Shown: positions 1-64,000 of the stretch, one piece after another
Layout: each line of letters starts with the position of its first letter
Position numbering within the stretch: position 1 is the first letter of the stretch
DNA from: Sphingomonas sp. EC-HK361
GTDB lineage: Bacteria > Pseudomonadota > Alphaproteobacteria > Sphingomonadales > Sphingomonadaceae
Reading direction: 5' to 3'
Length of the DNA: 64,000 bases
NCBI RefSeq assembly: GCF_902498785.1
Contig: NZ_LR701494.1
Coordinates: forward strand, 1,379,105 to 1,443,104
Made by a program: the position numbers and the translations under genes
The notes under the pieces: model-generated
What the model saw: the letters and a program-made list of their open reading frames with translations, nothing else
What the model was told of the DNA's origin: nothing
The model's database searches: none

Positions 1-2
1 TT

Positions 3-332
3 GTCGAGCAATGCGTCCGCAACACATGTCTCGAGGAGTTTCATGCCGGAAAGGTGCCGGAGAGTGTTACCGAAGACTATAGCGACGTGATGGTAGTCAC
101 GCCTTACGGCGAAATTCCCTGGCCGGAGGTGTCGAGAATATCAGACGCAGAGATGAAAGCCCTGATGATCGAGGTCGTCAACAAGGTCTACACGTTCCTC
201 ACGCATCTTGAAGATGTGATTGTTCTGCGCGATTCTGCGCGCTGGAACCGGCCTGAGCACGACCCCGCCCTGCTCGCCTTCGTAAAGCGCCGTGCCGCTG
301 CCCGGCAAGCGGACGGTGAACAAAGGGAATAG
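3..332 (+). CDS. Hypothetical protein, 5' end cut by window edge
   Basis: The reading frame is open from the left edge and closes at a TAG, giving about 109 residues of the C-terminal part of a protein. A GTG at position 54 is the first start-like codon in the window, but coding-like sequence continues in frame upstream of it (residues VEQCVRNTCLEEFHAG), so the gene probably starts outside. The visible part is acidic in its middle and ends in a basic, alanine-rich tail; there is no membrane segment and no motif that I recognise. It stands alone, with about 220 bp of empty sequence before the convergent AraC gene. Function unknown. Confidence 0.55.
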   Translation, partial: VEQCVRNTCLEEFHAGKVPESVTEDYSDVMVVTPYGEIPWPEVSRISDAEMKALMIEVVNKVYTFLTHLEDVIVLRDSARWNRPEHDPALLAFVKRRAAARQADGEQRE

Positions 333-554
333 GCAATATCATCCGACATCCAAAGATAGGAATGGACGTCGACATCTATAGGATCATCACCTTCCGCGCA
401 TTCACGAATATGGTCCGGTGACTAATCCAAGGTCCCGATCTCGATGGCTAGTCAGAGAACGGATGCGGAGGCCGGGCATCAGGACACCGGGCGATCAACT
501 CCTTTATTTTTCGTGTCGCAGGTGCTCAACAATTCATGCGAACCCGGCGTGATG

Positions 555-1037
555 TCAGGTTGCGCAGATTTGACAACGACGCCACTTTGCAGGCGTGAGG
601 CCGGACGCCTTGGCAAACGCCTTGGTGAAGTGAGCCTGGTCGGAGAATCCGCATTCGAGAGCGACCTGCGCCAGCGGCAGCGCGGTATTGGCCAGGAGGT
701 GCTTTGCGCAGACGATACGCTGCTGTACGAACCATGCATAGGGCGCTATCCCCACTGTATTTGTGAACGCGCGCACGAAGTAGTAGAGCGATAATCTGCA
801 ACGTGACGCGACCTCGGAGATGGAAATCGGGTTACTGATGTCTTCGCACATAGCCCGCATGGCGAGACCAACCTGCCATGGTGCCAGGCTCGGCTGGCTA
901 CTGATTGAGCCAAAGCCCCGTCCGTCATTATATCCCGGCCGTTTAGCCGGTCCAGCATGCGCCCGGGTCTGCACCTGTCCTGCGCAGGGCATCGGCCCGG
1001 CGCCCGCACTTCCAAAAGCCGCCATCGCGACCCCCAA
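555..1037 (-). CDS. AraC-family transcriptional regulator (short form)
   Basis: A DNA-binding regulator of the AraC/XylS family. The last 100 residues form the double helix-turn-helix domain: the first HTH contains ISEVASRCRLSLYYFVRAF and the second VALECGFSDQAHFTKAF, followed by the usual GLTPAKWRR end. At 160 residues it lacks the 150-residue N-terminal sensor domain of full-length members; the first ~55 residues are low-complexity (Gly, Ala, Arg rich) and the true start may lie inside them, so the N-terminus is uncertain. No target gene is obvious: the left neighbour is convergent and the ECF sigma gene lies upstream on the same strand with a 235-bp gap. Confidence 0.8.
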   Translation of the reverse strand: MGVAMAAFGSAGAGPMPCAGQVQTRAHAGPAKRPGYNDGRGFGSISSQPSLAPWQVGLAMRAMCEDISNPISISEVASRCRLSLYYFVRAFTNTVGIAPYAWFVQQRIVCAKHLLANTALPLAQVALECGFSDQAHFTKAFAKASGLTPAKWRRCQICAT

Positions 1038-1272
1038 TGGGTTGCAGGGTAGACTTCTGACGCCGGGAACTTCAGCGCCCTACCCTATCGGCCGCCACCG
1101 CGAGGCACGACGGACCGAGCCGTCGGGTTCTCGAAGGGGGAGGCCCTACTATTCCCATTTGATGGGACACATGAGGGGAACCAAAGGCGGCCAACTTTCT
1201 TCCGACCCAAATTGCAGACGCCCCATGATCGAGCAGGAGCAGGACCAGGACCAGGATTGGGATACGGCGCTG

Positions 1273-1854
1273 TTAAGATTGCCCCTTGGGCCGACGCAGG
1301 ATCTTGCGAAGATAGGTTTCGGCGCGAACCAGCTCCTTTTGAACAGAGCGCTTGTGCAAACCGAAATCAGCGGCGATCTCGTTCTGCTGCTTTTCGTCAC
1401 GCCATCGGGCCAAAAAAATCGCCTGCCGCTTAAGGGGAAGAGAGTGAAGCGCCTCGAGAGCCCGGTCCATCTCATCTGCAGCAAGGACAGCAGCTTCCTG
1501 GTCCGGTGTGCTATCGGGAAATTCGGAAAGCTCGGCCACATCCAAGTTCACGGTGCGCCACTCGCTACGACGCCGGTTGATCGCGAGATTTACGGCCATC
1601 CGGTAGAGATACGAGCGCGGGCTGCGCAGATCGCCGATGCTGGGCTCAGACCTCAGTTTAACGTAGACATCGTGGAGCGCTTCCGCGGCCGCCTCCGGAG
1701 AGCGCAGATGCGCTGAGAGACGCCTCAGCAGCGAGTCATACTCGCTCTCAAGCAGGGCTAGTAGCCTGTGAGCCGGGCCTTCACTATCGGTCTCGAGGGA
1801 AGCGTCAAATTCGCTTGCCTGTTGAGGTCGAGATGATTCTGTTTCGTCAGTCAT
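1273..1854 (-). CDS. ECF RNA polymerase sigma factor, FecI-like, orphan
   Basis: A 193-residue extracytoplasmic-function sigma-70 factor. Region 2 is seen around residues 40-95 (ending with YLYRMAVNLAINRRRSEWR) and region 4 around 135-185 (a classical HTH, NEIAADFGLHKRSVQKELV). The family works with a FecR anti-sigma protein and a TonB-dependent receptor to switch on uptake genes in response to an outer-membrane signal. Here no FecR gene follows; the next minus-strand gene is an AraC regulator, and the only TonB receptor in the window is over 31 kb away. The factor is therefore an orphan in this window. Start chosen at the first ATG; about 70 residues of N-terminal sequence up to region 2 are acidic and poorly conserved-looking. 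Confidence 0.85.
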   Translation of the reverse strand: MTDETESSRPQQASEFDASLETDSEGPAHRLLALLESEYDSLLRRLSAHLRSPEAAAEALHDVYVKLRSEPSIGDLRSPRSYLYRMAVNLAINRRRSEWRTVNLDVAELSEFPDSTPDQEAAVLAADEMDRALEALHSLPLKRQAIFLARWRDEKQQNEIAADFGLHKRSVQKELVRAETYLRKILRRPKGQS

Positions 1855-2924
1855 TGCCGTCAGGGCTCTAGCGGTAGCCCGCTCGTCCAGGGATCCGACG
1901 TGAATTCATTGAGAAGCTGTGCAGCAACGAAGTAAATGATCGGTGTTCGATCGCCCATTTTTGCCAGTATCTCGCCATTTCCGCCACGAGTGGATCACGG
2001 AATGTCACCCTTCCCGGCCAGATAATAGCAGCCCTCCTCGTCAGGAACACAAAAGAAGATGCGATTAAATGATATTTACATATCTAAACATATACAATTC
2101 CAGTTTAAGATATATTTACAATTATCAAATAAAAAATGGGATAGTTATCTTATGCATAGTTCACACAATCCGAAGTATTTTGGTTAACATGATTTGGCGG
2201 ATCGCGGCGGGATCGCCTGTGTGACCACATCGCACGTTGCGCCATCTGCCGGCCTCCAGACCCAAAGCAACATCGCCTCCGCGCGCGAATCGGTGAGAAC
2301 CGTGCAGCGCGCGGCACGGCGAAGACTGGGCGAGCGTGACGGAAAATTCTACCCATCCATGCCCCGGCCACTTAGTCATCCGCCGGCGGGTGCGATGTCC
2401 ACGGCCAGCTAGCAGATTGCGGCGAGCGGCTAGACAGGCCGCGGCGCCCGTAGTGGTCGCGAGCAGGGCTCCGCGGACAATGATCGCGTTTGACGAGTGA
2501 CGCAGGACGGGGTCGCGACATTGGTCCGACCCTACGCGTCCTCTTGGGTTGAGCGGAGGACATCACCTCTCCTGGCAACCTTATGCGAATATGCGCCCTC
2601 CCACGTTGCCCCTATCTCGGCGATCCGCAGGAGTCGCGGCACAACATTTCAAACTCCTTTTGCAGGTCACAGTTCGACCGCGACATCCGGCGCTGCGGCG
2701 CTGCGGTGCGCGCGACGTGCACCGAAGCGATCCTGGCCCATAGCAAGATGGCCCGGCTCTTTGCTGGCAAGGCACTAAAACTGCGTCACACTAGGGGATC
2801 GGCCGAGGCCGTGAGGAGGCCGACCTTGAGACTGCAGACATCGCGCGCATGATCCTCCCAAAATGGGAACTTCTCCTCGTGCCCAGCACAACCACTTGCG
2901 GTAGATTAAGAGCAGGGGTGACAT
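1855..2924. other. 1.07-kb stretch without a convincing gene
   Basis: Short open frames occur on both strands but none has a start with a ribosome-binding site, a recognisable motif, or protein-like composition. The piece at about 2057-2180 is strikingly AT-rich compared with everything around it and could hold the promoter region of the ECF sigma gene or mark an old junction. No hairpin terminator or repeat was recognised. Confidence 0.4.
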
Positions 2925-3137
2925 ATGACCTATCTTGCGGAGCGCGTGCTGACCGAAAAACTGGCGGAAGCCAAAGAGTTGCTTGAGCGCGCGCTGAACA
3001 TTCTCGACGAGCACCAGGAATATGACGCGGCCTATTCGACTTGCGAAGCCATCGAGCGCCTGATCGGCGCGCCGACGACGCTCGAGCAATGGTATATGAT
3101 GACCGGCCGCGGCCCGGATGGTGAGCCCTTGAACTAA
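2925..3137 (+). CDS. Small hypothetical protein, 70 residues
   Basis: An isolated small gene with a good start: AGGGGTGA stands just before the ATG. The product is almost entirely helical by composition, with an acidic amphipathic N-terminal half (residues 5-35, rich in Glu, Leu, Ala) and a C-terminal part ending in GPDGEPLN. No membrane segment, no cysteines beyond one, no motif that I can assign. It lies between the empty stretch to its left and a 470-bp stretch without clear genes to its right, so context gives no clue. The clean ribosome-binding site and protein-like composition argue that it is real. Confidence 0.6.
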   Translation: MTYLAERVLTEKLAEAKELLERALNILDEHQEYDAAYSTCEAIERLIGAPTTLEQWYMMTGRGPDGEPLN

Positions 3138-3608
3138 CGTCCCATTCCATCGCAGCCCCTCACGAACGGTAGCCGCACTGCATGAGTACGCCGCAGACGA
3201 CGGAGAGCTGTTCGACTTCCTGCGCATCGGGACGGCCAATCGGCTCATAGAGCTGCATCCGCGCCCGACCGAGAACCTTTTCGGAGTGGACCTTCACCAA
3301 CGCGTCGGCGCGCTCGACCGCCGCAGGCGATGACGTCCCGGCCCGTTCCTTGGCCTCTGACGGCTTCGACCCCATCAGGCGCGGTCAGCGCCCGCGCCTT
3401 GGGCGTGTCCCGCATTGCTTCGGCTTCCCCGACCGTGCGCGGCAACCGCGCCGGCCACCTCGCGAACGACGCAGCCCTTGGGAAGCTGATGTTGGCTATA
3501 TTCGCGATATGGGATGATCGTCGCCATGAGCGCGCCGATCGGCGCGAACAACAGCCTATCGCGAGCCAGAGCTTCAAGGTGCCCATAAAGCGATGCGACG
3601 GTCGCGTA
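3138..3608. other. 470-bp stretch with no confident gene
   Basis: Several overlapping frames are open on both strands. The most protein-like is a minus-strand frame at 3160-3375 (71 residues, containing RARMQLYEPIGRPDAQEVE), which could be the tail of a decayed gene lying downstream of the fluoride cluster, but it has no start signal and no upstream continuation in the same frame. I therefore leave the stretch unassigned. Confidence 0.35.
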
Positions 3609-4238
3609 TCACGGCTCGGCTTGGGAAAGCAGATGCTCCTCCCGCGCCGCCATCCAGACTTCGCGGGCCGCGTCGAGATTCATGATCGCGATGCCGATGC
3701 CGACAATGATGTCCGGCCAGGGCGAATGAACTCTCAGTGTCACGAGGCCAGCGACAATGATCGCGACGTTTGCAAGGGCATCGTTCCGTGCTGACAGCCA
3801 GGCTGCCTTGGCAAGACTGCCGCCCCGCCGCCGATGGCGGGCGAGCAGGAAGGCCGCGATCAGGTTCACCAGCAGGGCGCCGAGGCCGGTGGCAGAAAGG
3901 GCTATGGCGTCGGGTGGAAGAGGAGCGCTGAGCTTGTGCCACAGCGTCCACAAGAAGGCGATTGCAGGCGCCAGCAGGATTGCCGAAAGCAACATGCCCA
4001 CGCGCGCGCGCCGCGCGGCACTCCATCCCAGGGCCGCCACGATAAGGAAATTGACGGCGGCGTCCTCGAAGAAGTCGGCGCTGTCTGCGAAGAGCGACAC
4101 CGATCCGATGCGGAGCGCGACCGCGAACTCGACGCCGAAATACGCCAGATTAAGCAGCGCGACGATGAGCACCGCCCGCCGAAGGGCGGACAGCAGAGAA
4201 CTGTTGAGAGGCTCGGTCGAAGATCGTTCCCCGCTCAT
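3609..4238 (-). CDS. Cation diffusion facilitator (CDF) family transporter
   Basis: A 209-residue inner-membrane protein of the cation efflux (CDF) type, which exchanges divalent cations for protons. About five to six membrane segments are visible, with the family's metal-site signatures SLFADSADFFED in the second helix and ARNDALANV in the fifth (a modified HxxxD). It lacks the C-terminal cytoplasmic domain of longer members. The ATG overlaps the stop of the upstream histidine phosphatase gene by four bases (ATGA), so it is translationally coupled and is the last gene of the fluoride cluster. Members of this short subfamily often stand in stress or metal-resistance operons; the transported ion cannot be read from the sequence. 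A longer frame upstream of this ATG is only the shadow of the phosphatase gene. Confidence 0.82.
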   Translation of the reverse strand: MSGERSSTEPLNSSLLSALRRAVLIVALLNLAYFGVEFAVALRIGSVSLFADSADFFEDAAVNFLIVAALGWSAARRARVGMLLSAILLAPAIAFLWTLWHKLSAPLPPDAIALSATGLGALLVNLIAAFLLARHRRRGGSLAKAAWLSARNDALANVAIIVAGLVTLRVHSPWPDIIVGIGIAIMNLDAAREVWMAAREEHLLSQAEP

Positions 4239-4861
4239 GCCGGTTCTTCCTCCGACAGACCGAGCAGGTGGACATGCTCGTTGATCCGCTGGACCGCTAC
4301 CTTGGTGTCGATGTCGATTTCGTTGATGCAGGCCGGATGTTGCTGCAGACGCCAATAGCCCGATAGCGGCAGGTCAAGCAGTTGCAGCAGCAGGGCACGA
4401 TTTACGCTGTCGTGGCCGACCGCCACCACCGTCTCGCCGGGATGGGCTTCCAGCATGAGCCGGAGGGAATCGGCGGTTCTCAGCGCAAGCGCCTGAAGCG
4501 TGTCACCGCCGGGTATGCGGGCCAGATGCGGCGCGCTGAACCACAGATCGTAGAGAGCCTGAGACGTCTGCTGGACCTCTTCATGCGTCTTCCAGCTCCA
4601 CTCACCATAATCGAAGTCGAGCAGCTCCGGGAGCGGCTGCGGGACCAGGCTGTAGCGATCGGCGATGGCCCGCGCTGTGTCCGCGGATCGACCCATCGGG
4701 CTGGTGAACACGGCATCGACCCTCCATTCGGCCGCGATCCGTTCTGCAGTAGCGGCCGCCTGTCGCCGGCCCAGCTCCGTCAAAGGGACTTCCTTGCGGC
4801 CCCGAAAGCGCTCGGGTTTGATGCCTTCGACATGACCGTGGCGCACGAGAATGAGTTTCAT
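4235..4861 (-). CDS. Histidine phosphatase family protein (phosphoglycerate mutase-like / GpmB-CobC type)
   Basis: A 208-residue phosphatase of the histidine-phosphatase clan. The catalytic RHG motif is at residues 7-9 (ILVRHGHVEG), followed by TSPMGRSADTA and the second catalytic histidine in VAVGHDSVNRALL, so the active site looks complete. Such proteins remove phosphate from small molecules (phosphoglycerate, alpha-ribazole phosphate, sugar phosphates); the substrate here is unknown. The ATG at 4861 is chosen because the RHG motif always lies at the N-terminus; 13 bp separate it from the enolase stop. Its place directly after phosphoglycerate mutase-like and enolase genes suggests a role in glycolytic intermediates or phosphate-ester damage under fluoride stress, which is inference. 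Confidence 0.82.
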   Translation of the reverse strand: MKLILVRHGHVEGIKPERFRGRKEVPLTELGRRQAAATAERIAAEWRVDAVFTSPMGRSADTARAIADRYSLVPQPLPELLDFDYGEWSWKTHEEVQQTSQALYDLWFSAPHLARIPGGDTLQALALRTADSLRLMLEAHPGETVVAVGHDSVNRALLLQLLDLPLSGYWRLQQHPACINEIDIDTKVAVQRINEHVHLLGLSEEEPA

Positions 4862-4874
4862 GGGTAGCCGCCTT

Positions 4875-6170
4875 TCATTTGCGGGTGAACGGATTGATGA
4901 AGACGGCTCGGCCGCCAAGCGCGCGTTCGATTTCGAGAAGCCGGTTGTATTTTGCGAGACGTTCGCCCCGGCAGGGTGCGCCGGACTTGATCTGCCCCGC
5001 GCCGATTGCCACCGCGAAATCGGCGATGAAGTCGTCATTGGTCTCGCCGGAGCGATGGGAGACCATCGTGCACCAACCAGCCTGGTGGCAGAGCTTCGCC
5101 GCGTCGACCGTCTCGGTGACAGTGCCGATCTGGTTGAGCTTGATGAGGACCGCGTTCATCGCCTTGCGGTCGATCGCTTGCCTGATGAACTTTGCGTTTG
5201 TGACGGTGATGTCGTCGCCCATGACCTGAATCCGGCCACCTTGCGCGGCCATCTGGTCGACGAAGCCCTGCCAGTCGTCGTCGGCGAAGCCGTCTTCGAT
5301 CGAGACGATCGGAAACTCGCCGATGAGCTTCTCGTAGAATGCGAGCAGGCCAGCACGATCGAAGGGCCCGCCGCTGGAGGGTCTGACATCGTAACAGTCG
5401 CCGGATCGGAATGATGAGGCGGCAGGGTCAAGCGCGATCGCGATGTCCTCTCCCGGCTGATAACCGGCTTTCTCGATCGCCTTGACGATGAGGCTCAGCG
5501 AAGCGTGAATTGCCTGCGCATCGAACCCCGGCGCGAAACCGCCCTCGTCGCCCACGCTTGTGCGCAGCTTCTCCTGATGGAGGATCTCGCGGAGCGCCGC
5601 GTAGGTTTCAGCGCCATAGCGCAGCGCCTCGGCGAAGCTCGGCGCGCCCGCCGGCACGATCATGAACTCCTGGAAGTCGATGCCGCTTTCGGCGTGCTTG
5701 CCGCCGTTCATGACGTTGAACGCCGGCACGGGCAGGATTTGCGCCGCCGAACCGCCGCCAAGCTGCTCGTAGAGCGGCACCCCCTGCACCGCCGACGCGG
5801 CGCGGGCGGCCGCCATCGAGACGCCAAGGATGGCATTCGCCCCGAGCCGGGCCTTGTCGGGCGTGCCATCGAGCGCGATCATGGCGCGATCGAGCGTGGC
5901 CTGATCGCAGACGTCATAGCCCTGCAGGGCGGCGGCAAGTGGCCCTTCGACGCGGCCTATGGCCTGCAAGACGCCTTTGCCGCCGAAACGGGCGCTGTCG
6001 CCGTCGCGCAGTTCCACAGCCTCGTTGGCGCCGGTCGAGGCACCGGACGGCACCGCTGCGGTCGCTTCGATGCCGCTTTCGAGAATAACAGTGACGGCGA
6101 GCGTCGGGTTGCCGCGCGAGTCGAGGATCTCGCGGCCGTGAAGACTGGCAATGCGGGTGCTGGGGATCAT
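4875..6170 (-). CDS. eno: Enolase (phosphopyruvate hydratase)
   Basis: Converts 2-phosphoglycerate to phosphoenolpyruvate in the cytoplasm. The 431 residues match the family's usual 425-435. All key residues are visible: the DSRGNPT start motif, the GASTG loop, the catalytic Glu in DEGGFAP, the catalytic Lys in LIKLNQIGT, metal ligands in ALDPAAS, SIEDGF and MGDDI, and SHRSGET. Start taken at the ATG at 6170, 11 bp after the preceding mutase-like gene. Fluoride together with phosphate is the classical inhibitor of enolase, and enolase genes are a known class among fluoride-riboswitch-associated genes, so this is probably an accessory copy that raises enzyme dose under fluoride, rather than the housekeeping gene. 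Confidence 0.95.
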   Translation of the reverse strand: MIPSTRIASLHGREILDSRGNPTLAVTVILESGIEATAAVPSGASTGANEAVELRDGDSARFGGKGVLQAIGRVEGPLAAALQGYDVCDQATLDRAMIALDGTPDKARLGANAILGVSMAAARAASAVQGVPLYEQLGGGSAAQILPVPAFNVMNGGKHAESGIDFQEFMIVPAGAPSFAEALRYGAETYAALREILHQEKLRTSVGDEGGFAPGFDAQAIHASLSLIVKAIEKAGYQPGEDIAIALDPAASSFRSGDCYDVRPSSGGPFDRAGLLAFYEKLIGEFPIVSIEDGFADDDWQGFVDQMAAQGGRIQVMGDDITVTNAKFIRQAIDRKAMNAVLIKLNQIGTVTETVDAAKLCHQAGWCTMVSHRSGETNDDFIADFAVAIGAGQIKSGAPCRGERLAKYNRLLEIERALGGRAVFINPFTRK

Positions 6171-6181
6171 GGCGGTTCCGA

Positions 6182-6805
6182 TCAGGCGAGGAGCGCGCGG
6201 CGGACGATCGCCGTCGTCTCGCCGATCGCATAGTGGATGGTAGCCCCGGTCGAGAGGTCGAAACTCTCGATCGCGGCGGCGTCGAGGCCGTCGAGCGCCA
6301 TGCACAGCGCTCGCAGCGTATTGCCTTGGGAGACGACAAGCGTGGTTCCGCCAGCCATCGCGGCGGGCAAGAGGACGTGGACATAAGCCGCAAGCACGCG
6401 CGCGGCGGTACCGCGCAGGCTCTCCCCTTCCGGCGGCGCCTCGGCGTAGGAACGCCGCCAGAGCCGTATCTGAGCGGCGCCGACCTCGGCTACGGCCTCA
6501 TCCTTGTTGCGGCCCGTCAGCGTGCCGTAATCGCGCTCGTTGAGCGCCGGCAGATGCGTCAAGGGCGTTTCGGTTGCTTCCAGCACTTCCTTGATGATCG
6601 CGACCGTCTCCGTCGCGCGAGACGCCGGCGAGCTGAAGATGCGCGAGGGCGCCAGCCTCGCCTCCCGAATCCGATGGGCGACCCGCGCTGCCTCGTCTCG
6701 GCCGATCGCTGTCAGCGGCGGATTGCTCCAGCCCGTGAAGACATTGGCCGCATTGGTCGCGCTCTCGCCATGACGCACGACGACGAGGCTGATGGGCGCC
6801 CCCAT
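6182..6805 (-). CDS. 2,3-bisphosphoglycerate-dependent phosphoglycerate mutase-like protein with an altered active site
   Basis: A 207-residue protein of the GpmA type, the enzyme before enolase in glycolysis. Visible: VVRHGESATN with the phospho-histidine, FTGWSNPPLT, LNERDYGTLTG. The short length fits the compact bacterial form. One key residue is changed: the second catalytic histidine, which in GpmA lies in AAHGNSLRAL, is glutamine here (VVSQGNTLRAL; codon CAA at about 6328-6330). The protein may therefore be weak, altered in reaction, or regulatory. The ATG overlaps the Usp stop (TGATG), giving tight translational coupling. A glycolytic pair with enolase next to fluoride exporters points to protection of lower glycolysis. 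Confidence 0.85.
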   Translation of the reverse strand: MGAPISLVVVRHGESATNAANVFTGWSNPPLTAIGRDEAARVAHRIREARLAPSRIFSSPASRATETVAIIKEVLEATETPLTHLPALNERDYGTLTGRNKDEAVAEVGAAQIRLWRRSYAEAPPEGESLRGTAARVLAAYVHVLLPAAMAGGTTLVVSQGNTLRALCMALDGLDAAAIESFDLSTGATIHYAIGETTAIVRRALLA

Positions 6806-7614
6806 CAGTGCGCCAGGAACAGCGGCAGAGCGGTGTTGCGCAGCATTTGCCGCGTGGTGCTGCCCAGGAGCCATTCGACGAGCTGGCTGTGCCGATAGGC
6901 ACCCGCCACCAGCATGTCGGCCCCGATCGCCTCTGCCTCCTTGACGATCTGCGCGCCCCGATCATGCCCTGAAGGCGCGACCACGCGCAATTGCGCGTCT
7001 ATGCCCATTTCCTGCAGCCTGTCGGCCAAGGTGAGGGCATGATCCTGTTCGGCGTCGATTCGGATCGCCGTCACCGTGTCGGCGGCGCGCAGCCACGGCA
7101 TCGCGCCCTGAATAGCATCGTCCGTGACCGGCGTGTCGCTCAGCGCCACGGCGATGTGCGCGAAGGCGGGCGGTCGGGGCGTCCAATCCGCCGGCACCAG
7201 CAAGAGCGGCTTGCCCGTCTCGCGGATCGCGGCGTGCTGCGCGTCGCCGCTGTCGAGATCTTGGCTCTGCACCAGCACAAGGAGGTCGGCGTCGCCGGCT
7301 GCTTCGACGATCGTCGCCTCCTCGGCTCCTGCCGGCGCTTTCCATTCGACGCGGGGCGTGTCGTCGGCGGTGCCGGCGTTCCATGCAACGAATGCTGCCT
7401 GCGCGGCCATCGCCTTGTCGCTGGCGGTGCCCTCGGCCGTCTCCCGGAGGCGCTGGATCTGGACTTCCTCGGTCGAGGAGACGAGCTGGTCGGGATCGAC
7501 GACGACATGCAGCGCCTCGATCCGGGCGAACTTGTCGACCTTCGCCGCAACAACGGCGGCGTCGAGGCAGGAGCGAGCGGTGGCGGCTTCGGTGACGATG
7601 GCGAGAATCTTCAT
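6805..7614 (-). CDS. Universal stress protein with two tandem Usp domains
   Basis: A 269-residue cytoplasmic protein made of two UspA-like domains (about 1-140 and 145-269). The second domain keeps the nucleotide-loop type motif near its end, GAYRHSQLVEWLLGSTTRQ, and finishes with LPLFLAH. It is a clear paralogue of the tandem Usp gene at 11667-12488 in the same cluster: both share IEALHVVVDP near residue 35 and the same C-terminus. Usp proteins help cells survive growth arrest and energy stress by mechanisms still unclear; Usp genes are among those reported under fluoride riboswitches. It lies 5 bp after crcB and overlaps the start of the mutase-like gene, so it belongs to the same transcript. 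Confidence 0.88.
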   Translation of the reverse strand: MKILAIVTEAATARSCLDAAVVAAKVDKFARIEALHVVVDPDQLVSSTEEVQIQRLRETAEGTASDKAMAAQAAFVAWNAGTADDTPRVEWKAPAGAEEATIVEAAGDADLLVLVQSQDLDSGDAQHAAIRETGKPLLLVPADWTPRPPAFAHIAVALSDTPVTDDAIQGAMPWLRAADTVTAIRIDAEQDHALTLADRLQEMGIDAQLRVVAPSGHDRGAQIVKEAEAIGADMLVAGAYRHSQLVEWLLGSTTRQMLRNTALPLFLAH

Positions 7615-7619
7615 GGGGC

Positions 7620-8018
7620 TTAGCTCCGAAATAGCCGCGCCAGAGCTTCGGGCGCGGAGAAGCCTATCCAGACCGCGAGCACGCCGGCGGTGACGGACAG
7701 GAGGATGTTGGCGAGGGCTCGGCCCAGCTCGCCGGTCTGGATGAGGGCGAGCGTTTGCAGGCTGAACGAGGAAAAGGTGGTATAGCCGCCGCAGAGCCCC
7801 ACCAGCATGAAGGCGCGGATTTCCGGCGGCACCGGCCAGCGGCCGCCCGTTTCGGTGAGGGCGGCGAACAGGCCGATCACGAACGAGCCCGTTATGTTGA
7901 TGAAGATCGTTCCCCACGGCATCGCCTCGCCGAAGCGTGCCGTGAAGACGAGGTTGATCCAGTAGCGGCCGAGCGTGCCGATCAGACCGCCGACGGCGAT
8001 CCATGCGTAGGTCAGCAT
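7620..8018 (-). CDS. crcB: CrcB/Fluc fluoride ion channel
   Basis: Exports fluoride passively across the inner membrane as a dual-topology dimer. The 132 residues contain four hydrophobic segments and the family's hallmarks: GGLIGTLGRYW at the N-terminus, the pore asparagine region FINITGSFVIG, and GLCGGYTTFSSFSLQT, which holds the Phe and Ser/Thr residues lining the two fluoride pathways. It overlaps the 3' end of the upstream fatty-acid-synthase-like gene by 7 bp. No fluoride riboswitch lies directly in front of it; it is instead inside the long transcript led by the antiporter riboswitch, although a palindrome at 8086-8104 could mark an internal promoter. This gene is the strongest single functional anchor for reading the cluster as fluoride resistance. 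Confidence 0.95.
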   Translation of the reverse strand: MLTYAWIAVGGLIGTLGRYWINLVFTARFGEAMPWGTIFINITGSFVIGLFAALTETGGRWPVPPEIRAFMLVGLCGGYTTFSSFSLQTLALIQTGELGRALANILLSVTAGVLAVWIGFSAPEALARLFRS

Positions 8019-9301
8019 TGCGCCGCCTCCGTTTCAGGAGCGGTCGCCTTGCGACGGGCGTGCGCCCGCTTCGGCTGCGGTCGGGGTCTTGCACCATGCA
8101 AGCCTTGCTCGGCTTCGGTGATGTAGGTGCGCGTGATCGGCAGGCTGGCGACGTCGCGGGCAATCTGGGCCTGAAACACCATCAGCCCATTGAAGCGGAA
8201 GCCCATCTCGCAGGACGCCAGATAGAACTCCCACATGCGATAAAAACGGGCATCGTAGATCGCCTCGATCGCAGGGCGGTTGGCGGCGGCGCGCAGGCGC
8301 CAGTGGCGCAGTGTCTCGGCATAATGGAGCCGCAGCACTTCGAGATCGGTCAACCACAGCCCGGTTTCCTCGAGCGCCGCCAAGGCTTCGCTAACGGCCG
8401 GAATATAACCGCCAGGGAAGATGTGCTCCTGCGTCCAGCGGTCGAAACCCGGCCCCCGATCCTTGCGGCCGATCGAATGGACGAGCGCCACGCCATCATC
8501 GGTCAGGAGCCGGTCGATCGCGCCGAAATAGTCCCGATAATGCTTGGCACCGACATGCTCGAACATGCCGACCGACACAATGCGATCGAACCGGCCCGCC
8601 ACCTGGCGATAGTCAGCGAGCGCGAACCGCACGCGGTCGGAAACGCCAGCGGCCGAGGCGCGGTCTCGTGCGACCCGAAGCTGTTCGGTCGAGAGGGTGA
8701 TTCCCGTGACATAAACGTCGGCGCTGCGCGCGAGCATCAGCGCCAGGCCTCCCCATCCGCAGCCGATGTCGAGAATATGCGCGCCAGGCTGCAGATCCAG
8801 CTTCGCCGCGATGTGCGCTTTCTTCGCGGCCTGCGCCGCTTCGAGCGACATGCCCGGATCGGTGAAGTAGGCGCAGCTATATTGGAGATCTTCGTCAAGG
8901 AAGAGGCGGTAGAAGGCTTCCGACAGGTCATAATGGTGCGCGACGTTGCGGCGCGATCGCCCGAGGGAATTGGTGCGGGCGCGCAGCGCGGCCGTCAGCT
9001 CACGGGCGCGGCCCAGGATACCCGCGCCGGGACGGCGTTTCAAATTGCGCCCGATCAGCTCCATGAGGCTGTCGAGCGTGCCGCGTTCGATAACCAGCGA
9101 GCCCGCCATATAGCATTGCCCGAGCTGATATTCGGGGTCGAGCGCGAGCAGATTGGCAGCCCAGCGATCCTTCAGCCGGATCGCGACATCGAGCTGCGGC
9201 ATGTCGATCGGCACCGCGCCGATGGTGAAGGAGGGCTCGGAACCGATCGCAACGGACAGCCGGCCGACCTCGATCATGCGGGCGAGCAGCTCACGCAGCA
9301 T
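8012..9301 (-). CDS. Cyclopropane-fatty-acyl-phospholipid synthase family methyltransferase
   Basis: A 429-residue SAM-dependent enzyme of the Cfa family, which adds a methylene bridge to double bonds of membrane phospholipids. The SAM site is seen as ILDIGCGWGGLALMLA, followed by GITLSTEQ, FDRIVSVGMFEHVG and the bicarbonate/substrate-pocket region YIPAVSEA; the catalytic core spans about 130-395, with a basic C-terminal tail. The start is chosen at the second ATG because AGGGAGG lies five bases before it; the first ATG, 3 bp upstream, is too close. It overlaps the Usp gene before it and crcB after it. Why it sits in a fluoride cluster is not established; lowering membrane permeability to HF would be one idea. 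Confidence 0.88.
   Translation of the reverse strand: MLRELLARMIEVGRLSVAIGSEPSFTIGAVPIDMPQLDVAIRLKDRWAANLLALDPEYQLGQCYMAGSLVIERGTLDSLMELIGRNLKRRPGAGILGRARELTAALRARTNSLGRSRRNVAHHYDLSEAFYRLFLDEDLQYSCAYFTDPGMSLEAAQAAKKAHIAAKLDLQPGAHILDIGCGWGGLALMLARSADVYVTGITLSTEQLRVARDRASAAGVSDRVRFALADYRQVAGRFDRIVSVGMFEHVGAKHYRDYFGAIDRLLTDDGVALVHSIGRKDRGPGFDRWTQEHIFPGGYIPAVSEALAALEETGLWLTDLEVLRLHYAETLRHWRLRAAANRPAIEAIYDARFYRMWEFYLASCEMGFRFNGLMVFQAQIARDVASLPITRTYITEAEQGLHGARPRPQPKRAHARRKATAPETEAAQC
8086..8104. repeat. Palindrome CTTGCA-N3-TGCAAG upstream of crcB
   Basis: Copy of a repeated palindrome, here inside the 3' end of the fatty-acid-synthase-like gene and 70 bp before the crcB start. Six paired bases around a 3-nt spacer, with a slightly degenerate outer arm compared with the copies at 12640 and 15513. 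Confidence 0.5.
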
Positions 9302-9731
9302 CATGTCCTCCCTCGCGGACGATGAGCACCGAGCAATCCACCTTGTGCGTCATGCGGTCCGAGCGGCGGCCGAACAGGTGCTCCCACAGATCGGCATGTT
9401 CGGTCGCGCCGATCACCAGCAGATCGGCCTTGGCCTCGCGTGTGAACGCGACGATGTGCCCGACCGGATGGCCGGTGAAGACGTGGGTCTTCAGCGTGAC
9501 ACCCGATCGCGCCGCGATCCGCTCGGCGAGCGCCTTGTGCCTGCCGATATGGCGGCGTTCCTCCGTTTCATGCGCGGTTACGTCCGCGATCATGCCGGTT
9601 CGAGGCGCAATGTCTTCGACGAACAGCACGTCGAGGCCGGTGTCCGCGACCGCTGCCAGCTCAATCGCGGTGCGTAGCGCGGTCAGGGAGTTCTCGGAGC
9701 CATCATTGGCGTGAACGATATGGTGGAACAT
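9291..9731 (-). CDS. Universal stress protein, single domain
   Basis: A 146-residue UspA-fold protein: N-terminal strand FHHIVHANDGSENS, core ADLLVIGATEHADLWEHLF (the ATP-type loop region) and the final strand DCSVLIVREG. It is different from the two tandem-domain Usp proteins of the cluster and belongs to the ordinary single-domain group. It begins 25 bp after the antiporter gene and overlaps the following methyltransferase gene, so it is expressed with them. Its role in fluoride stress is inferred only from position. Confidence 0.88.
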   Translation of the reverse strand: MFHHIVHANDGSENSLTALRTAIELAAVADTGLDVLFVEDIAPRTGMIADVTAHETEERRHIGRHKALAERIAARSGVTLKTHVFTGHPVGHIVAFTREAKADLLVIGATEHADLWEHLFGRRSDRMTHKVDCSVLIVREGGHDAA

Positions 9732-9756
9732 CGAACTTACCTCCTTGCCGGCGACG

Positions 9757-10980
9757 TCATGAGCGGCCTGCTACGGCGGCCGCGACCTGCGGCGCCGCTT
9801 CGGGCTTTTGCGCGTCGGGAAGCGGCTCTTCAGGCGGGATCAGGTGTCGCGGCAGGTAGAAGGCATTGGCGATCAATGTCGGGACGATCGCCGAGCCGAT
9901 CACGGTCGCGACGAGGATCGAATATTGGCTCTGGTCGATGACGTGGTGCGAGAGGCCGAACAGCGCTGAAATCGTTCCGAAGGTAAGGCCCGTCGACATA
10001 AGCAGGGTCGTGTAGGCCGCTTCCTTGCGCGGAGACGCGAACCAGCGCGTCAACGGATAGACGCCGACCACCTTCGAGGCCATCTTGCCGATCAAGAGCA
10101 CGAGAAAGCCAATCGGCGCAGCCCATAGCGCCGACAGTGAGACGAACGAGCCGGCGCGAATGAAGTAGAAGGGCGTCAGCAGGCCGAAGGTCAGCGTGCG
10201 CAGCCGCCGAATGAGCGCGTGATCCTTGCCTACGGTGCCAGCTAGCACCATGCCGACCAGATAGGCCGGCAGCACCGCTTCGCTGTCCGCCCAGGTCGCA
10301 AGCGCGCCGAGGCCGAACAGCGCGAGCAACAGAAACTTGGCTTCCAGCTCGGAGGGGCGATCGCCATAGAGTTTGAAGAAGCGGGGCGTCAGCCACGGCA
10401 GGATCACGAACACGACGACAGCGATCCCAGCGAAAATCGCCGTCTTGACGGTGAATGGCGCGAAGATCACGCCCAGCGCCAGCACCGTCACCAGGTCGTT
10501 GATGAAGCAGGCGGCAAGCAGCGTCTTGCCATAATCGGTGCGATTGAGCCCGAACTCGAGCATGACTGCATAGACGACCGCGACCGAAGTTGTGGACATG
10601 GCGACGCCGGCGAGCAGGGCGGCCTTCATCGTCCAGCCCAGCCCGAGGACGGCGAGTAGCGTGCAGCCGACGAACGGCAGCGTGAACCCCGCCAGACCGA
10701 CTGCGGTCGCCTCCTTCCATTTGGTGCGGAAAACGCTCGGGTCCAGCTCGGCGCCGGCGAGGAAGGTGAGGACGATCGCGCCCGCCCCCGATAGGAATGT
10801 CACCCAGCTTTCCTGGGTGCCGAGCACTGCCGAGCCCACGGCCGCGCCGATAATGAGCTGGGCGATGGTGCCCACCACGATTTCCGACAGCGCCGTAGCG
10901 ATCTTGAACCAGATCGACATAAGGGTCGCGACCAGCGCCAGCCCCAGCCAAAGCGCGGCAATCGCCCACACATGGGTCAT
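9757..10980 (-). CDS. Cation:proton antiporter (Na+/H+ exchanger domain)
   Basis: An inner-membrane monovalent cation/proton antiporter, 407 residues with about 12 hydrophobic segments filling the family's transport domain (PF00999 type). The ion-binding region is AACFINDLVTVLALG, carrying an Asn-Asp pair in the middle of a membrane segment; a short charged C-terminal tail replaces the regulatory domains of Kef systems. It is the first gene after a fluoride riboswitch (11089-11136), and antiporters are a known class of riboswitch-controlled genes: they are thought to restore internal pH after HF entry and dissociation. The start ATG lies 108 bp downstream of the aptamer. Seven to nine further genes follow without clear breaks. 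Confidence 0.9.
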   Translation of the reverse strand: MTHVWAIAALWLGLALVATLMSIWFKIATALSEIVVGTIAQLIIGAAVGSAVLGTQESWVTFLSGAGAIVLTFLAGAELDPSVFRTKWKEATAVGLAGFTLPFVGCTLLAVLGLGWTMKAALLAGVAMSTTSVAVVYAVMLEFGLNRTDYGKTLLAACFINDLVTVLALGVIFAPFTVKTAIFAGIAVVVFVILPWLTPRFFKLYGDRPSELEAKFLLLALFGLGALATWADSEAVLPAYLVGMVLAGTVGKDHALIRRLRTLTFGLLTPFYFIRAGSFVSLSALWAAPIGFLVLLIGKMASKVVGVYPLTRWFASPRKEAAYTTLLMSTGLTFGTISALFGLSHHVIDQSQYSILVATVIGSAIVPTLIANAFYLPRHLIPPEEPLPDAQKPEAAPQVAAAVAGRS

Positions 10981-11088
10981 TCTTCACCGTCTCCGCACCC
11001 GCTCGGGCTATGCCCGTTCCGGCGTGTGTCAGGATCGGGCCGTTACCGACGGCCCGCGCGGCGAAGACACACTCCCACCGCGTTTGAC

Positions 11089-11136
11089 GCAGTAGGGGTC
11101 ATCAGCCTGTCGGCGGTTATGGGGGACTCCATCCCC
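11089..11136 (-). ncRNA. Fluoride (crcB-motif) riboswitch before the antiporter gene
   Basis: Read on the minus strand the segment gives GGGGATGGAGTCCCCC, then AACCGCC, a short loop, and GGCTGATGACCCCTACTG. These are the conserved pieces of the fluoride aptamer (GGnGATGG..., a loop strand, then ...CTGATGAnnCCTAC). The helix between GGAGTC and GACCCC carries one A-C mismatch. Between the aptamer and the antiporter start lies a G+C-rich hairpin (GGGCCGT / ACGGCCC, about 11035-11054) that may be part of the expression platform. No U-run follows it, so control may be by translation or Rho rather than by an intrinsic terminator. Confidence 0.9.
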
Positions 11137-11223
11137 ATCCAGCGATGTCGAAGGCAGGGCAAGAGCCCTTCCCTTCCGGATAACCTTAAAGTGAATTGAT
11201 CGTTCCGCTCAAGGCTAATCCAG

Positions 11224-11328
11224 TCACCCCTTGGATTTTGTCACACTGACGAGGACGCCAACGATTGCGAGGATGACTGCCAGCACCAGAATCAGGTCGA
11301 AAGGGGCTACGGGCATATCGACCTTCAT
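11224..11328 (-). CDS. 34-residue single-span membrane peptide
   Basis: A very small gene whose ATG overlaps the stop codon of the preceding 111-residue gene by four bases (ATGA). The product starts MKVDMPVAPF, has one hydrophobic segment of about 20 residues (LILVLAVILAIVGVLVSV) and ends in TKSKG, so it is probably a bitopic inner-membrane peptide. Translational coupling and the clean membrane profile argue that it is real. No family is recognised. It closes the transcript that begins at the second riboswitch; the next aptamer lies 88 bp downstream. It may act with the transporters of the cluster, which is speculation. Confidence 0.6.
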   Translation of the reverse strand: MKVDMPVAPFDLILVLAVILAIVGVLVSVTKSKG

Positions 11329-11660
11329 GGGATACTTGGCGGGTCGCTTGCCGGAAAGCTCTCGTCAGATTGTTCATCGACCTCATCCCAGCCTCGTCGG
11401 GGGTCGCGGTCGCGGATACTGGCTGGACCGGCGGTGCGGGTCTGGTCGATATTGGCGGGATCGGTTTCGTCGGGCTGCAGGGCGGCACCCTCTGCCTTCC
11501 CTACGGCCCGCTCGCCCACCTCGGCCGCTCTGGCGGTATATTCTTCGGCGAGCTTCAGGTGCGACGCTTTAGCCTCGGCCGTATCGGCCTCTGCGGCCAA
11601 GCGCTGCTCCTCCTGTGCTCGGCGCACGAAATAGGCATGATCTTCGGGCATCTTCTCCAT
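11325..11660 (-). CDS. Hypothetical charged protein, 111 residues
   Basis: A small soluble protein. Residues 8-55 form an Ala/Glu-rich helix (VRRAQEEQRLAAEADTAEAK), the rest is acidic, proline-containing and probably disordered, ending DEQSDESFPASDPPSIP. The start could be the ATG at 11660 or the one three codons later. It begins 6 bp after the tandem Usp gene and overlaps the small membrane peptide gene after it, so all three form one unit behind the second fluoride riboswitch. The tail SDESFPASDPPS resembles tails of small stress proteins in sphingomonads, as far as I can recall; no function can be assigned. Confidence 0.65.
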   Translation of the reverse strand: MEKMPEDHAYFVRRAQEEQRLAAEADTAEAKASHLKLAEEYTARAAEVGERAVGKAEGAALQPDETDPANIDQTRTAGPASIRDRDPRRGWDEVDEQSDESFPASDPPSIP

Positions 11661-11666
11661 CCTTCG

Positions 11667-12488
11667 TCAGTGAGCGAGAAACAGGGGCAGATCGAAGCGC
11701 GCGAGCACATGGCGGGTGGTTCCGCCAAGCAGCCATTCGATGAACTGATTGTGCCGATAGGCGCCCATCACCAGCAGATCGGCACCGAGCTGGTGCGCTT
11801 CGGTAACGAGCTGGTCGCCGAGCGTCTCGCTATCGCGCGGCACTTGGCGGACGTGGAAAGCTATGCCTTCGAGTCCGAGCAGCTCTTCGGCCGAACGGGC
11901 AATCTCGCGGCTTTCGGCGACCAGCAGCAGCGTCACCTCACTCGCCACGCGCAACCACGGCAAGGCGCCTTCGAGCGACCGCAGACAAGCCGATGTGTCG
12001 TTCCAGGCGATGACGATATGCTCAGCGAAAGTATCACCAGGTTGAAGACGCCATTTCGCGGGCACCAGAAAGAAGGGATGCTTGACGCGGTTGAAGGCGG
12101 CGTGGAGCGCGTCGCCGCCGTCCATGTTGGTCGGGCGCGCCAGGACCAGCACATCGAAGATACGCGCTTCCTGCTCGACATTTTCCTCCTCGGCGCCGAT
12201 GCGTTCCTTCCAGCGCAGCGGAATGTCCGCGTCCGGATGCTCGGCGATCCAGGCTTCATAGGTCGCGTGTGTCGCCGCCTCGCGCTCCTGGGCGGTGCCT
12301 TCATAGCGGACACGCAATTGCTGGAAGGCCAGCTCCTCGCTCGCGCAGACAATATGCTCGGGATCGACGACGACATGCAGCGCCTCGATCGTGGCATCCT
12401 TCAGCACATGGGCTGCGGCCTCGGCCGCGTCCAGACAGGCCGGCGTCGTCGCGGCCTCGGCGATCACCGCCAACAGCTTAGTGGTCAT
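11667..12488 (-). CDS. Universal stress protein with two tandem Usp domains, riboswitch-controlled
   Basis: A 273-residue protein with two Usp domains, paralogous to the product of 6805-7614 (shared IEALHVVVDP near residue 36 and a C-terminus GAYRHNQFIEWLLGGTTRH...LPLFLAH). The ATG at 12488 is preceded by GGGAGAGGG. Unlike the paralogue it has its own fluoride riboswitch 60 bp upstream and a sigma-70-like promoter, so it starts its own transcript with the two small genes after it. The presence of three Usp genes in one 11-kb cluster suggests that growth arrest under fluoride is part of the response; that link is inference. Confidence 0.88.
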   Translation of the reverse strand: MTTKLLAVIAEAATTPACLDAAEAAAHVLKDATIEALHVVVDPEHIVCASEELAFQQLRVRYEGTAQEREAATHATYEAWIAEHPDADIPLRWKERIGAEEENVEQEARIFDVLVLARPTNMDGGDALHAAFNRVKHPFFLVPAKWRLQPGDTFAEHIVIAWNDTSACLRSLEGALPWLRVASEVTLLLVAESREIARSAEELLGLEGIAFHVRQVPRDSETLGDQLVTEAHQLGADLLVMGAYRHNQFIEWLLGGTTRHVLARFDLPLFLAH

Positions 12489-12547
12489 GACCCTCTCCCT
12501 TCTGCGGGAGTGCGGCAAGACCTACCGACGCCCGCGAAATGGCGTTC

Positions 12548-12596
12548 TGGTAGGAGTTATCAGCCTTTGCGGCGGTTGATGGGGAACTCCATCCCC
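12548..12596 (-). ncRNA. Fluoride riboswitch before the tandem Usp gene
   Basis: On the minus strand: GGGGATGGAGTTCCCC, AACCGCC, then AAGGCTGATAACTCCTACC. The closing helix GGAGTT / AACTCC pairs perfectly, and GGGG / CCCC forms the second helix, as in the known fluoride aptamer. Directly downstream a hairpin ACGCC / GGCGT is followed by GGTAGG, which can pair with the CCTACC at the aptamer's 3' end. This gives two exclusive folds and so a plausible switch. The Usp ATG is 60 bases downstream. Confidence 0.92.
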
Positions 12597-12602
12597 GAAC
12601 CC

Positions 12603-12632
12603 TATATAGATATTCGCCTCGTCGATCGGCAA
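12603..12632 (-). promoter_or_regulatory. Sigma-70-like promoter of the riboswitch-Usp transcript
   Basis: Minus-strand -35 like TTGCCG (12627-12632) and -10 TATATA (12603-12608) with an 18-bp spacer. Transcription would begin almost exactly at the 5' edge of the aptamer. A perfect 8-bp palindrome (12640-12658) lies just upstream of the -35 box. Confidence 0.55.
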
Positions 12633-12639
12633 GGGCGGA

Positions 12640-12658
12640 GGCTTGCACCGTGCAAGCC
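12640..12658. repeat. Palindrome GGCTTGCA-N3-TGCAAGCC before the Usp promoter
   Basis: Perfect 8-bp inverted repeat with spacer CCG. It lies between the stop of the ABC ATPase gene and the -35 box of the Usp promoter. It could be an operator or a terminator-like hairpin, but no T-run follows in either direction. Confidence 0.6.
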
Positions 12659-12664
12659 CTCGGC

Positions 12665-13456
12665 TCAGCGATGGTCGCCAACGCCAAGCGGCGTGCCGGC
12701 GCGCGAGCGCTTCCCCAGCAGGTATTCGCGCACCCAGGGATGATCGGACTTTTCCAGCTCGCGGACCGGCGCGATGGCTACGATCTTCTTGTCCGCAAGC
12801 GCCGCTACCCGATCGGTGATCGTGTAGAGCGTGTCGATGTCGTGCGTCACCAGCACGACCGTCAGACCGAGACTATGCGCCAGATCGCGGATCAGACGGT
12901 CGATCTGATCGGCCATCACCGGGTCGAGGCCCGATGTCGGCTCGTCAAGCAGCAACAGTTCGGGATCAAGCGCAATCGCGCGAGCTACGCCGGCCCGCTT
13001 CTGCATCCCGCCCGACAGCTCATTGGGAAATTTGTCGATCGAGTCCGCTGGGAGACCCGACAGGATCGCCTTGAGCTGGGCGATTTCACAAAGCATTTGG
13101 TCCGGAAGCCGGGCGTGTTCGCGCAGCGGGACTTCGATGTTTTCCCGCACCGTTAGCGTTGAAAACAGGGCATTGGCCTGAAACAGCACGCCCCACCGGC
13201 GTTTGACGGCTTCGATTTCCGCCTCCGGCCCCTCATGAATGTCGGTCCCGAACACCTGGATCGAGCCGCTAGCGGGCGGAAGCAAGCCGATGATAGATTT
13301 CAGCAGCACGGACTTTCCCGAACCTGAGCCGCCGACGAGGCCGAGGATCTCGCCGCGTTTAACGGTCAGGTCGAGGCCCTTATGGATGACCTGCTCGCCG
13401 ATTTCGGTCCTGAGCCCCTTCACCTCGAGCGGCGGTGCCCCATCAGACGGCGGCAT
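12665..13456 (-). CDS. ABC transporter ATP-binding protein, MlaF-like
   Basis: A 263-residue cytoplasmic ATPase. All motifs are intact: Walker [10 protein letters not shown]-loop, signature LSGGMQKR, Walker [13 protein letters not shown] and switch VTHD. The sequence is closest in pattern to the MlaF/Ttg2A group that powers phospholipid or solvent-related transport. The ATG at 13456 overlaps the end of the CLC-DUF190 gene by 14 bp, so it is co-translated with it. No permease (MlaE) or substrate-binding gene is nearby, which is unusual: the ATPase may serve permeases elsewhere or have been recruited into the fluoride cluster for another task. Confidence 0.88.
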
Positions 13457-15290
13457 CCGGCTCGGCCGACAGCTCTTCGGGCGTCGCATCCTCATGATCG
13501 ACACCCCTGGGGCCGATGCTCCAATGCTCGAGATGCTTGTAAACGATCACCTTGCTCGCCAGCAGATCGCCATGTGCCGCGCAGAAGGCTTCGAGCTTGT
13601 CGCGATGGTCGATCAGCTCGACGCACATGGTCAGATGCGGATCGCTGATCTCGGCGCCATGCTCGCGCACCGGGCCGTGGTTTGAGAAGCCGTAATGGGT
13701 GTGATGCGCGACGGCGTTCATGACGCCTTCCGCTTTCGCCTGCGCGACCAGGGCGCGGTAGAGCGGCTTGGAGGCCCAAAGCGTCTTCACGGAGCCCTTG
13801 GCGGCCTTGTCGCTGGGCTTGAGGTAGATACGGATCATGCCGATCTCGCTGGCATTGACCTGATGTGTGTGGGGCATGGGATCGCCTTCGCTGGTGATGG
13901 ATGGGGAGAAGGGGAAAAGATCGGTGAGTGAATGCTGCGGGCGGATCGCGCGGGCATCCCGCAGCGTGGTATCGGGCGGGAGCAGGCCGCCGCCCGTCTT
14001 GGGGACGGCGATCCGCTGCGACAGATAGATGCCGCTGTGACCCGAGCAGAGATAGGCCAGGAAGCACGCGATCGCGATCGGCACGATGTGGGTCGCCCCG
14101 AACAGCTCGACGCCCATGATCGTGCAGGCGAGCGGCGTGTTGGCCGCCCCCGCGAACACCGCCACGAAGCCGAGCCCCGCGAACAGATCGACAGGCGCGC
14201 CCAGGAGCCCGCCGAGCGCGTTGCCGAGTGCGGCCCCGATGAAGAACAAGGGCGTGACCTCGCCGCCCTTGAAGCCGGCGCTTAGGGTCACGACGGTGAA
14301 GAGGATCTTGAGCAGCCAGCTCCAATGGTCGACGGGCGGCCCGAAGAAGCCGGCGATGGTGGGAGCGTTGGGATCGGCGGACCAAACTCCTAGCCCGAGA
14401 TAATCACGGGTGCCGAGCAGATAGACCAAGGCGATGACCATCAACCCGCCGACCACTGGCCGAACCGGACCATAGGGAATGAGGCGCTTGAACAGGCCGC
14501 CCAGGCTGTGATTGGCCTCCGCGAAGACGAGGCCGGCAAGCCCGAACACCACGCCGGCGATCGCTGCCTTGCCCAGCAACAGCGGTTCCGCGGTCAGCGC
14601 ACCACCGACGCCGGCAACATAGTCGATGTGATAGGCGCCGTGATGGATGCCCCACATATGGCAGGTCCAGTCACCGACGACACCGGCGATCAGGCATGGC
14701 ACCAGCGCCGAATATTCGACGCGACCGATCGCGAGCACTTCCAGCGCGAACACGGCGCCGGCGAGCGGCGTGCCGAACACCGCCCCGAAGCCGGCGGCAA
14801 TACCGGCCATCAGCAGAACGCGGACGCCGGATGGATCGAGCCCGACCAGACGCGCGACCGCACTCGCGAGGCTTCCCCCGAGCTGCACGGCTGTCCCCTC
14901 GCGCCCTGCGGAGCCGCCGAACAGGTGCGTCGCCACGGTTCCGATGAAGATCAGTGGCGCCATGCGCAGCGGCACGCCGCCACCGGGCTCGTGGATTTGC
15001 TCGACGATCAGGTTGTTGCCGCCTTCGACGCTCCTGCCCGTCCACTGGTAGAGCAGCCCGATCGCGAAGCCGCCCGCCGGCAGCAGGAACAGCAGCCAGG
15101 GATGCGCGAAGCGCGTCCGTGTCGCGACGTCGAGACTCCACAGGAAGGCAGCGCAGAGACTTCCGACCGCCAGCGCCATCGGCACGAGAATCAATCCCCA
15201 GCGAAGCACCGAGATGGCGTGGCCGTGGCGCGTGCGGACGAACGCAGCGACGTTTAGGGTATGAAAGAGATTCCGAAACGTAGCGCGCAC
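13443..15290 (-). CDS. CLC-type anion transporter fused to a DUF190 domain (probable fluoride/proton antiporter)
   Basis: A 615-residue protein. Residues about 20-450 are a CLC anion transporter with some 12-16 membrane segments; the gating-glutamate motif appears as AGREGTAVQ, and the usual GSGIP anion-site motif is replaced by a GGNN-type sequence ([11 protein letters not shown]), as expected for the fluoride-selective CLC-F branch. From Met472 onward comes a DUF190 domain ([10 protein letters not shown]...[13 protein letters not shown]), usually a separate small protein found near crcB. The start is GTG at 15290 with AAGGAGG five bases before it. An internal ATG at 13877 preceded by GAAGGCGA might also give free DUF190. 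A fluoride riboswitch lies 27 bases upstream. Confidence 0.9.
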
Positions 15291-15317
15291 AATTCCTCCT
15301 TGTTGCCTGACGGCGAC

Positions 15318-15381
15318 AGGTAGGAATCATCAGCCTTGCGGGCGGTTCGGCTCGGACGAGCCCGGCAGGAATCCATTGCCG
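15318..15381 (-). ncRNA. Fluoride riboswitch before the CLC-DUF190 gene
   Basis: On the minus strand: GGCAATGGATTCCTGCC, an extra hairpin GGCTCG/CGAGCC, GAACCGCC, then AAGGCTGATGATTCCTACC. The order and core bases agree with the fluoride aptamer; this copy is longer because of the hairpin in the variable loop. Downstream, the Shine-Dalgarno stretch AAGGAGGAAT can pair with ATTCCT of the aptamer's 3' strand, which suggests that fluoride binding frees the ribosome-binding site. Confidence 0.9.
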
Positions 15382-15396
15382 TGATCGGCTATGCCT

Positions 15397-15417
15397 GACG
15401 CTGCACTGCAGCGTCAA
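15397..15417. repeat. 10-bp palindrome TGACGCTGCA-C-TGCAGCGTCA
   Basis: Perfect inverted repeat around one base, located 16 bp upstream of the CLC riboswitch and overlapping a minus-strand TTGACG that could be the -35 box. A repressor or activator site is likely from the position. Its core TGCA-N-TGCA resembles that of the other palindromes of this cluster. Confidence 0.5.
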
Positions 15418-15512
15418 TCCTTATGACGTGCTCAATCTCCAGATAACCCGTATCCACTCCCGCACGGCGGTGGCCTGCCAAGTTCAGGGAAGGAGAAGGC
15501 CGGGATCGACTA

Positions 15513-15531
15513 GGCTTGCACCCTGCAAGCC
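15513..15531. repeat. Palindrome GGCTTGCA-N3-TGCAAGCC upstream of the CLC riboswitch
   Basis: Perfect 8-bp inverted repeat with spacer CCC, identical in both arms to the copy at 12640-12658. It lies 132 bp upstream of the CLC fluoride riboswitch, in the presumed promoter region. Confidence 0.6.
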
Positions 15532-15631
15532 AATTGAGACAGCGGGGGCTCGACCCCGTCCCGGAAAATGCCTCCAGCGGGAATGGGAGAAATCTGTCAA
15601 AATCGAAGCTGATTTGAGTTGGAGATTTTGC

Positions 15632-15800
15632 ATGAAGAAGTCGAAGTTCACTGGCGAGCAAATTGCGTTTGCGCTGCGTCAGGCCGAGGTCGGCACGCAG
15701 GTGCCGGAGTGTGCCGGAAGATGGGCCTCTCGGAGGCGACGTATTACCGCTGGAAGCAGTTATACGGCGGCTTGGGCCTTCAGAGCTGCGCAAGATGCAC
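15632..15800 (+). pseudogene. IS3-family transposase orfA fragment, frameshifted
   Basis: The frame from ATG 15632 reads MKKSKFTGEQIAFALRQAEV, the typical N-terminus of OrfA in the IS3 family (IS407-like group). After about 25 codons the reading shifts by one frame to continue CRKMGLSEATYYRWKQLYGG, and a further shift yields GPSELRKM. At least two small deletions have therefore hit the gene and the rest (orfB, ends) is missing. It is a relic marking an old insertion at the upstream border of the fluoride cluster. Confidence 0.8.
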
Positions 15801-15840
15801 CTTCCACATCCCTGGGGTTCTCGACACCGGCCGAATTCGC

Positions 15841-15872
15841 TTCATGGGCCGGGGTTAACCCCGGCCCATGAA
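15841..15872. repeat. 32-bp perfect palindrome without spacer
   Basis: The arms TTCATGGGCCGGGGTT and AACCCCGGCCCATGAA are exact reverse complements with no loop. It lies immediately after the IS3 fragment and before the LysR pseudogene. No T-run follows, so it is not a usual terminator. It may be a junction produced by a rearrangement (a short inverted duplication). Confidence 0.75.
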
Positions 15873-15938
15873 AAGCCGGATCTCTCGTTCTGGCCGGTGG
15901 CAATTCCGGGGTAGGGTCACTCGATTTCGCTGTGGCCA

Positions 15939-16181
15939 TTACGGCGCAGCTGCGACAGCCACATCGATAATCTCCACACCCGAACCTTTTCCGAAAGCCT
16001 TGCCGACTTGGGCAGCGCAGCGCCGCGAGGGATGGATGCAACGGACGGCTACCGATCTCTGTTCAAGGTCCCTGATCTCATGGCTGAGAGGCGGCTGCAC
16101 ATTTCCAAGCTTCTATGCTGTCCGGGCAAAATGCCTTTCCTCCAAAACGGTCAGGAAAGAACAGATATGCCACAACTCCAC
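15939..16181 (-). pseudogene. LysR-family regulator remnant
   Basis: From a GTG at 16181 the minus strand reads ELWHICSFLTVLEERHFART, the first helix of a LysR DNA-binding domain. It is broken by TAG at 16113-16115 and continues in the same frame as KLGNVQPPLSHEIRDLEQR, the recognition helix. The rest is scrambled by deletions (a piece QVGKAFGKGSGVEIIDVA is still LysR-like) and stops at 15939. It would have been divergent from the hydrolase gene at 16272, so that gene may have lost its regulator. Confidence 0.75.
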
Positions 16182-16271
16182 ATCATGCTCTAAGGCTATT
16201 GGGATCACACCCATCATGTATTGGACATATGATGACCACAGGCCCACCGGCAGATGCAGGAGGTCGTCAAT

Positions 16272-17048
16272 ATGGCACGTACCGTAGTTCACGCGCAAAG
16301 TTTCGAGCGACCGTCGCCCTCCTCTTCCCGATCGACGCATCCGGCATCATTCGAGCCTATCGTCTTTCTGCCCGGCCTGTTGTGCGACCAGTCGCTCTGG
16401 CGCCATCAGGTCGGCGCGCTCGCTGACGACGTCGCGCCGATGATCGCTGACCTCACCCTGGACGACAATATCGGTGACATGGCGCGACGGACGCTTGCAG
16501 CAGCCCCTGCCCGCTTCTCCCTCGTCGGTCTCTCAATGGGCGGCTATGTAGCGCTCGATATCATGCGCAGAGCGCCTCACCGGGTTCGTCGCCTAGCCCT
16601 TTTCAATTCAAGCGCGCGCGCCGACACACCGGAGCGGATTGCCCAGCGCCACGCCGGTATCGAATCCCTTCAGCGGGGCAAGTTTCTGGGCGTCACCCGC
16701 CGCTTGCTGAACAGTCTAGTGCATCCAAGTCATGTCGAAGGGACCGTGGCGGACGAAATGCGCGCAATGGCCCAACGCGTTGGCGGAGACGCTTTTCTTC
16801 GGCAGCAACAGGCAATCATGAGCCGCCCCGACTCGACCGGTCTCCTCAGCACCATCGCGGTGCCCACGATGATCGTCGTTGGAGACGGCGACCGGATCAC
16901 GCCGCCCGCACACGCGGAAGAAATCCACGATCGCGTTGTGGGGTCAGTATTGCATATCATTCGAGACTGCGGCCATATGGCAGCTCTCGAGCATCCCGGA
17001 GAGACGACAACCCTTCTCAGGGAATGGTTGGCAACGGAGGCCGATTGA
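16272..17048 (+). CDS. Alpha/beta hydrolase
   Basis: A 258-residue alpha/beta-hydrolase-fold enzyme. The nucleophile elbow is VGLSMGGYVAL (serine about residue 93), the oxyanion region FLPGLLCDQSLW, the acid lies in VVGDGDRITPP and the catalytic histidine in CGHMAALEHP. The pattern is that of small esterases and enol-lactonases. The start is placed at the ATG with AGGAGG eight bases upstream; a frame-matched ATG 18 bp earlier lies on the ribosome-binding site itself. The remains of a divergent LysR gene lie upstream. Substrate unknown; no partner genes follow. Confidence 0.85.
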   Translation: MARTVVHAQSFERPSPSSSRSTHPASFEPIVFLPGLLCDQSLWRHQVGALADDVAPMIADLTLDDNIGDMARRTLAAAPARFSLVGLSMGGYVALDIMRRAPHRVRRLALFNSSARADTPERIAQRHAGIESLQRGKFLGVTRRLLNSLVHPSHVEGTVADEMRAMAQRVGGDAFLRQQQAIMSRPDSTGLLSTIAVPTMIVVGDGDRITPPAHAEEIHDRVVGSVLHIIRDCGHMAALEHPGETTTLLREWLATEAD

Positions 17049-17584
17049 TCATCGCCCGAGAGGCAAAGCATTTCTCTTCGAATTTATCTGGCCAGACGTG
17101 CATGTCTGAAAAGATTGGCGGCGCGTAAGCTGTTCGGGTTATCGGGGGCGTACTGGGAAGATGTCTTCGCCTCACCGAGACCATCGGCGAGGAGCCAATG
17201 AGTGACCTTAAGTCACTCATCGCGCTCGCTCTTCGGCGCGGAACAAAGCAATTCCGACGAGGTCATAGACTTATCGACGACCACCTCATGCGCCTCCATG
17301 GCGCTCGGAGCTGTTCCCGGATCAAAACGGATACCACCGAAACCCTTGAAGAGAATAGACCTTCGATATCCTCCACTAACCCTGCGATTTTTTCTCATCA
17401 CGCAATGACACCTCCTGATGATCGACCGTTCCTGCGCGGTTTTTGCGGACGGTGATGACGCTTCCCTTTGTCATTTGTCACGTCGACAGCGCCCACCAAG
17501 GGGGACGGCCTGATTTCGTGTACTGCCATGGTTTGCGATCGGTCGGAGGAAGCGGATCGCCGGCGCCAAGTCGATGTTGGACTT
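17049..17584. other. 536-bp stretch without a gene; contains an inverted repeat
   Basis: No frame here looks like a protein. At 17198-17220 there is a perfect 9-bp inverted repeat, ATGAGTGAC-N5-GTCACTCAT. It has no T-run and could be a factor-binding site or a weak transcript end for the hydrolase gene. The region separates the convergent hydrolase and GMC oxidoreductase genes. Confidence 0.5.
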
Positions 17585-19246
17585 TCAGGCAGGCAGCGTC
17601 TGGGCGGGAGGAACGATCGCAGGCTGCGGCGAGCCGGGAGCCCGTCCGGTAGACCGGTGCAAGACGTCGTCCACCAGCATGGCAGAAGCGTGACGCGCGA
17701 GGGCCTGGGTGGGTGCGTTGGTGTTGCCACTCGTGATGTTCGGCATGATGGACGCGTCGATCACCCGCAGGCCTTCAACTCCGCGTACCCGTAGACGTGC
17801 ATCGACGACAGCGCGCTCGTCCGCCCCCATCCGGCAGGTGCCGACCGGATGCCACATCGTCGTGGCGACGCGCTTGACCCACTCGCCGATCTCGGCGTCC
17901 GTCTGCGCTTGCGGGCCAGGTTCAATCTCGTCCTCGATCACGGGCGCGAGCGACTCCTGGCGCATCACTTCACGAATTGCGCGGACGGATGCGACGGCGG
18001 CCTTCAGATCCTCCTCCTCGCCGATGAAGTTCGGATTGATGAGCGGCATCGAGGTCGGATCGCCATCCGCCAGGCGGATCCAGCCGCGGCTTTTCGGCTG
18101 GAGGACGACAAGCTCGAAGGTGATGCCGGAGCGATCGCCTGTCGGACTCAAGCCGTCTGCCGAGATGATCGGAACATGATAGCACTGGATGGTGGGATCG
18201 GCGGTGAAGTCGGAAGGATTCCAGTAGGACACCGTCTCGATGCCATTGCCCGACGCCGGGCCGTCCTTGGTGACGAGGTAGCGCAGACCGGCCTTCATGC
18301 TTCCAAGGCCTTGCGCCGCCATCTGGTAGCCGAGATCGCCCTTCACATAGGCGCGCACGGGGACGATCGGATGATCCTGGAGATTCTCGCCGACTTCCGG
18401 AGAGTCGACGATGACCGGAAGACCATGCTGTAGCAGCTGCTCGGCCGGCCCGACGCCGGAATGCATCAGGATCTTCGGACTTTGGATCGCTCCAGCCGAT
18501 AGAATCACCTCGCCCGCCAGGATGAGTTCCGGAGTCGTACCATGCAGTTCAACACCAACGGCACGCTTGTTCTCGATCAGGATGCGCGTGACGGTCTTGT
18601 CGGTGAGGAGCGTTACCCGGCCCGAAGCGAGGTGCGGCCGCAGATAGGCATCGGCCGCGCTGCAGCGGCGCTGGTTGCCGACCGTAGACTGGACCGGCGA
18701 GACTCCGATCTGGCTCTCGCCATTGTAATCGGGATTGTAGGGAAGGCCATATTCCTGGAATGCCTTCAAACAATATTGATTCAGCTTGTTGATGCCCTTG
18801 GGCAATTGGACTGACAGTCCGCCGTTGACGCCATGATAGTCGTCGTGGAAGGTGTCATTGTCCTCCTGCGCCATGAAGACGGGGAGGAGGTCCGCATAGG
18901 ACCAGCGGCCGGTGTCGCCGACGGCGTTCTGCCAGGCGGCATAATCGCGCTCCTGGCCGCGAACATAGCACATCGCGTTGATCGACGATCCGCCGCCGAG
19001 CACCCTGCCCGCGCGATAGGCGCGGACGGTCCCATGCTGCGGTACCGTTTCATACTTCCACACGTGCCGGTCATGGATGAGGATGTTGGCGAATCCCGCG
19101 GGGATATGGATGAACGGATCGCGATCGGTCTCGCCCGCCTCGATGAGTGCGATCGACGCGTCGGTGTGCTCGGCCAGATAGCTCGCCACTACACAGCCGG
19201 CTGCACCAGCACCGACGATCACGAAGTCGTAGCTTTCCTTGGTCAT
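17585..19246 (-). CDS. GMC-family oxidoreductase (choline/alcohol dehydrogenase-like), copy 1
   Basis: A 553-residue FAD-dependent alcohol oxidoreductase. The dinucleotide fold is at the N-terminus (DFVIVGAGAAGCVVASYLAE), GMC signature 1 at about residue 80 (GGGSSINAMCYVRGQ), signature 2 GAIQSPKILMHSGVG, and the catalytic region near the C-terminus has HPVGTCRMG and GNTNAPTQ. It is strongly similar to the product of 48222-49847; shared stretches such as QEYGLPYN and GPASGNGIETVSYWNP show that the two arose by duplication. Divergently upstream lies a MetA-type porin gene. An aromatic or alicyclic alcohol is a likely substrate given the neighbourhood, but this is inference. Confidence 0.9.
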   Translation of the reverse strand: MTKESYDFVIVGAGAAGCVVASYLAEHTDASIALIEAGETDRDPFIHIPAGFANILIHDRHVWKYETVPQHGTVRAYRAGRVLGGGSSINAMCYVRGQERDYAAWQNAVGDTGRWSYADLLPVFMAQEDNDTFHDDYHGVNGGLSVQLPKGINKLNQYCLKAFQEYGLPYNPDYNGESQIGVSPVQSTVGNQRRCSAADAYLRPHLASGRVTLLTDKTVTRILIENKRAVGVELHGTTPELILAGEVILSAGAIQSPKILMHSGVGPAEQLLQHGLPVIVDSPEVGENLQDHPIVPVRAYVKGDLGYQMAAQGLGSMKAGLRYLVTKDGPASGNGIETVSYWNPSDFTADPTIQCYHVPIISADGLSPTGDRSGITFELVVLQPKSRGWIRLADGDPTSMPLINPNFIGEEEDLKAAVASVRAIREVMRQESLAPVIEDEIEPGPQAQTDAEIGEWVKRVATTMWHPVGTCRMGADERAVVDARLRVRGVEGLRVIDASIMPNITSGNTNAPTQALARHASAMLVDDVLHRSTGRAPGSPQPAIVPPAQTLPA

Positions 19247-19517
19247 GCTCAGTCATCCTCATTCGCGGTCGCCCCAGCGACCGCGGGCAATCCGCGCGAC
19301 TGCCTGCCGGCCTGACCGCGTCCCGGCATTCCGAACGCGAACTCTACGCCGATGGCGTCTGACCCGTTGACGGGCTGATCGGCAGGCGGACTTTTCAATA
19401 AAAGCGCCGCCGCCCCATTCGAAATACCTTATCGATAATCTGCTATATCGCCAGGGTATCATGAGGCTTCACGGCGGGAAGTCGCCGGCGCCAGTTCATT
19501 GAAAGCATTGTATTTTG

Positions 19518-19532
19518 ATACCGAAAGGGTAT
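19518..19532. promoter_or_regulatory. ATAC-N7-GTAT site (CatM/BenM-type operator) upstream of porin 1
   Basis: ATACCGAAAGGGTAT fits the known binding form ATAC-N7-GTAT of CatM/BenM LysR regulators. It lies 78 bp before the porin start and in the divergent region with the GMC gene. A weaker copy, ATAT-N7-GTAT, is at 19445-19459. The site is followed 9 bp later by ACCATAA, as at the site beside the truncated LysR gene. Confidence 0.55.
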
Positions 19533-19609
19533 ATCGGCCAGACCATAAAGGTTTTTGCCTCGATCGCTTCGCTTGGTCATTGAATAACCAAATATCCAGG
19601 GAGGGATCG

Positions 19610-20494
19610 ATGGGCTGGCGCCATAGTGCATTGTTGTTCTTGCTTACCACTGCGCTGGCCACCCCGGCCGCGGCAGTCGATGTGGATCCCGGCGACTACG
19701 TCGCGCTGAAGCCTGGCACCAATATGTTGCTGCTCTACGGCACCTACACCGATCGTGATGCGATCCAGGTGCCCGGGGTGGGCCTGCTGGGAAGCGACAC
19801 TGAGCTCCGGTCAAGCATCGGACTCGTCCGTTTCGTTCACTTCGTGAAGATAGGCCCGTTCATCGCGGATCCGCAGATCATCGTGCCGTTCGGCGCGATT
19901 TACAGCGGCCGCGCGGCCGGTCAGAGGCTACGAAGCTCAAGCGGGATCGGCGACATCATGCCATTCGCGACCCTGTGGCTCGTGCATCATGACGATCCAG
20001 TGCATGGCACCTATGTGGGCTTCTCGCCGATCGTCTCGATGCCAACCGGGACCTATAGCCACAACAAAGCCGCCAATATCGGCGGCAATCGCTACACATA
20101 CGACATGCAGGTCGGCGTCGTGCAGGGTGTCGCGCGACGGTTTGCGCTCGAAGCCTATGGCGACATGACATGGTACGGCCATAATGACGACTATGGCGTT
20201 GATCGGCAGACCCTGACGCAGCATCGCACGGACGCCGTGCAGATCTGGGGGCGCTACACTCTGTCGCCAAAGACTTCGGCGTCGATCGGCTATGCCGGCT
20301 ATTGGGGCGGCCGCCAATATGTCGATGGACTCTACAACGGCACGAAGACCGAAAATCAGCAGGTCCGCTTTGCCGTGCAGACGTTCGTCGCGCCGGGCTT
20401 GCAAGTCGAGGGTAGCGCGGGCCACATGGTTCATGTCGAGGGCGGGTTCCGCGAGGCGATACGGGCCCAGATCCGCATCGCTAAAATCTTTTAG
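19610..20494 (+). CDS. MetA-pathway phenol degradation-type outer membrane protein, copy 1
   Basis: A 294-residue predicted outer-membrane beta-barrel of the Phenol_MetA_deg family. A signal peptide ends near ATPAAA (residues 1-23); the barrel has alternating hydrophobic strands and ends with IRIAKIF, a C-terminal aromatic residue as needed for barrel assembly. Members are found in catabolic operons and are thought to move hydrophobic aromatics. It is paralogous to 35791-36690 (shared VDPGDY, GYAGYWGGRQY). The ATG at 19610 follows GGGAGGGA; an upstream in-frame ATG would destroy the signal peptide. The stop is followed, 46 bp later, by the IS21 left end. Confidence 0.88.
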   Translation: MGWRHSALLFLLTTALATPAAAVDVDPGDYVALKPGTNMLLLYGTYTDRDAIQVPGVGLLGSDTELRSSIGLVRFVHFVKIGPFIADPQIIVPFGAIYSGRAAGQRLRSSSGIGDIMPFATLWLVHHDDPVHGTYVGFSPIVSMPTGTYSHNKAANIGGNRYTYDMQVGVVQGVARRFALEAYGDMTWYGHNDDYGVDRQTLTQHRTDAVQIWGRYTLSPKTSASIGYAGYWGGRQYVDGLYNGTKTENQQVRFAVQTFVAPGLQVEGSAGHMVHVEGGFREAIRAQIRIAKIF

Positions 20495-20646
20495 TCAGCG
20501 CTCGAGGTGAATGGCCGGAAAACATGCACAAACCTTGATCTGTGCAGGGCGGTGACAAAACCAGCCACTGGAACGCCAGCGAAGTGCTGAGCGTGGCGGA
20601 GTAAAAACCGGCCAGTGGTAAGGCTGCCCTTTTGAGGGCGGCCGGG

Positions 20647-22158
20647 ATGTATGCCGTGGAAGTTTACGCGAGTGTTCGGCAGTTTGTGTTTGTGCAGGGG
20701 CGCAGCCAGCGAGAGGCCGCGCGGGTATTTGGATTAAGCCGGGAGACGATTGGCAAGATCTGCCGATTTTCACTGCCACCTGGCTATACGCGCACGAAGC
20801 CGGTGGAGAAGCCGAAGCTGGGGCCTTTGCTGCCGGTGGTTGACGCGATTTTGGAAGGTGACCGGACGGCGCCGGTCAAGCAGCGACACACGGCGAAGCG
20901 GATCTTCGAGCGGCTGCGCGATGAATATGGCTATGGCGGCGGCTACACGGTGGTGAAGGACTATGTCCGGCTGAGCCGGGTGCGTGGCCGCGAGACATTT
21001 GTGCCGCTGGCGCACCCACCGGGGCATGCGCAGGTGGATTTTGGCGAAGCGGTGGGCGTGATTGGCGGTGTGGAGCAGAAGATCCACTTCCTGTGCATGG
21101 ATTTGCCGCAGTCCGATGCCTGTTTCGTGAAGGCTTTCCCGCGCGAGACGACCGAGGCATTTCTGGATGGGCATGTATCGGCCTTCGACTTCTTTGGCGG
21201 CATTCCCCAGTCGATCCTCTACGACAACACGACGATTGCGGTGGCCAAGATTCTGGGGGACGGCAAGCGTGAGCGCACACGTGCCTTCAGCGAGCTGGTC
21301 AGCCACTACCTGTTTTCTGACCGCTTCGGCCGACCCGGCAAGGGGAATGACAAGGGCAAGGTCGAAGGGCTGGTCAAATACGCGCGCCGCAACTTCATGA
21401 CGCCCAAGCCGCAGGCGGCGAGCTATGACGCACTGAACGCGGCTCTTTTGGAGCGCTGTCATGCGCGGCAAGGCGAACGTGCTGGCCGCCATGCCCAGAC
21501 CATCGGTGAGCGCATGGTTGCTGACGTTGCGGCGCTACGCCCACTACCGCCGGTGCCATTGGAGCCATGCGAGAGGCGCAGCGCCCGTGTGTCATCGACG
21601 GCGCTGGTGCGGTATCGCGGCAATGATTACTCGGTGCCCACAAGGTTTGGGTTCCAGGATGTGGTGGTGAAGGGCTTCGTGGACGAGGTGGTGATCCTGT
21701 CCGGCGCCGAGGAGATCGCCCGCCATGTGCGCAGTTATGGCAGCGGCGATTTTGTGGCCGATCCGCTGCATTATCTGGCGCTGATCGAGACAAAGCCGAA
21801 TGCTCTCGATCAGGCGGCTGCACTGCAGAATTGGGCCTTGCCCGATGTCTTTGCCCACCTGCGGCAATTGCTGGAGGGACGCATGGGCCGCAAGGGCAAG
21901 CGCGAGTATATCCAGGTCTTGCGCTTGCTGGAAGCGATGCCCATGGCCGTGGTGACCCATGCTGTCACTCAGGCGATCCACATGGGCGCGATCAGCTTTG
22001 ATGCGGTGAAGCAGATCGCACTGGCCAGGATGGAACGGCGGCCCGCCAGGCTTGACCTGACGACCTATCCCCACCTGCCAAGGCTGGATGTGAAGGTCAC
22101 GCAGGCGGCTGATTATGCGGCTCTGATGCCCCAGGTCTCGAAGGAGATGGCAGCATGA
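20647..22158 (+). CDS. istA: IS21 transposase IstA
   Basis: A 503-residue DDE transposase. The N-terminal HTH includes GRSQREAARVFGLSRETI; the catalytic core has the first Asp in HAQVDFGEA (about residue 140), the second in ILYDNTTIAV and the Glu in GNDKGKVEGLVKYARR. The usual length is 400-520. The ATG at 20647 is preferred over an upstream TTG. It overlaps istB by four bases (ATGA), the classical IS21 arrangement that couples the two products. Confidence 0.93.
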   Translation: MYAVEVYASVRQFVFVQGRSQREAARVFGLSRETIGKICRFSLPPGYTRTKPVEKPKLGPLLPVVDAILEGDRTAPVKQRHTAKRIFERLRDEYGYGGGYTVVKDYVRLSRVRGRETFVPLAHPPGHAQVDFGEAVGVIGGVEQKIHFLCMDLPQSDACFVKAFPRETTEAFLDGHVSAFDFFGGIPQSILYDNTTIAVAKILGDGKRERTRAFSELVSHYLFSDRFGRPGKGNDKGKVEGLVKYARRNFMTPKPQAASYDALNAALLERCHARQGERAGRHAQTIGERMVADVAALRPLPPVPLEPCERRSARVSSTALVRYRGNDYSVPTRFGFQDVVVKGFVDEVVILSGAEEIARHVRSYGSGDFVADPLHYLALIETKPNALDQAAALQNWALPDVFAHLRQLLEGRMGRKGKREYIQVLRLLEAMPMAVVTHAVTQAIHMGAISFDAVKQIALARMERRPARLDLTTYPHLPRLDVKVTQAADYAALMPQVSKEMAA

Positions 22159-22994
22159 GCCGGGCGCCCGATGACAACCTGCCCACCGGCACCACCGCTG
22201 GTGCGCCACAGGTGCTGCTGGCCCACCACCTCAAGCAACTCAAACTGCCGACCGTTTTGCGCGAATATGAGAAAGTAGCCCGGGAGTGCGCGCGTGATGG
22301 TGTCGATCATCCCCGCTATCTACTGCGCCTGATCGAACTGGAACTGATCGACCGTGAGCGGCGCACTGTCGAACGCCGGATCCGTGCTGCCCGGTTCCCG
22401 GCCGTCAAAAGCTTCGATACCTTCGACTTCACCGCCATCCCCAGCCTCAACAAGATGCTGACGCTGGATCTGGCGCGCTGCGAATATATCCTGCGGCGCG
22501 AGAATATCATTGCGCTGGGCAATAGCGGGACGGGCAAAACCCATGTGGCGCTCGCCCTGGGGCTGGCCGCCTGCCAGAAGGGCTTCACCGTGACCTTCAC
22601 CACCGCCGCGGCGCTGGTGAACCAGTTACTGGAAGCCCGCGACGAGAAGCGGCTGCTCAAGATGCAGCGCGAGTTGGCTGCAGTGAAGCTGCTGATCATC
22701 GACGAACTGGGTTACGTCCCGCTCTCGCCCACCGGCGCGGAGCTGTTGTTCGAGACCTTCTCCCAGCGCTACGAACGCGGCTCCACCATCGTTACCTCCA
22801 ACCTGCCGTTTGAGGACTGGACGCAGGTGCTTGGGTCCGAGCGCCTGACCGGCGCATTGCTGGATCGTTTGACCCACCACGTCAGCATCCTGACCATGAA
22901 TGGTGACAGTTACCGCCTAAAGCAGTCAGCCAGTCGCCGTCGCGCCACTGCCAGCGGGGCGGAGCAAAACCAGGCCACCGTCGACGAAAACTGA
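22155..22994 (+). CDS. istB: IS21 helper ATPase IstB
   Basis: A 279-residue AAA+ ATPase that helps IstA choose and capture targets. Walker A GNSGTGKTH and Walker B LLIIDELGYVPLS are intact, as is the downstream sensor region TSNLPFEDW. Length and order are typical, and the frame is undamaged, so the element is potentially active. Confidence 0.93.
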   Translation: MSRAPDDNLPTGTTAGAPQVLLAHHLKQLKLPTVLREYEKVARECARDGVDHPRYLLRLIELELIDRERRTVERRIRAARFPAVKSFDTFDFTAIPSLNKMLTLDLARCEYILRRENIIALGNSGTGKTHVALALGLAACQKGFTVTFTTAAALVNQLLEARDEKRLLKMQRELAAVKLLIIDELGYVPLSPTGAELLFETFSQRYERGSTIVTSNLPFEDWTQVLGSERLTGALLDRLTHHVSILTMNGDSYRLKQSASRRRATASGAEQNQATVDEN

Positions 22995-23010
22995 CCCATC
23001 AAAACGGCCA

Positions 23011-23044
23011 AAAGCAAAGGGCCCCGATCGGGGCCCTTTGCTTT
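23011..23044. terminator. Perfect 34-bp palindrome, intrinsic terminator-like, at the end of istAB
   Basis: AAAGCAAAGGGCCCCGA and its exact complement meet without a spacer, 16 bp after the istB stop. The GC core with flanking A- and T-rich arms (CCCTTTGCTTT) fits a bidirectional rho-independent terminator that keeps istAB transcription from leaving the element. Confidence 0.7.
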
Positions 23045-23114
23045 GCACCTGCCGCAACATCAGTGGCCTACTTTTACTCCGCCACAGTGGCCGGTTTTTG
23101 CTCCGCCGTTGACA

Positions 23115-23346
23115 GCTCGGCCCGCTGGATGACCTGGATCGCCTGCTCGTAGAAGAGCTGGCCTGTGGCCGTGAGGGCGAGCGGCCTTGCCTCACGATCG
23201 AACAGCTTCGTCCCGAGTTCCTCCTCCATTTCATGGATCCGACGGCTCAACGGCGGCTGGGCCATGTTGAGCCGTTCGGCGCCACGGGTAAAACTGCGTT
23301 CGGTCGCCACGGCGACAAAATAGCGGAGATGCTTCACATCGTACAC
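23115..23346 (-). pseudogene. LysR-family regulator, CatM/BenM-like, truncated by IS21
   Basis: The N-terminal 77 residues of a LysR regulator remain: MYDVKHLRYFVAVATERSFT, recognition helix NMAQPPLSRRIHEMEEELG and GQLFYEQAIQVIQR. The pattern nearly repeats the regulator at 37191-38117 (AQPPLSRQIQQLEAE, GRLFYEQAVQVLAR). The IS21 end then begins, adding a few foreign residues and a stop. The effector-binding half, about 225 residues, is not found on the other side of the element, so the gene is dead. Its binding site (23348-23362) is preserved directly before the ATG. Confidence 0.9.
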
Positions 23347-23347
23347 G

Positions 23348-23362
23348 ATACCCCCACGGTAT
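23348..23362. promoter_or_regulatory. ATAC-N7-GTAT site before the truncated LysR gene and the efflux operon
   Basis: ATACCCCCACGGTAT, the CatM/BenM operator form, begins 2 bp upstream of the LysR start. The element AATGATCTTT follows 13 bp after it, exactly as it follows (14 bp) the site at 38126-38140 in the catB promoter. The region also faces the MarR-efflux operon. Confidence 0.6.
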
Positions 23363-23449
23363 TCGTTCGAACCATAATGATCTTTTACGCAGTCATTTCC
23401 TTAGAGCAAATGCCGCGTCGGATGAGTGCCGCGAAAGGCTTTCCTGACA

Positions 23450-23998
23450 ATGGCTACCGAGAAGATGGACGCAGGGCAACGCGCATCGCCCCGATCCTGT
23501 GGAAAGCGCGACGGCATGCCCCTGGATATCAAGGACGGCAGAGCGGGAGGCCGCGCTGCACTTGAAAGCGAGTTCACTCGGGAATTCGTCCCGCTCGCGC
23601 GCAGCTGGCGCCATGCACTCGACCTAAAGCTGGCCAGACTGGGTCTCTCGGGAGCCACCGGTCTTGCCCTGCTTCTCACGGACGAACTCGGCGACGATCT
23701 TCGCCAAACCGACCTGGCTTCAGGTCTCGATATCAATTCGGCATCGCTCGTCCGGCTCGTCGATGCGCTCGGAGAGTCCGGCTATGTCGAACGTCTCTTC
23801 GATCCCGTCGATCGCCGGGTGCGCCGCGTGCGCCTCACCAGCAGCGGTCGCAAGGCCGCGCGCGAGGTCAAACAGGCAATAGCGACGTTGCGCGCCACGG
23901 CGCTTGCGGGCTTCGACGACGAGGATCTCGCAACCGCCCTGCGCGTGATCCGCAGGATTGCACGGTCGCTCGACGGGGAGCGGCGCAATGAGTTCTGA
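23450..23998 (+). CDS. MarR-family transcriptional regulator
   Basis: A 182-residue winged-helix regulator. The DNA-binding part is near residues 70-125: QTDLASGLDINSASLVRLVD, then GYVERLFDPVDRRVRRVRLT, the family's wing. MarR proteins usually repress efflux or catabolic operons and release DNA on binding phenolic ligands. It overlaps the FUSC gene by 11 bp and thus leads the efflux operon, whose repressor it probably is. The N-terminus is uncertain: ATG 23450 is chosen for a GAAAGG 11 bases upstream, while ATG 23516 is also possible. Confidence 0.85.
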   Translation: MATEKMDAGQRASPRSCGKRDGMPLDIKDGRAGGRAALESEFTREFVPLARSWRHALDLKLARLGLSGATGLALLLTDELGDDLRQTDLASGLDINSASLVRLVDALGESGYVERLFDPVDRRVRRVRLTSSGRKAAREVKQAIATLRATALAGFDDEDLATALRVIRRIARSLDGERRNEF

Positions 23999-26015
23999 TC
24001 GGTTCGGCGTCCGCGACGCGCTTTTCTCCGTGAAGTGCCTCGTGGCAGCGATGCTCGCTTATTATATCGCGCTGCGCATCGGCCTGCCCCGGCCCTCCTG
24101 GGCGGTGCTTACCGCCTATATCGTTTCGCAACCGCTTGCCGGTGCGGTTCTGTCGAAAGCGCTGTTCAGGGTACTGGGCACGGTCCTGGGCGCCACGATG
24201 GCGGTGATCCTCGTGCCCAATCTTGTCAACTCTCCCGAGCTTCTCACGCTTGCACTCGCCCTTTGGCTCGGCGTCTGCATCTATTTCGGACTGCTGGATA
24301 GGACTCCGCGATCCTATATCTTTCTTCTTGCCGGCTACACGGCGAGCATTATCGGCTTTCCTTCGGTCTCCGCGCCCGATGCGATCTTCACCACCGCGAT
24401 CCTGCGCGTCCAGGAGATCACGCTGGGGATCCTGTGTGCCAGCTTGCTCCATGGCGTGGTCCTTCCGCAGACTGTCACCTCGCGTCTGATCGCCCGCGTG
24501 GATACGATTCTCGGGGATGCAGCGCGCTGGTCGTCCGACACGCTGAACGACCGACTGGAAGCGACGTTGAACCGGGACCGGCGGCGTCTAGCGGTCGACA
24601 TCTTCGATCTTCACCAGCTTTCGATCCACCTTCCCTTCGACATGGCACGTCTGCAGCCGCGAATCTCGGTGGTGCGGGCGTTGCAGGATCAGATTTCCCT
24701 TATCCTGCCCCTGGGCGCTGCATGTCTCGACCGGATCGAACAGCTCCGTGCGGCCGGAGCGATGCCGGAAACGGTCGAGGTGCTTCTGGCAGACACGCGC
24801 CAGTGGCTGGAGTCCGGTGCGCGCTCCGATGGGGAGGCGAAGACGCTCGCAAGCCGTGCGCGGATGCTGGAACCTGCAGCGCCATCGTCCTGGACCGCGA
24901 TGCTGCTCGCCAATCTGCTCGTGCGCCTCAACGAACTGATTCGATCCCATAGCGCCTGCGGCGCTTTGCGGACGCTGATAGCCGATCCTCATGCAATTCC
25001 GCCCAGGGAGATAGAAGCCGTTCTACGCCGCGCCGGCCATCGTCCGCTCCACCGCGATCATGGGGTGGCCATCCGGTCGGCGCTGGGAGTCGCAACCGCG
25101 GTTGTGCTGCTGTGCACGGTCTGGATCGCGACTGCCTGGCCCGACGGCGCGTCGGCCGCCCTGATCGCCGGGGCCGTGGGCGCCATTCTCGCAAGCATTG
25201 GCGGCGACTCCGCCACCGGCTGGAAATTGCTGATTGGTGCCGTCGTCGCCACGATGGTCTGCCTACTCTACGATTTCGCGATCTTTCCGCGCGTCACGGA
25301 CTTCGCGCCTCTGGTCATGGTTCTGGCCCCCACGCTTCTCCTGATGGGAGGGATGATGACCATGCCTCCGACAGCACCCTATGCGCTCGGCTTCATGGTG
25401 ACGCTGCCGACCTCGATCGGACTCGTCGATCGCTATTCCAGCAGCCTCGATGCCCTTCTCAACGGCAATATGGCGCAGTTCGCCGGGATGGCCGCCCCCG
25501 TGATCAGCCTGACGCTTTTTGCGAGCATCGATGGTAACATGCGTGCCCGCAAGCTGCTTCATGTCACGCGGCGTGACCTGGCTCGCCGATGCCTGAGCCG
25601 TGCCCGACCTCGCACCGAGCGCTGGCTCGCTACAATGCTGGACCGCGTCGCCTATCTCTATCCGCATGTAGCCCGCGGAGAGGCCTCTTCCGACACGCTC
25701 GAGGCTATATTGGCGGACACGCGGGCCGGCATCAACATCGACGAGCTGCGCCGGATCAGAGGCAGAAGGGGTCTGGCCGATACCGATGGGGCTATCGGGT
25801 CTGTGCTGGTTGCGGTTCATGACCATCTTCGATCCGCCGGTTCATCTGCGCCCGGTGTTGGCGAGGATGCACGCCTACAACTCGATCGGCTCCTGGCAAG
25901 GAGCTCATCGACGCTTCCGCAGGATGCCGCAAGGGCGCTCTCTCTCGCGCTCGTGGGTCTGCGGCGAAGCCTCTTTCCCGATGCCGCCGCACCTCTCCTG
26001 GAGACGCAAGCATGA
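23988..26015 (+). CDS. FUSC-family inner membrane efflux protein (AaeB-like)
   Basis: A 675-residue inner-membrane protein of the fusaric-acid-resistance/aromatic-acid exporter type. Two blocks of about six membrane segments (residues ~15-165 and ~360-510) are each followed by cytoplasmic helices, the usual FUSC architecture. With the DUF1656, HlyD and outer-membrane genes that follow at four-base overlaps it forms a complete trans-envelope pump. AaeAB-type pumps expel p-hydroxybenzoate and related aromatic acids, which suits a strain that degrades benzoate. Start at ATG 23988, inside the end of the MarR gene. Confidence 0.9.
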   Translation: MSSDRFGVRDALFSVKCLVAAMLAYYIALRIGLPRPSWAVLTAYIVSQPLAGAVLSKALFRVLGTVLGATMAVILVPNLVNSPELLTLALALWLGVCIYFGLLDRTPRSYIFLLAGYTASIIGFPSVSAPDAIFTTAILRVQEITLGILCASLLHGVVLPQTVTSRLIARVDTILGDAARWSSDTLNDRLEATLNRDRRRLAVDIFDLHQLSIHLPFDMARLQPRISVVRALQDQISLILPLGAACLDRIEQLRAAGAMPETVEVLLADTRQWLESGARSDGEAKTLASRARMLEPAAPSSWTAMLLANLLVRLNELIRSHSACGALRTLIADPHAIPPREIEAVLRRAGHRPLHRDHGVAIRSALGVATAVVLLCTVWIATAWPDGASAALIAGAVGAILASIGGDSATGWKLLIGAVVATMVCLLYDFAIFPRVTDFAPLVMVLAPTLLLMGGMMTMPPTAPYALGFMVTLPTSIGLVDRYSSSLDALLNGNMAQFAGMAAPVISLTLFASIDGNMRARKLLHVTRRDLARRCLSRARPRTERWLATMLDRVAYLYPHVARGEASSDTLEAILADTRAGINIDELRRIRGRRGLADTDGAIGSVLVAVHDHLRSAGSSAPGVGEDARLQLDRLLARSSSTLPQDAARALSLALVGLRRSLFPDAAAPLLETQA

Positions 26016-26227
26016 TCGGCGAAATCTCGATCTTCGGGGTGTTCGTTCCGACCCTCATCCTGATCGGGCTCGGAGCGCTGGTCCTGTGCGGGGCGGTGAC
26101 GATGCTCCTGTCGAGCATCGGCTTCTATCGCTTCATCGTCCATCGGCCGATCGTCGATCTCGCAATCTTCCTTCTCCTTCTTGCCGCGCTCGCGGATGCG
26201 AGCGGCATTTTTGGATCCATGTCATGA
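26012..26227 (+). CDS. DUF1656 small membrane protein of the efflux operon
   Basis: A 71-residue protein with two hydrophobic segments (about 8-32 and 45-65), typical of DUF1656 (AaeX-type) proteins that stand between FUSC and HlyD genes. It overlaps both neighbours by four bases (ATGA), so all are translated together. Its task in the pump is unknown. Confidence 0.88.
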   Translation: MIGEISIFGVFVPTLILIGLGALVLCGAVTMLLSSIGFYRFIVHRPIVDLAIFLLLLAALADASGIFGSMS

Positions 26228-27102
26228 AACGCTTTGTTCCTTATCTGGTCAGGCTGGTGGCGACCCTCGTCATCGTCGTTGTCGCGGCGCTCGTCGCGAT
26301 CGCAATGTGGCATCGTTACGAGGTCTCGCCCTGGACGCGCGACGGACATGTCCGCGCCGATGTCGTGCGGGTCACGAACGATGTTGCCGGTCTGGTGACC
26401 GAGGTCCATGTGCGCGACAATCAGGTCGTTCATGCCGGCGACCTGCTCTTCGTAGTCGACCGTCCAAGATACCGGGCCGCGCTCGACGAAGCCGACGCCA
26501 ACATTGCCAGCGCCAAGGCAACACTCGATATGGCGCGCAAGACGGCGCGGCGCGATCTCGCGCTGGGCGACCTGGTCGCGGCCGAGACCCATGAAGAGAA
26601 TGTCGCTCGCGTGCTGACCACGCAGGCGGCGCTGATGCAGGCGCAATCGGCCCGCGAAACCGCCGCGCTGAACCTGCAGCGGACCGAGGTCCGCGCAAGC
26701 GTCAACGGGCAGGTCACCAATCTCGATCTTCATCCCGGCGACTATATCGGGGTCGGCACGCAGGCGATGGCGCTGATCGCGACCGACACCCTGAGGGTGG
26801 AGGGCTATTTCGAGGAAACCAAGCTCGACGGCATTCGTGTCGGGGACCGCGCGATCGTGCGGCTTATGGGAACGCCGCAACCGATGGAGGGCCATGTCGA
26901 CAGCATCGCAGGCGGTATCGCCGATGACCAGCGCGGGAACAGCGGCAACCTGCTGCCCACGGTCACTCCGACATTCACCTGGGTTCGGTTGGCCCAACGC
27001 ATTCCTGTGCGGATCCATATCGATCGGCTGGCGCCGAACACCGCGCTTATTCCCGGGCGGACAGCGACTGTCACGATCCTGCCGAGGGGGAAGCGGGCAT
27101 GA
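26224..27102 (+). CDS. HlyD-family periplasmic adaptor (AaeA-like)
   Basis: A 292-residue membrane-fusion protein. One N-terminal membrane anchor (residues 8-28) is followed by SPWTRDGHVRADVVRVTNDVAG, the first half of the lipoyl domain, a helical hairpin (about 75-145), the second lipoyl half VRASVNGQVTNLDLHPGDYI, and the beta-barrel. It links the inner-membrane FUSC pump to the outer-membrane factor encoded next. Overlap with both neighbours is four bases. Confidence 0.92.
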   Translation: MKRFVPYLVRLVATLVIVVVAALVAIAMWHRYEVSPWTRDGHVRADVVRVTNDVAGLVTEVHVRDNQVVHAGDLLFVVDRPRYRAALDEADANIASAKATLDMARKTARRDLALGDLVAAETHEENVARVLTTQAALMQAQSARETAALNLQRTEVRASVNGQVTNLDLHPGDYIGVGTQAMALIATDTLRVEGYFEETKLDGIRVGDRAIVRLMGTPQPMEGHVDSIAGGIADDQRGNSGNLLPTVTPTFTWVRLAQRIPVRIHIDRLAPNTALIPGRTATVTILPRGKRA

Positions 27103-28556
27103 AACGCCATGCTGCCGCATCCGGACTGCTGATGGCGCTGCTGTCGGCCTGCACCGCCGGTCCGGATTTCCGGGTTCCGGACCATGCGATGGTCAAATCG
27201 CCTTCGGCGAACGCGCCATTCCACAGCGGCGACGAGGCAATCTACATATCGGCTCCTCTGCCCGATCATTGGTGGCGTCTTTATGAGGATGCCAGACTCG
27301 ACGCCTATGTAGCGGAAGCGCTCGCGGCGAATACCGATCTGCGGGCCGCCGATGCCAATCTGAAGCGTGCAAGCTATATTGTGCGCGAGGCCGAGGCGGG
27401 CCGGACCATCCAGACGACCATCTCGGGCGGCGCGGACATCAGCCGCATCGGCGGCTTCACTGGCCCCGGTTCGTCCTATACCTACAATCTTGGCGCGGGG
27501 GTGTCCTACCCACTCGATCTGGCCGGCGGCATCAAGCGCGGCATCGAGGCGGCACGCGCCAACAGCGAGGCTGAACAGGCGGCACGCGACCAGGTCCGGG
27601 TGGCCGTCGCTGCAGCGGTCACGCGCAGCTACGCGGCCGCCTGCTCTGCAAACGTGACGCTTGCGGCCACCCGAAGGGTTCTCGAGGTGCAGCGCCAGAC
27701 GCTGCAGGTCACCACGCGCCTCGCAAGCGGCGGGCGCGGCACGGCCTTCGATGTCACGCGCGCAAGGGCGGCCGTCGATCAGAGCGCCGCGGCTATTCCG
27801 GGCGTCCTCGCCAGTCGTCAGGCCGCGTTATACGAACTGGCTGCGCTCATGGGCCGCGCGCCTGCGGACTACCCCCGTGAGGCGGAGGAATGTGCTGCTC
27901 CACCTTCGCTCCGGCAGGTCATCCCGATCGGAGACGGCGCCGCGCTGCTCAGCCGACGTCCGGATGTCCGCGCGGCGGAGCGCCGGCTTCATGCAGCGAC
28001 GGCGACTATCGGCGTCGAGACAGCGGAACTCTACCCGCACATCTCGCTTGGCGGCTCGATGGGCTTCGCGGGTCCGTTCTCGACCTTCCTGTCGGGCAAC
28101 GGCTTCGGCGGTAGCCTCGGCCCCCTCCTCTCATGGACCTTTCCCAATCGGTCGGTCGCCCATGCCCGGATCGCAGAGGCCGGGGCTTCTGCCGAGGCTG
28201 CCTCCGCCAATTTCGACGGCACGGTCATCGAGGCATTGAGGCAGACCGAAACCGCCTTGTCGGCCTATGCCCGGGAAGCAGATCGAAACCATGCCCTCAC
28301 GCTGACCCAGGGGGACACGCTCAAGGCGAGCGACCAGGCAAGCCGTCTCTATCATTTCGGCCGAACAAACTTCATCGATGTTCTTTCCGCCGAAGCAAGT
28401 CTCGCGAACGCCGAGGCAACACTCGCGCAATCGCGTGCGACCCTTGTCGATCGGCAGGTGGACCTGTTCCTGGCGCTTGGTGGGGGGTGGACGGATGGAC
28501 CAGAGGGGACAGAAACGAAAGAGAGTTCAACGCGAGTAAAGGCAAATGCACGCTGA
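27099..28556 (+). CDS. Outer membrane efflux lipoprotein, NodT/TolC family
   Basis: A 485-residue outer-membrane factor. The signal peptide ends in a lipobox (LLSAC at residues ~14-18), so it is a lipoprotein. Two repeats of the TolC-type helical barrel are visible (about 60-270 and 275-470), the second beginning after LLSRRPDVRAAERRLHAA, the family's signature. It completes the FUSC-DUF1656-HlyD efflux system. Confidence 0.92.
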   Translation: MKRHAAASGLLMALLSACTAGPDFRVPDHAMVKSPSANAPFHSGDEAIYISAPLPDHWWRLYEDARLDAYVAEALAANTDLRAADANLKRASYIVREAEAGRTIQTTISGGADISRIGGFTGPGSSYTYNLGAGVSYPLDLAGGIKRGIEAARANSEAEQAARDQVRVAVAAAVTRSYAAACSANVTLAATRRVLEVQRQTLQVTTRLASGGRGTAFDVTRARAAVDQSAAAIPGVLASRQAALYELAALMGRAPADYPREAEECAAPPSLRQVIPIGDGAALLSRRPDVRAAERRLHAATATIGVETAELYPHISLGGSMGFAGPFSTFLSGNGFGGSLGPLLSWTFPNRSVAHARIAEAGASAEAASANFDGTVIEALRQTETALSAYAREADRNHALTLTQGDTLKASDQASRLYHFGRTNFIDVLSAEASLANAEATLAQSRATLVDRQVDLFLALGGGWTDGPEGTETKESSTRVKANAR

Positions 28557-28653
28557 GCAGATGTATCAGGCTGCCGAAGACTTCCATGGTGGCTACACCT
28601 CGGCCTATGTCGCCATGCTGCTGAAGGCCGGATCCTTATCTTATGCCCCTTAG
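28546..28653 (+). CDS. Possible 35-residue ORF or gene remnant after the efflux operon
   Basis: Overlapping the end of the outer-membrane factor gene, an ATG opens a frame reading MHAEQMYQAAEDFHGGYTSA and ending at TAG. The composition is protein-like, and the sequence looks like the start of a larger protein cut short; no family is recognised. There is no strong ribosome-binding site. It could be a relic of a fifth gene in the operon. Confidence 0.3.
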   Translation: MHAEQMYQAAEDFHGGYTSAYVAMLLKAGSLSYAP

Positions 28654-28900
28654 CCTGTTACAATCAATGCGACCGGAAGATGCAGCGATAAACACCACGC
28701 CCGATCATGAGGAAGAACCATATGCCCGTTCGATCGGCTGTTGCACGGACGAGAGCCGTGGGGAGCGGACGGCAAGCCAATGACTTGGCATCCGAGCGTG
28801 AGCAGCCGCCAACATGCGCGAGACTGCCACCTCACACTGCGGCAAAAAGGGAAGATCCAACCGGGCTGATACACCGGTTCGCGATGACCGATTAACGCGC

Positions 28901-29536
28901 ATGGGAAGGCACCTCTCGTTCGATCCGGATGTGGCGCTCGAGGCCGCCATGGAGGTTTTTTGCGCCAAGGGATTCGAAGGGACCAGCATCGACGATCTGG
29001 AGCATGCTACCGGCCTGCGCCGGCCGAGCCTCTACCGGACGTTCGGCCCTAAAGAATCGTTTTTCCGCCATGCCTTTCTGCGCTTTGAAGCGACACGACT
29101 GCGTTTTTTTCGAACCGCCTTGCGGCGGGTCCATATTGGTGACGTCCTAAGGGAGCTGGTGGCCGGCAGTGTTGATACGGCCGTCTTCGCCGCAGGCAGC
29201 GGACCCACCGGCTTCCTCGCCATCCTGTCCGGTGCTCCGTGCTGCGACGCGATACGTGATTTTGTCGAACGGCGACGACGGCTTCGCCAATGGACACTTG
29301 AACGCCGGATGTCCGCCGCGATCCAGGCCGGGCAACTCAGGAGCGACGTCGATCCAGGCGATCTGGCCCAGCTTATTTTGATCTTGCTATCCGGCGTGTA
29401 TGTCCAGGCGGTGGCCGGATGCGATGAATCGGCAGTCCGGGCCGCGGCGAACTTGATGCTCGACACGTTGCGGACGAGCCTTTCGCCTATCAATATAGAT
29501 CCGAGCTCCAGACCGGAAGCTATCGCTGAACAATGA
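28901..29536 (+). CDS. TetR-family transcriptional regulator
   Basis: A 211-residue TetR regulator: the HTH lies at residues ~10-55 (AMEVFCAKGFEGTSIDDLEH, then RRPSLYRTFGPKESFF). The ligand domain follows, with a motif GFLAILSGAPCCDAIRDF typical of the AcrR-like group with a TetR_C domain. No operon partner: the next gene is an Rrf2 regulator 275 bp away. The start ATG 28901 fits the domain; longer upstream frames lack regulator-like sequence. Confidence 0.85.
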   Translation: MGRHLSFDPDVALEAAMEVFCAKGFEGTSIDDLEHATGLRRPSLYRTFGPKESFFRHAFLRFEATRLRFFRTALRRVHIGDVLRELVAGSVDTAVFAAGSGPTGFLAILSGAPCCDAIRDFVERRRRLRQWTLERRMSAAIQAGQLRSDVDPGDLAQLILILLSGVYVQAVAGCDESAVRAAANLMLDTLRTSLSPINIDPSSRPEAIAEQ

Positions 29537-29780
29537 AACGATTTTGGATCCGGCGATGCGAGATTCGATGGGTACAGTCGGCAGGCTCCGACTGAGCGAA
29601 TTGGTGGCGCGCATTTCGAACGAGCCCGCGACAGCTGCACGGTCTTATCAACGTAATTTTGTGATGGCGTCCGTAGAGCCATGCGACGGTCCGGCGCAAG
29701 AGTTTTACCAGCGCATCAAGCACCGGACGAAATACATGTGCCCCGTCGGTCATCCGATGGGGATTGAAGGATCCGCACTA

Positions 29781-29805
29781 ATGTGTAATTACGATAGCAA
29801 CACAT
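29781..29805. promoter_or_regulatory. Inverted repeat ATGTGT-N13-ACACAT before the Rrf2 gene
   Basis: A perfect 6-bp inverted repeat ends 6 bp before the Rrf2 start codon. Its position suggests autoregulation, though the sequence differs from the repeat in front of the neighbouring flavodoxin gene. Confidence 0.4.
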
Positions 29806-29811
29806 TTGGAT

Positions 29812-30270
29812 ATGGTCTTTCACTTGCCCACCAGCACCCGCTTCGCCGTTGCCGTTCACACGCTCGCCGCGCTTGCCGTTAACGAGGGCAGGCCCGTGCG
29901 GTCCCAGGATCTCGCAAGAAGCGCCAGTACCCATCCGGCGGTCATCCGGTCGATTCTCTCCAGGCTCGCCGATGCCGGCCTTTCCACCGCGCAGATGGGC
30001 CTGGGAGGAGGTGCTTTACTGGCGAAACCTGCGGCGAAGATCAGCCTGTTCGACGTCTACAAGGCCGTGGAGGACTGCGAGATTTTCTCGCTGCATCGCT
30101 CGCCGCCCGATGAGAAATGCGTGGTCGGCAAATATATCCAGGCCGCGATGCTCCCTGCGCTCGATCGCGCCCGTCAGGCGCTGGAGGAGGAGTTGCAAAG
30201 GGTTTCGATCGCGGAAGTGGCCGCCGACATTGCCAGGCGGGGCCAGTTCACCATCCCTTGGCAAGGATGA
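29812..30270 (+). CDS. Rrf2-family transcriptional regulator
   Basis: A 152-residue winged-helix regulator of the Rrf2 family. Visible: TSTRFAVAVHTLAALAVNEG, the recognition helix HPAVIRSILSRLADAG, the wing GLGGGALLAKPA and SLFDVYKAVE. The three-cysteine cluster of IscR/NsrR is missing; only Cys in EDCEIF and in DEKCVVG remain, so a thiol- or ligand-based sensor is more likely than an iron-sulphur one. It is followed by a flavodoxin-like gene with a strong palindrome in its promoter, its likely target. Start at the ATG; a TTG two codons earlier is possible. Confidence 0.88.
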   Translation: MVFHLPTSTRFAVAVHTLAALAVNEGRPVRSQDLARSASTHPAVIRSILSRLADAGLSTAQMGLGGGALLAKPAAKISLFDVYKAVEDCEIFSLHRSPPDEKCVVGKYIQAAMLPALDRARQALEEELQRVSIAEVAADIARRGQFTIPWQG

Positions 30271-30285
30271 CTTCATTTATCTGAT

Positions 30286-30308
30286 TATGTTGGTATGTCG
30301 CCAACATA
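30286..30308. promoter_or_regulatory. Inverted repeat TATGTTGG-N7-CCAACATA, probable Rrf2 operator
   Basis: Perfect 8-bp inverted repeat between the Rrf2 stop and the flavodoxin start (20 bp upstream of its ATG). Length and spacing are typical of Rrf2-family operators. Confidence 0.6.
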
Positions 30309-30327
30309 TATACAAAGGAGTGTGCAT

Positions 30328-30918
30328 ATGTCGGATATTCGCATCGCCATCGTCTATCACAGCGGATACGGCCATACCGCGCGGCAGGCCGAGGCTGTGA
30401 AGTCGGGCGTGAACCAGGTGGAGGGCGCGGAGGCCTTGCTGCTCACGGTCGAGGAGGCCCAGACTCGCTGGGACGATCTGGAGGCGGCGGAGGCCATCAT
30501 CTTCGGCGCGCCGACCTATATGGGCAGCGCGTCCGCGCCGTTCAAAGCCTTCCTGGATCTGACCTCAAGCACCGTCTTCGCCAAGGGCTTTGCCTGGAAA
30601 AATAAGATCGCGGCCGGCTTCTCGAACTCGGCCTCGCGCTCGGGCGACAAGCTGGCGACGCTGATCCAGATCGCACTATTTGCGGCTCAGCAGGGCATGC
30701 ACTGGGTCAGCCTCGGCCTGCCGCCCGCGAACAACTCCAGCACAGGATCGGAAGAGGATCTGAACCGGCTGGGAATTTGGCTGGGCGCATCGGCACAGTC
30801 GAACGCCGACGAAGGTCCCGATGTTGCTCCTCCCGCCGCCGACCTGCGGACTGCCGAGCATCTTGGCCGGCGCGTTGCGGAAACGACGCTTCAATTCGTG
30901 CGCGGGCGCGCTGACTGA
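30328..30918 (+). CDS. Flavodoxin-fold NAD(P)H:quinone oxidoreductase, WrbA-like
   Basis: A 196-residue FMN protein. The phosphate-binding loop is IVYHSGYGHTARQ at the N-terminus, followed by FGAPTYMGSASAPFKAFLD and AAGFSNSASRSGDK, the flavin-contact loops of the WrbA group. Such enzymes reduce quinones by two electrons and prevent redox cycling, which is useful where catechols are made. The ATG at 30328 has AAGGAG seven bases upstream; the Rrf2-type operator lies before it. Confidence 0.88.
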   Translation: MSDIRIAIVYHSGYGHTARQAEAVKSGVNQVEGAEALLLTVEEAQTRWDDLEAAEAIIFGAPTYMGSASAPFKAFLDLTSSTVFAKGFAWKNKIAAGFSNSASRSGDKLATLIQIALFAAQQGMHWVSLGLPPANNSSTGSEEDLNRLGIWLGASAQSNADEGPDVAPPAADLRTAEHLGRRVAETTLQFVRGRAD

Positions 30919-31023
30919 AACGGAAACGGCCGGTCCGTCGTGCACGGCGACCCCCAGGCAGATGGACAATAAGGCACTATTGACATCGGACAGCTGTGAA
31001 TAACCTCAACAGGAACACAATCC

Positions 31024-31698
31024 ATGATCGATTTTTATTTTCACTCCGGGCCCAATCCGATGAAGGTTGCGCTCATGCTGGAGGAAACGGGACTTCCATA
31101 CCAGATGATCCCCGTCGATATATTCAAGGGGGATCAGCATATCCCGGCTTTTACCGCGCTCAACCCGAATGCCAAGGTGCCGGTGATCGTGGACGACGGT
31201 GAGATCGTGTTCGATTCCAACGCGATTCTTCTCTATCTGGAAGAGAAGACCGGCCAGTTCGGCGCAACGGCCGGTAGTTCGCGCGGCGAACTGCTGTCGT
31301 GGTTGATGTTCATCGCGACGGGGCTTGGGCCATATTCCGGTCAGGCGGTCCATTTCGTGAAATTCGCACCGGAGAAGCTCCCTTATGCGATCAACCGCTA
31401 TACGAAAGAAGCCGAAAGGCATCTCGAGATTCTCGATGCGCGCCTTGCCGACCGTTCGTTCATACTTGGAGAAAACTGTTCGATCGTCGATTTCGCGGCG
31501 TGGGGTTGGGTGAATTTCGCGCCCGGCATCGTCGGCGAAGCTTTCCCTTCCCTGACCCATCTGCGGAGGTGGCATGAGACGATGAACACGCGCCCGGCAG
31601 CCGCTCGCGCGATCGCTCTTCGTGACACGCTCAAGCTCAAGTCCGACATTGACGATGAAACGCGTAGGGCCCTGTTCGGCAGGACGATGGCGCTCTGA
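31024..31698 (+). CDS. Glutathione S-transferase family protein
   Basis: A 224-residue GST. The N-terminal thioredoxin-fold domain (1-80) contains FHSGPNPMKVALMLEE and the glutathione-binding cis-Pro segment AKVPVIVDDG, then FDSNAILLYLEEKTG; the helical C-terminal domain contains ENCSIVDFAAWGWVNF. The pattern is that of the Nu/YfcG-type bacterial GSTs. With the Rrf2-controlled quinone reductase it may form an electrophile-defence group. It stands 105 bp downstream on its own start signal. Confidence 0.88.
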   Translation: MIDFYFHSGPNPMKVALMLEETGLPYQMIPVDIFKGDQHIPAFTALNPNAKVPVIVDDGEIVFDSNAILLYLEEKTGQFGATAGSSRGELLSWLMFIATGLGPYSGQAVHFVKFAPEKLPYAINRYTKEAERHLEILDARLADRSFILGENCSIVDFAAWGWVNFAPGIVGEAFPSLTHLRRWHETMNTRPAAARAIALRDTLKLKSDIDDETRRALFGRTMAL

Positions 31699-32185
31699 GC
31701 GACGATGCAAAGGCAAATGGGCGGGGCTGGCGTCACGTAGCCGCCCCCGCCAGGCGCCGTAGGTCCCCACTGAACGTCCGCTTGGGCAGTCGCGAGATTA
31801 CCGGTCCAGCCCCGAAACCCTGTTTTCGGGACTGACAAGGCGACGGAGACCGGCGCCGCCGCATCGAGGTCGAGAAGGACCTCCGGGGACACGGTCCATC
31901 ATCGACGTTGCCCTGCATCTGCGGACGCTGCAGCAGCGGGTCGATCAGGAGAGAGGGTCACTCCCGCGCGATGGCAAGCCCGGTCTCGCGGCCTATGGCG
32001 TGATAAGCGGCGTCGCCGTCCCTTTGGCGGCAAGATCGGACCTCCGCTGCGGTATGCGCCTTTGCTACGATGAGCGCGAATGGTCAACCCATACCGCAGC
32101 GGTATCCACAAGTAGCAAATCGATCTTTGAATTGCGTGTCCACGCGGCGCAGATACCGGCTCGATCTCAAACCCCGGTTGAAGAC
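31699..32185. other. 487-bp stretch without a clear gene
   Basis: No convincing coding frame. A hairpin CCCGAAA-N6-TTTCGGG at 31811-31830 could end the GST transcript, though no T-run follows. The remainder may contain the promoter of the small-gene trio that begins at 32186. Confidence 0.4.
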
Positions 32186-32467
32186 ATGAAACTGTTCCTG
32201 CTCCCCATTCTACGCCGCGCGCCAGCTTCACTCCTGAAGGGCGCCCCCGAGCGAGGATCGATCTCGACCTTTACGCGGCCGCACATGCTGGCCCGACTGT
32301 CCTCGGTCTCGTTCTTCGCCGCCACCGTGGGAATAATCAGTGTCCTCTTCGTAGCGCTTGTACGGGCTCTTGATGATCCGTTCATCGCGATCATCGTCTG
32401 TGCGCTGATTGGTGTCACGGCCGCGCCCCATATCTTCGGGCATCCCGCCCGGAGGACGCACCCATGA
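32186..32467 (+). CDS. Small membrane protein, first gene of an overlapping trio
   Basis: A 93-residue product. After a basic N-terminal third (KLFLLPILRRAPASLLKGA) two hydrophobic segments follow (about 40-62 and 66-82), so it is probably an inner-membrane hairpin. The frame is open further upstream and the start is uncertain; no strong ribosome-binding site is seen. It overlaps the next small gene by four bases (ATGA). No family recognised. Confidence 0.45.
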   Translation: MKLFLLPILRRAPASLLKGAPERGSISTFTRPHMLARLSSVSFFAATVGIISVLFVALVRALDDPFIAIIVCALIGVTAAPHIFGHPARRTHP

Positions 32468-32598
32468 GGTTTGCAACAGGAATGCTTCGTCTGTGGGGAA
32501 TCGAAATCGACGAGATGACCTTGGGCGCCATCGCGCGATGGCTGGAAATCCAGTCTTCCCGCTGTCGGGCACCGCTTGATGCGGTCAAGAGGCGATAA
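32464..32598 (+). CDS. 44-residue protein, middle gene of an overlapping trio
   Basis: Begins in the stop of the first gene (ATGA) and ends in the start of the third (TAATG). The product, MRFATGMLRLWGIEIDEMTL through a basic C-terminus, is amphipathic and soluble. Double overlap with neighbours is the main argument that it is translated. Function unknown. Confidence 0.45.
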   Translation: MRFATGMLRLWGIEIDEMTLGAIARWLEIQSSRCRAPLDAVKRR

Positions 32599-32954
32599 TG
32601 TTTCTCGATCTTGCGCAGCAATTCGCCGACAAGGCCACTTGCTCAATCGCACCAAAGGCGCGTGGCTCACAGGAGCTGGATCGACTCACGATGCAGGTCG
32701 CGCAGCTGTCCTGCCGTGACAACCTGCGCAGTGTCTCCCAGGTCGGGCGCATGCGCCGGCTGATCGAGCGCCTGTTCGATATCCAGGTTCAAAATCCGTT
32801 CGCCGACGCGCGGCTCGAGGCGCTTCGTCGTTATTGCGTCCTCTTTCGGCATGGAGATAATCGCGCGCCGGGGGCGGAAGCTGAGCTTCTGGATCACGGC
32901 TATTCGCCGGAACAATGCCGACTGATACGCGCGGTATTGAAGCGGGGCGGCTAG
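32598..32954 (+). CDS. Hypothetical protein, 118 residues, last gene of the trio
   Basis: Starts in the stop codon of the 44-residue gene (TAATG). The product is helical and basic, with SVSQVGRMRRLIERLFDIQV and RLEALRRYCVLFRHGDNRAP; three cysteines, no membrane segment. The pattern could suit a small nucleic-acid- or protein-binding factor, but I do not recognise it. It stops 256 bp before the convergent TonB receptor gene. Confidence 0.5.
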   Translation: MFLDLAQQFADKATCSIAPKARGSQELDRLTMQVAQLSCRDNLRSVSQVGRMRRLIERLFDIQVQNPFADARLEALRRYCVLFRHGDNRAPGAEAELLDHGYSPEQCRLIRAVLKRGG

Positions 32955-33209
32955 ACTGGAAATCCGCTGTCCCCTGGTTCACAAGCCGTCTGTCATCTTT
33001 GCAACCGCCCCATCGCACGGGGGTGGTGTTTTTGTTGCAGCATGCCCGGGCAGAACTTGCTTCCGGCCTGGCGCGACCGCGTGCGTGGACGGGCGGCGCC
33101 AGGCCGGGAGCGAGGTTATTGCGTCCATGTGAACCCAGCACGGCTGTTCGGGAAAGCTGGTTCATCCGCGTCAGAACCCCGGCAACCAGGCCGTGGCGGG
33201 ACGCAACGC

Positions 33210-35729
33210 CTAGAAGTTGTACGTGCCCTCGAAGGTGAACATCCTCGGCGGGCCGTAGGTCACTTCTGCATAGCCGGAGGATGCGGTCAGCGACGAGTTG
33301 CCGCTGCCACGATAGGCTTTGTTCGTCAGGTTGGTAATGCCGGCCGCGAGGCTGAACCGGTTGCCCGGAGCTTCGTAGCGAATGTTTGCATTGACCAGCG
33401 CGTATTTGCCCTGGGCGATCTGCTCCGTGTTTGGCGCATCGAAATAGGTCTTGCTGCGGTAGGCAATGTCGGCGCGTGGGGTGATCGATCCCTCGCCGAC
33501 CTTGATGCGATACGAGAGACCGCCGTTCAGGCTCCATTTGGGGGAATAGGCCTGCTTGTCGTTGAGGTCGACACGTCCCAAAGCACCGGGCGCCAGCCCG
33601 ACCTGGCCTGCCTCGAGCGCAGCAGTGAAGCTGTCATACTGGAAGTTCGTGTAGCCAACGCCGAAGTTGATCAGCAGTGGACGGACCGGATTGGCCGTGC
33701 CTTCGAGTTCGAAGCCCTTGATCGTCGCCTTGCCGGCATTGCGCACGACAGGCGCCACGCCTTCGCGAACGACGATCTGAATATCCTTGTACTTCGAGAT
33801 GAAGCCCGCACCCGACAGGCGCAACGCGCGCCCGATCAGCAACTTTCCGCCGATTTCATATGTCGTGACCTGCTCGGGATCGAATTCCGGCAGGAATTCC
33901 CTGCCCGTCGGCGCGTTGGGAGAGATCACCGGCTGAACGATCCGGGTGTTGAACCCGCCGCTCTTGAAGCCCTTCGAATAGCTTGCATAGGTCATGAGCT
34001 CGGGCGTCCATTGGTATTGGAGCGTCGCGGCGGGCGTGACCTTGCTCATGGTCTTCTTGTTGAGGACGGGATCGAAGAGATAGACATTCGAGCCCGCGCA
34101 TGTCGCGGCCGCCGCTCCGGTTCGAGGCGGCCCCAGGCATACGGTCTGACCGGAGAGCGGCGCCGGATAGGCGACATTATACCCGACATTGGTGTAGCCA
34201 TAACCTGACGCCGCCGCCGTCTCGTCGGGCGTCGCCTCCTTCTGGTCCCGGGTATAGCGAAGGCCGACGGTCAGGTTGAGCTTGTCGGTGATGGCGAAGG
34301 ATTCCTGCGTGAACAGGGCGATCGACTGATTCTTGATGGAGGCATTGTTATTGAGGCCGCCGACGCGCAATTCCTCACCTGTCGTCGGGCTGATCTGGGA
34401 GGGAAGGTAAACCGGGTAAAATTGGTAATCGGTCTCGCGGAAATAATAGGCGCCGAACTGATATTTGAGGCGGCCGTCCCAGACGTCGCCGAGAAATTGC
34501 AGTTCCTGCGTGAACTGCTTGATATTGTCGCTGTTAACCGTCTCGAGGATCTGGAGCGGGGTGTTGTCGGCATCGCGGATCGAAAAGGGCTTGGTTTTGC
34601 GATAGGCGGTGATCGACTTCACGGTCATCCAGTTGGAAAGCTCATACTGGACCGTCAGCCCGACGCCGTACATTTCCAGTTCGGATTTGCTGGGGGCATT
34701 GGAGGCGACCTTGTAGGGCCCGAGGCCGAGATACTGGTTGTTCGCGCAGCGGCGGTCGGTGTTTTCGGGAACCGGCGTGGGCGGCGTGGTGAGCGCGAAG
34801 CCCGGGCACCCTGCGATCGCCGATGCGAACCGGACGAATGCAGCGCTCGTGTTGATGCCGCCGAACACCGTCGGCGAACCGTGGACATCGTCCTTGGTAT
34901 AATCCCCGATCAGCGTCACCTCGAGCTTGTCGGTCGGCTTCCACAGCAAGCTCGCCCGGCCCGCGAAAGTATCGACGTCGCCGAGATCGCGCCCGCTTAG
35001 AATATTGGTGACATAGCCGTCACGGACCCGTTTCGTTGCGGCGAACCGAAGCGCCAGGGTATTGCTGACGGGCAGGTTGAGGACGCCGCGCACATCGCGG
35101 CGATTATAATCGCCGAGTGTCACCCCGATATTCCCCGCAATCTTGTCGAACTTCGGTCGCGCCGAGAAAACCTGGATTGCTCCGCCGACGGTGTTGCGGC
35201 CGAAGAGCGTTCCCTGCGGACCGCGCAGCACCTCGACACGATCGACATCCAGCAGGGAGATGGCGGTGCCGCTGGCCCGCGCGAAATAGACCCCGTCGAC
35301 ATAGAAGCCGACCCCGGGATCGGTCGAGGCGAGAAAGTCGGTCTGGCCGACACCGCGGATGAAGATGGCCGAGGAAGAGCTGTTTCCCGAAGCAGGGGCA
35401 ACGGCGCTGAACTGGACGTTGGGCGCAAGCTGGGTGAGCTTGTCCGAGGAATCGATCTGTCGCTCGGCCAGCGCGCTACCGCCGAACGCCGCAATCGAGA
35501 TTGGCACATTCTGGATGCTTTCCTCGCGCCGGCGGGCGGTCACGACAATGTCGGAGATTCCTGCCGGCCCAGGCGCTGCCGCAGTCTGCACCGGTGCGTC
35601 ATTCGGGCCAGGCACGGCCTCGCCTGAAGTCTGGGCGGCGGCGGCATCGCAGACACCGAGCGCTGCGATCAGCGATAGCGCCGATATAGACGAGTGAAGA
35701 TACGAGATTCCCAAAGCCCTTTTGAACAT
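33210..35729 (-). CDS. TonB-dependent outer membrane receptor
   Basis: An 839-residue receptor. A signal peptide of about 30 residues ends near DAAAAQ; the plug domain follows with a TonB-box-like SDIVVTARRREESIQNVPIS and the typical LRGPQGTLFGRNTVGGAI; the 22-strand barrel fills the rest and ends with FTFEGTYNF, a C-terminal Phe. The group is abundant in sphingomonads and often moves plant- or aromatic-derived compounds rather than iron. It lies 61 bp after the MetA-type porin gene on the same strand, so they may be co-transcribed; both are next to the benzoate operon and its LysR regulator. The start is ATG 35729, chosen for the signal peptide. Confidence 0.93.
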   Translation of the reverse strand: MFKRALGISYLHSSISALSLIAALGVCDAAAAQTSGEAVPGPNDAPVQTAAAPGPAGISDIVVTARRREESIQNVPISIAAFGGSALAERQIDSSDKLTQLAPNVQFSAVAPASGNSSSSAIFIRGVGQTDFLASTDPGVGFYVDGVYFARASGTAISLLDVDRVEVLRGPQGTLFGRNTVGGAIQVFSARPKFDKIAGNIGVTLGDYNRRDVRGVLNLPVSNTLALRFAATKRVRDGYVTNILSGRDLGDVDTFAGRASLLWKPTDKLEVTLIGDYTKDDVHGSPTVFGGINTSAAFVRFASAIAGCPGFALTTPPTPVPENTDRRCANNQYLGLGPYKVASNAPSKSELEMYGVGLTVQYELSNWMTVKSITAYRKTKPFSIRDADNTPLQILETVNSDNIKQFTQELQFLGDVWDGRLKYQFGAYYFRETDYQFYPVYLPSQISPTTGEELRVGGLNNNASIKNQSIALFTQESFAITDKLNLTVGLRYTRDQKEATPDETAAASGYGYTNVGYNVAYPAPLSGQTVCLGPPRTGAAAATCAGSNVYLFDPVLNKKTMSKVTPAATLQYQWTPELMTYASYSKGFKSGGFNTRIVQPVISPNAPTGREFLPEFDPEQVTTYEIGGKLLIGRALRLSGAGFISKYKDIQIVVREGVAPVVRNAGKATIKGFELEGTANPVRPLLINFGVGYTNFQYDSFTAALEAGQVGLAPGALGRVDLNDKQAYSPKWSLNGGLSYRIKVGEGSITPRADIAYRSKTYFDAPNTEQIAQGKYALVNANIRYEAPGNRFSLAAGITNLTNKAYRGSGNSSLTASSGYAEVTYGPPRMFTFEGTYNF

Positions 35730-35790
35730 AGCATTCTCTCCCTGTTGAGGGACCGGCGCATCTTGCGTGGCTCGGCCCGTAGTCGTCGGA

Positions 35791-36690
35791 TCAGAAAATC
35801 TTGAGCAGCCGAAGCTGAAACCGACCGGCTTCCCGGAAGCCGTCCCTGGCCTGCACATCCCGGGCGACGATGGCCTCCAGCTGGAAGCTCCGCGTCAGCA
35901 TCGTCTGCGCCGCGAGCCGCAGTTGCTGGTGCTCGGTCCGCTGCCCCTGGTAAACCCCGTCCAGATACTGCCTGCCGCCCCAATATCCGGCATAACCGAC
36001 CGACAAAGTGGATTTGCTGTCGGGCATCGCGAAGCGGAGCCAGGACTGGACTTCATAGGTCTCGTGCTGCTTGAGCGTCTGGTGCAGGCGCCCCACCTTG
36101 TTGTTGTCGCCATAAAAGGTGACATCGCCGTAGACATCGAGCAGGATTCGGTCGGTAATCCCCTGGATGACGCCAATCTGCGGATTGAACGTGTAGCGAT
36201 TGTTTCCGAAATTGATGCCCTTGTCGGGATCATAGTCGCCGGTCGGGACGCCGATGATCGGTGAAAATCCGACATAGGTCGGACGCTTGCCGGGTTTGTT
36301 GACGAACCAGATGGTTGCGAAGATCAACGCATCGCCAAGACCGGTATCCTTGCCCAATCTTTGTCCGCCGACCTGCGCATTATGCACCGAACCAATCGGA
36401 AGGATGATCTGCGGATCGACGACGAACGGCCCGAGCTTCGTGAAATGCACATAGCGCAGGAGCGTCACAGACGTGTCCAGGCTGGTGCCCGATTTCAGAG
36501 TTCCGCCGTCGGGCGTGCGAAGTTCATCGCGATGGATATGCTGGCCATAGATCAGGAACATATTCGTCCCGGGAGGGAGCGCCGTATAGTCGCCCGGATC
36601 CACGTCGGTTGCACTCGCGGGCGCGGCCATCCACGTCATGGTCATAGCGGCCAAAAGACCGGACTTCCGCAAAATAGAGTGGAGCTTCAT
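35791..36690 (-). CDS. MetA-pathway phenol degradation-type outer membrane protein, copy 2
   Basis: A 299-residue beta-barrel with signal peptide (cleavage near MAAPASA), paralogous to the product of 19610-20494. Shared features: TDVDPGDY after the signal, GYAGYWGGRQYLDG, and a terminal LRLLKIF with C-terminal Phe. Probably a channel for aromatic substrates in the outer membrane. Its ATG overlaps the stop of a small upstream gene (ATGA). Confidence 0.88.
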   Translation of the reverse strand: MKLHSILRKSGLLAAMTMTWMAAPASATDVDPGDYTALPPGTNMFLIYGQHIHRDELRTPDGGTLKSGTSLDTSVTLLRYVHFTKLGPFVVDPQIILPIGSVHNAQVGGQRLGKDTGLGDALIFATIWFVNKPGKRPTYVGFSPIIGVPTGDYDPDKGINFGNNRYTFNPQIGVIQGITDRILLDVYGDVTFYGDNNKVGRLHQTLKQHETYEVQSWLRFAMPDSKSTLSVGYAGYWGGRQYLDGVYQGQRTEHQQLRLAAQTMLTRSFQLEAIVARDVQARDGFREAGRFQLRLLKIF

Positions 36691-36896
36691 CCGTGGCCAC
36701 CACGACATGCTGCGAACCAATGATGTTTGGGACTGCGGCTGCCGGCGATGGTCGGCGATGCCGCCTGGTCGTCGAATGCCGGGCGCGAGAACATCTTTCG
36801 ACCAACGATGCCAACGAGAGACGACGCCGATAACCCCTTCCCCGCAGGTGGGCCGGCGTGCTGCGGTTGCAAGAACTCCGGATCGACATTGCTCAT
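36687..36896 (-). CDS. Small protein of 69 residues translationally coupled to porin 2
   Basis: The ATG at 36896 is preceded by a very good Shine-Dalgarno sequence, AGAGGAGG with a five-base spacer, and the stop overlaps the porin start (ATGA). The product (MSNVDPEFLQPQHAGPPAGK... ) has no membrane segment and no known domain; the second half is basic and low in hydrophobics. It may be a leader gene that hands ribosomes to the porin, which itself has no strong ribosome-binding site. Confidence 0.5.
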   Translation of the reverse strand: MSNVDPEFLQPQHAGPPAGKGLSASSLVGIVGRKMFSRPAFDDQAASPTIAGSRSPKHHWFAACRGGHG

Positions 36897-37190
36897 CCGA
36901 GCCTCCTCTTCCCGGCAAGACACGCATCCGCGCCATGCCGTTAGAATTGATTGTTGATTGAAGCGATCGAGTGCGCTGCAGAGCTATGCTCTCAGCAGCG
37001 ACGATCTACCTTTGTGTCCAGCATGTCCCCTCCGAAACGCCCGTTAGCTTCCGCGTTGTTCAGGGTCGCCGCTTTAAGGGTTCGACACTGGCGGTTTCTC
37101 GAAATTGAACAAGCCGCCACCGACTGTCCAAGACTATCGGAGTATTCTAACTATACCGGATATGAAGAGGTACGGGCCCGACGATTTTCG

Positions 37191-38117
37191 TCAGGAACCT
37201 GCCTGGCGAAAGGGCTCCGGCACGTCGTAGCCCCATCGCGGGTACATGCGGGCAATCACCCTTCCCATGAGAGCGAGCTCCGGCGAGGCGTCACCGATGC
37301 GATGGCTCATGATGATGGGGGACGTCGCCCGCTCGATCAGCGGCAGGTAGCGAATGTCGCTCACGCGTGACTTCTGGACGGATACCGGCACGATACTCAC
37401 GCCTTCCTCCGCCGCAACAAGACCCACGGCGATCTGCAACTCGCGCGCCTCATGCGCGATGCGCGGCTCCACGCCGATATCATGGAAGAGCGCGATGACC
37501 TGGTCAGCGTAGCCCGGTCGCGGTGCCCGCGGGTAGAGGATCAGCGGTTCATCGGCGAGCTGCCGAAGGGAGACCGGGCCATCAACCTTCGCGAGAGGAT
37601 GCCCGGCGGGGATCGCCGCCACGAGCTGTTCCTCGCGCAGCACCGTCCGGCGCACCTCTTCGTCTTCGAACCGCACACGCCCGAACCCGACATCGATCCG
37701 CCCTTCCTTGAGCGCACTGATCTGCTCCAGGCTGACGAGCTCGATCAGGCTCAACTCGACATCCGGCGCTTCCGCGCGGAATTCGCGGATGAGCTCCGGC
37801 AGATGCGCATAAATCGTCGATGCCACGAACCCGATGACGAAGCGCCGCTTCTCGATCACCAGCGCCCGGCTCATCATGGAGCGCATTTCCTCGACGCGCG
37901 CCAGCACCTGAACGGCCTGTTCGTAAAAAAGCCGCCCGGGCTCGGTGAGTCGAAGTGGCCGCGCCGAACGATCGATCAGTTCAGCGCCAATCTCCGCCTC
38001 GAGCTGCTGGATCTGCCGGCTCAGCGGCGGCTGGGCGATGCGGAGCCGATCGGCCGCGCGGGTGAAATTGCGTTCATTTACAAGCGTTACAAAGTAGCGA
38101 AGCTGTCGAAGGTCCAT
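37191..38117 (-). CDS. LysR-family regulator of the cat/ben genes (CatM/BenM/CatR-like)
   Basis: A full-length (308 residues) LysR regulator. HTH at residues 1-60 (ALRQLRYF-type start: MDLRQLRYFVTLVNERNFT, then AQPPLSRQIQQLEAE) and effector domain from about 90 to 295. It is divergent from catB, and the 99-bp region between contains ATAC-N7-GTAT. Members of this branch bind cis,cis-muconate or benzoate and activate aromatic ring-cleavage operons. It is the intact twin of the truncated LysR at 23115-23346. Confidence 0.9.
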   Translation of the reverse strand: MDLRQLRYFVTLVNERNFTRAADRLRIAQPPLSRQIQQLEAEIGAELIDRSARPLRLTEPGRLFYEQAVQVLARVEEMRSMMSRALVIEKRRFVIGFVASTIYAHLPELIREFRAEAPDVELSLIELVSLEQISALKEGRIDVGFGRVRFEDEEVRRTVLREEQLVAAIPAGHPLAKVDGPVSLRQLADEPLILYPRAPRPGYADQVIALFHDIGVEPRIAHEARELQIAVGLVAAEEGVSIVPVSVQKSRVSDIRYLPLIERATSPIIMSHRIGDASPELALMGRVIARMYPRWGYDVPEPFRQAGS

Positions 38118-38125
38118 GCGCTTTC

Positions 38126-38140
38126 ATACCTTATGGGTAT
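38126..38140. promoter_or_regulatory. ATAC-N7-GTAT operator in the catB promoter region
   Basis: ATACCTTATGGGTAT matches the CatM/BenM binding form and lies 9 bp before the LysR start and about 77 bp before catB, the expected place for control of both. AATGATCTTT follows 14 bp after it, as in the other copy at 23348. Confidence 0.7.
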
Positions 38141-38216
38141 CACATCAAGACCCGAATGATCTTTGCCACTCCCTATAGCTTACCGTACTTATCACCGCAG
38201 ACAAGCTAATTTGAGG

Positions 38217-39386
38217 ATGGTCTGTGTGGTGAGTCGATCTGTCAGCATTGATACCTTGATTGTCGATGTGCCGACGATCCGGCCTCATGTGCTCGCAATG
38301 GCGACCATGCACAGCCAGTCCGTCGTCCTTGTCCGGATTCAGGCTGACGACGGCATCCAGGGCATCGGCGAGGGAACCACGATCGGTGGGCTGAGCTATG
38401 GCGACGAGAGCCCGGAGGGCATCAAGCTCGCCATCGACACCTATATCGCGCCCGTCCTCGAGACCTGCGACATATCGCGCGTCGGCGAGACGATGGCCAA
38501 GGTGCGGCGCCATGTGGTGGGCAACCACATCGCCAAATGCGCGGTCGAGACCGCGTTGCTGGACGGCGCCGGCAAGCGCCTGGGTGTTCCCGTGTCGGAA
38601 TTGATCGGCGGCGGGCGCGTGCGCGACCGGCTGCCGGTCGCCTGGACGCTGGCGAGCGGCGATACGGCCCGCGACATCGAAGAAGCCGAAGCGATGATCG
38701 AACAGCGCCGTCATGCGATCTTCAAGCTGAAGATCGGCAAGCGCAGCGTGCGCGAGGATGTCGCGCATGTCGCCGCGATCAAGAAGGCGCTGGGTGATCG
38801 TGGCAGCGTGCGCGTCGATGTCAACCAGGGTTGGGACGAGGCGCAGGCCGACCTCGGCATGGGGCTGCTCGCCGATTGCGGATGCGACCTCGTCGAACAG
38901 CCGGTGGCGCGCGATGCCCTGCCCGCCATGACACGTCTCTCGTCACGGCATGCGATCCCCTTGATGGCGGACGAGGCGCTGCATGGACCGCGCGACGCTT
39001 TCGCGGTTGCCGCTTCGGCGGGCGCGCGCGTGTTCGCGGTCAAGATCGCCCAGTCGGGCGGGCTGCATCCGGCCTATGACGTCGCGGCGATCGCGATGGC
39101 CTCGGGCGTCGGTCTTTACGGCGGAACGATGCTCGAGGCGGGCGTCGGCACGGCCGCCTCGGCGCAGCTTTTTGCGACCTTTCCCCGTCTCGACTGGGGC
39201 ACCGAGCTGTTCGGCCCGCTGCTGCTCACTGAGGAAATCCTCGCCGAGCCGCTTCGCTACGAGGATTTCTCGCTCGTGGTGCCCGAAGGCCCGGGCCTGG
39301 GGGTCGCGCTCGACGAAGACAAGGTGGCCCGTTTCCGCCGGGACCGCACCAGCCCCGTCCTCCATGCGGTCACGGGAGGCCGCTGA
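38217..39386 (+). CDS. catB: Muconate cycloisomerase
   Basis: Converts cis,cis-muconate to muconolactone in the ortho-cleavage pathway. The 389-residue protein shows the enolase-superfamily plan: N-terminal cap (1-130), then the barrel with the catalytic lysine pair in FKLKIGKR, metal ligands in VRVDVNQGW, CDLVEQPV and MADEALHG, and KIAQSGGL near the end. Members act on muconate and, in part, on halogenated muconates. Start: ATG 38217, but a GTG at 38226 has better spacing from GAGG. It overlaps catC (TGATG) and leads an operon of twelve genes. Confidence 0.93.
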   Translation: MVCVVSRSVSIDTLIVDVPTIRPHVLAMATMHSQSVVLVRIQADDGIQGIGEGTTIGGLSYGDESPEGIKLAIDTYIAPVLETCDISRVGETMAKVRRHVVGNHIAKCAVETALLDGAGKRLGVPVSELIGGGRVRDRLPVAWTLASGDTARDIEEAEAMIEQRRHAIFKLKIGKRSVREDVAHVAAIKKALGDRGSVRVDVNQGWDEAQADLGMGLLADCGCDLVEQPVARDALPAMTRLSSRHAIPLMADEALHGPRDAFAVAASAGARVFAVKIAQSGGLHPAYDVAAIAMASGVGLYGGTMLEAGVGTAASAQLFATFPRLDWGTELFGPLLLTEEILAEPLRYEDFSLVVPEGPGLGVALDEDKVARFRRDRTSPVLHAVTGGR

Positions 39387-39676
39387 TGCTGTTCCACGTC
39401 GAGATGGATGTCCGCATCCCCACCGATGCCGATCCGGCGCGCATCGACGCGCTCAAGGCGACCGAGAAGGCGCGCTGCCAGGAACTGATGGAAGCGGGCA
39501 AGTGGCGGCATATCTGGCGCCTCGCGGGACGCTACGCAAACGTCTCGATCTTCGATGTCGATAGCCCTGCCGAATTGCACGACCTGCTGAGCATGTTGCC
39601 GCTTTTTCCCTTCATGGAGATCCGGGTGTCGCCGCTGTGTCGGCACCCCTCCTCCATCCGGGAGGATGATCGCTGA
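39386..39676 (+). CDS. catC: Muconolactone delta-isomerase
   Basis: A 96-residue enzyme turning muconolactone into 3-oxoadipate enol-lactone. Length and start (MLFHVEMDVRIPTDADP) are typical; the active-site region includes WRHIWRLAGRYANVSIFDV and LPLFPFMEI. Its ATG overlaps the catB stop and 58 bp separate it from catA. Confidence 0.95.
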   Translation: MLFHVEMDVRIPTDADPARIDALKATEKARCQELMEAGKWRHIWRLAGRYANVSIFDVDSPAELHDLLSMLPLFPFMEIRVSPLCRHPSSIREDDR

Positions 39677-39734
39677 CCATTTGGTCCCGGCAGGCGGACC
39701 CAAGAAACTCTTCCAAGTCGAGAGGATATTTGAA

Positions 39735-40661
39735 ATGACCCAGTTGACGCAATCTCCCGATATTCAGGGCTTCCTCGACCAGATCGCGGGCGCCGACCAT
39801 GCAAGCGCCGGCGACGAGCGGCTCAAGGCGATCGTCCGCAAGATCGTGTCCGACCTGTTCGAGACGATCGACCAGTTCGACGTGACCGACGACGAATTCT
39901 GGCATGCGCTCAACTTCATTGCCGGTGGCGCGCCGGAGTTCGGCCTGTGGGCGGCGGGCCTGGGCCTCGAGCATTTCCTCGATATCCGCGCCGATCTCAA
40001 GGACCAGGCCGAGGGCATCACCCAAGGCACCCCGCGTACGATCGAAGGTCCGCTTTACGTGGCCGGCGCGCCGCTCCTCAAGGCCGAGGCGCGGCTGGAC
40101 GACGGCAGCGATGACGGCGAGGTGCTGATCATGCACGGCCAGGTCCGCGATGTGGATGGAAAGCCCATCGCCAATGCAATTGTCGATGTGTGGCATGCCA
40201 ACACCAAAGGCAATTATTCCTACTTCGACAAGACCCAGTCGGATTACAATCTGCGGCGCCGGATCGAGACCGACGCGGAGGGGCGTTATCGCTTCCGCAG
40301 CGTCCTGCCCTCGGGCTACGCCGTGCCGGGCGGCAGCAATATCGAGAAGCTGCTAGCGTCCGTCGGCCGCCACGGCAATCGGCCCGCGCATGTTCACTTC
40401 TTCATCTCCGCGCACGGCTATCGCCATCTGACCACGCAGATCAACATCGAGGGCGATCCCTTTGTCCATGACGATTTCGCCTATGCGACCAAGGACGAGC
40501 TGATCCCGCCGGTCATTCGCCATAGCGTCGCAAGCGATATCCATGCCGCCGGGCTCAACGCGCCTTATGCCGAGATCGCCTTCGACTTCGTGCTGAACCC
40601 GGCAGAGGAGCAGACGGACGAACAGGAATCGAGCCGCGCCCGCGCCCTGCAGGACGCCTGA
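39735..40661 (+). CDS. catA: Catechol 1,2-dioxygenase (intradiol)
   Basis: Cleaves catechol to cis,cis-muconate with non-haem Fe(III). The 308 residues have the N-terminal helical dimer and lipid-binding domain (1-105) and the beta-sandwich core. The four iron ligands are visible: Tyr161 (GNYSYFD), Tyr195 (PSGY), His219 and His221 (RPAHVHF). The spacing between the last Tyr and the first His (24) is as in known enzymes. Between catC and benA, which is an uncommon position, it joins the two pathway halves. Confidence 0.95.
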   Translation: MTQLTQSPDIQGFLDQIAGADHASAGDERLKAIVRKIVSDLFETIDQFDVTDDEFWHALNFIAGGAPEFGLWAAGLGLEHFLDIRADLKDQAEGITQGTPRTIEGPLYVAGAPLLKAEARLDDGSDDGEVLIMHGQVRDVDGKPIANAIVDVWHANTKGNYSYFDKTQSDYNLRRRIETDAEGRYRFRSVLPSGYAVPGGSNIEKLLASVGRHGNRPAHVHFFISAHGYRHLTTQINIEGDPFVHDDFAYATKDELIPPVIRHSVASDIHAAGLNAPYAEIAFDFVLNPAEEQTDEQESSRARALQDA

Positions 40662-40691
40662 ACGCCGCAAAACGCAAACAGGAGAATGATG

Positions 40692-42044
40692 ATGGGCACC
40701 ACTTTGCTGGAGCGGCTCGATCAGGCCGTCGTCGAGGACAAGGAACGCGGCATCTACCGCTGCCGCCGCGACATCTTCACCGACGAAGCTCTGTTCGAGC
40801 TTGAGATGAAGCATATCTTCGAGGGCAACTGGGTCTATCTGGCGCATGAAAGCCAGATTCCCGAACCCAACGATTATTTCACCACCTCGATCGGCCGCCA
40901 GCCCATCGTCATCACCCGCGACAAGGGCGGCGAACTGCACGCTGTCATCAATGCCTGCGCGCATCGCGGTGCGATGCTCTGCCGGCGCAAGCATGGCAAC
41001 AAGGGGAGTTTCACCTGCCCCTTTCACGGCTGGACGTTCAACAATGCCGGCAAGCTGCTCAAGGTGAAGGACGGGAAGACCGGCGAGTATCCCGCCGGCT
41101 TCAACACCGACGGCTCGCACGATCTCAAGCGTATACGGTTCGAGAATTATCGGGGCTTCCTGTTCGGCAGCCTCAACCCCGATGTCCTCCCGCTGGAGGA
41201 GCATCTGGGCGGTGCGAAGGCCGTCATCGACCAGATCGTCGACCAGGCGCCGGACGGGCTGGAGGTTCTGCGCGGCAATTCTTCCTACATCTATGACGGC
41301 AACTGGAAGCTCCAGATGGAGAATGGGGCTGACGGCTATCACGTCAGCTCGGTCCACTGGAACTACGCGGCGACCATGGGCCACCGCAATTACGAAGCGG
41401 ACGGCACGCGCACCGTCGATGCTAATGGCTGGTCAAAGAGCGTCGGCGGCGTCTACAGCTTCGAGAACGGCCATATCCTGCTTTGGACCAATCTGCTCAA
41501 TCCGGAGGTCCGCCCCGTCTTCGCCCATCGCGAGGAACTGACGGCACGGCTGGGCGCGGAGCGGGCCGGCTTCATCGTCGGACAGACGCGCAACCTCGGC
41601 GTCTATCCGAACGTCTATCTGATGGACCAGTTCTCGACGCAGATCCGTGTCGTCCGCCCGATCAGCGTCGATCAGACGGAGATCACCATCTACTGCTTCG
41701 GGCCCAAGGGGGAGAGCAGCACGGAGCGCGCCCTGCGCATCCGCCAATATGAGGACTTCTTCAACGTCAGCGGCATGGGCACGCCGGACGATCTGGAAGA
41801 GTTCCGCGCCTGCCAGACCGCCTACCAGGCCGCCGACGGGGTGTGGAACGATCTGAGTCGCGGCGCGCTGCGCTGGATCGACGGGCCGGACGACAATGCC
41901 AGGGCAATCGGACTCGAACCGATCCTCAGCGGCGAGCGCAGCGAGGATGAAGGGCTGTTCGTGCGCCAGCACGAATATTGGGCGGAGACGCTCAAGACGG
42001 CGCTTCTCCACGAGAACGCGCCGGTGCTGGAGGCAGCTGAATGA
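40692..42044 (+). CDS. benA: Benzoate 1,2-dioxygenase, large (alpha) subunit
   Basis: Oxygenase component that converts benzoate to the cis-1,2-diol. The Rieske centre is at residues 89-112 (CAH...CPFH) and the mononuclear iron region reads [14 protein letters not shown]. Length 450 is typical of BenA. Three ATGs stand in a row; the third (40692) has the best distance from AGGAG. It overlaps benB by four bases. Rieske oxygenases of this group may also accept fluorobenzoates, but substrate range cannot be read from the sequence. Confidence 0.95.
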
Positions 42045-42565
42045 GCACCCTCCTCGCCCCCGAGCCGACCCGCGCGTCCGGCCTCGATCGCCAAAGCGTG
42101 GTTGATTTCCTCTACCGCGAGGCGCGGCTGCTCGATGACCGTCAATGGGACGAATGGCTCGATTGCTATTCGCCCAAGGCAGAATATTGGATGCCCGCCT
42201 GGGATGACGACGATCAGCTGGTCGAAGATCCCCACAAGCATATCTCGCTGATCTACTATCCCAACCGCGAGGGTCTCGAGGACAGGGTTTTCCGCATCAA
42301 GACCGAGCGCTCGGGTGCTTCCACACCCGAGCCGCGCACCAGCCACTTCATCGGGAATATCGAGATCCTGCAGGAGCGCGACGGCGAACTGGACCTGCGC
42401 TTCAACTGGAACACGCTGAGCCATCGCTACAAGGTGACCGACAGCTTTTTCGGCACCTCTTTCTACACGCTCGATACCACCGGCGCGGAACCCGTCATCC
42501 TGCGCAAGAAAGTGGTCCTGAAGAACGATTATATCCACCAGGTCATCGACGTCTATCACATCTGA
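42041..42565 (+). CDS. benB: Benzoate 1,2-dioxygenase, small (beta) subunit
   Basis: A 174-residue beta subunit of the ring-hydroxylating dioxygenase; it supports the hexamer and has no metal centre. Typical segments: [30 protein letters not shown] and [10 protein letters not shown]. Overlaps benA by ATGA; 24 bp to benC. Confidence 0.95.
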
Positions 42566-42589
42566 CGCTGGCCTGCCGGAGAGGACAGA

Positions 42590-43609
42590 ATGAGTTATCG
42601 TATTGCTTTTAACTTCGAGGACGGCGTCACCCGTTTCATCGACTGCAACGCGGGCGAGAAGGTATTGGACGCCGCCTATCGCCAGAAGGTCAATCTGCCC
42701 ATGGATTGCTCCGACGGCGTGTGCGGCACCTGCAAGTGTCGCTGTGAACAGGGCGACTATGACCTCGGCGACGACTATGTCGAGGACGCGCTGACCGCCG
42801 AGGAGGCTGAAGAGGGCCTCGTCCTCACCTGCCAGATGGTGCCATCCTCCGATTGCGTGATCGACGTGCCGGTGCCTTCCACCGCCTGCAAGCTCGTTCC
42901 CACCGAGCACGGCGCGCAGGTGAGCGCGGTCGAACTGGTCTCCGACAGCACGATCGTCCTCAAGCTCCGGCTCGACAAGCCGGAAGCGCTCGACTTTTTG
43001 CCCGGCCAATATGTGAATATCACCGTGCCGGGCACGGATCAGCACCGTTCCTATTCCTTCAGCTCGAAACCCGGTGCAGCCGAAGCCAGCTTCCTGATCC
43101 GCAACATTCCTGGTGGGCTGATGAGCGGCTGGCTTGCGACCGAGGCCCAGCCGGACGCGCGGATCAGCTTCGTTGGTCCCAACGGCAGCTTTTTCCTGCG
43201 TGCGGGGACGCGGCCCCTGCTGATGCTGGCGGGCGGCACGGGCCTTGCGCCCTTGCTGTCCATGCTCGAGGTCCTTGCGGACGAGGGTACCGACCAGCCC
43301 GTCCATCTGGTCTATGGCGTGTCGAAGGTTGCCGACCTCGTCGAGATCGAACGCCTCGACGCGCTGAAGGACAGGCTCGCAACCTTTACCTACGTGACAT
43401 GCGTCAGCCAAGATGTCGAACACCCGCGCAAGGGGCACGTGACCGACCATATCGAGGACGAAGCGCTCCACGCGGGCGACTGCGATGTCTATCTCTGCGG
43501 GCCGCCGGCCATGGTCGAGAGCGTGCGGCAACTCCTGCGTGACCGCGGCGTGACGCCGGCAGGCTTCTATTATGAGAAGTTCGCCCCGACCGAACTGGTG
43601 ACGGCATGA
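42590..43609 (+). CDS. benC: Benzoate 1,2-dioxygenase reductase component
   Basis: A 339-residue electron-transfer protein that feeds electrons from NADH to BenAB. Order of domains: N-terminal plant-type [2Fe-2S] ferredoxin (MDCSDGVCGTCKCRCEQG, about residues 39-56), FAD domain (HRSYSFSS), NAD domain (LAGGTGLAPLLSML and YLCGPPAMVE). Length as in known BenC. Overlaps benD by four bases. Confidence 0.95.
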   Translation: MSYRIAFNFEDGVTRFIDCNAGEKVLDAAYRQKVNLPMDCSDGVCGTCKCRCEQGDYDLGDDYVEDALTAEEAEEGLVLTCQMVPSSDCVIDVPVPSTACKLVPTEHGAQVSAVELVSDSTIVLKLRLDKPEALDFLPGQYVNITVPGTDQHRSYSFSSKPGAAEASFLIRNIPGGLMSGWLATEAQPDARISFVGPNGSFFLRAGTRPLLMLAGGTGLAPLLSMLEVLADEGTDQPVHLVYGVSKVADLVEIERLDALKDRLATFTYVTCVSQDVEHPRKGHVTDHIEDEALHAGDCDVYLCGPPAMVESVRQLLRDRGVTPAGFYYEKFAPTELVTA

Positions 43610-44382
43610 TCTTCCCGGATCGTTTTTCGGGCAAGGTGCTGGTCGTCACCGGTGCTGCCCAGGGTATCGGGCGCGTGGTGGCGGAGCGCGCCGCGGCTGA
43701 AGGGGGCCAGGTGCTGTTCGTCGACCGGGCGAGCTTCGTGACCGAGGTCGCCGATGGCGCAACCGGAGAAACGGCAGGCCATGTATGCGATCTGGAAACT
43801 TATGACGGCGCAGCATCCGCCCTCGCCGCCGCCGTCGATCGGTTTGGCGGGATCGATATCCTCATCAACGGGGTGGGCGGCGCGATCCGGATGCGGCCCT
43901 TCGCCGAATTCGAGCCTGACCAGATCGAGGCCGAGATCCGCCGTTCGCTGATGCCGACACTGTGGTGCTGCCATGCCGTCCTGCCGCACCTCCTGGCGCG
44001 AGGCGGCGGCACGATCGTCAATATATCCTCCAATGCGACACGCGGCATTCACCGTGTGCCCTATTCCGCAGCCAAGGGCGGCGTGAACGCGCTCACGCAA
44101 AGCCTGGCCATGGAATATGCCGCGCACAATATTCGCGTCGTCGCAGCGGCGCCGGGCGGCACGCAGGCCCCGCCCCGCCGGGTTGCCCGCAACCCGGATG
44201 GCGATAGCGCCGACGAGCAGCGGTGGATGGCCGAGGCGGTTCGCCAGGTCACCGATTCTACCTTCTTCAAGCGCTACGGCACGATCGACGAACAGGTCGG
44301 ACCGATCCTGTTCCTCGCTTCGGACGAAGCATCCTATATCACCGGATCGGTCCTTCCCGTCGCCGGTGGCGATCTCGGATAG
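43606..44382 (+). CDS. benD: cis-1,6-dihydroxycyclohexa-2,4-diene-1-carboxylate dehydrogenase
   Basis: A 258-residue short-chain dehydrogenase that oxidises and decarboxylates the benzoate cis-diol to catechol. NAD motif TGAAQGIGR at the N-terminus, catalytic Tyr/Lys in YSAAKGG, plus [12 protein letters not shown], a BenD-like segment. Immediately after benC; 8 bp to the CoA-transferase gene. Confidence 0.93.
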
Positions 44383-44390
44383 GGCACATC

Positions 44391-45119
44391 ATGGCAAACA
44401 AGATATATGCAGACCCGGCGTCCGCGCTCGCGGACGTGCTGTTCGACGGCATGACGATCATGTCGGGCGGCTTCGGCCTTTCGGGCAATCCGGAAAGCCT
44501 GATCCCCGAGATCCGCAAGGCGGGCGTGAAGGATCTTACGGTCATCTCCAACAACGCCGGCGCCGACGGGTTCGGCCTGTGGATGCTGCTGGAAAGCCGA
44601 CAGGTGAAGAAAATGATCTCCTCCTATGTCGGCGAGAACAAGCTGTTCGAGCAGCAATATCTCTCTGGCGAGCTCGATCTGGAGCTGAACCCGCAGGGGA
44701 CGCTGGCCGAGCGCATCCGCGCCGGCGGCGCGGGCATACCCGCCTTCTACACCAAGACCGGCGTCGGCACGGTCGTCGCCGAGGGCAAGCCGGTCGATAT
44801 CTTCGAGGGCGAGGAATATGTGCGCGAGACCTGGCTGCGCGCAGATCTCGCCATCATCAAGGCGTGGCGCGCCGATCAGGCGGGCAACCTCATGTTTCGC
44901 AAGACCGCGCGCAATTTCAACCCGAACATGGCGACCGCCGGCAAGATCACGGTGGTCGAGGTCGAGGAGATCGTCGAGGCGGGCACGTTCGACCCGGACT
45001 GCATCCATACCCCCGGCATCTATGTCGATCGCATCGTCAAGAGCACGATCAACGAGAAGCGCATCGAGAAACTGACCACGCGCCCCCGTGAGGCGACAAA
45101 GGGGGAGACCGTCGCATGA
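44391..45119 (+). CDS. pcaI: 3-oxoadipate CoA-transferase subunit A
   Basis: A 242-residue alpha subunit of a family I CoA-transferase (CatI/PcaI/ScoA group). The motif [13 protein letters not shown] and [10 protein letters not shown] form the CoA-binding region; PGIYVDRIV lies near the end. With the B subunit it moves CoA from succinyl-CoA to 3-oxoadipate. The position behind the benzoate genes and before a 3-oxoadipyl-CoA thiolase fixes the substrate by context. Overlaps the B gene by ATGA. Confidence 0.9.
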
Positions 45120-45775
45120 GCTGGACCCGCGACGAGATGGCCGCGCGCGCCGCACAGGAGTTGCGCGATGGCTATTATGTGAACCTCGGCATCGGCATCC
45201 CCACGCTGGTCGCGAACCATGTCCCGGCGGGCGTGAACGTGACGCTCCAGAGCGAGAACGGCATGCTCGGCATCGGCCCTTTCCCCTATGAGGGCGAGGC
45301 CGATCCGGATCTCATCAACGCCGGCAAGCAGACCATCACTGCCCTGCCGACCTCCAGCTTCTTCTCGTCGGCCGACAGCTTCGCGATGATCCGCGGCGGC
45401 CATATCGACATGGCCGTGCTCGGCGCCATGGAAGTGGCGGCGAACGGCGACCTCGCCAATTGGACCATCCCCGGCAAGATGGTGAAGGGCATGGGCGGCG
45501 CCATGGACCTGGTCGCCGGCGTCAAGCGCGTCGTAGTGGTGATGGACCATGCCAACAAGGCGGGCGAGCCCAAAATCCTGACCGCATGCACCCTGCCGCT
45601 CACCGGCAAGGCCGTGGTCGACCTGATTATCACGGACCTCGCCGTCATCGCCTGCGACAGGAAAGCCGGTGGGCTCCGTCTCGTCGAGCTGGCGCCCGGC
45701 GTCACGCTGGACGAGGTGAAGGCAAAGACCGGCGCTTCGCTCGACACCAGCGCCTTAGACAGGCAAGCCGCGTGA
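45116..45775 (+). CDS. pcaJ: 3-oxoadipate CoA-transferase subunit B
   Basis: A 219-residue beta subunit. The catalytic glutamate is in [10 protein letters not shown] (about residue 53); GGAMDLVAG and [11 protein letters not shown]-type segments follow (here [18 protein letters not shown]). Co-translated with the A subunit and with the thiolase gene (TGATG). Confidence 0.92.
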
Positions 45776-46977
45776 TGGCCGAGGCCTTCCTCTGCGATGC
45801 GATCCGCACGCCGATCGGCCGCTTCGGCGGCACGCTGGCCGCCGTCCGCGCCGACGATCTCGCCGCGATCCCGATCAAGGCGCTGGCCGAGCGCAACGCG
45901 CATGTCGACTGGCAGGCGGTGGACGATGTGATCCTCGGCTGCGCCAACCAGGCGGGTGAGGACAATCGCAATGTCGCGCGCATGGCGACCCTGCTCGCCG
46001 GACTGCCCAAGGAGATCTCCGGTTCTACCGTCAACCGGCTCTGCGGCTCGGGGCTGGACGCGGTAGGGCTGGCTGCGCGCGCGATCCGCTCGGGCGACGC
46101 GCAATTGATGATCGCGGGCGGCGTCGAGAGCATGAGCCGGGCGCCCTATGTGATGGGCAAGGCCGACACCGCCTTCTCGCGCGGCCAGAAGATCGAGGAC
46201 ACCACGATCGGCTGGCGCTTCGTCAACCCGGCGATGAAGGCCGCCTATGGCGTCGATTCGATGCCCGAGACGGGCGAGAATGTCGCGCAGGAATGGGGCG
46301 TCAGTCGAGAGGATCAGGATGCTTTCGCGGTCCGCAGCCAGGAGAAGGCCGCCGCCGCGCAGGCCAATGGCCGGCTCGCCGCCGAGATCGTGCCCGTCAC
46401 CATCCCGCAGAAGAAGGGCGACGCCATCGTCTTCGCTCACGACGAGCATCCCCGCACGACGACGCTTGAGGCATTGGCGAAGCTCAAACCCGTCGTCCGC
46501 CCCGACGGCACGGTGACGGCGGGCAACGCCTCGGGCGTCAACGACGGCGCCGCCGCGCTGCTGATCGCGTCGGAGGCGGCGGCGAAGGCGAACGGCCTCA
46601 CGCCCCGCGCGCGCATCGTGGCGATGGCAGCGGCGGGCGTGGCGCCGCGCGTGATGGGCGTCGGCCCGGTGCCCGCCGCGCGCAAGCTGCTCGCGCTGGG
46701 CGGGCTCACCATGGACCAGCTCGACGTGATCGAGCTGAACGAAGCCTTCGCCAGCCAGGCCATCGCCGTGCTGCGCGATCTCGGCCTTCAGCCCGACGAC
46801 GAGCGCGTCAACCGCAACGGCGGCGCCATTGCGCTGGGCCATCCGCTCGGCATGTCAGGGGCGCGCATCGCGCTCACCGCCGCCGAGGAGTTGCACCGCA
46901 CCGGCGGCCGCTATGCTATGGCCTTCATGTGCATCGGCGTGGGCCAGGGCATCGCCCTGCTGCTGGAGCGGGTGTGA
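45775..46977 (+). CDS. pcaF: 3-oxoadipyl-CoA thiolase
   Basis: A 400-residue thiolase splitting 3-oxoadipyl-CoA into succinyl-CoA and acetyl-CoA. Active-site cysteine in TVNRLCGSGLDAV (about residue 89), NEAFASQ, catalytic His in GGAIALGHPLGMSGAR, second Cys in FMCIGVGQG. The start RTPIGRFGGTLAAVRADDL is typical of PcaF. Overlaps both neighbours by one base (TGATG). Confidence 0.94.
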   Translation: MAEAFLCDAIRTPIGRFGGTLAAVRADDLAAIPIKALAERNAHVDWQAVDDVILGCANQAGEDNRNVARMATLLAGLPKEISGSTVNRLCGSGLDAVGLAARAIRSGDAQLMIAGGVESMSRAPYVMGKADTAFSRGQKIEDTTIGWRFVNPAMKAAYGVDSMPETGENVAQEWGVSREDQDAFAVRSQEKAAAAQANGRLAAEIVPVTIPQKKGDAIVFAHDEHPRTTTLEALAKLKPVVRPDGTVTAGNASGVNDGAAALLIASEAAAKANGLTPRARIVAMAAAGVAPRVMGVGPVPAARKLLALGGLTMDQLDVIELNEAFASQAIAVLRDLGLQPDDERVNRNGGAIALGHPLGMSGARIALTAAEELHRTGGRYAMAFMCIGVGQGIALLLERV

Positions 46978-47762
46978 TGAGCGATTTCATCACTGCCGGC
47001 GATGGGTGCCGCATCGCCTACCGGCTCGAGGGCCCGGAGGCCGCACCGGTCCTGCTTCTGTCCAACTCGCTCGGCACCGCCATGGAGATGTGGGCGCCGC
47101 AGATACCGGCGCTCGCACGGTCCTTCCGTGTCCTGCGCTACGACAGCCGCGGCCACGGCCAGTCCGATGCGCCGGCCGGCGCCTATTCGATGGACCGGCT
47201 CGGCCGTGACGTGATCGAAATGCTCGATGCGCTTTCCGTTTCGAAAGTCCTCTTCTGCGGGCTGTCGAAGGGCGGCATGGTCGGCCAGTGGCTCGGAATT
47301 CGCGCGCCCGAACGGCTCGAGCGCCTCGTGCTGGCCAACACCTCGCCCTTCATGGGGCCGCCTTCGTCGTGGGACAGCCGGATCGCGGCCGTGCACCAGG
47401 GCGGCCTGGCAGCGCTCGTCGACGCGGTGCTGGACCGCTGGTTCACGCCCGCCTTCCTCGCGACGCCCAAGGAGCAGATCGCGCCGGTGCGCGCCATGCT
47501 CACCGCCACCGATCCCGGGGGCTATGCGGGCTGCTGTGCCGCCATTCGCGACATGGACATGCGTCCGATACTCGGCCTGATCGCCACGCCGACGCTCGTA
47601 ATTGGCGGCTCCGAGGATCCGGCGACGCCCCCGCCCCATTCGGAGCTGCTGGCGCGCGCCATTCCGGGCGCACGCCTTGAGATGCTGCCGGCCGCCCATC
47701 TTTCCAATGTCGAGCAAGCGGAGGCTTTCACCGCCGCCGTCCTCGACCATTTCGCTGCGTAA
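46977..47762 (+). CDS. pcaD: 3-oxoadipate enol-lactonase
   Basis: A 261-residue alpha/beta hydrolase opening the enol-lactone made by CatC to 3-oxoadipate. Motifs: LLSNSLGTAMEMW (oxyanion), nucleophile in FCGLSKGGMVGQW, RYDSRGHGQSDAP, and the catalytic His in AAHLSNVEQ. The sequence pattern is that of PcaD. It closes the complete benzoate-to-Krebs-cycle operon; its position after the thiolase is out of reaction order. Confidence 0.93.
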   Translation: MSDFITAGDGCRIAYRLEGPEAAPVLLLSNSLGTAMEMWAPQIPALARSFRVLRYDSRGHGQSDAPAGAYSMDRLGRDVIEMLDALSVSKVLFCGLSKGGMVGQWLGIRAPERLERLVLANTSPFMGPPSSWDSRIAAVHQGGLAALVDAVLDRWFTPAFLATPKEQIAPVRAMLTATDPGGYAGCCAAIRDMDMRPILGLIATPTLVIGGSEDPATPPPHSELLARAIPGARLEMLPAAHLSNVEQAEAFTAAVLDHFAA

Positions 47763-47776
47763 AAAAGGGCATGAAA

Positions 47777-48010
47777 ATGTCGATTCTCCTGGAGGACGCC
47801 CACCTCGACGGAAGGCTGTTCGACGGCGCCTGGCAGAAGGCCGCCGCGTCCTATCAAGTGATCGAGCCCGCGACCGGCAACGCGCTTGGTCGCGCGGGAC
47901 AGGCGGACGCGGCGCTCATCGGCGTGACGGCTGCGTCGGCGCTTCAGGTAATGGCACAGCGATCGGCGGTCCTGCAAATCGGGAAGAATTCACACATTGG
48001 CAGTGGGTGA
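47777..48010 (+). pseudogene. Truncated aldehyde dehydrogenase (benzaldehyde dehydrogenase-like) N-terminus
   Basis: The frame gives MSILLEDAHLDGRLFDGAWQ, then VIEPATGNALGRAGQADAA, the beginning of an aldehyde dehydrogenase of the benzaldehyde (XylC-like) type. After about 55 codons the similarity stops and the frame runs out in unrelated sequence, leaving out the NAD fold and catalytic Cys (about 430 residues missing). Two in-frame ATGs, 47771 and 47777. It was the thirteenth gene of the operon and would have made benzoate from benzaldehyde. Confidence 0.75.
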
Positions 48011-48221
48011 CGATCAAGAATGCCCCTCCAGCCTCTCCATTCTGAGCCCAGGTCCGGAACACCTCTTCCAACTCCATAACGATCCGGCTGAGGGCCGAGC
48101 CAGCCGCTAGTCAAAAGGTCCTCAGTAGCGAGGTTTGGCCGAGGCAGCGTCCCAATCAGGTGGCCTGATCGAGCCGCCAACCATTCAGAGCAGACAACAA
48201 AAAGCAATCAGGAGCCTGTCA

Positions 48222-49847
48222 ATGTCTACCAAAGAGTTCGATGTGGTCATCGTAGGCAGTGGCGCTGCCGGGTGCGTTGTGGCCGATTATCTCGCCCGTC
48301 ACACCCGAGCCAGCATTGCGGTCATCGAGGCAGGCGATAAGGATCGTGATCCGATGATCCATATCCCTGCGGGATATTCGAACATCCTCGCGCATGACCG
48401 GCATGTCTGGGCCTATGATACGGTGCCGGTCCATGGGACGCCCCGGCGCTTTCGCATGGGCAAGGTCGTCGGGGGCGGCTCCTCGATCAATGCCATGTGC
48501 TACGTTCGTGGTCAGAAGCAGGATTTTGACGCCTGGCAGGCTGCCGTCGGCGATACAGGAGACTGGTCGTGGGACACGATGATCCAGGCCTATATCGAGC
48601 AGGAAAAGAACGACACCTTCCACAATGCCCATCATGGCATTCACGGAGATCTGTCCGTTGAACTGCCCAAGGGCATCAACGAGCTGAATCAGCGATGCAT
48701 GAAAGCATTCCAGGAATATGGCCTTCCCTACAACGCGGACTATAACGGAGACTTCCAGAACGGTGTTTCGCCCGTTCAGACCAACACGCTCAACGGCAAG
48801 CGTTGCAGCGCTGCGGTCGCGTATCTTCACAGGCATGTAGACAGTGGGCGAGTGAAGCTGCTTACCGGCTATACGGTTACGAAAGTGCTGTTGGACGGGA
48901 CACGCGCAGTCGGTGTCAGGGCTCTCAACGGAAAAAACGAACAGGACATCCGCGCTGACCTCGTGATCATGTCTGCGGGTGCGGTGCAATCGCCGAAGAT
49001 TCTGATGCACTCGGGCATCGGGCAAAGGGAGCAACTCCAGAAATTCGGGATCGAGGTGAAGGTGGATCTGCCGGGCGTTGGGGAAAACCTGCACGATCAC
49101 CCGATCATTCCCATCACTGCCTATGTGAAGGGGAAGATGGGCTATCAGCATTCGGCCCATGGCATCGGCTCCCTGGTCGCAGGGATGCGTTATCTGCTGA
49201 CCCGTGACGGCCCGGCGTCGGGCAACGGGATCGAAACGGTGTCCTACTGGAACCCGCTGGACCTGGACAGCGAGGAGCCCACGGTACAATGCTACCACGA
49301 GCCGATCATCGCTGCGGACGGACTGAACCCCACCGGCTCGCGCTCCGGGGTGACCTTTGCCACCGTCGTGTTGCAGCCCAAAAGCCGGGGCTGGGTGCGC
49401 TTGGCGGACAGCGATCCGACGTCGATGCCGCTCATCAACCCGAATTTCATCGGTCACGAATATGATCTGAAGGTCGGCATCGACGCAGTGAAAGCTGTGC
49501 GCAAGGTGATGGAACAGGAATCGCTTGCCGAAGTCGTGGACGAAGAGGTTCTCCCCGGAAAAGATAAGCAGAGCGACGAGCAGATCGGTGAGTTCGTGAA
49601 AAGCGTGGCCACCACCATGTGGCACCCGGTGGGCACCTGCCGAATGGGCCTCGACGAAGGCGCTGTGGTCGACGCCCGGCTCAAGGTCAGAGGAACAGAA
49701 CAACTGCATGTGATCGACGCGTCTATTATGCCGACAATCACGAGCGGCAACACGAATGCGCCAACGCAAGCACTGGCCCTGCACGCCGCCAAAATGTTGG
49801 TTCAGACCTATTTTCGCAATATCGGAACAACCGGTCGGGCGGCGTAG
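48222..49847 (+). CDS. GMC-family oxidoreductase (choline/alcohol dehydrogenase-like), copy 2
   Basis: A 541-residue FAD oxidoreductase, the twin of 17585-19246. Visible: FDVVIVGSGAAGCVVADYLA, signature 1 GGGSSINAMCYVRGQ, signature 2 GAVQSPKILMHSGIG, catalytic region HPVGTCRMG and GNTNAPTQ. The start ATG follows CAGGAG at proper distance. It lies directly behind the truncated aldehyde dehydrogenase, so an alcohol-to-aldehyde step feeding the benzoate pathway is a reasonable guess for both copies. Confidence 0.9.
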   Translation: MSTKEFDVVIVGSGAAGCVVADYLARHTRASIAVIEAGDKDRDPMIHIPAGYSNILAHDRHVWAYDTVPVHGTPRRFRMGKVVGGGSSINAMCYVRGQKQDFDAWQAAVGDTGDWSWDTMIQAYIEQEKNDTFHNAHHGIHGDLSVELPKGINELNQRCMKAFQEYGLPYNADYNGDFQNGVSPVQTNTLNGKRCSAAVAYLHRHVDSGRVKLLTGYTVTKVLLDGTRAVGVRALNGKNEQDIRADLVIMSAGAVQSPKILMHSGIGQREQLQKFGIEVKVDLPGVGENLHDHPIIPITAYVKGKMGYQHSAHGIGSLVAGMRYLLTRDGPASGNGIETVSYWNPLDLDSEEPTVQCYHEPIIAADGLNPTGSRSGVTFATVVLQPKSRGWVRLADSDPTSMPLINPNFIGHEYDLKVGIDAVKAVRKVMEQESLAEVVDEEVLPGKDKQSDEQIGEFVKSVATTMWHPVGTCRMGLDEGAVVDARLKVRGTEQLHVIDASIMPTITSGNTNAPTQALALHAAKMLVQTYFRNIGTTGRAA

Positions 49848-50029
49848 GGCTGCCAGTTGGCAATCAAACACGTGGGAGAGATCGCGCCGATCGTTGAATG
49901 GCCTGGGGAGCCTTGATGGCACTCGTCACGCAACCATCGCGCGCGATCATGGACTTCGAGTTGGTGCGATGGCTGGCGGCAGCAGGACCTTGTGGGCAGC
50001 CTGTCAGCCCAAGGGATAATGGGTCATAG

Positions 50030-52297
50030 ATGGACGACAATTTCTATCGCAGCGCACTCGACTACCACCGGCATCCCAAGCCCGGCAAGCTGGCGATCGA
50101 GCCCACCAAGCGGATGGTCAACCAGCGCGATCTGGCGCTGGCCTATTCGCCAGGCGTCGCCGCGCCTTGCGAGGAAATCGCCGCCGACCCTGGCAAGGCG
50201 CTCGATTACACCGCGCGCGGCAATCTGGTTGCGGTGATTTCCAACGGGACGGCCGTGCTGGGGCTTGGCGCGATCGGCGCTCTTGCATCCAAGCCGGTGA
50301 TGGAAGGCAAGGCCGTCCTGTTCAAGAAATTCGCGGATATCGACGTGTTCGACATCGAAGTCGATACCACAGATCCCGACGCCTTCGTCGATGCCGTCGC
50401 GCTCCTGGAGCCGACGTTCGGCGCCATCAATCTGGAGGATATCAAGGCGCCTGAATGCTTCTCGATCGAAGCCCGCCTTAAGGAACGGATGAACATTCCC
50501 GTCTTTCACGATGACCAGCATGGCACCGCCATCGTGGTCGCGGCGGCGGTGCAAAACGCGCTGGTGCTCCAGGGCAAGCCGCTGAGCGACGCGAAGCTGG
50601 TAACCTCGGGTGCAGGCGCTGCGGCGCTGGCCTGCGTTGACCTGCTGGTTGCGATGGGCCTGCCTCGGGAGAATGTCACTCTGACCGATAGAGACGGCGT
50701 GATCCATGCGGGTCGCGAGGGCATGCTGCCCAATATGGCGCGCTATGCGCGAGCCACCGATGCCAGGACCCTGCCCGAAGTGCTGCCTGGCGCGAACATC
50801 TTTCTCGGCCTGTCCGCGCCGCATGTCCTGAAACCCGAATGGCTGTCGCTGCTGGCGGATCGGCCCCTGATATTTGCGCTGGCCAATCCCGAACCGGAAA
50901 TCCTGCCCGAGACGGCGCGTGCGGCACGCCCTGACGCGATCATCGCAACGGGCCGATCGGATTATCCGAACCAGGTCAACAATGTCCTGGGCTTCCCCTA
51001 CATCTTTCGCGGCGCGCTGGACGTGGGGGCAACGACCATCAACGAACAGATGAAGATGGCCGCCGCCGAGGCCATTGCCTCGCTGGCGCGCCTGCCCGCG
51101 CATGAAAGCGTCGCCCAGGCCTATAGCGGGCGCAAGCTCGCGTTCGGCCCTGACTACATCATTCCCACCCCCTTCGATCCCAGACTCATTTCAGAGATCG
51201 CCCCGGCGGTCGCCAGGGCCGCGATGGACAGCGGGGTGGCCCGGCGCACCGTCGATCTTGAGAAGTATCGCCGCGCATTGGCTCAACAAAACCTGCGCTC
51301 GGCGCAATTGCTGTTGCCGGTGTTCGAGGCGGTGCGCGGGCGTCGCCGGCGCGTGGTCTATGGCGAGGGCGAGGACGAACGCATCTTGCGCGCAGTTCAA
51401 GATGCCCTGGATGACGGCATCGTGCAGCCAACACTCATCGGGCGGCGGCGCATCCTGTCGCAGAAGCTGCCCGAGTTGGGCCTGCGCTTCGAATTGGATC
51501 GTGACGTCACCGTGATCGATCCCGAAACCGATCACGAAATCATCGAACCCCTCGCCGAAGCATACCGCATAATCGCCGCGCGGCGCGGTGTTGCATCATC
51601 GGAAATCCTGCGCCACGTCTACCGGCGTCCTACGGTGACCGCAGCCATGTTGCTGCGAACCGGGCGCGTGGATGCCGCTCTCGTGGGCGGCAATGCCGAG
51701 TTCTGGGGCCAGGTCGAGCATGTCCTGCGCATCATCGACCTCGTCCCGGGCGTGCAGCGGGCCTACGCCTTGTCCGGGCTCATTCTCGATGCCGGAGCCC
51801 TGTTCATCACCGACACCCATATGGTGCCTGACCCGACGCCCGAGCAGATCACCGAAATGACGCTACTCGCGGCGCAGCGCGTTCGTCGGTTCGGACTTGT
51901 TCCACGGATCGCCCTGCTCTCGCATTCCAACTTCGGAGCCTCGCACAGTCCGAGCGCGCGCAAAATGCGTGCAGCTCTGACGCTCGTCCAGAAGAAGGTA
52001 CCGGAACTCATCGTCGATGGTGAAATGCACGCTGATGCCGCGCTCTCGCATCGTCTGCGCGAAAGGCTGGTTACCGACAGCCCGCTGAAAGGACCGGCGA
52101 ACTTGCTGGTAATGCCCAATCTCGATGCCGCCAACATTACGTTGACGGCGCTCTCCGCTTCATCGAATTCGCCTGTCGTCGGTCCGATGCTGATGGGCCT
52201 CTCCAGGCCGATTCATGTTCTTACCCCCAGCGTGACGGCGCGTGGCATCCTCAATCTCACGGCGATCGTCGCGACCGATGAGATGCAGAACACTTAG
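50030..52297 (+). CDS. maeB: NADP-dependent malic enzyme with phosphotransacetylase-like domain
   Basis: A 755-residue MaeB-type protein. The malic enzyme part (1-425) has [16 protein letters not shown], the catalytic region DIKAPECF and [11 protein letters not shown], and the nucleotide fold [12 protein letters not shown]; the C-terminal part (430-755) is a phosphotransacetylase-like regulatory domain. It decarboxylates malate to pyruvate, giving NADPH, which is needed when cells grow on succinyl-CoA and acetyl-CoA from aromatics. Standing alone with 180 bp upstream; the start follows the pattern of other MaeB proteins ([14 protein letters not shown]). Confidence 0.95.
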
Positions 52298-52438
52298 CAG
52301 CGCTACGACCGGCAAAGACACGACCCGCACAGGCAGAGGCCGTGATTTACCGCTGACGACGATGGCGAGATTGTGTTTCCACTGGTGTACCCGAGCCGAC
52401 CTCTATGCCTATCCAGCCCTTGAACGGAGTTTTACGAT

Positions 52439-52649
52439 ATGCAGGAGAAACCATTCGATCCAGCGTGCTCAGTTCCAGACGTCCAGGCAGTTCTCAAAGC
52501 GATGGGTGATTGGCTCGAAAGGCCGTCTCTCGTTCTGGCCGGGTGTATTGCAGGAACAGGGTCAGTTCTATGACTTCGCCGATATCGACCAGGCGGTCGC
52601 GGACTGCGAGAGCGCCAAGACCGTCAAGCCCATCCTGCGTCTCGAGTAA
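52439..52649 (+). pseudogene. Chimeric relic: hydrolase N-terminus joined to an aryl-alcohol dehydrogenase C-terminus
   Basis: The ATG at 52439 opens MQEKPFDPACSVPDVQAVLK, a degenerate copy of the start of the hydrolase at 54199 (MQAKPFDPARLAPDVRAVLE); even the bases before the ATG agree (ACGGAG...). About 25 codons in, the similarity ends. In another frame the segment from about 52555 reads GQFYDFADIDQAVADCESAK and TVKPILRLE, the last residues of a zinc-type aryl/benzyl-alcohol dehydrogenase. Two broken genes have been joined by a deletion. Stop codons: 52571-52573 in the first frame, 52647-52649 in the second. Confidence 0.75.
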
Positions 52650-52754
52650 TAACCCTTGGGCGGCCGCCATGCTGGTACCGATGCGCGCCGGCGAGCGGCT
52701 TTGACAGGATCGGCTCTTGCGGTGATGCTCCTGACATCCATGCCCCGTGTGGCT

Positions 52755-53168
52755 TCAGCCGTCTTCGCTTCTCGCCTGGAGGAGCGTCTCCAGGTTGGAT
52801 TCCACCCAGTCGGCGAGGTCTCGTACCTTAACGGCCGCCTGCATGCCCATCGGCGTAAGCGTGTATTCCACATGCGGCGGGACGACGTTGAAGGCGCGCC
52901 GCTCCACCATACCGTCCTTTTCGAGCAGCTGAAGCGTCTGCGCCAGCATCCGCTCGCTGACCCCGCCGATCCGACGACGCAGTTGGCTGAACCGCATGGT
53001 TCCAGGGAGCAACGCGATGAGCGCCAATATGCCCCACCGGCTGGTGAGATGGTTGAGGATCTCGCGGGAGGGGCATGCGGGCGTCAGAACATCGCCGCGT
53101 AGGAGCCTGTCGGGAAGGGTTTTCCGCTCCGATGGTTCGGACGTGCGGGCGGACTTTTCGAGCGCCAT
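52755..53168 (-). CDS. HxlR-family transcriptional regulator (QorR-like)
   Basis: A 137-residue winged-helix regulator. CPSREILNHLTSRWGILALI marks the HxlR start with its conserved redox-active cysteine, then RFSQLRRRIGGVSERMLAQT and KDGMVERRAF, the DNA-binding part. Divergent from the qorB-like gene and probably its repressor, sensing quinones or aldehydes through the cysteine. The intergenic region has the direct repeat ACTTACC-N11-ACTTACC. Confidence 0.9.
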   Translation of the reverse strand: MALEKSARTSEPSERKTLPDRLLRGDVLTPACPSREILNHLTSRWGILALIALLPGTMRFSQLRRRIGGVSERMLAQTLQLLEKDGMVERRAFNVVPPHVEYTLTPMGMQAAVKVRDLADWVESNLETLLQARSEDG

Positions 53169-53173
53169 CCTAA

Positions 53174-53198
53174 ACTTACCTTTTTGTATGTACTTACC
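53174..53198. promoter_or_regulatory. Direct repeat ACTTACC-N11-ACTTACC, HxlR operator candidate
   Basis: Two copies of ACTTACC with starts 18 bp apart, between the divergent HxlR and qorB-like genes. A similar arrangement is in front of the second HxlR gene at 57187-57110-type distance (see 57187). Confidence 0.55.
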
Positions 53199-53265
53199 AA
53201 GAATAATGGCGGACGCTATATCGAGGCAAGCCCTCCTACCCTGATTCAACGCGGAGATATTTGCC

Positions 53266-54117
53266 ATGACGATCGCAGTAACGGCTGCAGCCGGCCAGCT
53301 GGGCCATATTGTCATCGACAAGCTCAAGCAGAAGGTGTCTGCCGGCGATCTTCTCGCCCTGGTCCGCCGACCGGAGCAGACTGAGGTTCTTGGGGTTGCT
53401 GCCCAGCCGATCGACTATTCCGCTCCTGCTACGCTCGATGCGCCTCTCCGCGGCGTCAACACCCTGTTGCTGATCTCCTCCAGCGAGATCGGCAAGCGAG
53501 CCGTCCAGCACGCCAATGTAATCGCGGCCGCGAAGAAAGCGGGGGTCGAGCGCATCGTTTATACGAGCGTGCTTCACGCGGACGTGTCCAGCTTGAGCCT
53601 GGCGGACGAGCACCGGGCAACCGAAGCCGAACTGAAATCGTCGGGTCTTGCCTACACGCTCCTGCGCAACGGTTGGTATACCGAGAACTATACCGGCTCC
53701 GTCGGCCCTGCGCTGACCAACGGCGCGCTGATCGGCAGCGCGGGTGATGGCAGGATATCCTCCGCGACCCGGGAGGACCTTGCCGAAGCCGCCGTCGCCG
53801 TATTGACCACTCCGGGTCATGAGAACATGACCTATGAACTGGCCGGCGACGAAGCCTGGACCCTGACCGACCTTGCGGCCGAAATATCGCGACAGACCGG
53901 CAAGAACATTCCCTATCATAATCTTCCCGCAGCCGATTACGCCGCAGCGCTCGAAGGTGCCGGTTTGCCCAAGGAGTTGGCCGCAGCCATCGCTTCCTAT
54001 GATGTCAGCGCCTCGCAGGGCGCGCTTTATGGATCGGAGCGCACCTTGTCGCAGCTCATCGGGCGTCCGACGACGCCGCTGGCAACGAGCGTTGAACGCG
54101 CGCTCAAATCCCTCTGA
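53266..54117 (+). CDS. NmrA-like NAD(P)H:quinone oxidoreductase (QorB/YtfG type)
   Basis: A 283-residue atypical short-chain reductase: NADP-binding motif TAAAGQLGHIVID, then VERIVYTSVLHAD and LRNGWYTENYT. The pattern is that of QOR2/YtfG, which reduces quinones and protects against redox damage. Divergent from its HxlR regulator, a known pairing (QorR-QorA/B). Followed after 80 bp by a hydrolase gene. Confidence 0.9.
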   Translation: MTIAVTAAAGQLGHIVIDKLKQKVSAGDLLALVRRPEQTEVLGVAAQPIDYSAPATLDAPLRGVNTLLLISSSEIGKRAVQHANVIAAAKKAGVERIVYTSVLHADVSSLSLADEHRATEAELKSSGLAYTLLRNGWYTENYTGSVGPALTNGALIGSAGDGRISSATREDLAEAAVAVLTTPGHENMTYELAGDEAWTLTDLAAEISRQTGKNIPYHNLPAADYAAALEGAGLPKELAAAIASYDVSASQGALYGSERTLSQLIGRPTTPLATSVERALKSL

Positions 54118-54198
54118 GCGACATGCTTGGGCATCATTTATCTGAAACTGACAGCAACGACGCCGGCGCGCCGTTGCGCTTCAACGGAGATTGACGAG

Positions 54199-55158
54199 AT
54201 GCAGGCAAAACCCTTCGATCCGGCGCGGCTGGCGCCCGACGTCCGCGCGGTCCTGGAGGCGATGAACGAATCGGGTGCGCCGCCGCTCGATACTCTGCCG
54301 ATCGCTGAGATGCGCGAAGCATACAAGCAGATCGGCGCGACATTGGGCGGCGAGGTGCTGCCCGTCGGCGAGGTACGCGACATCAAGGCCATGGGGCCCG
54401 CGGGAGCGATCCCGCTGCGCCTCTATGTTCCGCAGACCCCCAGTTCGCCGGGAGCCGCAACCGTGTACATCCACGGCGGCGGCTGGTCGCTCGGCGACCT
54501 GGACAGTCACGACAAGGTCTGTCGGCGGCTCGTCCACAATAGCGGCGTGACCGTGGTTGCGATCGGCTATCGTCTGGCGCCCGAATATCCTGCTCCTGCC
54601 GGCCCCGACGATGTCGTGGCCGCTATCCGATGGCTCGCGGAGCATGCCGGCGAGTTCGCTCTGGATCCCCAGCGGCTTGCCGTTGCGGGCGACAGCGCCG
54701 GGGGCAGCCTTGCCGCCGTCGCGACGCAACAACTGCGCGACGAGGTTCAGTTTCGCGCGCAGGTGCTGTTCTACCCTTGCGGTGATCTATCCCCGACCGG
54801 CTGGGCATTTTCGTCTCGGGTCGAAAACGGCAATGTGCCACCACTGACGCTGGACGCGATGCACGCCATGTCCGATCCTTTCGTTTCCGATATCGATCCT
54901 CGCGATCCAAGGGTCTCCCCTCTCCTCGCCTCCACCTTCGATCGCTTGCCGCCGGCGCTGATCTTCAGCGGGGAATGCGACGCGCTCCGCGATGACGGTC
55001 GCCTGTACCGGGACGCGCTCCAATCGGCCGGTGTGCCGGTGGACTATGTCGAAATTCTCGGCATGGTGCATGGGTTCATCGAAATGGCCGGCGTCCTGAA
55101 CACAGCGGTCGAGGCTTCCGAACGCGCGGGAGCCTTCCTGCGGCAAAACCTTTCTTAG
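54199..55158 (+). CDS. Alpha/beta hydrolase of the hormone-sensitive-lipase (acetyl esterase) family
   Basis: A 319-residue esterase. The HSL oxyanion motif YIHGGGWSLGD (residues ~93-103), nucleophile elbow AGDSAGGSLAA, acid in SGECDALRDDG and His in MVHGFIEM give a complete active site. The ATG is at 54199 (MQAKPFDP); a degenerate copy of this start lies at 52439. It faces the SDR gene tail to tail. Confidence 0.9.
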   Translation: MQAKPFDPARLAPDVRAVLEAMNESGAPPLDTLPIAEMREAYKQIGATLGGEVLPVGEVRDIKAMGPAGAIPLRLYVPQTPSSPGAATVYIHGGGWSLGDLDSHDKVCRRLVHNSGVTVVAIGYRLAPEYPAPAGPDDVVAAIRWLAEHAGEFALDPQRLAVAGDSAGGSLAAVATQQLRDEVQFRAQVLFYPCGDLSPTGWAFSSRVENGNVPPLTLDAMHAMSDPFVSDIDPRDPRVSPLLASTFDRLPPALIFSGECDALRDDGRLYRDALQSAGVPVDYVEILGMVHGFIEMAGVLNTAVEASERAGAFLRQNLS

Positions 55159-55186
55159 CAAGGTCTCTGAAAGCGTCTACGATTTG

Positions 55187-56020
55187 CTAGCCTTGACCAA
55201 GCCACGGCTTAAGCATCGCCTCGCTCCGGTCCCACAGTCCCCTGGCAATCGATCCATCGTCTTTGAAGCCCACCTTCATCGGCTTCCCGTTCGCATACAT
55301 CCCGCCACATTCCCAATCGCTGCCCGGGGTTCCCTCGGCAAGGTCGACCAGACCGGTTGCCGCCTTCTCAGGGCTTATCGTGATGAGGTACTTCAGCGGC
55401 GTGTGATAGATAAAGCGCATGAAATGCGTGGTGTCGCTTGCAAAGCTGGAGCGGACGACGCCGGGATGGAACGCCACGGCGGAAATGCCGTCCGGTCGGT
55501 GCCGACGATCGAGTTCCCTGGTGAACAATATGTTCGCCAGCTTTGCCCGGCCATAAGCCTTCTGCGGTGCGTAGTCGCGCTCGTTGTTGAGGTCGCTGAG
55601 GTCAAAACCGCCGCCCCACATGTTCGCGGCTTCGCTTGCGGTCTGGATGACGGTGGAACGACTTGCGATCAGTTCGGGCATCAGCAGCTTGACCAGAAGG
55701 AACGGCGCGAGATGGTTCACCTGAAAGGTTTTCTCGAACCCGTCCTCGGTCAGTTCGCGGTTCCCCATGATACCGCCCGCATTGTTCGCGAGCACATCGA
55801 TGCGATCATAATGTTGCAGTTCGTCCGCCAGTCGCTGCACATCACCAAGCGTGGCATAGTCGGCCAGATGGAAGGGCACAGACAGTTCGCGGGCCATCGC
55901 CTCGGTCTTCGACCGCGAACGGCCCACCAGGATGACGGTGTGGCCAAGCGATTTGAGCTTCCGCGCTGCTGCCGCTCCAATTCCATCGCTGGCTCCGGTT
56001 ATGATGATGGTCTTCTGCAT
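55187..56020 (-). CDS. Short-chain dehydrogenase/reductase
   Basis: A 277-residue classical SDR of the retinol-dehydrogenase-like group: TGASDGIGAAAARKL, NNAGGIMG, catalytic YGRAKLAN, and FHPGVVRSSF. Substrate unknown. It follows a TetR gene on the same strand with a 51-bp gap, so TetR-SDR is probably one unit with self-control. Confidence 0.9.
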   Translation of the reverse strand: MQKTIIITGASDGIGAAAARKLKSLGHTVILVGRSRSKTEAMARELSVPFHLADYATLGDVQRLADELQHYDRIDVLANNAGGIMGNRELTEDGFEKTFQVNHLAPFLLVKLLMPELIASRSTVIQTASEAANMWGGGFDLSDLNNERDYAPQKAYGRAKLANILFTRELDRRHRPDGISAVAFHPGVVRSSFASDTTHFMRFIYHTPLKYLITISPEKAATGLVDLAEGTPGSDWECGGMYANGKPMKVGFKDDGSIARGLWDRSEAMLKPWLGQG

Positions 56021-56071
56021 TGGTCGGTTCTTTCTTATGGAACGATCGGTTTCGCGATGGCTGGATCGGGT

Positions 56072-56641
56072 CTAGCCACGCGGGCTGCGGCATATGATCT
56101 GCACGGCCAGACGAATTCCTGCCCGATATGCATTGGGCGAGGCGACTTCATGCTTTATGCCGACCGAGGCGTGGACGAGGTGCTGCGCCAGCTCGGCTGC
56201 CGAAAGCTTTTCCGCTTTCCATCGATCCGCAACCTGCGCCACCGACAGGGCTTCGGTGACCTCGGACAGGAGCGTCGTTTCGAACGCTCCGACCGCAAGC
56301 GGGCAACGTTTTCGGCTCTCCTCTATGAGTTCGTCCAGCAATGGAGAGCCAATGCCTGCGCCGTGCGCGACCTCGAATGCCTCGGCCAGCCTGTCTTCAA
56401 TGCTGCAATCAGCCCGCCGGAGCGCCCGCCGCACCGTACCGCCCGCATCGCGCAGGTTCCCTGCGACCATCGCCTCGAAGATGGAATCCTTGCTGCCAAA
56501 ATGCAGGTAGAGACCTTGCCGTGACAGGCCGGCCGCCTGCGCGAGATCCTTCATCGATGTCTTGGCGAAGCCGTACCGGAGGAAGACCTCAAGCGCGGCC
56601 GTGAGGATCGCGTCATACGTGTCGCCGGGCTCGGTGTTCAT
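56072..56641 (-). CDS. TetR-family transcriptional regulator (before the SDR gene)
   Basis: A 189-residue TetR regulator. HTH: ALEVFLRYGFAKTSMKDLAQ, then SRQGLYLHFGSKDSIFEAMV. The C-terminal ligand domain carries a conserved-looking region of the kind found in sphingomonad TetR proteins beside SDR genes. The upstream bases contain an AT-rich stretch (56690-56720) that suits the promoter. Confidence 0.87.
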   Translation of the reverse strand: MNTEPGDTYDAILTAALEVFLRYGFAKTSMKDLAQAAGLSRQGLYLHFGSKDSIFEAMVAGNLRDAGGTVRRALRRADCSIEDRLAEAFEVAHGAGIGSPLLDELIEESRKRCPLAVGAFETTLLSEVTEALSVAQVADRWKAEKLSAAELAQHLVHASVGIKHEVASPNAYRAGIRLAVQIICRSPRG

Positions 56642-56764
56642 GGGTCTCTCTGCGGCGGGCTCTTCAGAAACGGGCGGCCCTCTGATTTACAGATTTGACA
56701 TATTTAGTACGATTGTCAACCGACGTGCATGGCGAGCTGTGGCATGCCAAACCTGCGTCCGGGA

Positions 56765-57157
56765 TCATTCACGGAGCCGGCCATCGAAGGCGACACGGGC
56801 AGCTTTGATCATGTCCTGATGGGCGCGAGCCCATTTTCCCAGCGCGGCAACAGGTTTCTGCAACGAGCGCCCGAGCGGCGTGAGCGCGTAGTCGACGCGC
56901 GCCGGAACGGTCGGCGTCACCGTCCGCGTGACGAGACCGTCCCGTTCCAGCCCACGAAGCGTCAAGGTCAGCATGCGCTGCGAAATGTCTGGCACCAGAC
57001 GCGCGATTTCCGAGAAGCGACGAGGCCCGCCGGCAAGGCTCATAATGACCAGCACGGTCCATTTATCGCCAATCCGCTGCAAGACGTCTCGCGTGATCTC
57101 GCAGCCCTCGGCCACCTGCTGGAGCTGATCGCTGACATCGCTGTTCGGGACTATCAT
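56765..57157 (-). CDS. HxlR-family transcriptional regulator, second copy
   Basis: A 130-residue HxlR regulator: [20 protein letters not shown], then [20 protein letters not shown] and [20 protein letters not shown]. No cysteine stands in the classic HxlR Cys position except one in EGCEITRD. It is divergent from the FMN reductase gene. The intergenic region contains ACTTACC-N11-ACTTCC, closely like that of the other HxlR gene. Confidence 0.9.
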
Positions 57158-57187
57158 GCATGTGCCTCCTTGCAGCCGTTCGAGGAA
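57110..57187. promoter_or_regulatory. Direct repeat ACTTACC-N11-ACTTCC, HxlR operator candidate (spans 57187-57110 written as 57187 to 57210)
   Basis: The first copy is at 57187-57193 and the second at 57205-57210, with starts 18 bp apart, exactly as at 53174. Both sites are also flanked by CTTTTTGTA. It lies between the divergent HxlR and FMN reductase genes. Confidence 0.5.
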
Positions 57188-57234
57188 CTTACCAATATAG
57201 CGTCACTTCCTTTTTGTAAGCCGGAGGCTGCCTC

Positions 57235-57819
57235 ATGACGCTGAATGTAGGAATCATCATCGGAAGCACGCGGCCCGGCCGCAATGGCGAAGCGGTAGCG
57301 CGTTGGGTCCATGAACTCGCCTCGCAGCGCAAGGACGCCGCCTTTCATCTCGTCGATATCGAGAGTTTCAACCTGCCGGTGCTCGACGAGCCGTTCCCGC
57401 CGTCGCTGCGGCAACCCTTCACCAAGGAGCATTCCAAAGCCTGGTCGGGCGCGATCGCACCGCTCGATGCCCTCGTGTTCGTGACGCCGGAATATAACCA
57501 TTCGACCTCCGGTGCGCTCAAGAACGCGATCGATTTCCTGTTCTACGAGTGGCACGACAAGGCTGCGGGTTTCGTGAGCTATGGCAGCACGGGCGGCGTT
57601 CGCGCCGTCGAGCATCTGCGCGGTATCGTCGGAGAATTGCACATCGCGGATGTGCGTTCGCAGGTCGCGCTATCGCTGTTCGACGACTTTGAGAATTTCT
57701 CCACGTTCAAGCCGCGCGACGTGCAGGCGACCGCACTCAATACGATGCTCGACGAGCTGCTTGGCTGGGGCGGCGCGCTCAAGGGCTACCGAGAAGGCAA
57801 GCAGGCGAAAGCCGGCTGA
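57235..57819 (+). CDS. NADPH-dependent FMN reductase
   Basis: A 194-residue flavodoxin-fold reductase: FMN loop GSTRPGRNGEAVARW, flavin contact TPEYNHSTSGALKNAIDF and VSYGSTGGVRAVEHL. It reduces quinones or azo compounds in related proteins. Divergent from an HxlR gene, which likely controls it; 37 bp before the pirin gene, so the two are probably co-transcribed. Confidence 0.9.
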   Translation: MTLNVGIIIGSTRPGRNGEAVARWVHELASQRKDAAFHLVDIESFNLPVLDEPFPPSLRQPFTKEHSKAWSGAIAPLDALVFVTPEYNHSTSGALKNAIDFLFYEWHDKAAGFVSYGSTGGVRAVEHLRGIVGELHIADVRSQVALSLFDDFENFSTFKPRDVQATALNTMLDELLGWGGALKGYREGKQAKAG

Positions 57820-57856
57820 CCCGATCACGGGGTGCGTTTCGAAACAGGGAGAGACC

Positions 57857-58699
57857 ATGACCGAACGGACGATCGTCAACAAAGGCGTCGCGCGGCGCGA
57901 GGACAATCACGACCTGATCACCCGCATCCCGCCGGTGACCATGTCTGGCCCCACGCCTTTCCTGCTGATCGTCCATCACGGGCCGCAGGTCTATCCGCCG
58001 AACAATCATGGCCTGCCCTTTGCGCCCCATCCACATCGGGGGTTCGAGACGATAACCTTCGTCCGCACCGGCGCGCTGCTGCACGAGGACAGCCGCTCGT
58101 CGCCCAGGATTGTTCATGGCGGCGGCGTGCAATGGATGACGGCCGGCTCGGGCATTGTCCACAACGAGTCCGCCCCGCCAGCCTTCAGGAAGGACGGCGG
58201 ACCGCTCGAAGTCCTCCAACTCTGGCTCAACCTTCCCTCGGCGCTCAAAGACGCCCCGCCGCATTATGTCGGGCTCGAGGCTGAAGACATCCCGTCGATT
58301 GAGATCGATGGCGGCCGCGCCACCGTCAACGTCGTCGCGGGTCGCTTCGAGGACACCATGGCTCCGATCCGTTCGCTGACAGACGCGACAATGCTCGTCG
58401 TTGACCTAGCGCCTGGTGGAACGGTGGTGTTGCCGGCGCCGGAGGGACGCAGCCTCTTCCTCTACGTGATCGAGGGGGACGTCATCATCGGCGGCGAAAG
58501 GGTCGAGCAGTATAGCCGCGTGATGTTCGGCGATATGGGCGACCGCGTCACCGTGACGTCGACTGATGGCGGAACGATCATCTACGGCCACGCCCCGCCG
58601 ATCAACGAATCCGTCGCTGCGCGTGGCCCTTTCGTCATGACCACGGCCACTGAACTCGTACAGGCCGCGCGCGACTATCAGGCAGGGCTGTTCGCATGA
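57857..58699 (+). CDS. Pirin family protein (quercetinase-like bicupin)
   Basis: A 280-residue pirin: the metal-binding cupin motif FAPHPHRGFETITFV with GSGIVHNESAP, and a C-terminal Pirin_C domain beginning near residue 175. Many pirins dioxygenate flavonols such as quercetin or act as redox regulators. The ATG follows GGGAGAG. It lies in the HxlR-FMN reductase unit. Confidence 0.9.
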   Translation: MTERTIVNKGVARREDNHDLITRIPPVTMSGPTPFLLIVHHGPQVYPPNNHGLPFAPHPHRGFETITFVRTGALLHEDSRSSPRIVHGGGVQWMTAGSGIVHNESAPPAFRKDGGPLEVLQLWLNLPSALKDAPPHYVGLEAEDIPSIEIDGGRATVNVVAGRFEDTMAPIRSLTDATMLVVDLAPGGTVVLPAPEGRSLFLYVIEGDVIIGGERVEQYSRVMFGDMGDRVTVTSTDGGTIIYGHAPPINESVAARGPFVMTTATELVQAARDYQAGLFA

Positions 58700-58806
58700 A
58701 TTGAACAGGGGCGCCGGAAACCAAAACCCTGGCGATGCGCACAGTCTTGGCTTCCCGTCTGTACTGCCCCCTCAAGGAAGCGACGCCTGGCGAGGGCCGA
58801 CGGTGA

Positions 58807-59709
58807 TCAGAAGAGCACGAGGCCGGTTACCGCCTGACCCTGGTCGTACAGCACCGTCCGTTCCATGGTCTCAAGGTCGATGCGATAGACGCGGCCCGAC
58901 AGGTCCGACACATAGGCGACATTGTCACCAGGGCAGAGCGTCAGGCCGATCGTTTCCTCAAAGCCGCGAACCAGAACCTCGTGCCCTTCCAGGCCGGTAG
59001 CCGTGATGCGGGCGCGGTTCAAGGAGTTGCCATCGGGCTCAGCGCCGCGATCGGTCCAGTAGAGCAGGCCCCGTTCCTCGTCGATTTCGAGATCGATGGG
59101 TTCAGGAAGCGCGTCCACGAGCAGCTCGATGTCGGACCGGTTCCAGGGCTGCTCACCTTGGGCAAGCTCAATGCCGGCGCGGAAGATACGGCCGAGACCT
59201 GCTTTCTTGGGCCCCTTCTGGGTCCAGTAGAGCTTGCCGTGCGCGGCATCGAGCGCGATGCCGACACATTGGTCGAGCTTGTCGCGGGGATAGGCGCCTC
59301 CCCTGCCCCGCTCCACCAGCGTTTCCAGCCCGCTCCCGTCGACCCTGCTGCGCATGACCCGGCCGCCTTCGCGGTCGCACCAGTAGAGCATGCCGGCGTC
59401 ATGATCCAATTGGAGCTGCTTGGGCGTGTAGATCGCGCCGTCGCCGACCAGCTGGGTATCGCCAGTGCCGTCGAGGCGGCAGCGCCGGATGGTGCCGTCC
59501 GGCTCGAAGAAGTCCTCGCCTTCGCGATGGGGGCCCATGTCGGTCCAGTAGAAATAACCTTTTGCCGCATCGACCTGGATACCGTCGGGGTGGCCGACAT
59601 TCTCCACCGTCAGGAGGATCTTGCCGCTCTCACGCTCAATCACCACCAACTGCCGCTTGTAGACATCCAGCAGGGCCAGACGGCCCTGCGCAGCCGTGTA
59701 TTCGTTCAT
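58807..59709 (-). CDS. YWTD/SMP-30-type beta-propeller protein
   Basis: A 300-residue protein with repeated strands of the LDL-receptor YWTD type: YFYWTDMGP, MLYWCDREGG, KLYWTQKGP, LLYWTDRGAEPD, each about 45 residues apart, forming a six-bladed propeller. No signal peptide is obvious, so it is probably cytoplasmic. Such proteins in catabolic clusters can be lactonases. It is the last gene of the HCDH - CoA-transferase - propeller unit (53 bp after the transferase). Confidence 0.83.
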   Translation of the reverse strand: MNEYTAAQGRLALLDVYKRQLVVIERESGKILLTVENVGHPDGIQVDAAKGYFYWTDMGPHREGEDFFEPDGTIRRCRLDGTGDTQLVGDGAIYTPKQLQLDHDAGMLYWCDREGGRVMRSRVDGSGLETLVERGRGGAYPRDKLDQCVGIALDAAHGKLYWTQKGPKKAGLGRIFRAGIELAQGEQPWNRSDIELLVDALPEPIDLEIDEERGLLYWTDRGAEPDGNSLNRARITATGLEGHEVLVRGFEETIGLTLCPGDNVAYVSDLSGRVYRIDLETMERTVLYDQGQAVTGLVLF

Positions 59710-59762
59710 CTCACATCTCCGATTGCAACCGACCCTGCCTCATCTGGCGGGCGGCGAGGATC

Positions 59763-61256
59763 TCAGCGCGCGAGCCATTCAGCCTTGCCCGAGCCGCGAG
59801 GCACCAGCGGCGTCGCGTAGAAGCCGGGCGTGCGGGACATCCGAACCTGGTCGGTGACCCCCTGATAATGCCCACATGGCGTGTCCGCTTCGAACAGCTC
59901 GGGCGCGAGATATTCATGATCGCCGGCAGTGCCCGCGATCGCAGCGGCATAGGCCTTGTCGAAGATGCCCATGTGCAGGAGCCAGATCGACAGCCGTGCG
60001 AGCGAGATCCGGATACGATAGCTGCCGCCCTCGGTCGCGCGGCGTTGAAGCGCAGCCGCGACGGCAACGCTGGCGATCCACGACATGGCGTAGTCGTTGA
60101 CGACGAATATCTCGGTCAGCTGCGGCCGCTCGGGCGTGCCTTCGCGGGCGAACACGCCGCTGACGCCGCCGGCATTCTGGTCGAAGCCGATACGATCCGC
60201 CCAGGGACCGCGCCAGCCATAGAGCGACATGTCGACATGGATGAGGCCGGGCTTGATTTCGGCGAGCTGCTCGGCCGTCAGGTTGTAGCGACCAAGGAAG
60301 CCCGGGCGCCGATTGGAAAAGAAGAGGTCGGCATCGCCCAGCAGCGCCTTGAAGCGCGTCATCTCGTCGGCGCGCTTGAGATCCATGGTCGCGGACCGCA
60401 TTCCGACGTTCGCCGTGTAATAGGTCAGGTCCATCTCGAAGTCGCCCGGTCCCCACAGGTTGAGGACGTCCGCGCCATGATAGGCGAGAGCGCGGCCCAG
60501 GCCGGCGCCGGCGATCACCCGGCCAAGTCCGAGCGCCCGGATCCCGTCGAGGGGCGTTCGTGGATCGGCGGTGAACGGAACCGGATCGCTGTCGCCGATC
60601 TTCGTGATCTCGACGAGTGGCATATCCTTCAGATAGCCGAACTGCTCGGTCTGCGTGAATTCCTCGGCGGTGCGCACCAATGTCGCCTGCAGACCGGCCT
60701 GGTTGAAACGCTCCTCGAGCGCGAGCCCGTCATGCTCGCGAACCGCGGCCGCGATGGCGCTGACGCTGTCGCTGCACCCGAGCAAGGCGAGCGCCGCCGA
60801 TTTGGTCCGGGGATAGATGTTGAGCAACTGCAGCCAGCGGCCGTCTCGCGTCTGGTACATGTGGCTCGGCATGAACGGATTGGCCGGGTCGGACGGTGTA
60901 CCCGGCGCATATCCGTTCAGCATCTCCCACTTCTTGTCGTAGAAGGGGCATAGCCGGTGGAGCACCTGGCGCAGGTCGACCGACAGGTCCTGTCCCTCGC
61001 CGGTCCGCGTCTTCCAGATCCCCGCGAAGGCCACCGCCTTGGCCATCAGCGACACGCCCGCCATGGTGGCAAGCGGCCAGGGGCTGGAGATGATCGGGTC
61101 CTTGCCGGAGAATGTGACCGTTCCTCCGGCGTCGGTGGGGTCGAGACCTACCCCGTCCAACACCTCCCGCAGCTCCCTGGCGGGATCGATGCGATCGTCG
61201 GATGTGAGCGGCGCCGAGAGCGCCGCGGCAATGCGGTCCTGGATCATGCTGGTCAT
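59763..61256 (-). CDS. CaiB/BaiF family (type III) CoA-transferase
   Basis: A 497-residue CoA-transferase: GLGRVIAGAGLGRALAYHGA, then DLKRADEMTRFKALLGDADL and HVDMSLYGWRGPWADR, the typical type III features. The first 240 residues form an unusual extra part, with a CoA-transferase-like sequence (WKTRTGEGQDLSVDLRQ), so the protein looks like two half-domains in a row. The substrate acid is unknown. The ATG at 61256 is the first that fits; a long upstream frame is the shadow of the HCDH gene. 29 bp follow that gene. Confidence 0.85.
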   Translation of the reverse strand: MTSMIQDRIAAALSAPLTSDDRIDPARELREVLDGVGLDPTDAGGTVTFSGKDPIISSPWPLATMAGVSLMAKAVAFAGIWKTRTGEGQDLSVDLRQVLHRLCPFYDKKWEMLNGYAPGTPSDPANPFMPSHMYQTRDGRWLQLLNIYPRTKSAALALLGCSDSVSAIAAAVREHDGLALEERFNQAGLQATLVRTAEEFTQTEQFGYLKDMPLVEITKIGDSDPVPFTADPRTPLDGIRALGLGRVIAGAGLGRALAYHGADVLNLWGPGDFEMDLTYYTANVGMRSATMDLKRADEMTRFKALLGDADLFFSNRRPGFLGRYNLTAEQLAEIKPGLIHVDMSLYGWRGPWADRIGFDQNAGGVSGVFAREGTPERPQLTEIFVVNDYAMSWIASVAVAAALQRRATEGGSYRIRISLARLSIWLLHMGIFDKAYAAAIAGTAGDHEYLAPELFEADTPCGHYQGVTDQVRMSRTPGFYATPLVPRGSGKAEWLAR

Positions 61257-61285
61257 CACGTCATCCAATGTCTTGAGAGAGAAGC

Positions 61286-62224
61286 TCAGGGCAGCTGAGG
61301 AGCCTGGGCCTTGAGGGCGAGGAGTTGGATCAGCGTGTCGTCGCGCTCCTCCTGGAGCGTTGCGAGTTCCCGGCCGCTCAATTCGTCCTCGACGCCCTGC
61401 ATCGCCTCGGTCTTGACCTTGGGCGTGAAGGAGAGGTCGCCGAGATCGCGCCACCAGGACTCGATCGGCGGTCCGAGATGGTCGATCACATGGCCGATAC
61501 CACCGCTGCCGCCTGACAGATGGAGGTTGAGGAACGGTCCGAGCAGCGCCCAGCGCAGGCCCGGGCCATGCGCGATGGCGGTGTCGATGTCGGACACCGA
61601 AGCGATGCCCTGATCGACCAGGTAGAAAGCCTCGCGCCACAGCGCCGCCTGCAGCCGGTTGGCGACATGGCCCTTGACCTCGCGCCGGATATGGATCGGC
61701 TTCTTGCCGATCGCGCGATAGAAATTGATCGCCCGTTCGACCGCCTCGTCGGAGGTTTCCTTGCCGCCCACGACCTCGACGAGCGGGATCAGATGCGGCG
61801 GGTTGAAGGGGTGACCGAGCACGACCCGCTCGGGATTGCGCGCGCCGCCCTGGATGTCGGAGATGAGAATTCCCGACGAGGAGGTGGCGATGATCACGTC
61901 ATCGGCGACGGCTGCCGAAATCTCGGCGAGCAGCGCGCGTTTGACGTCGACGCGCTCGGGTCCGTTCTCCTGCACGAAGCCGACGCCGGCCAGCGCGCTC
62001 ACGGGGTCGGCATCGAAGGTCAGCCGGTCCTGGGACGCGCCGGGCGCGAGCCCGATCTTGACGAGCGCGGGCCAATATTGCGCGACGAGATCCCGCAGCT
62101 TCTGCTCGGCACCGGGCGCGGGATCGGTTGCGCCAACGTCAAATCCGCGAGCCAGATAATAAGCCGCCCAACTGGCGCCGATGACGCCGCAACCGACGAT
62201 GCCGATTTTTTGAGGTGTCGCCAC
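61286..62224 (-). CDS. 3-hydroxyacyl-CoA dehydrogenase family, L-carnitine dehydrogenase-like
   Basis: A 312-residue NAD enzyme: IGIVGCGVIGASWAAYYLAR at the N-terminus, ATSSSGILISD, GHPFNPPHLIPLVEVVGG and HIRREVKGHVANRLQAALWR. The order and spacing are those of L-carnitine dehydrogenases and lambda-crystallin-like proteins. The start is GTG 62224 with GGAG eight bases upstream; an upstream ATG would add unrelated residues. With the CoA-transferase, a route for a 3-hydroxy quaternary amine or hydroxyacid is possible but unproven. Divergent from a LysR gene. Confidence 0.87.
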   Translation of the reverse strand: MATPQKIGIVGCGVIGASWAAYYLARGFDVGATDPAPGAEQKLRDLVAQYWPALVKIGLAPGASQDRLTFDADPVSALAGVGFVQENGPERVDVKRALLAEISAAVADDVIIATSSSGILISDIQGGARNPERVVLGHPFNPPHLIPLVEVVGGKETSDEAVERAINFYRAIGKKPIHIRREVKGHVANRLQAALWREAFYLVDQGIASVSDIDTAIAHGPGLRWALLGPFLNLHLSGGSGGIGHVIDHLGPPIESWWRDLGDLSFTPKVKTEAMQGVEDELSGRELATLQEERDDTLIQLLALKAQAPQLP

Positions 62225-62403
62225 GATGATTTCTCCGTTTTGCTTGCGCAGATCTCGACGAGATGCGGACAAGCCTAAAAAATGTTCGAGGTGGGCGGGT
62301 GTCTGATTGGCGATGTCCACCCATCTCTTGCGCCAAATCTATGCCTGCGTTGCCAGACACACCAAGACTTGCTAGCGCTACAAGCTATGCTCAGGAGGCA
62401 TGG

Positions 62404-63276
62404 TTGGAACTGCGCCACATCCGATACTTCGTTGCCGTCGCGGAATCCGGAAGCGTCAGCACGGCAGCGCGATCCCGGCTGCATACCTCGCAGCCGTCAC
62501 TGAGCCGGCAGTTGCTCGAGCTTGAAGAAGAGCTGGGCGTGAAGCTCTTCGAACGACGGTCTCGTGGCGTGGTGCTTACCGATCCGGGCCTCGTGTTCCT
62601 GGAACGAAGCCGGCGCGTGTTGAAAGAAGTCGATGACGCGGCTGCGGCGGCCAGAAATACTCCGGCTGTGTTGAGGCTGGGGGTCCTCCCCGGGCTTGAA
62701 CTGTCGACACTGCCCAGGGTGGTCGAACTTGCCCGGAAGCATTCCCCCGAAGCGGAAATTCGCGTGATGAGCGCCTCATCTCCGCGACTGATCGAGGAGT
62801 TGCGCGCCGGGAACATCGATATGGCTTTCATGCGTCAGGACGAAGACGCGGTGGATATCCATTTCGAGATTGCGGGCTATCACGGCCTCACCGCCTTTCT
62901 GCGCGACGACCATGCTCTGGCTGCGAAGCCCGAGCTCGTCTTCGAGGACCTGATCGATCAGACCTATGTGTCAGTCGGGCGTCGGTCCGCCCCGGCTCTG
63001 CGCGTGGCCATCGACGCCTGGGCGCAGCGCAAGGACCTGCCGCTGCGCCCGGTCCACACGGCCGCCAACATTGCCTCGGCGCTGTCGCTCATCCTCACGG
63101 TCGGAGGCTTTTCGCTTTTGCCGAAATATGCCGACCAGCTCCTGCTCCCGCGCGTCATCACGCGTCCTCTCGTCGACGGACCTTCCCCAATCCCGCTCAT
63201 GATCGGCTACCGGCCCAAGAACGCATCCCGCTCCAGGCATTTGATGGAAGCTGTGCGAAAAGGGTGGCGGGCCTAG
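62404..63276 (+). CDS. LysR-family regulator divergent from the carnitine-dehydrogenase-like genes
   Basis: A 290-residue LysR regulator. HTH: ELRHIRYFVAVAESGSVSTA and TSQPSLSRQLLELEEELG; effector domain from about residue 85. The start is TTG 62404 because AGGAGG lies five bases before it and the family always begins with (M)ELRHIRYF; an in-frame ATG at 62341 would add 21 unlikely residues. It probably controls the divergent HCDH - CoA-transferase - propeller operon. Confidence 0.88.
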   Translation: MELRHIRYFVAVAESGSVSTAARSRLHTSQPSLSRQLLELEEELGVKLFERRSRGVVLTDPGLVFLERSRRVLKEVDDAAAAARNTPAVLRLGVLPGLELSTLPRVVELARKHSPEAEIRVMSASSPRLIEELRAGNIDMAFMRQDEDAVDIHFEIAGYHGLTAFLRDDHALAAKPELVFEDLIDQTYVSVGRRSAPALRVAIDAWAQRKDLPLRPVHTAANIASALSLILTVGGFSLLPKYADQLLLPRVITRPLVDGPSPIPLMIGYRPKNASRSRHLMEAVRKGWRA

Positions 63277-63435
63277 TCGTACAGCCCATGCCCGGTGGTC
63301 GGCTCACCGGCCACGATCATGCCGGGGGTCTGCCCCGCGCATCATCAGCCTGGGCAGTTCGTATGTCAGTGAGCGAAAGAGCTCCGCTCAGCATCATCGT
63401 GCCGTTACAATAGCGAACGGGATGACAGCAGATTG

Positions 63436-64000
63436 CTATGCTGCCCGTTTGCCGCTCGCGGATTTCTTGCCGATCAGCTCGAGAACCATTTCCGCCAGTT
63501 CGTCGATCTTTATGTCTCCGTCAGGATCGTACCAGGTGTGGGTCCAGTTGATCATCCCGAAGAGCAGCATGGTCTGGACGCGTGCCCGTTTCGGGTCGCC
63601 GGCCAGACCCGGGGTGAGAGCGGTGAGTAGCTTCTGGGTCACTTCGACCACCTGGCGCTGCTTGCTCACGATCGTTTCACGCATTGCGTCTGGCAAATGC
63701 GCCAGCTCGTTCAACAGCACTTTCTGGCGGCTCGCCGCGCCCATATAGTGGCGCAGGAAGGCATGGATCAGCCTGTTGAACTGGTCGGCGGCTCGCCCGC
63801 CTTCCCGGGCCACCTGATGGGTATCCTCCACGAGCTGATCGATGTGCGAAGACATCACCTCGTAAAGAATATCCTCCTTCGAAGGGAAATAATGGTAGAT
63901 GAGCGACTTGGACGTCTGGCACGCTGCGGCGAGATCGGAGAGGGATGCGCCGGTGAAGCCGCGCCGAGCAAAGAGTTCGGCTGCCTTGTCGACGATCGCT
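63436..64000 (-). CDS. TetR-family transcriptional regulator, 5' end cut by window edge
   Basis: The frame stays open to the right window edge. The HTH is visible at the edge: AAELFARRGFTGASLSDLAA, then TSKSLIYHYFPSKEDILYEV, followed by a TetR ligand domain (ADQFNRLIHAFLRHYMGAAS, ETIVSKQRQVVEV). The pattern is that of the PaaR/FadR-like TetR group that controls acyl-CoA and aromatic catabolism. About 188 residues are in the window; the start codon is outside. Confidence 0.88.
   Translation of the reverse strand, partial: AIVDKAAELFARRGFTGASLSDLAAACQTSKSLIYHYFPSKEDILYEVMSSHIDQLVEDTHQVAREGGRAADQFNRLIHAFLRHYMGAASRQKVLLNELAHLPDAMRETIVSKQRQVVEVTQKLLTALTPGLAGDPKRARVQTMLLFGMINWTHTWYDPDGDIKIDELAEMVLELIGKKSASGKRAA

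Follow-up and report, generated by a model that had tools for sequence, protein, structure and literature searches.

One of the closest described systems is the fluoride-resistance operon of Enterobacter cloacae FRM, which, in the available part of its description, comprises six genes behind one riboswitch (PMC5533749). There, fluoride induced ppaC, uspA and eno approximately 100-fold and gpmA, crcB and orf5249 approximately 10-fold, knockouts and complementation tied the operon to resistance, and the operon was described as horizontally acquired (PMC5533749). A review, as far as its accessible text goes, lists as partners antiporters, enolase and transporters of divalent cations, and counts cell membrane structure among the responses to fluoride, the word "lipid" being absent from its main text (PMC11139923). 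In the window, the whole 64-kb stretch of Sphingomonas sp. EC-HK361 analyzed here, we confirmed a locus of three fluoride aptamers and thirteen packed minus-strand genes (Table 1). As in the accessible account of the Enterobacter operon, a fluoride aptamer heads closely spaced usp, eno, pgm and crcB genes (there uspA, eno, gpmA and crcB), which are presumably co-transcribed. In contrast to that operon, with its ppaC, one riboswitch and six genes, no pyrophosphatase gene was found among the thirteen, and CLC-F, antiporter, CFA, MlaF-like and CDF genes are additional. Most parts of the locus are thus already known from the Enterobacter operon and the review. What appears to be new, not having been found in the literature searched, is the size of the locus, its division into three units each with a switch of its own, the presence of MlaF-like and CFA genes, and the two lineages described below. 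The searches, which covered little subscription material, found nothing on multi-aptamer fluoride islands, an orphan MlaF-like lineage behind fluoride aptamers, a CFA synthase behind a fluoride riboswitch, or the separate enolase lineage. Nor was any literature found that joins Sphingobium estronivorans and fluoride, or fluoride riboswitch, Sphingomonas and antiporter.

An Rfam scan of the window gave three matches at gathering level (34 bits for RF01734), all of them to the fluoride riboswitch and all on the minus strand. These bear out the three aptamers that the initial annotation had read from the letters. RF01734 identity rests on a sequence and structure score, from which fluoride binding and expression switching are predicted. 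The same annotation had expected twelve or more overlapping or nearly touching genes on one strand between 3609 and 15381; the count came out at thirteen, and the locus lies where it was placed, except that its end is at 15389. The genes fall into three units, each headed by one aptamer: unit 1 holds the CLC-F/DUF190 gene, whose stop is overlapped by the start of the MlaF-like ATPase gene, unit 2 holds a Usp gene (Usp-a) and a small ORF, and unit 3 runs through nine genes from the antiporter to the CDF protein, with intergenic gaps of -14 to +25 nt. The near-twin genome G001 carries an identical locus, matches positions 1-20540 of the window at 99.995%, and has identical enolase and BenA copies; being nearly the same strain, it serves as a proxy for the genome of the window and gives no independent support.

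Table 1 Aptamers and genes of the fluoride locus in the window.
Feature	Position	Strand	Evidence
Aptamer 1 (RF01734), leader of CLC-F gene	15314..15389	-	43.1 bits, E 1.3e-8
CLC-F type fluoride/proton antiporter fused to DUF190	13443..15290	-	Pfam Voltage_CLC + DUF190
Orphan MlaF-like ABC ATPase	12665..13456	-	Pfam ABC_tran
Aptamer 2 (RF01734)	12544..12605	-	61.1 bits, E 1.7e-14
Usp-a, Usp-domain protein, 273 aa	11667..12488	-	Pfam Usp 8.2e-8, C-terminal part
Small ORF, 111 aa counted from first ATG	11325..11660	-	no family assigned
Aptamer 3 (RF01734)	11086..11145	-	53.3 bits, E 5.8e-12
Cation:proton antiporter (CPA2-like)	9757..10980	-	Pfam Na_H_Exchanger
Usp-b, single-domain Usp	9291..9731	-	Pfam Usp 5.7e-23
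Cyclopropane fatty acid synthase (CFA) family protein	8012..9304	-	Pfam CMAS 1.8e-89
CrcB/Fluc fluoride channel	7620..8018	-	NF010802, TIGR00494, PDB Fluc entries
Usp-c, Usp-domain protein, 269 aa	6805..7614	-	Pfam Usp 9e-11, C-terminal part
dPGM-like phosphoglycerate mutase	6182..6805	-	His_Phos_1; TIGR01258 142 bits (cut-off 81.7); PDB 1fzt
Fluoride-cluster enolase	4875..6170	-	Enolase_N + Enolase_C; lineage tests
Second histidine phosphatase, CobC/phosphatase-like	4235..4861	-	His_Phos_1; PDB 1h2e phosphatase
Short CDF-type cation efflux protein	3609..4238	-	Pfam Cation_efflux 3.2e-13

The gene families were supported by Pfam, NCBIfam and solved structures. The CLC protein scored 204.5 bits against its closest solved structure, the CLC-type fluoride/proton antiporter 6d0j, and 36.7 bits against the best chloride CLC, which places it nearer to CLC-F by sequence; the CLC-F-like transporter with DUF190 of the initial annotation therefore keeps its type, but the two parts form one fused protein. 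CrcB exceeded both of its curated cut-offs (NF010802, 150.1 versus 140; TIGR00494, 100.8 versus 80.45), and the antiporter scored 114 bits with TIGR00932, below the cut-off of 238. The phosphoglycerate mutase-like protein noted earlier proved to be one of two histidine phosphatases, the second of which has TIGR03162 as its best NCBIfam match, below the cut-off. The CFA protein reached 300 bits with Pfam CMAS (cut-off 27) and 513.9 bits with the curated CFA synthase model NF053839 (cut-off 600), scores that assign it to the CMAS family and do not fix its exact reaction. What had been called an ABC ATPase could be described more precisely as MlaF-like: its best NCBIfam match was NF008809 (MlaF), at 184 bits versus the curated cut-off of 441. 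The enolase has both Pfam domains and the catalytic motifs of the family. A Pfam search with the small ORF gave no match.

We then compared the locus with samples of 298 family, 385 class and 398 phylum genomes, which overlap, each include G001 and were scanned with strict filters. Aptamers over the cut-off were present in 21, 19 and 57 genomes, respectively, and G001 was the only genome in these samples with three on one contig; in G350 the three were spread over three contigs, and in each of G840 and G820 a single contig carried two, within 12 kb. Downstream of 96 over-cut-off aptamers from the three samples, G001's excluded, tblastn on the same strand detected CrcB 57 times, CLC 23, Usp 7, antiporter 6, enolase 4, CDF 2, PGM 2, CFA 1 and MlaF (at least 45% identity) 0 times. 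These counts are lower bounds, since tblastn missed a CrcB (locus L218) that Pfam detects, and short contigs were included. This distribution puts the window at the far end of the sample. Larger relatives nevertheless emerged from a search with CLC as bait, in which 6 of 14 genomes, picked from 80 loci mostly for looking rich and so giving no rate, had at least four aptamers over the cut-off on one contig (14, 7, 5, 5, 5 and 4). The earlier impression of an unusual set thus held for size within the genome samples, but had to yield where larger islands exist and where a crcB/eno/gpmA/uspA operon is already published, as the available part of that paper reports (PMC5533749).

The largest of these relatives is contig 7 of S. 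estronivorans AXB (G1034:C66), with 14 aptamers over the cut-off between 103,633 and 158,304 (54.7 kb). The suggestion that other sphingomonads might share the gene order was borne out here: Usp, CFA, CrcB, Usp, PGM, enolase and histidine phosphatase follow one another on the same strand, as do seven genes of unit 3, with protein identities of 66%, 71%, 83%, 57%, 59%, 69% and 66%, respectively. After the phosphatase, an ORF without a Pfam match at 0.01 shows weak similarity to CDF (34%, E 3e-16); two aptamers lie upstream of these genes, and no antiporter match was found in this stretch (L289). The retention of seven genes in order and strand argues that the locus is not a chance assembly; the identical G001 locus is not independent. 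As in the window, aptamers precede a CLC-F and a Usp gene, while a MutS-like pair, a P-type ATPase, a dehydratase, NUDIX, BacA and proton-antiporter-like subunits are extras of the S. estronivorans contig. A plasmid of Sphingomonas sp. LK11 (NZ_CP013917.1) shares, on one strand, CLC with DUF190, MlaF-like, Usp, dPGM, enolase, histidine phosphatase and CrcB genes, with one aptamer in the fetched stretch. It differs in having two CLC/DUF190 pairs and EamA, alkaline-phosphatase-like and BacA-type genes, and no CFA, antiporter or CDF is annotated in the stretch.

The leaders were folded for signs of regulation. In the predicted minimum free energy fold of the aptamer 1 leader (-48.0 kcal/mol), the Shine-Dalgarno sequence and start of the CLC-F gene are taken up in pairing with the aptamer's 3' strand. 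Among 49 leaders from other loci (48 before CLC, one before crcB), the script gave a usable start in 33, the remaining 16 being left uncounted; the same pairing was predicted at P>0.5 in 24 of the 33, and in only 14 did at most 2 of 40 shuffled strands pair equally well. In the 24 rows, which are related and were read by eye, an aptamer T faced a Shine-Dalgarno A in 18 of 18 cases and a C faced a G in 4 of 6. With the pseudoknot strands of aptamer 1 barred from pairing, the Shine-Dalgarno sequence kept a predicted pairing of 0.7-0.9, for the most part to coding sequence, and docking may therefore free it only in part. Aptamers 2 and 3 follow another plan, in which the 3' strand pairs with a hairpin immediately behind the aptamer. 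Both versions were found again in S. estronivorans leaders, the one like aptamer 2 preceding a Usp gene there. In aptamer 3 the competing hairpin is followed by a GUGUGUC/GACACAC stem that is common to two S. estronivorans leaders; in one of these few (n = 3) sequences both of its strands are changed, giving GUGCGUC/GACGCAC. When all collected loci were searched for similar stems, an exact 8-base stem of some kind turned up in 17 leaders, of which just one was of the aptamer 3 type. The hairpins of aptamers 2 and 3 have no U run; a GC stem with a U run was seen in two of four antiporter leaders behind aptamers in other genomes (L150 and L166). In locus L043 the Shine-Dalgarno type of plan, read by eye, stands directly before a CFA gene. 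The predicted structures support regulation.

All 16 genomes searched for enolases, which were picked for a cluster-type enolase or a fluoride locus, carry at least two, and one carries three. In an unrooted tree of 67 enolases, built after removal of three near-copies and with three rows unlabelled, 23 sequences from fluoride loci were split from 41 others with support of 100/98; one of the unlabelled rows is the S. estronivorans cluster copy. When PDB 4yws and 1iyx, which we take to be enolases of other phyla, were added and 20 of the 41 others removed, the split had support of 95/91 and appeared in 94% of bootstraps, with both PDB enzymes grouping with the others, away from the cluster type. 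The lineage occurs mostly, not exclusively, with fluoride genes: cluster-type enolases were also found in L282 (Croceicoccus) and L290 (G734), with neither aptamer nor fluoride exporter in the fetched stretches. Nine of ten motif patterns, presumably marks of enolase catalysis, were intact in 23/23 cluster and 41/41 other enolases, and the tenth, IK.NQ, in 22/23 versus 9/41. Position 253, in cluster numbering, is Ser in 16/16 window-type rows (three of them unlabelled and one from outside the class) and Glu in 41/41 others. A fluoride-proof catalytic change was sought in the tested motifs and none was seen, only softer differences. As the tested motifs are unchanged, extra enolase dosage and a subtle change are both possible, and fluoride-tolerant catalysis is a candidate property.

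The MlaF-like ATPase is homologous to MlaF of the Mla system but has no mla partner gene beside it. In G001 the sole MlaE match lies on contig C13 beside another MlaF, while the cluster copy is on C34, and each of the four genomes searched (G001, G1034, G1032 and G1028) has one MlaE, adjoining another MlaF. In a tree, five cluster MlaF-like proteins (two identical, and one, L298, long-branched) were split from 13 others with support of 100/99, as a lineage distinct from the housekeeping MlaF that these genomes also carry. An aptamer immediately precedes a gene of this kind in two other genomes (L037 and L047). CFA family genes likewise follow aptamers, directly in L043, after CrcB and DUF190 in L218, and also in L289. 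Two further candidates were rejected: a Rhizobium plasmid CFA closely related to the cluster CFA lies in a region (L309) without fluoride genes or an aptamer match, and high-identity MlaF genes on two plasmids (L310 and L311) adjoin an MlaE-type permease and MlaD, not fluoride genes. The association with aptamers makes a part of both genes in fluoride defence likely, and what each does may lie in the envelope.

Taken together, the locus is very probably a compact island for fluoride resistance in which each of three units is gated by a riboswitch; together they would serve export, pH repair, a spare supply of glycolysis enzymes and, as suggested roles, stress response and envelope change. This reading builds on the observed aptamers, gene families, kept gene order, kept leader structures and separate enolase and MlaF-like lineages; from these we infer that the units are co-transcribed and induced in the strain, which way the switches turn, and what the Usp, CDF, MlaF-like and CFA proteins do. 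When fluoride reaches toxic levels in the cytoplasm, F- with Mg2+ would dock the pseudoknot of each aptamer. Docking would pull the 3' strand off the CLC-F Shine-Dalgarno sequence in unit 1, freeing the ribosome site; in units 2 and 3 it would compete with the hairpin that directly follows the aptamer. CLC-F and Fluc would then be made for export and the proton antiporter for pH repair, the spare enolase and phosphoglycerate mutase would bypass fluoride-blocked lower glycolysis, and Usp stress proteins and the CDF metal transporter would also be produced. The MlaF-like ATPase and CFA synthase probably alter the envelope, which would lower the entry of HF or allow damage to be mended. The whole fluoride stress programme proposed in the initial annotation is partly supported: the three aptamers, the conserved leaders and the gene families lend good support to a predicted control by fluoride of the genes for export, pH repair and glycolysis, and growth arrest through Usp and membrane change through CFA and the MlaF-like protein are suggested roles.

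A simpler account would be a fluoride operon of the published type around which stress genes gathered by chance, the MlaF-like and CFA genes being hitchhikers without a fluoride role. The predominance of exporters in the 96-aptamer survey, the shuffling of gene content among relatives and an IS21 element 5 kb from the locus are in its favor. We nevertheless consider it rather unlikely, given the aptamer-proximal MlaF-like genes and their distinct lineage, the CFA family genes behind aptamers at three other loci, and the conserved order in S. estronivorans. The island might also mainly handle internal fluoride from the breakdown of fluorinated aromatics by benzoate dioxygenase genes 22 kb away. 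Aromatic dioxygenases can free fluoride from fluorobenzoate, and the window carries, at 37-46 kb, a benM/catM-type regulator, catA, benABCD and a pcaJ-type gene. However, catA passes the threshold of the model for ordinary catechol 1,2-dioxygenase and falls far short of that for chlorocatechol, the IS21 element sits between the island and the ben genes, no collected locus had a benA, catA or benC match at 1e-30, and the literature search yielded loosely related material only. The link to benzoate breakdown, which was weakly tested, is thus not supported, and we regard it as very improbable.

Beyond the riboswitch-gated resistance island itself, we tentatively propose that alphaproteobacterial islands of this kind include an RNA-switched envelope arm. 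An orphan MlaF-like protein made only under fluoride might take the place of housekeeping MlaF in the one MlaE complex and, together with CFA, make membranes less open to HF; the dedicated enolase lineage would be the metabolic arm. Islands of this kind reach 14 copies of one riboswitch class within 55 kb. In the accessible text of the review, fluoride toxicity is a key challenge for the microbial breakdown of fluorinated pollutants (PMC11139923), a setting in which a tolerance island that comes ready-made could be of use. Fluoride defence can be seen here as an assembled, riboswitch-gated island and not as one exporter, with testable parts in the orphan MlaF-like ATPase, the CFA synthase and an enolase lineage that mostly accompanies fluoride genes.

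On contig 7 of S. estronivorans, an independent relative, 14 fluoride aptamers were found within 54.7 kb (loci L037, L313, L289 and L314). Genes near these aptamers included a MutS-like pair and genes for a P-type ATPase and a dihydroxy-acid/6-phosphogluconate dehydratase, as well as NUDIX, DUF983, BacA and dynamin-like genes.

Other aptamer matches were detected elsewhere. In G001, the near-twin genome of the strain studied here, a weak fourth match (L222, on contig C16) scored 25.9 bits, below the Rfam cut-off, and was not recovered by the search with R1, the aptamer model built in this analysis. Three candidate aptamers on a Burkholderia cenocepacia plasmid (L284) scored 31–33 bits with model R1. 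The genes of this plasmid locus included two for enolase, together with inorganic diphosphatase, DUF190 and MutS.

The CLC encoded in a record titled Arthrobacter (L091) shared 78–79% identity with the CLC of the window; this record is probably a mislabelled or mixed assembly.

Transposase genes, broken frames and other gene groups in the window are listed in the table. The broken frames lie immediately upstream of aptamer 1, and we take them to resemble the start of an IS3-type transposase.

Transposase genes, broken frames and other gene groups in the window
Feature	Position	Strand
Broken frames	15560–16300	+
IS21 family transposase and helper ATPase gene	20632–22994	
AaeB/AaeA-like efflux proteins with NodT-type outer membrane protein	23958–28556	
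Benzoate/catechol route: benM/catM-type LysR regulator, catA, benABCD, pcaJ-type transferase	37191–45775
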